22,037 nt of DNA from a virus: IMG/VR virus record IMGVR_UViG_3300034198_006615, positions 1 to 22,037 of that record. One strand, written 5' to 3'. Every line of letters starts with the position of its first letter. The stretch's first letter is position 1. Positions 1 to 22,037 of this stretch are shown in pieces. The notes beneath the pieces were generated by a model. That model was not told the origin of the DNA. It did not search any database and saw nothing but the letters and a program-made list of their open reading frames with translations. Position numbers and translations under genes: made by a program.

Positions 1-148
1 GAACAGAATTATTTTCAAAATATAATCTAACAAAGTTCCAAATGTCTCCATGTGTTCTAAGTAAACCATCTACATTTGCCTGAAGAAGAACATGTATCTG
101 CTTATCTTTTAAAACAGCCGTAAGTAGTTTTGCCTCTGTATTATTCAT
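1..148 (-). CDS. Partial CDS, N-terminus of a probable DnaB-type replicative helicase
   Basis: The frame opens at an ATG at 148 and stays open for 49 codons to the window edge, so only the N-terminus is present. The start is supported by AAAGGAG at 162-156, eight bases upstream, and by an 8-base overlap with the end of the preceding gene. The peptide begins MNNTEAKLLTAVLKDKQIHV and continues with LLRTHGDIWNFVRLYF. This helical pattern (leucine-rich helix, DKQ, then a THxDIWxFVxxYF segment) resembles the N-terminal domain of phage DnaB-like helicases, which unwind the replication fork. The Walker motifs that would prove it lie outside the window. Its position just after a small helicase-loader-like gene fits. 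The family call is from pattern memory and is moderate at best; the existence of the gene is much surer. Confidence 0.55.
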   Translation of the reverse strand, partial: MNNTEAKLLTAVLKDKQIHVLLQANVDGLLRTHGDIWNFVRLYFENNSV

Positions 149-449
149 TCAGCCACTCCTTTGCCATTCGTCTACGATCTGCCCTATCTTTATCATCTTG
201 TTGTTTATCTAATCTTGCTTGAAGTATTTTTTCCGCATTGTATGCAAAGTAGTTCCAATTAGGAGACTGAGCAACACTAAAATAATACTCAAGTAAATCA
301 TAACATTCTCCAATTCCATACGACTCTATAAGAGCATCAGATGCCCATTGTTCTACATTTAAATTAATAGATGGCTTTGATTCATACCTTGCAGTGTGAT
401 GTTTGCTATATCTTGAAAGCAAAGCCATACGGTCTTTGCGTTCTGCCAT
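141..449 (-). CDS. Small phage protein, possibly helicase-loader-like
   Basis: This is a 102-residue protein with no signal peptide or membrane segment. The start ATG at 449 overlaps the stop of the preceding gene in TAATG, and no Shine-Dalgarno sequence is visible, so translation is probably coupled. The N-terminus is basic. The centre (about residues 33-75) is helical and aromatic, with QWASDALIESYGIGECYDLL and a YYFSVAQSPNWNYFAYNAEKI stretch. The C-terminus is highly charged (QQDDKDRADRRR). The central region resembles small proteins placed next to phage helicases and primases, and the next gene looks like a replicative helicase. A helicase-loading or replication accessory role is therefore a reasonable guess, but no family is firmly recognised. 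Confidence 0.6.
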   Translation of the reverse strand: MAERKDRMALLSRYSKHHTARYESKPSINLNVEQWASDALIESYGIGECYDLLEYYFSVAQSPNWNYFAYNAEKILQARLDKQQDDKDRADRRRMAKEWLNE

Positions 450-655
450 TATTCGTTAATTTCGGCCTTGGCTTCGTTAATCTTTTCAGTCAATTTAGCC
501 TCTACAAAGCCATAGACACGCTCAAAAGCCTCGGAGGTAGTTTCACCCTCACGCTTTGAATCTACAATCCCCAAATCAAGTCGTAGGGACTGAAAATTAC
601 CTAGATTTAATGTATAGCCTAATGTTACATTTACTTTTGTTGAATCATTTTCCAT
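449..655 (-). CDS. Small conserved-type phage protein of unknown function
   Basis: This 68-residue protein has an ATG at 655 preceded by a good Shine-Dalgarno sequence (GGAGG, AATA spacer), and its stop overlaps the next ATG as TAATG. The N-terminal half alternates hydrophobic and polar residues (KVNVTLGYTLNLGNFQSLRL), suggesting beta strands. The C-terminal half is an amphipathic acidic/lysine helix (AFERVYGFVEAKLTEKINEA). This beta-beta-helix arrangement is common in small phage replication-region proteins, but I do not recognise a named family. It sits between a DNA-binding regulator and the helicase-side genes, so a role in DNA metabolism is more likely than a virion role. Confidence 0.7.
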   Translation of the reverse strand: MENDSTKVNVTLGYTLNLGNFQSLRLDLGIVDSKREGETTSEAFERVYGFVEAKLTEKINEAKAEINE

Positions 656-674
656 TATTCCTCCAATGGACTAG

Positions 675-1217
675 TTAAATAGATTCACTCCAAATTGGAA
701 TAAATCTGCCGTCTTCAGTTTTCGTATATTTAAGTATACCATCGCCCATTCTTCTTGTCAACTCTTGAGAATTGGGTGTCATGTTGTTTGTAATTAATCC
801 GTCATTTCTTGGTCTTCCAATATGGTATGTAGCAAGTATATCACGTATCTCTCTAACTTGCGATTCTGAGTAATAAGATCTTACCTGCCATCCAGTTTCT
901 CCACCCTTTTGAGATCCAGTCGGATGTGGAATAATACCACGTTTCATTAATGATGGCATATATTTTTTATGACGATTAACTAATTTAGCAGTCTCGCCAA
1001 CAGTGTATGCTTTTTCTCTTTTATTTTTAAAATCACTAATTAAACAACTTTCAATTCTATCTTTTATAATATTATAAACAGACATAATGCCATTAGATTT
1101 GTTATAATGATGAATGCGGACTAAGTCGCCATTTAAAAACCAAACTTTTTTATTGCCTGGAATTATAGCAGAGTCATTGTACTCTTGGCCAGCAATAACT
1201 CGTTTTGCAGTAGCCAT
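675..1217 (-). CDS. HTH (MerR/excisionase-like) DNA-binding protein
   Basis: This is a 180-residue protein. The start at 1217 is fixed by a strong AGGAGG at 1227-1222, four bases upstream. Residues about 69-130 look like a winged helix-turn-helix of the MerR/excisionase type: KAYTVGETAKLVNRHKKYMP, then RGIIPHPTG, a wing (TGWQVRSYY), and a helix (SESQVREIRDIL). The first 65 residues may form a small beta domain (VWFLNGDLVRIHHY). This family normally binds promoter DNA; here it could switch between late and other transcription, which is inference. The 5' end overlaps the zinc-ribbon gene by 55 bases in another frame. The C-terminal tail (RRMGDGILKYTKTEDGRF) is unassigned. Confidence 0.75.
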   Translation of the reverse strand: MATAKRVIAGQEYNDSAIIPGNKKVWFLNGDLVRIHHYNKSNGIMSVYNIIKDRIESCLISDFKNKREKAYTVGETAKLVNRHKKYMPSLMKRGIIPHPTGSQKGGETGWQVRSYYSESQVREIRDILATYHIGRPRNDGLITNNMTPNSQELTRRMGDGILKYTKTEDGRFIPIWSESI

Positions 1218-1354
1218 CTACCCTCCTGAGAATTCTGTGGAGGATTATAAAAATTTCTTACACCACAAGAAATACAATATGCTTCTAAATGCATTACAGA
1301 ACTATACTGTCTATCAACAAACATTCTTCCACTACATTTTTTACATTTCAACAT
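1163..1354 (-). CDS. Small zinc-ribbon protein
   Basis: This 63-residue protein carries two CxxC knuckles: CKKC at residues 4-7 and CISC near residues 27-30. Between them is the RMFVDRQYSSVMHLEAY stretch typical of small phage zinc ribbons. A four-cysteine zinc site is therefore expected. The ATG at 1354 lies just after the TAA of the lectin-like fibre gene (TAATAATG), so translation is probably coupled. The last 55 bases overlap the HTH gene in another frame. Such proteins often act as nucleic-acid or RNA-polymerase binding factors; the specific role here is unknown. The overlap could cast doubt on it, but the cysteine spacing and tight coupling make a real gene likely. Confidence 0.75.
   Translation of the reverse strand: MLKCKKCSGRMFVDRQYSSVMHLEAYCISCGVRNFYNPPQNSQEGRWLLQNELLLAKSTMTLL
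1222..1227 (-). promoter_or_regulatory. Ribosome binding site of the HTH gene, inside the zinc-ribbon gene
   Basis: AGGAGG lies four bases before the ATG at 1217. It sits within the coding sequence of the overlapping zinc-ribbon gene and is the main reason for accepting the 1217 start despite the 55-base overlap. Confidence 0.75.
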
Positions 1355-1356
1355 TA

Positions 1357-1797
1357 TTATGGAGCCACACCAACTGCAATAATGTGAATGTTTACAGAAA
1401 CGTCTCCATTTGTTGTAAATCTTACAATACCATCAACCTTTGAAGTTGTTATGTTTGTCAATGCTACCGTAGATGCTGCACCTACTTGACTTGTTCCAGT
1501 GTTTACAATTGTTGCAGTCACAACTGGAGAAAATTTAAATTCTCCAGGAAAAGAGTAGGTAAAATCTTTTGTTGATCCAGCAGTTGCACCCGTGACATTT
1601 AATGAAACAGATGATGAAACTATCTTTGTATCAGATATCGTTACGGTTTGTGGAGATGTTACACCATTATTAATGGTTACATAATTTTTTGCAGAAGATC
1701 CAACTTTTGTTGTTAAATCATTAAGAGCAGAAGCAATTGTATACAAGTAAGATACATCAATTGGTTGTCCTCGTTGTGGTAGTGGGATTATTGGCAT
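1357..1797 (-). CDS. Short tail fibre/appendage protein, lectin-like C-terminus
   Basis: This is a 146-residue protein. The N-terminus (PIIPLPQRGQPIDVSYLYTI, then ASALNDL) looks like the attachment helix of short phage fibres. The rest is Ser/Thr/Val/Gly-rich beta structure. Residues about 78-146 have the pattern of an H-type-lectin-like fibre domain: FTYSFPGEFKFSPVVTATIV, a loop, then an alternating strand ending VNIHIIAVGVAP. A virion role in receptor or glycan contact is inferred from the position at the end of the tail-tip genes. No Shine-Dalgarno sequence precedes the ATG; instead a TGGTATAAT box ends ten bases before it, overlapping the stop of the preceding gene. The start is supported by the tight 10-base gap. 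Confidence 0.7.
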   Translation of the reverse strand: MPIIPLPQRGQPIDVSYLYTIASALNDLTTKVGSSAKNYVTINNGVTSPQTVTISDTKIVSSSVSLNVTGATAGSTKDFTYSFPGEFKFSPVVTATIVNTGTSQVGAASTVALTNITTSKVDGIVRFTTNGDVSVNIHIIAVGVAP

Positions 1798-1806
1798 AGT
1801 ATATCT

Positions 1807-1815
1807 ATTATACCA
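1807..1815 (-). promoter_or_regulatory. Extended -10 promoter-like site before the lectin-like fibre gene
   Basis: The minus strand reads TGGTATAAT, followed by nine bases and then the ATG at 1797. Initiation about seven bases after the -10 would give a leader of only two or three bases. The next gene has no Shine-Dalgarno sequence, which fits. Caution: the TATAA contains the preceding gene's stop codon (TAA at 1810-1808), so the match may be partly fortuitous, and no -35 is visible. Confidence 0.4.
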
Positions 1816-2359
1816 CGCTACCGCCGTCGATCAAATTATTTCCAATGTCTCCAATTGCTCGGGATTCTGTCACAAATAAAACAAGGCCTTTCTTACCATT
1901 TGGATAGCCTGGAAGAACTTCATCTAATGCTGTGGGATGAACAGATTGTTGAACTAAAAATTTAACATTTTGTTTTCCAGATTTTTTAATAATGCTATAT
2001 GTTTGTTCTGTTGTTGTTGTTACATATTGCCAATCATCATTATCCCATTTTACATATATATCATACTCTGAAATTGCTGATTTTGATACTTCTTGATTAG
2101 TAGAGGTTGATAAAACAGAAGGGAGTGTCCAATATAATGTAATTGCATTTTCTGTAATATTAACAGAATTTGAAACAGAAATTCTTGTATCAGATGTTGT
2201 AATTATAATATCTTTTATATCTGACCATTCTGATACTCTATTTCTATCTTCTGATACTATTCTATATTTTATTTTATACCCAGAGGAGTTTGTAGACAAT
2301 TTGATAAGATTTCCCAAATCTTTTTTAAGAATTCTTACCTTTTTTATTGTTTCTGCCAT
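1808..2359 (-). CDS. Minor tail protein with Fn3-like beta domain
   Basis: This 183-residue, beta-rich protein has no signal peptide. Its first part contains YKIKYRIVSEDRNRVSEWSD, an arrangement like the strand pair of fibronectin-type-III modules. A second strand series follows: ITLYWTLP, ISEYDIYVKWDNDDWQYV, YSIIKK and VKFLVQQSVHP. Such modules commonly decorate tail tips and help bind cell-surface sugars. The start overlaps the stop of the fibre-like gene (GCATAATGG), indicating coupled translation. The assignment rests on strand pattern and on position between two fibre-like genes; a specific ligand cannot be named. Confidence 0.65.
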   Translation of the reverse strand: MAETIKKVRILKKDLGNLIKLSTNSSGYKIKYRIVSEDRNRVSEWSDIKDIIITTSDTRISVSNSVNITENAITLYWTLPSVLSTSTNQEVSKSAISEYDIYVKWDNDDWQYVTTTTEQTYSIIKKSGKQNVKFLVQQSVHPTALDEVLPGYPNGKKGLVLFVTESRAIGDIGNNLIDGGSVV

Positions 2360-3498
2360 TATGCAACACCCAAAGCAAACCTAAACTCTACATAATTATT
2401 TGTATTTGAGTCTTTTGTAATAACTGCACCTGTTGGATTTTGAATTACTGAATATCCAGTTAATCCATAAAGTGCATTTTCAGATGTTAAGTTTTCAAGC
2501 CTTATTCCATCTAGTAAAACATAATATTGATTACTTACAGCATTTGATTGATTTAAAATTGTTGTATAAATTTTAACAGTATTTGCTGCATTCCAGTTAA
2601 AGTCTGGAGTAACAAAAACATTACTAATAGGAGTCTTAACAACACAATATCTATTTACCGATAAATCATATTGACCATCTCCTGTTCCATTAACAACTGT
2701 TTGTTCAATTCTTGCACTCTTAGATGAATCACCATCTACAGAGAATTCAATAAGTAGTCTAATAATTTTAGGCTGAGAGATTGCACTACCATCTTTATTT
2801 ACAACAACAAACGCAGTTCTAATTTCATCAGACATAGAATTTCCAGAAAGATTTACGGTAGATCCAGTTTTTTGTAAATATTGTGCCCCGCTTCCAACTG
2901 AGAATCTATCATTAAGTAAAGAAATATTTGAAGAGTCTCCACGTAGCAAAATAATATTATTTAAAAATCTTCCACGTTCATATCTTGAAGTTCTTGTATC
3001 TTTAAAAAATATTGCATTATCAACATTTGTTTCTATTGCTTTACTAGATGACTGAATAATATCTAATGCAGAGGATCCTCCTAGGTGTGTAGAAATTGAT
3101 TCTGCACTTCCCAGAGATGTTCCATTATAAAATCTCCAACCTTCTATATTACTAAAAGAAAAAAGCATTTTACTATCATAGTTTCCAGCACTTTCATTAA
3201 ATCCAGCAGAAAATAAACCTAATTCTGAAAATTCATATCTTTCTTCTGAAGGTAGTTCTGCAGTAAGAACTATTTTAGATATTGTTTGCCCATTAACTTC
3301 CTCGGAAACAAATCCTCTAGAAGAAATTGGAACTCTAAACATTTCAAAATCCAATGCCGTTTTACTTGCAGTATTTGCTACTGAGTCAGATGTCTTATAT
3401 GGTCTGGCTCCGCAACCAATAGCAATATGGGAAGCATATGATGGAGCATGTCCAAGCAAATACTTTCCAATAATTGACTGTCCTTTATTTGTTATCAT
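2359..3498 (-). CDS. Tail fibre/minor tail protein with DUF3751-like N-terminus
   Basis: This is a 379-residue protein. Residues 1 to about 120 follow the pattern of the tail-collar fibre N-terminal domain: ITNKGQSIIGKYLLG, IAIGCGA, an FEMFRVPI strand, KIVLTAELP, then the ELGLFSAG signature. In that family this part attaches the fibre to the baseplate. Residues about 120-200 (WRFYNGTS to LLRGDSS) and 200-379 are beta-rich and could form a jelly-roll or carbohydrate-binding module (VVVNKDGSAISQPKIIRLLI; KIYTTILNQSNAVSNQYYVL). Translation starts at TAATG over the preceding stop, with GAGGA close upstream. Likely role: side or central tail fibre. The N-terminal call is firmer than the C-terminal one. 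Confidence 0.7.
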   Translation of the reverse strand: MITNKGQSIIGKYLLGHAPSYASHIAIGCGARPYKTSDSVANTASKTALDFEMFRVPISSRGFVSEEVNGQTISKIVLTAELPSEERYEFSELGLFSAGFNESAGNYDSKMLFSFSNIEGWRFYNGTSLGSAESISTHLGGSSALDIIQSSSKAIETNVDNAIFFKDTRTSRYERGRFLNNIILLRGDSSNISLLNDRFSVGSGAQYLQKTGSTVNLSGNSMSDEIRTAFVVVNKDGSAISQPKIIRLLIEFSVDGDSSKSARIEQTVVNGTGDGQYDLSVNRYCVVKTPISNVFVTPDFNWNAANTVKIYTTILNQSNAVSNQYYVLLDGIRLENLTSENALYGLTGYSVIQNPTGAVITKDSNTNNYVEFRFALGVA

Positions 3499-3962
3499 TA
3501 ATCCTCATCCCTATATATTGTACCACTAGTTGCTATTTCTATTTGAACTTGTTCTGTATCTTCCATATTTACTAATTCTATAATTAAGTCCCCCGTTGCT
3601 TGATCAATATATACATAGTTTGTTTTTGATGGTATCTTATCTTTAAGTTTAATCACAAATTGTTCAAAGTATTGAGAACTTGCCCTTTGCAAAGAAAGTA
3701 TGCTGTTTGCATTATATTCTTGATCTAAGGTTGAAAGGTATTTGATTGGTTGATAAACTACACTTTGTCCATTAACAGTATTATTTCTTGCAATATTGAT
3801 TAATTCCTGTCCTCCAATATCTTGAAAAACAAGATCTGTCATAACCTCTATTGGAACAACTGCATCATTAAACTGAACATATTGTGGGGTAGCACTTTTT
3901 ACTTGAATTGCTGCAGTTGAGTTTGCAGTTCCACTTACTGATGAAGGAATTGGATTTACCAT
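3498..3962 (-). CDS. Minor tail protein, small baseplate component
   Basis: This is a 154-residue protein located between the hub and the fibre gene. The N-terminus is a low-complexity linker (SSVSGTANSTAAIQVKSATP). The core includes VPIEVMTDLVFQDIGGQELI, then NTVNGQSVVYQPIKYLSTLD and YNANSILSLQR. The C-terminal strands are TNYVYIDQATGDLIIELVNM and VQIEIATSG. I recognise this combination from minor tail proteins encoded after the hub in actinophage-type tail modules, without a defined biochemical role. Start and stop are both shared with neighbours in TAATG overlaps, so it is tightly coupled to the tail-tip operon. Confidence 0.65.
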   Translation of the reverse strand: MVNPIPSSVSGTANSTAAIQVKSATPQYVQFNDAVVPIEVMTDLVFQDIGGQELINIARNNTVNGQSVVYQPIKYLSTLDQEYNANSILSLQRASSQYFEQFVIKLKDKIPSKTNYVYIDQATGDLIIELVNMEDTEQVQIEIATSGTIYRDED

Positions 3963-6900
3963 TAAATTTCACACAAATAGACATTCATATCAGGACCGCC
4001 TACCCCTTTCTGATAAGATATATTATATACTATATATCTAGTATCTTTTGATGCAACTAAGTCTAATCCGTTTTTAGAATAATCAATTGTAACTATATCT
4101 CCAAGTTGGAGCATTGGATTTGAGAATAGTTTTATTCCAACATTTTTCTTTGGTTTCATTACCTTATCAACAATCCAAGCCATTATATTTTCTGCATGAT
4201 CTTGTGTTTGAATATAAGGTGAATCTATTGTAAAATCACTATTTCCGTATGTCATTCTACTTAATTTAATTTCATTAAACTTTTCATCAAGTATTTCTGG
4301 GGACCTTAAAACTTTTGTTCCAGATAACTCTGGGTCTGCAAAATTTGCTTTCTTTTCAAAAAACTTATCAACAGAAAGTTCGTGGGTTGTATCTTGTGTA
4401 AATGTTATTCCTTGAATTCTAAGATAGTTTCCAGTTGTTTCATCTAAATTAATTGCTGAATCTGTGGAATTAAATATTAAAAATTCAGCACCATAGGCAT
4501 TTGCAGTAAATCCAGATACTACATATGACTTAATCATATTAAATGTAGGAGATAATTTTGCATATAATGCAGGCCATGCTTTATCATATTTGATATTAAA
4601 GTATGCAGCCTCACGCATAATAGTTCCAAATTCTTCAAAATACATAGAGTATCCTGGTGGAGTTTGAGCACTAATTTCAGATAAATACGATGCTTGAACC
4701 ATTCCGCTCACTGCATATTTTCTTAATGCCTCTGTTGCATTAATTTGTTTATCCCCAAAAACATCTGCTATAACTTTTGTTGCATCAAAAACAGTACTTG
4801 ATGAATAATTTTGAGACAAAGCATAAATATTTTCAAACATAAGTCTTGAAGAACCCCTAACAAATAATGCCATATTATTATATGCTGGAAGAGGATCATA
4901 ATCATCAACTACACTTACTAGGTTATTATTAATATATAAATAAAATTTTCTATGCGTAGAAGATATATCTGAGTACTCTACTGCTAAATCATAAACTGTT
5001 GGGTTTGCTTCTCCGTTAACTCGATATTGTCCTGTAAACTTTCCATCATCAACAAGTATATTTGCAATTCCGCCCCATAGTTTAATTGGTACTGCCTTGG
5101 TTGTTCCAGTTTGCTGTTTAATCTTATAAAAAACAATATTATTTAAATTAATTAATGGATCTCCATTTGAATCATTTTTTAAGTATGAAGAAATATTGGT
5201 TTCTGTTAGTGCATTAACTTCAAAATAATATCCAATATTAGTGCTAGGATTTAAAAGAACCGCAACACCTCCGCCACCACCAGAAATAGTTAGATTTTGA
5301 GAAGCCGTGGTACTTGGTAAACTATAATATGGCGTACTACCTATTGCTGTTTGACCTTGTTGATCCCCTACTTCAATTTTCCCAATAACCCTTAACCTTG
5401 TTCCGAAATGTTTGTATTTTGCAGTTTGTGCTGTTACAACTCCGTCAACTGCTGTTCCAGAAGGAGAAAGACTTTTATAAACATAAGAAATATTGTCAAT
5501 TGGATTTTCTCCAACATCGTAGGTTGGACCAGTAATTACAAGGGCAGAAGACTGCAAGGTTCCAATTCCCGTTGTATTTAATTTATTTACTTCTGTTTCA
5601 GTTCTATAATTTGAAGACATAAAGTTTCTTATAATTCCATTTCTATAAGAACCCTTTGCCTTTTCATTTGAAATTCCAGCAGGACCTACTTGTGTTGCTG
5701 GATAAGAAGTTGTTGTTTGTGTTCCAAATAAATAGTTACTATCCATATTGCATCCACGAACATTATTATTGTCTGACCAATAAGTTGGAAGTCCAGCAGG
5801 GTGGTATGTGATGTTTGTTCCAAATTGTGCACGACCATGTTTTGCAACAGCACCATTCTTCATCATTGTAATTCCATTAACAGTTTCATAATATGGCTCT
5901 GAATAAATTCTTACAAGTCCAGTTGGGTATATTTTTCCATTAAAACTTATATTTGAAAAATATTTTTGATATTCTTCATTATCAGATATCCATATATTCC
6001 CATATCCTGGTACAGAAAATTGAACAGCATCATATCTAATTATTTCACCATTGGCATAAACATAACCCTGATATCTTGTGATCCAATAAATATTTTCACC
6101 AAAATTAATAATATTATTTTGCAAAACTCTTTCAACAACTGTTGGGGGGTTTATTGTTAATTCATTGTTTAGTGGATATGCACCAAGGACGTAACTTCCC
6201 ATATTTGATGCTTTTGCGTTTACCGATTTAGTGTTTTCAGTTCCAGAAACTTCCCATAAAAGGGCTGGCTTATATACCCAAGTTTTATCCTGATCTACTA
6301 AAGTTGACTGCTTAATGCTGGAATAAGATCTTTGAATATATCTTTCAGTATAATTAATTCTTCCATTATTAAATACTTTTTTGTCAACAGAAGATAATTC
6401 AAGAATATTAGATTGCTTGTCTGATCTATCGGATCCAATAAGTTCCATATTTGTTGCTCTATCCGTTTGTGATGGAGTCATAAAATTTTTACTCATAATA
6501 ACTAGATTATTATATTCATCAAAAAACATTGCCGTCTGTGTTGCAAGTGCTAGTTGATTTAATACTTCAGCAACATTTTGATTTGGTGCTACAAAAAAAT
6601 ATGGAATAACTGGATCTACTTCTCCAGAGGTTCTTCTAAAAACATAATTACTAAAGCCAATACCATCTAATAAAATGCTAATTGCATAACTTAAAGAAAC
6701 ATTTGTTAATAATAACTCTGGAGCCGTGTTGGATTCAAGATAAAAGAAAAAATCTCTTAAATCTAATGTAATCTTTCCATTTGAAATATCCATTTTTGGA
6801 ACTGCATCTGAATACAAGGTTTTAACAGGAATATAATAATTATATCCACCAACATCAATGATTCCTTCATAGAATATAATTTTAATATTTTTACCTACAT

Positions 6901-8338
6901 AATTTGAAATTAATGATTTAGAGTTATTGTTATTAAATGCATTATCATAATCTAAAATTTGCAAACTTCCAGTAGAGGCAAGCAATTGACCTACTGGTAT
7001 TGAAATATTATTTAAATCTGCTAAAGATTTTGTAACTGAATAGTCTAAGACATAATCAGAAATATTTGCAGCAAGTCTTGGAGACATTTCAATTAAGTCA
7101 AAAGTTGAGTCGAATTTATTCATTGTATCTACAACAATTCTTATGCCACGAATCTCTTCTACTTCCCTATATGTTGTTTCACTTGACTCAATAAAAAAGT
7201 CTGGATCAACAAGAGTTCTTACAAAATGTGTTTTGTCATAAAGTTTCTCATCAGAAATTTCCCAGCCATACTCTGCAGAAAAAATATCGTATGTTGAAGT
7301 TAAAACATTCCAAATATAAATAGATCCTCGACTTCCATTTGAAACAAGCCAGGCAAATCCTGGACGTGCTACATCTGGAAGCAAGTTTTTATTTGCAAGT
7401 TTGCCCATATATATAAAATTATCTTTATACTTTTGTGGTATCTTTAACCCATAAGATAATTCTAAATGTCCATCTGAATTAAAAATATTAGAGCCATCTA
7501 ATTTTTTTGAATTTTCATCAAAAGATTTTATGCTTTTCCAAGTATTATTTTCTTTAAGAACCTGAATTTGCCATTTAACTGGAACAGTCATATTTGCTGT
7601 GCCATATAATGGGTCTGCAATAGATACACCATTTGCGATAAATGGTCCTAGGTCCGAAGACCCTGTATTTGTTTGAACCTTAACTGTTAATCTATTTGCA
7701 AAAATATTTTCTTTATATACAACGAATGGAGCAGTATCATCAATATAGTTTGATGATTGATAAATAATATTCGCTATTCCACGATCTTGATTGTTTTCAG
7801 TTCTATAAGAAGTCCAATATTTAAATACATCATCTTTTGAAGACATATAGTATCTTGGTCTTTGCACAAAATCATAACTTGCTTTATTTATTGTTGTTTG
7901 TATTGCTGCATCTGATTGAATCATAGAGGCTACAGAAAAATTATTAAAATTATTACCCAAAAAATACATAGCCTTGTTAATTCCAGACCTTGGTCTGAAT
8001 GGTTTTATACAGTCTTCAAGTGAATACAATTGCTTCATTTTATCATTTGAAGATATAAAAACTTGTGGAATATCTAAATTATCATATCCACCATCAAAAA
8101 CTATATCTGCAGAAGTTGCATTAGTATAAAAATTACCAACATCTGATGAATCAAATTTACTCATTAAGTCTTTATATGTTGAGTCTGTTGTTATTCTTGA
8201 TACAGGTCTGTAGCGATAATTACCCAAAAGTTCTATATTATCTGGCGTATTTAAATTCCATTCAGAAACAACAACGCTTTTTGTTTTAATAGTAGAAGAA
8301 GTTTCTAGGTGTTGTTTTAATGTATCATCAGACCACAT
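3962..8338 (-). CDS. Large tail hub/minor tail protein with lectin-like insert
   Basis: This 1458-residue protein is encoded one base after the Dit-like gene's stop. The N-terminus (EWNLNTPDNIELLGNYRYRP) and a long beta-rich stretch to about residue 500 look like stacked structural modules. Residues about 540-620 (ELLLTNVSLSYAISILLDGI, FVAPNQNVAEVLNQLA, FFDEYNNLVIM) match the central baseplate-hub pattern. Residues about 970-1180 resemble a laminin-G/ConA-like lectin fold (HFGTRLRVIGKI, YYFEVNAL, YLYINNNLVSVVDDYD, LMFENIYAL). The C-terminus (LQLGDIVTIDYSKNGLDLV to MNVYLCEI) is typical of hub proteins. It should sit at the tail tip, below the tape measure, and is a prime receptor-binding candidate. 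No peptidase or lysozyme active site was recognised. Confidence 0.8.
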   Translation of the reverse strand: MWSDDTLKQHLETSSTIKTKSVVVSEWNLNTPDNIELLGNYRYRPVSRITTDSTYKDLMSKFDSSDVGNFYTNATSADIVFDGGYDNLDIPQVFISSNDKMKQLYSLEDCIKPFRPRSGINKAMYFLGNNFNNFSVASMIQSDAAIQTTINKASYDFVQRPRYYMSSKDDVFKYWTSYRTENNQDRGIANIIYQSSNYIDDTAPFVVYKENIFANRLTVKVQTNTGSSDLGPFIANGVSIADPLYGTANMTVPVKWQIQVLKENNTWKSIKSFDENSKKLDGSNIFNSDGHLELSYGLKIPQKYKDNFIYMGKLANKNLLPDVARPGFAWLVSNGSRGSIYIWNVLTSTYDIFSAEYGWEISDEKLYDKTHFVRTLVDPDFFIESSETTYREVEEIRGIRIVVDTMNKFDSTFDLIEMSPRLAANISDYVLDYSVTKSLADLNNISIPVGQLLASTGSLQILDYDNAFNNNNSKSLISNYVGKNIKIIFYEGIIDVGGYNYYIPVKTLYSDAVPKMDISNGKITLDLRDFFFYLESNTAPELLLTNVSLSYAISILLDGIGFSNYVFRRTSGEVDPVIPYFFVAPNQNVAEVLNQLALATQTAMFFDEYNNLVIMSKNFMTPSQTDRATNMELIGSDRSDKQSNILELSSVDKKVFNNGRINYTERYIQRSYSSIKQSTLVDQDKTWVYKPALLWEVSGTENTKSVNAKASNMGSYVLGAYPLNNELTINPPTVVERVLQNNIINFGENIYWITRYQGYVYANGEIIRYDAVQFSVPGYGNIWISDNEEYQKYFSNISFNGKIYPTGLVRIYSEPYYETVNGITMMKNGAVAKHGRAQFGTNITYHPAGLPTYWSDNNNVRGCNMDSNYLFGTQTTTSYPATQVGPAGISNEKAKGSYRNGIIRNFMSSNYRTETEVNKLNTTGIGTLQSSALVITGPTYDVGENPIDNISYVYKSLSPSGTAVDGVVTAQTAKYKHFGTRLRVIGKIEVGDQQGQTAIGSTPYYSLPSTTASQNLTISGGGGGVAVLLNPSTNIGYYFEVNALTETNISSYLKNDSNGDPLINLNNIVFYKIKQQTGTTKAVPIKLWGGIANILVDDGKFTGQYRVNGEANPTVYDLAVEYSDISSTHRKFYLYINNNLVSVVDDYDPLPAYNNMALFVRGSSRLMFENIYALSQNYSSSTVFDATKVIADVFGDKQINATEALRKYAVSGMVQASYLSEISAQTPPGYSMYFEEFGTIMREAAYFNIKYDKAWPALYAKLSPTFNMIKSYVVSGFTANAYGAEFLIFNSTDSAINLDETTGNYLRIQGITFTQDTTHELSVDKFFEKKANFADPELSGTKVLRSPEILDEKFNEIKLSRMTYGNSDFTIDSPYIQTQDHAENIMAWIVDKVMKPKKNVGIKLFSNPMLQLGDIVTIDYSKNGLDLVASKDTRYIVYNISYQKGVGGPDMNVYLCEI

Positions 8339-8339
8339 T

Positions 8340-9002
8340 TTATACTTCTTCCAAATTAATTGTAATATCCCAAAGGTCCATTAGGTTTCCACGCTTTTTA
8401 ATGTTATAATTAAATCCAGAAATATAAACTTCAACAACTTCATTATAATATTTCATCATTTTAAAGCGTGTGTCATTTCCAACAAATTGATAATTATTAT
8501 CATAAGCCAAAAACATATAGAATGGTCCTACGTGTGTTTTATACCAATTTAATAAGTCTGCTCCTCCTGCTCCACCATCTACTGTATGATCTGATAAACC
8601 TGTTGTTGGTTTTCCAGTATCATTAAAATTAGGTAAATCAGAAAAAGATCTTGAAGGCAAATCTGACCAAGCCAAATCAAACTTTAACTTATCTGCGATA
8701 TGATATGATCTCATTTTACCATTAATTGTTCTTTCTCTTTTTTCAATACGATCTGTTGAGATTCCCAAAGGTCCACGATTATGATCAGATAAAATCATAA
8801 ATTGATTCAAATCTGATAAAGATAGTCCAGAAGGATCTGAGCCAATTTCATGTCCAGTCGGTGTATAAACAGAAATTGTTTTTTGAGGGTCTGATGGATC
8901 AGGAATTGTTTCTAGAGTTCCATCATTATTAGACCATAGGATTGCTTGTGGTCTTGAATACTTACTTCTATTTAAAAGATATGTAGCACTATTGAAAGTC
9001 AT
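8340..9002 (-). CDS. Distal tail (Dit)-like protein
   Basis: This 220-residue protein lies immediately after the tape measure and before the hub, the classical place of the distal tail protein that forms a ring at the tail tip. Visible features are DRIEKRERTINGKMRSYHIA (a strand-turn-strand), LKFDLAWSDLPSRSF, an aromatic LLNWYKTHVGPFYMFLAYDN segment, and a C-terminal pair VVEVYISGFNYNIKKRG / LWDITINLEEV. The last elements resemble the N-terminal-barrel type strands of Dit proteins, but similarity is weak and order is the main argument. The start overlaps the tape measure stop in TTTAATG, with AGGGGG upstream as ribosome binding site. Confidence 0.65.
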   Translation of the reverse strand: MTFNSATYLLNRSKYSRPQAILWSNNDGTLETIPDPSDPQKTISVYTPTGHEIGSDPSGLSLSDLNQFMILSDHNRGPLGISTDRIEKRERTINGKMRSYHIADKLKFDLAWSDLPSRSFSDLPNFNDTGKPTTGLSDHTVDGGAGGADLLNWYKTHVGPFYMFLAYDNNYQFVGNDTRFKMMKYYNEVVEVYISGFNYNIKKRGNLMDLWDITINLEEV

Positions 9003-12000
9003 TAAACTCTTTGCCCCCTAATTTTTTGTTGTTCAATTCTTTGCAACTGAACCATTACAGCATTTGCAATATCATCTGGTTGAGCATTAGACGAATTAAC
9101 ATTTACACTCAGACTATAATTATACACTGAATCACCATTTATATTTTTTGTTCCTTCATTTATTGCACGAAGATTATTTACACCAAAATTATCTACTCCA
9201 TATTTAGTTACAATAAACTCACCTGGAGTTAACATTGCTGGAACAGTGTCTGTTCCAATTGCTTTCATTGCAAATCCACCTGAAGCAAGATACTTCGGGA
9301 TAAGTCCTCCAGAGGAAATTGCATAGGCTGAAAGGGCACCGTGAGGAAGTACTGGCTCTTTTGGTATTGGCGTAGGCGTAGGCGTAGGCGTAGGAGTAGG
9401 CGTTGGAGTTGAGGAACTGCCTGGACGACCATTAGGATATTTGGCTTTTTGTGCAAACAAAATAGAGTTAGCAAGTCCATTATCTCCATCTTTTCTAGCA
9501 TTTTCTGCCCTAGTTGTATAAGAGTCATAGTCTTTTTGTGATGCTAATAACTCTTGGTCTGCAGTTGAAGTAGATGGCGGAGTTCCTGTAGAACTAAATT
9601 CTGTTACAATTTTATTAACTATCTCATGAATTTCTTTAGTTGTAATAGTGCTACCGTCTGCACCCATATATTGACTTAATGCATCAACAATTGATGTCCA
9701 GGTGCTTTCAACAATTTTTCCTGTTGCGAGTGCCCCAGCCAAGGATGCTTTCATAGTCTTGTCATTTGCTAATTGGGCAGCATCAATCTTAAGTTTCATA
9801 TCATCCCATTCAGTTTTTGTCAAACCTAAGACTTTAAGATTTTCTTTTGCTGTAGCCAACTTTTTATTATCTGCATCTAATGTATCTTGTGCATCTTTTA
9901 ATAGTTTATTTCTTTTATCTAATTCATCATTGAGTGTAGTTAATTGAGTTTGTAATGCTTTCATTTTTAGGTTTTCAGCATCTAAAGCATCTTGTGCAGT
10001 TTTAAGTGCTCCTTGCTGAATTCCATATATTGTTTCACTAATTGTCCATTGTTCTTGTTCAATTTGAACCCTTGTTTTTCCTTCATCATTTGTTAATTTA
10101 GATAGTTCATACTGTCGGGCTACATCTATCGATTTTTGTTGACTTGATAATGCAGTTGTTGCTTCCTGTGCTCTCATATCCTGTGCAGCCTTTGCTGCTG
10201 CAGAGATATCACCAGATGTAATTGCGTCTGCCAAAGTTAATTGTGATTTTTGTGAACTTACTATTTGATCATTAATCGTAGAGATTTCTGAAAGAGCCTT
10301 TGTTTGCGTATCATACTTATCATTGATTGCTTGTGCAGCATGATCCATAAGTTTAAGATCGTGTGATAATTTGTCATCTCTTATCTGTTGATTAGCAATT
10401 AATTGATTTGCAGCATCTACTGCCTTTTGTTTTTCATCAATTAATGCTTGTTCAGCCTTTATTTCAACATTTTTTGAATCAATTAAATCTTGTTCTAATT
10501 TGATGTTTTCTTGAGCACCATCAATAGCCAGTTGATCATTCTTTAATGTGCCTGCATATTCCATATCAAGCATTCTAGACTTTATATCAAATAATTTATT
10601 TGCTGCATCATAGCCTGGTTGGAATGCTCCAGATATATCACCAGATTGTAATTTTGTAACAGTATTTTGCACTTGTGTATCTTGTATTTGCTTTAATGCA
10701 TTTGCAATTGATTGTGCATCTAATTTGCCAGCATTTAACTTTTGAATAAATCCTTGTGCAAGATTGTCATCCCCCAATATAGTTGCGATTGTTTCAGTAG
10801 AATAACCTATTGACTTTAATACACTAGCCAATTTTGTATATGCCTTTTCATTATCCAGTGCATCTTTGACTTTTGTTAAATATTCATTTGCAGCCCTTTG
10901 TTGATCTGTTTGTTTTTGCAATGCTATCTGAATTCTTTGTTTTGCCATTGCTGCTTTAATATCTGCATCTGTTTGTGTTCCACTTGCAACTGCTGCTGCA
11001 AACTCTGCATCTGATAATGCATTATATGCTTCTGCAGTTGTATATCCTAGCCCAGTCAACTTTGTTAGTGCTACAGATTGATTTTTTATAGATGTAATAA
11101 ACTTTTCTTGTGTATTTTCAAAATTACCAACGGCAATTGTGCTAAGGGCAGTGTTAAGTTTCTTACCCTCAATGGCTAATTTAATGCTTCCATCTTTTTG
11201 AATAGTAAATAATTTATTTTGATATTTCTTATAGTCTTCTGGACTTAACCCAGTAATAAAATCAATTAATTGTTCATTTGCACCTTGTTTACGAAGTTGT
11301 TGTCCAAGCCCCATAAACTCACCTTTTTTAGAAGAAAGCGAAGATGACATTACAACTTGCTGAGTTTTTTTATTATAAGAAAAATATTTATCCATTGCCT
11401 TCCAGGATTCATTCCATCCAGTTGTTAGAGCAATTTGTAATTGACGAACGTCCCTTAATCTTTTTATAATATCATCAAGGGGTGCTGCTGCTGGCGGATT
11501 ATTTGATCCTGAACCCTGTGGACCTGATGGAGGAGGGGCTGTTCTATCGTGTGCTTGAGTAGATGCCCATCCCATATCTTGAATATACTTTGCTATAAGG
11601 GCAACGTCTGACAACTTCTTTGAATAGTCAGCACCACCGTGTGCTCCAGTTTCTGTTAACCACTTCTTGTATGAATCAGATCCCATAATTTGTGCTGGCG
11701 GTATATTAATTAATGTTTCTACTGTTTTAGAATAAATTAATTTATCATTTTTACTTAATTTATCAAAATAAGTTGGATCAATAGAGCCCTTAAGTTTTGA
11801 ATCGATAGTAAGAAGAATGGTAGAACTTAAAGATTTTGATCCATTAATGCTATCAAAAATTGCTTGTAGGTGTGCTTGTGCTGCTGAATCTTTTTCATAA
11901 TAATTAACGGCTACATCTGCTGAGTATATGGCTGCACCCTTAGCAATATCTCCAAACAATGTTAATATTTTTTGTGCAGTTGCATCATCTTTTGCTAATG

Positions 12001-15000
12001 ACAACTGAGTTATTAACTGTTGTTGTAACGCTGGTTTAGTATTTCCATTTTGATCAACAAACATTGACATTACTTGAGACATTTGGTTTGCAGTCGTTCC
12101 GCCAAACTTAGTAATGATTGTCATAACCTTTTGTGTTTGAACTTTATTTTTTGGATCAATTAAATTCATTAATTGTGCTGGATCAATTTCACCAGTAGAC
12201 ATTTTTAATGTTAAAATATATTCTTGACCACTGTTAAGCCCACCACTCTTACGAGCATCCGCTAATTGCTTTTGAGCAATATCCACAAATGCTGCAGAAT
12301 CTGTTCCTTTATATTTATCCTTAACTGCATTTTTTGCACCATTAAGAAGTGCTTCTTGATTTGATCCAGCCTTATTGTATGAATCTATAATGTTTTGATT
12401 AATTGTTGCTGCTTTAGAAACCAATTCATTTCTTTGTTTATCCCACGCAGCCTGTGCTTCTTTTTGTTTTGTAATATTTCCTTCAAGTTGATACTGTGCA
12501 ACCAACTTTTGATAATATAGGTCTAATGAGTCAACGGCTTCTTTATTTTGTTCTAATGCAATTTTTTGAGTTGCTACTGCTGCTCCAGCCATTGCTGCAA
12601 TTTGTTTATTATTTGCTTTATTGGCAAAATAACCTCCAATTGCACCTATAATTGCTCCAGTTGCAGCACCGACTGCAGTTCCAATTCCAGGAATAGGAAT
12701 TGCTGATCCAATCATTGCTCCTGCTACTGCACCGCCCAAAGCCATAGAACCTATAGAAACTTTTTGCATTGTTCCAGTGGCCATCATTCCACCAAACTTA
12801 TTGTTTCCAAGTGTCTTCATTGATCTATCTGCCTGCTTGCTTTGTTCATCCATTAAACGCATTCTTACGCCTAATGGATCCTTAGAAAGGTTTTCTCCAT
12901 TAGGGCCAACAAGGTCTGTAATCTCTGCCCTTAATTTAACTCCAAGTCCAGCATCTCCAAGTTTTGCTGAAATGTTACCTGCAATACTACTTGCCTCTGC
13001 AGTTGTAATTGCCCCAGATGTTACTGCAGATAAAAGTTGATTTTTAATTTGTTCTGCTGCTTCTTTTTTATTTCCTCCAGCAATGCCTTTTTGTGCTGCA
13101 GCAAGTAAATCTTTTCCAGCAGAAGACTGAACATATGCTTCGCCAAATGTTGTTTTTCCTGTTTGAGTAGAGTAAATCTTTAGAGAGTCTGCTCTTTGTC
13201 TATCCATTGCTTCGCCAGCAGAAACTCTCTTAGAAAATACTGACAAACCTCTAATACTTGAAGTACTTGGACCGAGTGCCTGATGTAATTTCATTGTTGC
13301 ATCTCTTGTTGAATTAAACTCTTGACGCAATTTCATCATTACGCCAACAGTTGCTGCAACTGCAATTCCTATTTGTCCAAATTTATTTGACATTAAGGGA
13401 GCAATTGATCCAATTACAGCAGCAAGCATTGCAATTTTTTGAGATAGTTGCCCCATAACACCAGGCAACATTGATCCAAACGATGCTATCGATGCTACTC
13501 CAAATGCTTTTTGACTTAAAGTTCCTGCAGATATTCCACTTGCAGAAGCCTTCATCTTAGAACCTAACTTTGAATACCAGTTTTCTTTAGGCATATTTTT
13601 AGAAACAATTGGAAGAAGTTTTGCTCCTTCTGGTGCAAGTGCATCAGGATTATAAATTTGAACCTGACCTGGTGCTCCTTGGGTACTTGCTGCAACACGA
13701 CGAACTCTTTTTGCTCCAGACTGCGTTGTTCCCTGCTCCATTGCAGAAATAGCATTAGCACCTACCTCTTTTGCAGCAGACTCTACAGTGCCTTGTTTAT
13801 TTTTAATTCCATTGGCCAAACCTTGTCCTACATCTTCTCCAATGTTTTCTGTTTCTTTTGATGGAGATTGTGTTCTAAATTTATCTTTTAATCTTGTAAG
13901 AATTGATGTAGAAACATCATCTGCAACCTGAACAAATTTTGTCTTATCCTCTCCTGGATTTCTTTGATATCTTTGTGTACGAAGCCTTGTCAAACCTCTT
14001 TGAATTCTATTTGGGGACAAATCTGATGAGTTTTCAGGTGTTGCTGGTAAATCAAGTCGTGCACTTGCTGAGTACATTGTTCCAGTTGCTGTTTTTTCAA
14101 ATGATGACTTCTTTTTATTTTCACTTGCCATAAACTTTGTATCATCAAGCATAGATCCCAACACGTTACTTTGGATTTGAAGTTCATGCTCATTTAAGGC
14201 AAGATTTTCTGTAATTTTTCTTCTTATCTCTAGTTGGTCTGCCTCTGAGGCACCACTTTGCTTAAGTTTTTCAAAATAAAGTTTTCTTGCTTCATCATTT
14301 TTAGCAAGAGTATCGCTCATTTCATTTTCCATACGTGATTGTGCTGTCCATACATCTGTAGACCATCCAGCCTGTAAGCCCTTATCAGTATTTGATAATG
14401 CTACTCCATGGGCTCTATCGACTTGAGACATTTGATTATAACTTCCTTCAGAAATTTTATTTCCAAACTGTGCCCTCATGTTAGCCTGGGTATTATCTGC
14501 AATTGCCTTTGCACGTTCATATTCTGCCTTACGTCCTTCATCTTCCATTTGCTTTTTAACTGTAGAAGATACGCCTGCTTCAGATGCAGAGTGTCCAACA
14601 ATTTTTTTATTTGGATCATTTGCAGAAACAATTTTATTTAATTTATGAGCACTTAATTCTGTATCATGTAATTCTTTTGCTGTAATTCTTAGTTCTTGTA
14701 TAAAGTCTTTTGCAGAAATCTTAGTCTCTTCTGCAAATCTAACTAATGTATCTTTAACTATATTAGAGGCACCAGCAACGCTTTCAGGGCCAGAGACAAG
14801 TCCATTAACAAGTCTTTGAATTTCATCCATATTTGTTTTTGATGTAAATGGCATATGGAATGATTCATCACCAACATCTAGTTGTCTTAATGGAATCCCC
14901 TTAATGTTTCCTTTTATGTACCCTGGAATAGTTCCATTCATAATTCCATTAATAAGGGTTCCATATTTTGAAACCTTATCTGCTGGAATAACTGCTTCTC

Positions 15001-17059
15001 CTGGAGAAAGCATTGCTGGTTGAACATCTCCAGCACCCTTTGGTCCAGGAACTTGGAATATTCCAGATGAAAGACCTAAGACTGGTTTTCCAGGAAGCAC
15101 TCCAGTTGTAGAAAATTGTCTTTGTTGTGAAATTGCCCTTGTATATGCAGCAGATAAAGAATTAACTGCATCTGCTTCAGATGTAAATGTTTGTATTAAC
15201 TTTGAATGAGTTTGATCAAGAGATGCTGCAACTGCTGCAGCCTGTAATTGTTCTTGAGTCATATAGGCTGTTTGTTCACCTAATACTTGACTTGATTCTC
15301 CTGCACGATTAAAAATATTTTTTACTGCAGAAAAACCTTTAATAATATTTGCAACACCATTGGCAAGCAAACCGAATGTCATCAAAAGAATTGGTCCAAG
15401 GCCAGCAAGAACTGTTGCCATTAAAACAACAAACTTCTTTGTTCCATCTCCAAGATTATTAAAATGCTTTAAAATATTTCCAACAAATTGAACTACTGGA
15501 GTAACTGCCTTTAAGAATTGCTCTCCAATTGGGGCTAATTGTGTTTTTAAATCTTGAACTTGTTTTTGGAATTTGTACATTGGAGAATCAGCAACTTTTT
15601 TCATTTCTCTTTCAGATAATATGGCAAGTTCTGCTGCTGTAGCATTTGCCAATCCTAGAACAGTTTGTGCTTGACTTCCTTGTTGAATTACATTTTGGAA
15701 CAATGTTGAAACACGGGCAAATTGAAACTTGCCAAACATCTTTTCAATTGCTTGTGCACGATTTAGTGGATCTAAAGTATTTAATGCAGTTGCTAAGTCT
15801 ACAACCATTTTCTTTGCATTACCAGCATCGCCTTGAACTAATGCTTGAAGATTAATTCCAAATCCAGAAAGCATAGTTGTTGCAGATTTTGTTGGATTAA
15901 TCATTGCTGCTAGAGCAGATTTAACAGTATTTGCTCCTTGTGCTGCACTAATACCACCTTCACGAAGTGCAGTCATAAAGAAGGCTAAATCTTTTACATT
16001 TCCTCCAAGTTGCTTAACAACTGGTGCAGCGATTGGGATAGCCGTTGTTAAATCATCAATATTTAAAATTGTTTGGTTTTCAACACCATTTAAAAAGTCT
16101 ATATTATTTGCGAGGTCTTTGGAAGCAACACCGAAGGTAGACGTAAGAGAAATTACAGTGTCTAATGCTTTTTGTTGATCTATACCTCCAAGAACAGAAA
16201 GCCTTGTCGCTTCATTTAATTGACTAATTAAATCTGTTCCAGTTTTTCCAGTAGCAGCAATTTTTGCAGCCAAGGCCATTGTATCTGATACTGAAACTCC
16301 ATATTGTGTAAACGTATCAGCCATTTTCTTGACATTTGAAAGGGCTTTTTGAGTATCTGCTGTTGTTGTAAACATGTCTCCATAGACACGCTTAAAATCA
16401 ATTGCTGCTTGCTCCATTTGCATAAATGTTTGTGCAGCCTTTGTTCCAAACATCATCAATGGTACTGTGAATCCAACAGTTAACTGACGTCCTGCCCATT
16501 GTGTATTTTTACCAAAGTTTAATAGGTTTGTTGATCCCTGTTTAAGGAGTTGATTTAAAATCTGTTGTTTTTGTGCAGCCAAGGCAGTCTTGGTTGACAA
16601 GTCATTCATATCAAGGCTTAAAGGGCGTACTGCGATACTTCTAATAGATCCGTTAGCATCTCTGCCTAACTTGATGTATTGTGTCTGTAAATCCTTTACA
16701 CGCTCTCTAGCAACCTTGCCAATAGTATCAAATTCAGACTTAAAAAGTTTTCCAAATGTTCTTGTTGCTGCACCAGTATATCTAAAATATTCTCCTGCTG
16801 AAAGTTTATTTTTTTCTAATGCATTTGTAAAGGATTCTGTTGTGCTTTGCACAGTTCTCATTGAAGCAGAGAATTTGCCTGTAAGGTTTATAGAGTTTAC
16901 AAGATTATTTTGTAAATTAAGCGATGCATTACTAGCAGCAGCACCGCCTTTAGCCATGGATGAGTGGAAGGCTGATATTTGACCTTGTAGTTGCTTTAGA
17001 TTTGCTAAAGCACCTGATGTGTCAATATTGACTTGAATATTAGACTGAATATCAGCCAC
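9002..17059 (-). CDS. Tape measure protein
   Basis: This is a 2685-residue protein starting at GTG (17059), with AAGAGGTG seven bases upstream. Residues about 183-540 form the TP901-type tape measure core (AGRQLTVGFTVPLMMFGTKA to MKKVADSPMYKF). Hydrophobic segments lie at about 541-570, at about 1173-1246, and in a glycine-zipper region at about 1433-1480 (GAVAGAMIGSAIPIPGIGT). A Pro-rich linker is at about 1837-1860, long coiled coils at about 2163-2273 and 2350-2410, and a (PT)n tract near 2550-2563. Two PAML(S/T)PGE motifs occur near residues 683 and 2613. It sets tail length and is ejected to help DNA cross the membrane. Length suggests a tail near 400 nm if the usual 1.5 angstroms per residue applies. 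No cell-wall hydrolase motif was seen. Confidence 0.95.
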   Translation of the reverse strand: MADIQSNIQVNIDTSGALANLKQLQGQISAFHSSMAKGGAAASNASLNLQNNLVNSINLTGKFSASMRTVQSTTESFTNALEKNKLSAGEYFRYTGAATRTFGKLFKSEFDTIGKVARERVKDLQTQYIKLGRDANGSIRSIAVRPLSLDMNDLSTKTALAAQKQQILNQLLKQGSTNLLNFGKNTQWAGRQLTVGFTVPLMMFGTKAAQTFMQMEQAAIDFKRVYGDMFTTTADTQKALSNVKKMADTFTQYGVSVSDTMALAAKIAATGKTGTDLISQLNEATRLSVLGGIDQQKALDTVISLTSTFGVASKDLANNIDFLNGVENQTILNIDDLTTAIPIAAPVVKQLGGNVKDLAFFMTALREGGISAAQGANTVKSALAAMINPTKSATTMLSGFGINLQALVQGDAGNAKKMVVDLATALNTLDPLNRAQAIEKMFGKFQFARVSTLFQNVIQQGSQAQTVLGLANATAAELAILSEREMKKVADSPMYKFQKQVQDLKTQLAPIGEQFLKAVTPVVQFVGNILKHFNNLGDGTKKFVVLMATVLAGLGPILLMTFGLLANGVANIIKGFSAVKNIFNRAGESSQVLGEQTAYMTQEQLQAAAVAASLDQTHSKLIQTFTSEADAVNSLSAAYTRAISQQRQFSTTGVLPGKPVLGLSSGIFQVPGPKGAGDVQPAMLSPGEAVIPADKVSKYGTLINGIMNGTIPGYIKGNIKGIPLRQLDVGDESFHMPFTSKTNMDEIQRLVNGLVSGPESVAGASNIVKDTLVRFAEETKISAKDFIQELRITAKELHDTELSAHKLNKIVSANDPNKKIVGHSASEAGVSSTVKKQMEDEGRKAEYERAKAIADNTQANMRAQFGNKISEGSYNQMSQVDRAHGVALSNTDKGLQAGWSTDVWTAQSRMENEMSDTLAKNDEARKLYFEKLKQSGASEADQLEIRRKITENLALNEHELQIQSNVLGSMLDDTKFMASENKKKSSFEKTATGTMYSASARLDLPATPENSSDLSPNRIQRGLTRLRTQRYQRNPGEDKTKFVQVADDVSTSILTRLKDKFRTQSPSKETENIGEDVGQGLANGIKNKQGTVESAAKEVGANAISAMEQGTTQSGAKRVRRVAASTQGAPGQVQIYNPDALAPEGAKLLPIVSKNMPKENWYSKLGSKMKASASGISAGTLSQKAFGVASIASFGSMLPGVMGQLSQKIAMLAAVIGSIAPLMSNKFGQIGIAVAATVGVMMKLRQEFNSTRDATMKLHQALGPSTSSIRGLSVFSKRVSAGEAMDRQRADSLKIYSTQTGKTTFGEAYVQSSAGKDLLAAAQKGIAGGNKKEAAEQIKNQLLSAVTSGAITTAEASSIAGNISAKLGDAGLGVKLRAEITDLVGPNGENLSKDPLGVRMRLMDEQSKQADRSMKTLGNNKFGGMMATGTMQKVSIGSMALGGAVAGAMIGSAIPIPGIGTAVGAATGAIIGAIGGYFANKANNKQIAAMAGAAVATQKIALEQNKEAVDSLDLYYQKLVAQYQLEGNITKQKEAQAAWDKQRNELVSKAATINQNIIDSYNKAGSNQEALLNGAKNAVKDKYKGTDSAAFVDIAQKQLADARKSGGLNSGQEYILTLKMSTGEIDPAQLMNLIDPKNKVQTQKVMTIITKFGGTTANQMSQVMSMFVDQNGNTKPALQQQLITQLSLAKDDATAQKILTLFGDIAKGAAIYSADVAVNYYEKDSAAQAHLQAIFDSINGSKSLSSTILLTIDSKLKGSIDPTYFDKLSKNDKLIYSKTVETLINIPPAQIMGSDSYKKWLTETGAHGGADYSKKLSDVALIAKYIQDMGWASTQAHDRTAPPPSGPQGSGSNNPPAAAPLDDIIKRLRDVRQLQIALTTGWNESWKAMDKYFSYNKKTQQVVMSSSLSSKKGEFMGLGQQLRKQGANEQLIDFITGLSPEDYKKYQNKLFTIQKDGSIKLAIEGKKLNTALSTIAVGNFENTQEKFITSIKNQSVALTKLTGLGYTTAEAYNALSDAEFAAAVASGTQTDADIKAAMAKQRIQIALQKQTDQQRAANEYLTKVKDALDNEKAYTKLASVLKSIGYSTETIATILGDDNLAQGFIQKLNAGKLDAQSIANALKQIQDTQVQNTVTKLQSGDISGAFQPGYDAANKLFDIKSRMLDMEYAGTLKNDQLAIDGAQENIKLEQDLIDSKNVEIKAEQALIDEKQKAVDAANQLIANQQIRDDKLSHDLKLMDHAAQAINDKYDTQTKALSEISTINDQIVSSQKSQLTLADAITSGDISAAAKAAQDMRAQEATTALSSQQKSIDVARQYELSKLTNDEGKTRVQIEQEQWTISETIYGIQQGALKTAQDALDAENLKMKALQTQLTTLNDELDKRNKLLKDAQDTLDADNKKLATAKENLKVLGLTKTEWDDMKLKIDAAQLANDKTMKASLAGALATGKIVESTWTSIVDALSQYMGADGSTITTKEIHEIVNKIVTEFSSTGTPPSTSTADQELLASQKDYDSYTTRAENARKDGDNGLANSILFAQKAKYPNGRPGSSSTPTPTPTPTPTPTPIPKEPVLPHGALSAYAISSGGLIPKYLASGGFAMKAIGTDTVPAMLTPGEFIVTKYGVDNFGVNNLRAINEGTKNINGDSVYNYSLSVNVNSSNAQPDDIANAVMVQLQRIEQQKIRGQRV
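9369..9410 (-). repeat. Hexanucleotide tandem repeat encoding (PT)n in the tape measure
   Basis: Seven consecutive 6-base units are present on the plus strand: four identical GGCGTA, then GGAGTA, GGCGTT and GGAGTT. They encode alternating Pro-Thr on the minus strand, continuing into an Ile-Pro unit. The tract separates the C-terminal coiled coils from the final PAMLTPGE domain and is probably a flexible linker. Changes by whole units would keep the frame. Confidence 0.85.
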
Positions 17060-17066
17060 TCACTAG

Positions 17067-17074
17067 CACCTCTT
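17067..17074 (-). promoter_or_regulatory. Ribosome binding site deciding the GTG start of the tape measure
   Basis: AAGAGGTG on the minus strand lies seven bases before the GTG at 17059. No in-frame ATG gives a better placed start, so this site decides the N-terminus VADIQSN (Met-initiated). Confidence 0.7.
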
Positions 17075-17088
17075 TATTATTTTATTTT

Positions 17089-17409
17089 TTAGTTTGTCAA
17101 ACCAAGTAGGGATGCCTCTTGCAACTTAATGCCTGATGCTTCTTCTACAATTTGATAAACTGCTGGAAGATCTAGGTTCTCTTCAAGAGCCTTTTGATCC
17201 TTTGCCAATTCTGGGTCATATTGCTGCATAGCAATTACAACACATTCCATTAGCAAATTCATAGACTTATCATTATCTTCTGCGACCTTAGCAATTCCCT
17301 CAAACTTCTTCATAAATGGACGAAGAAGAGAAATCTTAAGTGGTCGCACCTTAATTTCTGTTCCATCAATCATTTTAACTGTTTTTGTTTCATTAACAGT
17401 TGTTGCCAT
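17089..17409 (-). CDS. Short tail assembly chaperone (G-like), paralogue of the longer one
   Basis: This 106-residue protein lies directly upstream of the tape measure. It aligns along its length with the first 95 residues of the upstream 225-residue protein: both begin MAT, keep GTE at the same distance, then xVxPLKIxxLRxFM, a MECV/IECV helix, and FDL/LDL before YxIx(E/D)xAxGIK. It lacks the C-terminal T domain. In siphophages the short G form coats the tape measure during tail tube assembly. An AAAGGAGG ribosome binding site and an extended -10 site precede it, so it is probably made in larger amounts than the long form. No frameshift continuation exists: only 29 bases separate its stop from the tape measure. 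Confidence 0.85.
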   Translation of the reverse strand: MATTVNETKTVKMIDGTEIKVRPLKISLLRPFMKKFEGIAKVAEDNDKSMNLLMECVVIAMQQYDPELAKDQKALEENLDLPAVYQIVEEASGIKLQEASLLGLTN

Positions 17410-17415
17410 TAGTTT

Positions 17416-17423
17416 CCTCCTTT
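17416..17423 (-). promoter_or_regulatory. Strong ribosome binding site of the short chaperone
   Basis: AAAGGAGG on the minus strand, six bases before the ATG at 17409. Its strength contrasts with the complete absence of a Shine-Dalgarno sequence before the long paralogue. Confidence 0.75.
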
Positions 17424-17437
17424 AAAGGTTAATACCA

Positions 17438-17446
17438 ATTATAGCA
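17438..17446 (-). promoter_or_regulatory. Extended -10 promoter-like site before the short chaperone
   Basis: The minus strand reads TGCTATAAT in the 41-base gap between the two chaperone genes. Initiation about seven bases downstream would give a leader of roughly 20-25 bases carrying the AAAGGAGG site. No convincing -35 hexamer lies at the usual distance. It could drive the short chaperone, the tape measure and the tail-tip genes. Confidence 0.55.
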
Positions 17447-17457
17447 TATCCTATGCT
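17443..17457. repeat. Inverted repeat overlapping the promoter-like site
   Basis: AGCATA and TATGCT, six bases each, are separated by three bases and form a perfect inverted repeat. It spans the stop codon of the long chaperone and the first bases of the TGCTATAAT box. It could be a small operator or a chance palindrome; there is no U tract, so it is not a terminator. Confidence 0.4.
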
Positions 17458-18128
17458 GTAATTTCTTCATAATCTAACCCCATGCCGATACCAAAACCAG
17501 CCTGTGCAGCCTTTCTTCCAGTAAGTGTTGTTATATCGTTTGAGCCTTTACCTTTATATAAAATTCTATTTTTCATTTCTTCCCAAGCATCTTCTTTACC
17601 GCTTTGAGAATCAAGATCAACTCCTTGAATTGCTGCAAGAAACTTTTTTTCCTGATAATCTAAATCTCTTTGAGTACTTAATGTTGTGACAAGTTCTGGC
17701 ATAGACATACAATTTTCTAATTCTTCATAATTTTTCCATTTTCCAAGTCTAAATATTTCTGCTTCTAATTTTGCTAAATCTACATCTTCCCAACTTGAAC
17801 CATTGTCAGAAGGGGTATTAGAAATTTCATCTTCATTTGCATCAAACTTAATTCCACCAGCATAGTCAATAATAGAGTAGATTGTTTTTAAATCAAAATT
17901 GTCTTCTATTTCTTCTATTGAATTAGATATTTTTGGATAAAATTGTTTCATGCATATTCTTACACATTCTATCAAAACCATCATAATTTCATCATCTGTT
18001 TTTGCATTTTTCATAAAAGAAAATGCATCCATAAATTCACGTAAATATTTAATTTTTAATGGAGAGACTTCTAATTCTGTTCCATTATAAAGATGTACCC
18101 TGTGTATTTTAATAACTTCTGTAGCCAT
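17451..18128 (-). CDS. Long tail assembly chaperone (GT-like, unfused from any frameshift)
   Basis: This is a 225-residue protein. Residues 1 to about 95 are the G-like domain shared with the 106-residue paralogue downstream. After a linker (NTPSDNGSSWEDVD), residues about 113-225 form the T-like domain seen in actinophage chaperones: LAKLEAEIFRLGKWKNYEEL, a YQEKKFLAAIQGVDLD helix, and the ending GFGIGMGLDYEEITA. In lambda-type phages G-T is made by -1 frameshifting; here it is one open frame, and no slippery heptamer is seen at the domain junction. The start at 18128 is confirmed by alignment with the paralogue's N-terminus. No Shine-Dalgarno sequence precedes it, and an extended -10 box ends seven bases upstream, suggesting a leaderless mRNA. 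Confidence 0.85.
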   Translation of the reverse strand: MATEVIKIHRVHLYNGTELEVSPLKIKYLREFMDAFSFMKNAKTDDEIMMVLIECVRICMKQFYPKISNSIEEIEDNFDLKTIYSIIDYAGGIKFDANEDEISNTPSDNGSSWEDVDLAKLEAEIFRLGKWKNYEELENCMSMPELVTTLSTQRDLDYQEKKFLAAIQGVDLDSQSGKEDAWEEMKNRILYKGKGSNDITTLTGRKAAQAGFGIGMGLDYEEITA

Positions 18129-18135
18129 TATATAA

Positions 18136-18144
18136 AGTATACCA
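18136..18144 (-). promoter_or_regulatory. Extended -10 site placed for leaderless transcription of the long chaperone
   Basis: The minus strand reads TGGTATACT, then seven bases (TTATATA), then the ATG at 18128. Bacterial transcripts usually begin about seven bases after the -10 element, which puts the first base at the start codon. The site follows directly after the U tract of the major tail protein terminator. No -35 is visible; the region that would hold it is the terminator stem. Confidence 0.6.
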
Positions 18145-18148
18145 CTTC

Positions 18149-18180
18149 AAAAAAAATGCCCTCCCGAAGGAGAGCATTTT
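18149..18180 (-). terminator. Rho-independent terminator after the major tail protein gene
   Basis: In the minus-strand RNA a 12-base-pair stem (18180-18169 with 18164-18153) closes a UUCG tetraloop flanked by C-G and runs into eight consecutive U residues (18156-18149). One stem pair is G-U, which would be a C-A mismatch on the plus strand, so the structure serves minus-strand transcripts. It follows the major tail protein stop by about 18 bases. Confidence 0.92.
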
Positions 18181-18198
18181 CCTATCTAAAATATTAGA

Positions 18199-18858
18199 TT
18201 ATGCGATTACACGGTCAACGATCTTACCATAAGAACCGTTATCAATTGGAAGCATACGGAATGAAACAGCAAATTCTGTTGCTGCGTCACGCTTTGCTGC
18301 TACTGTTACGTTGTCAATTGACAATGCACGGTATCCAACATAGATACGCTCCTTATGTACTGAAGGATCTCCAGTTCCTGGTCCGACTGCAACAATACCT
18401 CTTTCCAGAGGAACTGCTCCTAGTTCTCCAGACTGTAGATCAAGTTCTTCAGAACCTGCTCCAACACCTGTACCAGTTGCAATTTCTGCCTTATCGGCAT
18501 CTGCTGCTGCGATTGAAACAAGAAGGTTTTCGAGGGTTGCTTCAGCAAATTGTGTTGCCATTGTAACCTTCATACCTTGCTTGAACAAACGAGCAACGTC
18601 AAGAACCTGATCAACCTTAACTTCACCGAAGTCAGGCATGAACTGTAGTTCAAGACCATTAGATGTGTATCCAACGTTACGCCAATCTGTAACGGTTAAT
18701 GCTTCTGTAGCAAGAGTTTCCTTGTAAGATTCTCCAGCAACGAAATCTGGTAGATCACCTTCGCCGATGCTACCTGACAAAGAACCATTAAATGTGTAAA
18801 GTGCTGCTGCACCCACGATAATGTTGTTCGATGTACCACGACTATAGTTATTAGCCAT
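18199..18858 (-). CDS. Major tail (tube) protein
   Basis: This is a 219-residue protein. N-terminal MANNYSRGTSNNIIVGAAAL and the internal VTDWRNVGYTSNGLELQFMP strand pair match actinophage-type tail tube subunits, in which a beta-sandwich hexamer stacks into the tail tube. The C-terminus (FAVSFRMLPIDNGSYGKIVD) fits the last strands. Between about residues 130 and 165 lies a Gly/Ala-rich acidic loop (ATGTGVGAGSEELDL) that could project from the tube. It has its own promoter-like site, an AGAGGTG ribosome binding site and a strong terminator, as expected for the most abundant tail protein. Base composition differs from neighbours: row 18361-18420 has 31 G+C of 60 and row 18661-18720 has 25, against about 18 in sampled hub sequence. 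Confidence 0.92.
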   Translation of the reverse strand: MANNYSRGTSNNIIVGAAALYTFNGSLSGSIGEGDLPDFVAGESYKETLATEALTVTDWRNVGYTSNGLELQFMPDFGEVKVDQVLDVARLFKQGMKVTMATQFAEATLENLLVSIAAADADKAEIATGTGVGAGSEELDLQSGELGAVPLERGIVAVGPGTGDPSVHKERIYVGYRALSIDNVTVAAKRDAATEFAVSFRMLPIDNGSYGKIVDRVIA

Positions 18859-18919
18859 ATTTATTTCACCTCTTCTTGTATATTAATATATTAAGTTGTA
18901 GGCGTGTTTCCTCAGTATA

Positions 18920-18928
18920 AGTATAACA
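18920..18928 (-). promoter_or_regulatory. Extended -10 promoter-like site of the major tail protein gene
   Basis: The minus strand reads TGTTATACT in the 80-base gap before the major tail protein, immediately followed by a second TTATACT-like copy. Initiation around 18913 would give a leader of about 55 bases that contains GAGGTG. A TTGACT lies upstream, but at about 24 bases it is too far to be a standard -35. Confidence 0.6.
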
Positions 18929-18938
18929 GCCTTTTTTA

Positions 18939-19469
18939 TTATTCTGGTAAGTCAAAATCTTCTTCTGGAAGTCTTCCCTGATGCCAGTCATAATCGATTA
19001 TTATTTTATTTGCTGCATAAGTTCTAGCCGTTCCAAAATCAATAATATCTCTAGTTTCTTGTAAATGGTAAACCTTAAAATTATGGAAATATATTGGCTT
19101 TGTTTTTGCATCTAGGTTTTCTTTATTTTTTAAATACCAAGCATTTATATCTTGTGCTGAATCATCTCCACGATCAAGTACCTGCTGAACCATTCCAACA
19201 ATATCTGTTAATACAGCATAGTCTTGTGAATAAAAATAATACAAAACTTGTTCACATTTTATATGAGGAAATTGCTTTCTTGATAATCTAAACATTCTGT
19301 CGTATACAGCAAACTTTCCTCCGCCATCAGGAAATGAAGATGTTAAAGCATCTAAGTCTGTTGGTAGTGATGGGAAAAATCTAAGTGTTGTTTGATCATT
19401 AAACAATTGATTTACCTTTTCGGCAAGATACTCGTTGATAACTGTAGGTGGATGATATATGTTGGCCAT
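18939..19469 (-). CDS. Tail terminator/tail completion protein
   Basis: This is a 176-residue protein directly before the major tail protein, the usual place of the lambda gpU-type tail terminator that caps the tube and joins it to the neck. Features are MANIYHPPTVINEYLAEKVN (N-terminal helix), RFFPSLPTDLDAL, a strand set around FAVYDRMFRLSRKQFPHIKC, and YYFYSQDYAVLTDIVGMVQQ. A C-terminal strand NKIIIDYDW precedes an acidic tail. The alpha/beta pattern fits, but family similarity is weak and order is the main support. The start overlaps the preceding stop as GCATAATGG, without a clear Shine-Dalgarno sequence. Confidence 0.7.
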   Translation of the reverse strand: MANIYHPPTVINEYLAEKVNQLFNDQTTLRFFPSLPTDLDALTSSFPDGGGKFAVYDRMFRLSRKQFPHIKCEQVLYYFYSQDYAVLTDIVGMVQQVLDRGDDSAQDINAWYLKNKENLDAKTKPIYFHNFKVYHLQETRDIIDFGTARTYAANKIIIDYDWHQGRLPEEDFDLPE

Positions 19470-20143
19470 TATGCTATCCCCGCATTAGCAATCCATTTAT
19501 ATCCAGTTGAAACCCCAGCAGACCTACCAGACCTTTTTCCTATTGATAGGTTTTGCTTATAAGCAATTGGATTTTCTAAATAATCTGCAATACCACTTGA
19601 CATCAAAAAAGCCTGAGTAAAATAAAAATTAAAAAATTCATCAAAAACTTTTTCGTAGGAACCTCTAACTTGCTGTCCTCCAGGGTCGGTGATAGTAATT
19701 GGTTTGCGTGTAAAAACTTGTTCTCCGTTATCATTAAAGGCTAAGACACTTCCCTTTTTAGGTTTAATAATAACTGGTGTTGCATTTTCCATAATTTCTG
19801 CTTTATTATAAAATGGAACATCTGAACCAGGCTTGATAGATTCTGATTGTCTAAAATAAGATTTAAATGATAATCCAAGATTGCTTGTTGTATACTCTAC
19901 ATCATAAAGTCTTGCTGATGGGCTTCCTGTCTCCATCCACTCATATATGTGATGAAGGGCTTTAGGGTTTGATCTAGCGTTAGAATCAACATATTGTTTT
20001 AGTAGTTCAATTGTATTAGAACCGACATTACTTAAAAATACCTTTTTACCACTTTGAATACCTTCAAGAAATCCCAAGGAATATTCAATAATATTGTTCA
20101 TTTCTTTTGTAAACAAAGAGTCATTAAATTTAGCAGTAATCAT
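19469..20143 (-). CDS. Neck protein, HK97 gp10-like
   Basis: This 224-residue protein lies between the head closure protein and the tail terminator. Its layout suits the HK97-gp10-like family: an N-terminal helical part (EYSLGFLEGIQSGKKVFLSN, IELLKQYVDSNARSNP), then HHIYEWMETGSPSARLYDVE, beta strands (LGLSFKSYFRQSES; TPVIIKPKKGSVLAFND), and a final helix (KVFDEFFNFYFTQAFLMSSG). The protein is longer than the roughly 120-150 residues common for that family; the C-terminal Ser/Gly-rich tail (SIGKRSGRSAGVSTGY) accounts for part of this. ATG and the upstream TGA overlap as ATGA, showing translational coupling. Confidence 0.65.
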   Translation of the reverse strand: MITAKFNDSLFTKEMNNIIEYSLGFLEGIQSGKKVFLSNVGSNTIELLKQYVDSNARSNPKALHHIYEWMETGSPSARLYDVEYTTSNLGLSFKSYFRQSESIKPGSDVPFYNKAEIMENATPVIIKPKKGSVLAFNDNGEQVFTRKPITITDPGGQQVRGSYEKVFDEFFNFYFTQAFLMSSGIADYLENPIAYKQNLSIGKRSGRSAGVSTGYKWIANAGIA

Positions 20144-20586
20144 ACGTCATTTACCTGGTTTTCTGATCTTCTAATAATTATATTATAAAACTCAATATTT
20201 CCCATAGGTCCAACATATGGATGTTGTGTTGCTATTTCATAAAGAGTTGATTTTCCTGCACGAACTCCATCAGTTTCAATATAAACAGGATTTCCAGATG
20301 AGTCACGAATATTTGTAACAATTACATTTGTCAAACCATTACCAGATCCTCTATCAGATATTCTAATATCATTTTTTACTCTACCGATCAATAATTGATC
20401 TTTTGTAATATTAATATTTGGAGTAACTTCTTCTTTAAATACTGTTCCTGCTGCAGTGACGCTACAAGCAATTGTTTTATCTAATATCCATTGTTTTTTA
20501 ACAGTTCCATATTGTCCTTGTTCAACAATTGGATAGTATACATCCGCTTGCATGGGAAACATGAAGTCTGTTGATTCGCATAACAT
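20140..20586 (-). CDS. Head closure (stopper) protein
   Basis: This 148-residue, beta-rich protein follows the adaptor gene. It fits the SPP1 gp16/HK97-type head closure pattern: an N-terminal strand series (QADVYYPIVEQGQYGTVKKQ, KTIACSVTA), DQLLIGRVKNDIRIS, VIVTNIRDSSGNPVYIETDG, and a C-terminal FYNIIIRRSENQ strand. These proteins plug the portal channel after DNA packaging. The first ATG at 20586 overlaps the adaptor stop (TAATG); in-frame ATGs at codons 9 and 12 are alternatives, but the overlap and a CAGGA upstream favour the first. The assignment depends on order and on strand pattern. Confidence 0.65.
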   Translation of the reverse strand: MLCESTDFMFPMQADVYYPIVEQGQYGTVKKQWILDKTIACSVTAAGTVFKEEVTPNINITKDQLLIGRVKNDIRISDRGSGNGLTNVIVTNIRDSSGNPVYIETDGVRAGKSTLYEIATQHPYVGPMGNIEFYNIIIRRSENQVNDV

Positions 20587-21491
20587 TACATCAGTCCTGG
20601 CTTAATTAAATTATTAGAATATTTATCAAGAATTGTATCTATAACAAGGTTTCCAGTTTTTTCAAGCAATCCCTTATCAAATTGAATTTTAAATTGATCT
20701 GTGTTATATGAAGTAATATAACGCTTGTAATAATCTAGTTTTCCGCATTTTATATCTTCTATTAAAAGTTTTGTTGCATATTCTACATCTGCAGGAATTG
20801 CTTTATATCCTCCATCTACTACAAATGTATAATCATATCCTGCTGGGAAAGCAACAGATCTATATCCATAATACCCAAGATCTCCCATTGCTACTGGAAG
20901 GTTTGGAGGAGTTTGCTCTGCTCTATCATAAGTATCTAAAATTACTCTCTGTATTGCAGAATTATCAAGTGTAATAACATATTCATATATATTTGTTTCT
21001 GGAGTATCAGCATCATATACTAACGTATTGTTTTCATAAACTTTTAAAATTCTATTAACATATTTCCAAATTGAAAAATAGTCTGTTCCTTGTCCCGTTG
21101 TTTGAATAATGTGCTTTCTATTATAAAAACCTTCTTGAATAATTGTGTCAATCATTGATCTTGCTAAAAGTTCTAACTGCTTATATTCTGCTATTTCGCT
21201 TGCAGTTGTACCCAAAATATTTGGATTAATATAAGGTCTTAAAATTGTTAAATTATCATCAACTTCAATTTCACCAGATGTGGTGTATATTCTAAACAAA
21301 AATTCTCTATCAAATAAAACTCTACTTCTTGGCAAGGTGTATTCAATTTGAGAGTTAGCAGTTGATGTTACTGATATATTTTCTACTGAGTGGTCCACCA
21401 AATCCTCTATATAAATAGTGTAATCTGTATTGGGAAGTGAAACGTCCCAGATAGTTACAATAGGATAAGGTGGAACTCTCAATACTTCCAT
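20586..21491 (-). CDS. Head-tail adaptor with N-terminal beta domain
   Basis: This is a 301-residue protein. Residues 1 to about 90 are a beta domain (IVTIWDVSLPNTDYTIYIED, EYTLPRSRVLFDREFLFRIY) ending LRPYINP, resembling the extra domain seen on actinophage head-tail connectors. Residues about 95-140 and 230-301 are helical (EIAEYKQLELLARSMIDTII; EYATKLLIEDIKCGKLDYYK; DKGLLEKTGNLVIDTILDKY), as in the gp15/gp6-type adaptor ring that binds the portal. A central strand region (SIWKYVNRILKVYENNTLVY) lies between them. The ATG follows the preceding TAA by three bases and lacks a good Shine-Dalgarno sequence, so translation is likely coupled. The overall call is good; the domain limits are approximate. 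Confidence 0.75.
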   Translation of the reverse strand: MEVLRVPPYPIVTIWDVSLPNTDYTIYIEDLVDHSVENISVTSTANSQIEYTLPRSRVLFDREFLFRIYTTSGEIEVDDNLTILRPYINPNILGTTASEIAEYKQLELLARSMIDTIIQEGFYNRKHIIQTTGQGTDYFSIWKYVNRILKVYENNTLVYDADTPETNIYEYVITLDNSAIQRVILDTYDRAEQTPPNLPVAMGDLGYYGYRSVAFPAGYDYTFVVDGGYKAIPADVEYATKLLIEDIKCGKLDYYKRYITSYNTDQFKIQFDKGLLEKTGNLVIDTILDKYSNNLIKPGLM

Positions 21492-21494
21492 CTA

Positions 21495-21962
21495 TTATGC
21501 ACCAAACTCCGATTTAACTTGGTCAGGTGTTACGACTGTAATGTGATCACGAGTCATCCATTGCTGTGCTTCTGATTCAGAAACAATATTAATGCCCTTG
21601 ACTACCTTGCCAACGCCACTCCAAACAACATTTTTTGTTGACTTTATAGCAACAGTTTTTTCATTTTTTGATGGCTTTGCTGGTACAGGGTTTTTTGCTG
21701 GGCGTGGAGCCTTTGCAGTTCCAATTGCACCATTTGCAACTGAACCAATCATTTCATTTTCTTTAACTGAAGAATATGAAGGTGCTGCAATAACATCTTG
21801 TTGATGTTCAACAACTGGTGCTGACTCTTCAACCTTTACTTCTTCTGCTGCAGGTGCTGCAGGAGCCTCTTCAACTGGTGTTGGTTCAACAACTGGTGTT
21901 GGCTCAACAACTGGTGTTTCGACTACTGGATCAACTACAGGATTATTATCTAAATTTTCCAT
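21495..21962 (-). CDS. Pro/Glu-rich head-associated structural protein
   Basis: This is a 155-residue protein. Residues 1-50 are low-complexity and acidic, with repeated VVEPTP units and AAPAAEE. A basic linker (KAPRPAKNPVPAKPSKNEK) follows. Residues about 110-155 form a compact domain: NVVWSGVGKVVKGINIVSES, AQQWMTRDHITVV, PDQVKSEFGA. I recognise this C-terminal pattern from a small gene placed between capsid and head-tail adaptor genes in actinophage-type genomes, usually without a tested function; a capsid-associated or neck role is inferred. The ATG has an AAGGAGG ribosome binding site and an extended -10 site 19 bases upstream, so it can begin a new transcript after the hairpin at the window's right end. 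Confidence 0.65.
   Translation of the reverse strand: MENLDNNPVVDPVVETPVVEPTPVVEPTPVEEAPAAPAAEEVKVEESAPVVEHQQDVIAAPSYSSVKENEMIGSVANGAIGTAKAPRPAKNPVPAKPSKNEKTVAIKSTKNVVWSGVGKVVKGINIVSESEAQQWMTRDHITVVTPDQVKSEFGA
21873..21926 (-). repeat. 18-base tandem repeat encoding VVEPTP units
   Basis: On the plus strand AACTGGTGTTGGNTCAAC occurs twice in tandem (21873-21890, 21891-21908), and a third, diverged copy begins at 21909. It encodes the repeated VVEPTP hexapeptide of the Pro/Glu-rich protein. Confidence 0.8.
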
Positions 21963-21980
21963 TATTTCCTCCTTGATAGT

Positions 21981-21989
21981 ATTATATCA
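21981..21989 (-). promoter_or_regulatory. Extended -10 promoter-like site before the Pro/Glu-rich protein gene
   Basis: The minus strand reads TGATATAAT, 18 bases before the ATG at 21962, with AAGGAGG between them. A TSS about seven bases downstream leaves a very short leader that still includes the ribosome binding site. The site lies just after the hairpin at 22004-22033. Confidence 0.5.
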
Positions 21990-22003
21990 TTATAAATTAG
22001 TAA

Positions 22004-22033
22004 GGGGAGCAGGAGCGTTAACTCCTACTCCCC
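22004..22033 (-). terminator. Strong hairpin, probable terminator of the upstream (head gene) transcript
   Basis: In minus-strand RNA, 22033-22022 pairs with 22015-22004 over 12 base pairs around a six-base UUAACG loop. One pair is a G-U wobble that would be a C-A mismatch in plus-strand RNA, so it belongs to leftward transcripts. The following sequence (CUUACUAAUUUAUAAU) is U-rich but not a continuous U tract, so it may terminate partially or protect a 3' end. Confidence 0.65.
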
Positions 22034-22037
22034 CTAA

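Follow-up and report, generated by a model that had tools for sequence, protein, structure and literature searches.

In phage lambda, the tape measure protein is coated by many copies of gpG and few of gpGT (about 30:1), the T part of gpGT binding the tail subunit (PMC5009743). Recoding by a frameshift to yield G and GT is conserved across a wide range of long-tailed phages. A different arrangement is described for some T4-like phages, which according to PMC10885494, citing Vladimirov, Gautam and Davidson (2022, doi 10.1016/j.virol.2021.11.003), have one short and one fused long chaperone gene instead of frameshifting; the two-gene principle is therefore already known. G and T domains homologous to those studied here, in the same gene order, occur in phages of the Stanwilliamsviridae (Coruscant, LukeCage, Circinus) and in Streptomyces phage Francob, where they form two ORFs: a single G gene and a T ORF in the −1 frame that overlaps the G end. 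In most of these phages a terminator and an extended −10 element precede the first gene, and none has a paralogue of the G gene.

Here we analyze a 22,037-nucleotide stretch of viral DNA (IMG/VR record IMGVR_UViG_3300034198_006615, positions 1 to 22,037; the whole stretch is referred to as the window) that carries a separate short chaperone gene next to a long fused one. We propose that a two-gene tail assembly chaperone system has very probably replaced the −1 programmed ribosomal frameshift in a large group of uncultured bacterial viruses to which the window belongs. As far as the arrangement in T4-like phages is described, the likeness lies in a separate short gene, a long fusion of the short part with a downstream part, and no frameshifting. 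However, those phages are myophages, whereas the window's group is related to the actinobacterial siphophages of the Stanwilliamsviridae, and it has both sister lineages that use frameshifting and conserved signals that would set the ratio of the two products.

On the minus strand of the window, the tail tube gene is followed by the long chaperone gene, the short chaperone gene and the tape measure gene (Table 1), in synteny with annotated phages; the tail tube gene sits where Coruscant and other phages have their annotated major tail protein. Both chaperones match phrog_10504 (residues 1–102 in the long protein), the long protein also matches phrog_10474 through its C-terminal domain (residues 131–196), and homology to annotated tail assembly chaperones reaches a tblastn E-value of 2e-34. 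As in lambda, the genes lie between tail tube and tape measure, the N-terminal G domain is common to the short and long products, and T is confined to the long one; unlike lambda, the window has two genes and two promoters, with no slippery site and no overlapping −1 frame. By homology and gene position, together with a weak structural match to HK97 gp13, the pair is assigned the predicted role of G and GT tail assembly chaperones. The downstream tail genes (2359–9002) are tightly packed and include a 1458-aa minor tail protein (phrog_10359, 3962–8338) and a 379-aa tail protein (phrog_9983, 2359–3498). The window contains no Rfam match and no tRNA gene.

Table 1. Features of the chaperone locus in window coordinates.
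Feature	Position	Strand	Description
Tail tube (major tail) protein gene	18199..18858	-	Upstream neighbour; matches phrog_2175 and phrog_885 major tail protein
Intrinsic terminator between tail tube and long chaperone genes	18150..18183	-	MFE −23.3 kcal/mol for a 61-nt stretch, z −5.6, T run
Weak extended −10 of long gene, TGGTATACT	18136..18144	-	7 nt before ATG, without Shine-Dalgarno
Long tail assembly chaperone gene	17451..18128	-	ORF, 225 aa, ATG; G domain ~residues 1–98, T domain ~residues 111–225, one frame
A AAA AAG heptamer	17643..17649	-	T domain of long gene; sole classic slippery heptamer noticed inside that gene
Consensus extended −10 of short gene, TGCTATAAT	17438..17446	-	28 nt before ATG
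Shine-Dalgarno of short gene, AAAGGAGG	17416..17423	-	6 nt from ATG
Short tail assembly chaperone gene	17089..17409	-	ORF, 106 aa, ATG; G domain only, paralogue of long gene's N-terminus
Tape measure protein gene	9002..17059	-	2685 aa, downstream neighbour; phrog_10030 tape measure, E 7e-83; PhageMin_Tail

A preliminary description of this DNA had proposed that the chaperone genes are duplicated, a proposal that unrelated N-terminal domains would have contradicted. Both ORFs are present at this locus, and the G domains of the long and short proteins are related, with 42% identity over 96 aa (BLASTP, E 3e-24). Following the suggestion to compare predicted structures, we built AlphaFold models from 80-sequence alignments (mean pLDDT 72 and 74); the shared domain has the same order of secondary structure in both proteins, namely two strands followed by helices at ~26–41, 46–64, 72–78 and 81–92, and in the long model, G and T are parted by a low-confidence linker (98–111). 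The best match of the short model in a viral structure library is A0A6J5QVP5, annotated as a tail assembly chaperone (TM ~0.8). Its resemblance to HK97 gp13 (PDB 2ob9) is weak (Z 4.1 over 88 residues, 8% identity, rmsd 5.3) and not diagnostic, and no solved structure matched the long model significantly (best E 0.66).

We searched 50,697 phage records for the chaperone family by tblastn and found it confined to Streptomyces phages (127 records) and three Rhodococcus records, the latter found with the long protein. Every matching record has one family site, and the paralogue pair occurs in none of the 130 isolate records. Four scans of IMG/VR yielded about 250 loci, including a number that cover overlapping parts of the same contig, and the loci were sorted into architectures with profile HMMs. 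Two layouts emerged among the 249 intact related loci. The pair layout, a fused GT gene followed by a separate G gene, is found in 206 (166 distinct sequences), so the search of related phages called for in the preliminary description did recover the same pair; the frameshift layout, a single G gene with an overlapping −1-frame T, is found in 43 (26 distinct), from isolated Streptomyces and Rhodococcus phages and from metagenomic phages. No locus of the 249 combines the two systems by having a separate short gene alongside an overlapping-frame T, and no classified locus has a fused gene for which the short gene is demonstrably missing. Since the loci were chosen by queries, these proportions are not those in nature, although the mutual exclusiveness of the layouts is unaffected; the loci also share kinship, and counts across them here and below are not independent. 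Loci outside the 249 were cut by contig ends, except for one (L064). In L064 (4700–5223), the conserved TATGCTATAAT promoter and Shine-Dalgarno after the fused gene now precede another gene, which has a weak match to PhyH-type oxygenases (E 0.004, below the Pfam cut-off), and the contig ends before any short chaperone gene comes into view. In another locus (L065), a gene with a recombination endonuclease VII domain (4759–5301, E 1.4e-20) lies between the long and short genes, and the promoter of the short gene still adjoins the short gene.

In the frameshift layout, T is always in the −1 frame relative to G, and 24 of the 26 distinct loci have a slippery heptamer in the correct register inside the G/T overlap (CCCAAAC/T or GGGAAAC/A); in the other two, Coruscant and LukeCage, the opening of the T frame coincides exactly with CCCGGAA, an unusual candidate slip site. 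In Coruscant (L001, 3001–3644), LukeCage (L002, 3001–3653) and Circinus (L003, 3001–3659), the annotation lists the T ORF as a gene of its own, with no joined CDS. In the window, by comparison, G and T of the long gene form one uninterrupted frame, as they do in all 206 pair-type loci, and there is no in-frame XXXYYYZ heptamer at the G/T junction or at the G end of either gene, which bears out the initial reading of this sequence. Across the 166 distinct pair-type loci, the tail of the short gene holds any XXXYYYZ in 6, and the −1 frame, counted from ten codons before the stop, is open for at most 29 codons, so that no hidden T is left there; a frameshift product from the short gene, which would have spoken against the replacement of the frameshift by duplicated genes, thus has no signature. 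On the heptamer counts and the short −1 frames, we rejected frameshifting at the junction of the long gene and at the end of the short gene. An internal start with a Shine-Dalgarno at the G/T junction, which would yield T alone, was likewise rejected (1 of 62 loci). The two-gene reading is strongly supported because in the nearest relatives a single gene with a −1 slippery site gives both G and GT, and this layout never accompanies the pair.

It could still be supposed that the long gene yields both forms by a −1 slip that truncates it, leaving the short paralogue as a redundant or differently specialised extra chaperone. Two observations lend themselves to this view: A AAA AAG in the T domain of the window recurs at the same position in 22 of 62 dereplicated relatives, and some XXXYYYZ occurs in 24 of 166 long-gene junctions. 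However, the first heptamer is missing in two thirds of the relatives and sits on an invariant Lys-Lys (K161 and K162), and slipping in the T domain would give a truncated GT rather than G, while the junction frequency is near the background of 9% per 60-nt window elsewhere in G domains, given the longer stretch scanned. The contrast in codons and promoters described below is, moreover, as supply from two genes predicts. We find a slip in the long gene scarcely credible, and A AAA AAG is probably a by-product of codon choice at conserved Glu-Lys-Lys codons.

Each of the two genes had been credited with its own promoter-like site and with very different ribosome binding, and both points hold across relatives. 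In the window alone, TGnTATAAT is seen 6 times where 2.45 are expected, which is not beyond chance, so weight can be given only to what is shared across loci. Ahead of the short gene, 164 of 165 loci have TGnTATAAT (mean of 1.3 and maximum of 4 in shuffles), which lies 23–38 nt from the ATG in nearly every case and is followed by AGGAG or GGAGG in 143 of 165 and by a 4-mer of AAGGAGG in 164 of 165. Upstream of the long gene, the looser TGnTAnnnT is found in 154 of 164 loci, against 27 in shuffles; its hexamers are mostly TAGAAT, TAAAAT, TATACT or TAAACT, with TATAAT in only 26. No Shine-Dalgarno precedes the long gene in any of 164 loci, whether sought as AGGAG, GGAGG or any 4-mer of AAGGAGG. 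A terminator-like hairpin stands before the long gene's promoter in 49 of 60 pair-type loci (1.2 expected), and no terminator was found between the long and short genes in any of the 60. The G genes of the frameshift layout have TGnTATAAT in 16 of 20 loci, 22–37 nt from the start, AGGAG or GGAGG in 13 of 20, and a terminator before the promoter in 14 of 20. These signals resemble those of the short gene, which suggests that the pair type keeps ancestral-looking signals on the short gene and weak, leader-poor ones on the long gene.

The position of the long gene's −10 bears on how its message is translated. The distance between this element and the ATG ranges from 5 to 15 nt and peaks at 6 and 9; it is 5–9 nt in 139 of 154 loci, the window among them, and 14–15 nt in the rest. 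In the textbook geometry, six bases separate the −10 from +1, so most transcripts of the long gene would begin at the ATG or within about three bases of it. Because of this spacing and the complete lack of a Shine-Dalgarno, the mRNA of the long gene is probably leaderless. The alternative, in which translation of the long gene is coupled to the tail-tube message or uses an unrecognised leader, would be compatible with a two-gene supply, and we consider it rather unlikely. It finds room in the 15 or so loci with a 14–15 nt spacing, where a short leader would fit and where some have an AGGG-like stretch, but it has to contend with a gap of 60–85 nt to the tail-tube gene that contains the terminator in most loci, and with the uniform lack of a Shine-Dalgarno. 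Similar elements occur elsewhere in the window: TGGTATAAT (1815–1807) lies 9 nt before the ATG (1797) of a 146-aa ORF without a family match, which is probably another leaderless gene (region 1357–1815), and at the window edge there is a strong hairpin (16 pairs, 22001–22036), with TGATATAAT (21989–21981) just before a 155-aa ORF starting at 21962, which hints at separate promoters for several late genes.

We scored codon adaptation against pooled tail-tube genes, leaving one out. The short gene scores 0.62, the tape measure gene 0.54, and the T and G domains of the long gene 0.49 and 0.45, respectively; in the window, the short gene and long G score 0.71 and 0.46. The short gene outscores long G in all 61 loci, and in 59 of 61 long G scores lower than the tape measure (Wilcoxon p ~1e-11). 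This bias, which is separate from the promoter evidence, agrees with it in direction and points to much short and little long protein.

Paralogues can diverge, and the long G domain has diverged strongly from frameshift-type G (branch 0.54), so one may ask whether the short protein has taken a new role, for example as an inhibitor or as a chaperone of another tail part, with the G:GT ratio no longer mattering in this group. We judge this very unlikely: in the G-domain tree it is the short protein, rather than the long, that stays nearest to the G of frameshift relatives, it keeps their promoter and Shine-Dalgarno, and its gene always adjoins the long gene and the tape measure gene, save for the insertion in L065 and the contig end in L064.

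Based on the conserved signals and the codon usage, we propose that the G:GT ratio is most likely set by promoter strength and mode of initiation. The ancestral-type layout, which survives in close relatives, consists of terminator, strong extended −10, Shine-Dalgarno, G gene, slippery heptamer, and T in the −1 frame. In the window's group two tandem genes stand in its place: (i) an upstream copy in which G and T are joined in one frame, predicted to supply scarce GT from a weaker promoter, a leaderless mRNA without Shine-Dalgarno and poorly adapted codons, and (ii) a downstream copy with G only, predicted to supply abundant G from a consensus extended −10, a Shine-Dalgarno and well-adapted codons. 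With no terminator between the genes, transcripts from the weak upstream promoter would include both, and those from the strong internal promoter would carry only the short gene and the tape measure gene. With both promoters active, more messages would be made for the short form than for the long, and the difference between leaderless and Shine-Dalgarno initiation, together with codon choice, would widen the gap between G and GT. By analogy with lambda, the tape measure protein would then be covered by abundant G and a few copies of GT, whose T part would bring in tail-tube subunits. What the DNA itself shows is the homology, the arrangement of the genes, their signals and the codon bias; from these we infer start sites, by way of the −10 positions, and expression levels, stoichiometry and binding. 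Promoter strength is judged from the hexamers, and the efficiency of leaderless translation may depend on the host. Two scans of prokaryote genome contigs for a related genome that would reveal the host found no relative.

The origin of the pair was addressed with trees of the G domain, the T domain and the tail tube protein. In the G-domain tree, long-G forms one clade (93/91) and the short proteins another (92/89), the latter nested among metagenomic frameshift-type G, and the Streptomyces G proteins fall outside. Frameshift-type loci thus surround the short clade, and they also occur in the outgroup phages, which makes frameshifting first and the gene pair later the simpler reading of the direction of change. 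A single tandem duplication fits as the origin of the pair. The main competing account is that the fused long gene came from a more distant phage and settled beside a resident chaperone gene that then lost its T, which would leave the functional reading intact. The free tree, where long-G joins outside metagenomic frameshift-type G plus short, is in keeping with such an acquisition, and so is the mosaic tail-tube tree, which needs three changes of architecture and thereby makes exchange between phages likely. For this reason we set the tail-tube tree aside as a species tree; it is not decisive. Yet a tree that joins long-G and short is equally good (lnL 2.9 higher; not rejected, p-AU 0.54), the long branch of long-G invites misplacement, and the T domains of the pair type cluster together within the metagenomic T domains, with the exception of one locus (L182), which falls without firm placement beside frameshift-type T domains. 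Acquisition of the long gene strikes us as doubtful, though a realistic competitor to tandem duplication.

Leaderless genes are described as widespread in mycobacteria in PMC4633059 and PMC3898074. Within the literature searched, which includes few subscription papers, the new elements are: (i) a large siphophage-like group with the two-gene arrangement, (ii) sister lineages that still frameshift, and (iii) a conserved contrast between probable leaderless and Shine-Dalgarno initiation. The comparison also suggests that G should be joined with the T ORFs that are annotated as separate genes in many Streptomyces phages. On balance, we favor the view that the group records a traceable, clade-wide switch from a recoding signal that fixes the ratio to control at the level of the DNA, in which a leaderless, weakly expressed GT gene and a G gene with consensus promoter and Shine-Dalgarno are conserved side by side, and leaderless initiation would be a maintained device for setting a ratio in tail assembly. 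On this view, the group and its relatives let one trace in evolution how a frameshift signal was lost. Sister lineages that reach the same proteins by frameshifting or by duplication may reveal which features of the ratio persist when the mechanism changes, and the pairing of a leaderless gene with a Shine-Dalgarno gene, kept in more than 150 loci, would provide a natural test of how phages fix the stoichiometry of their subunits.
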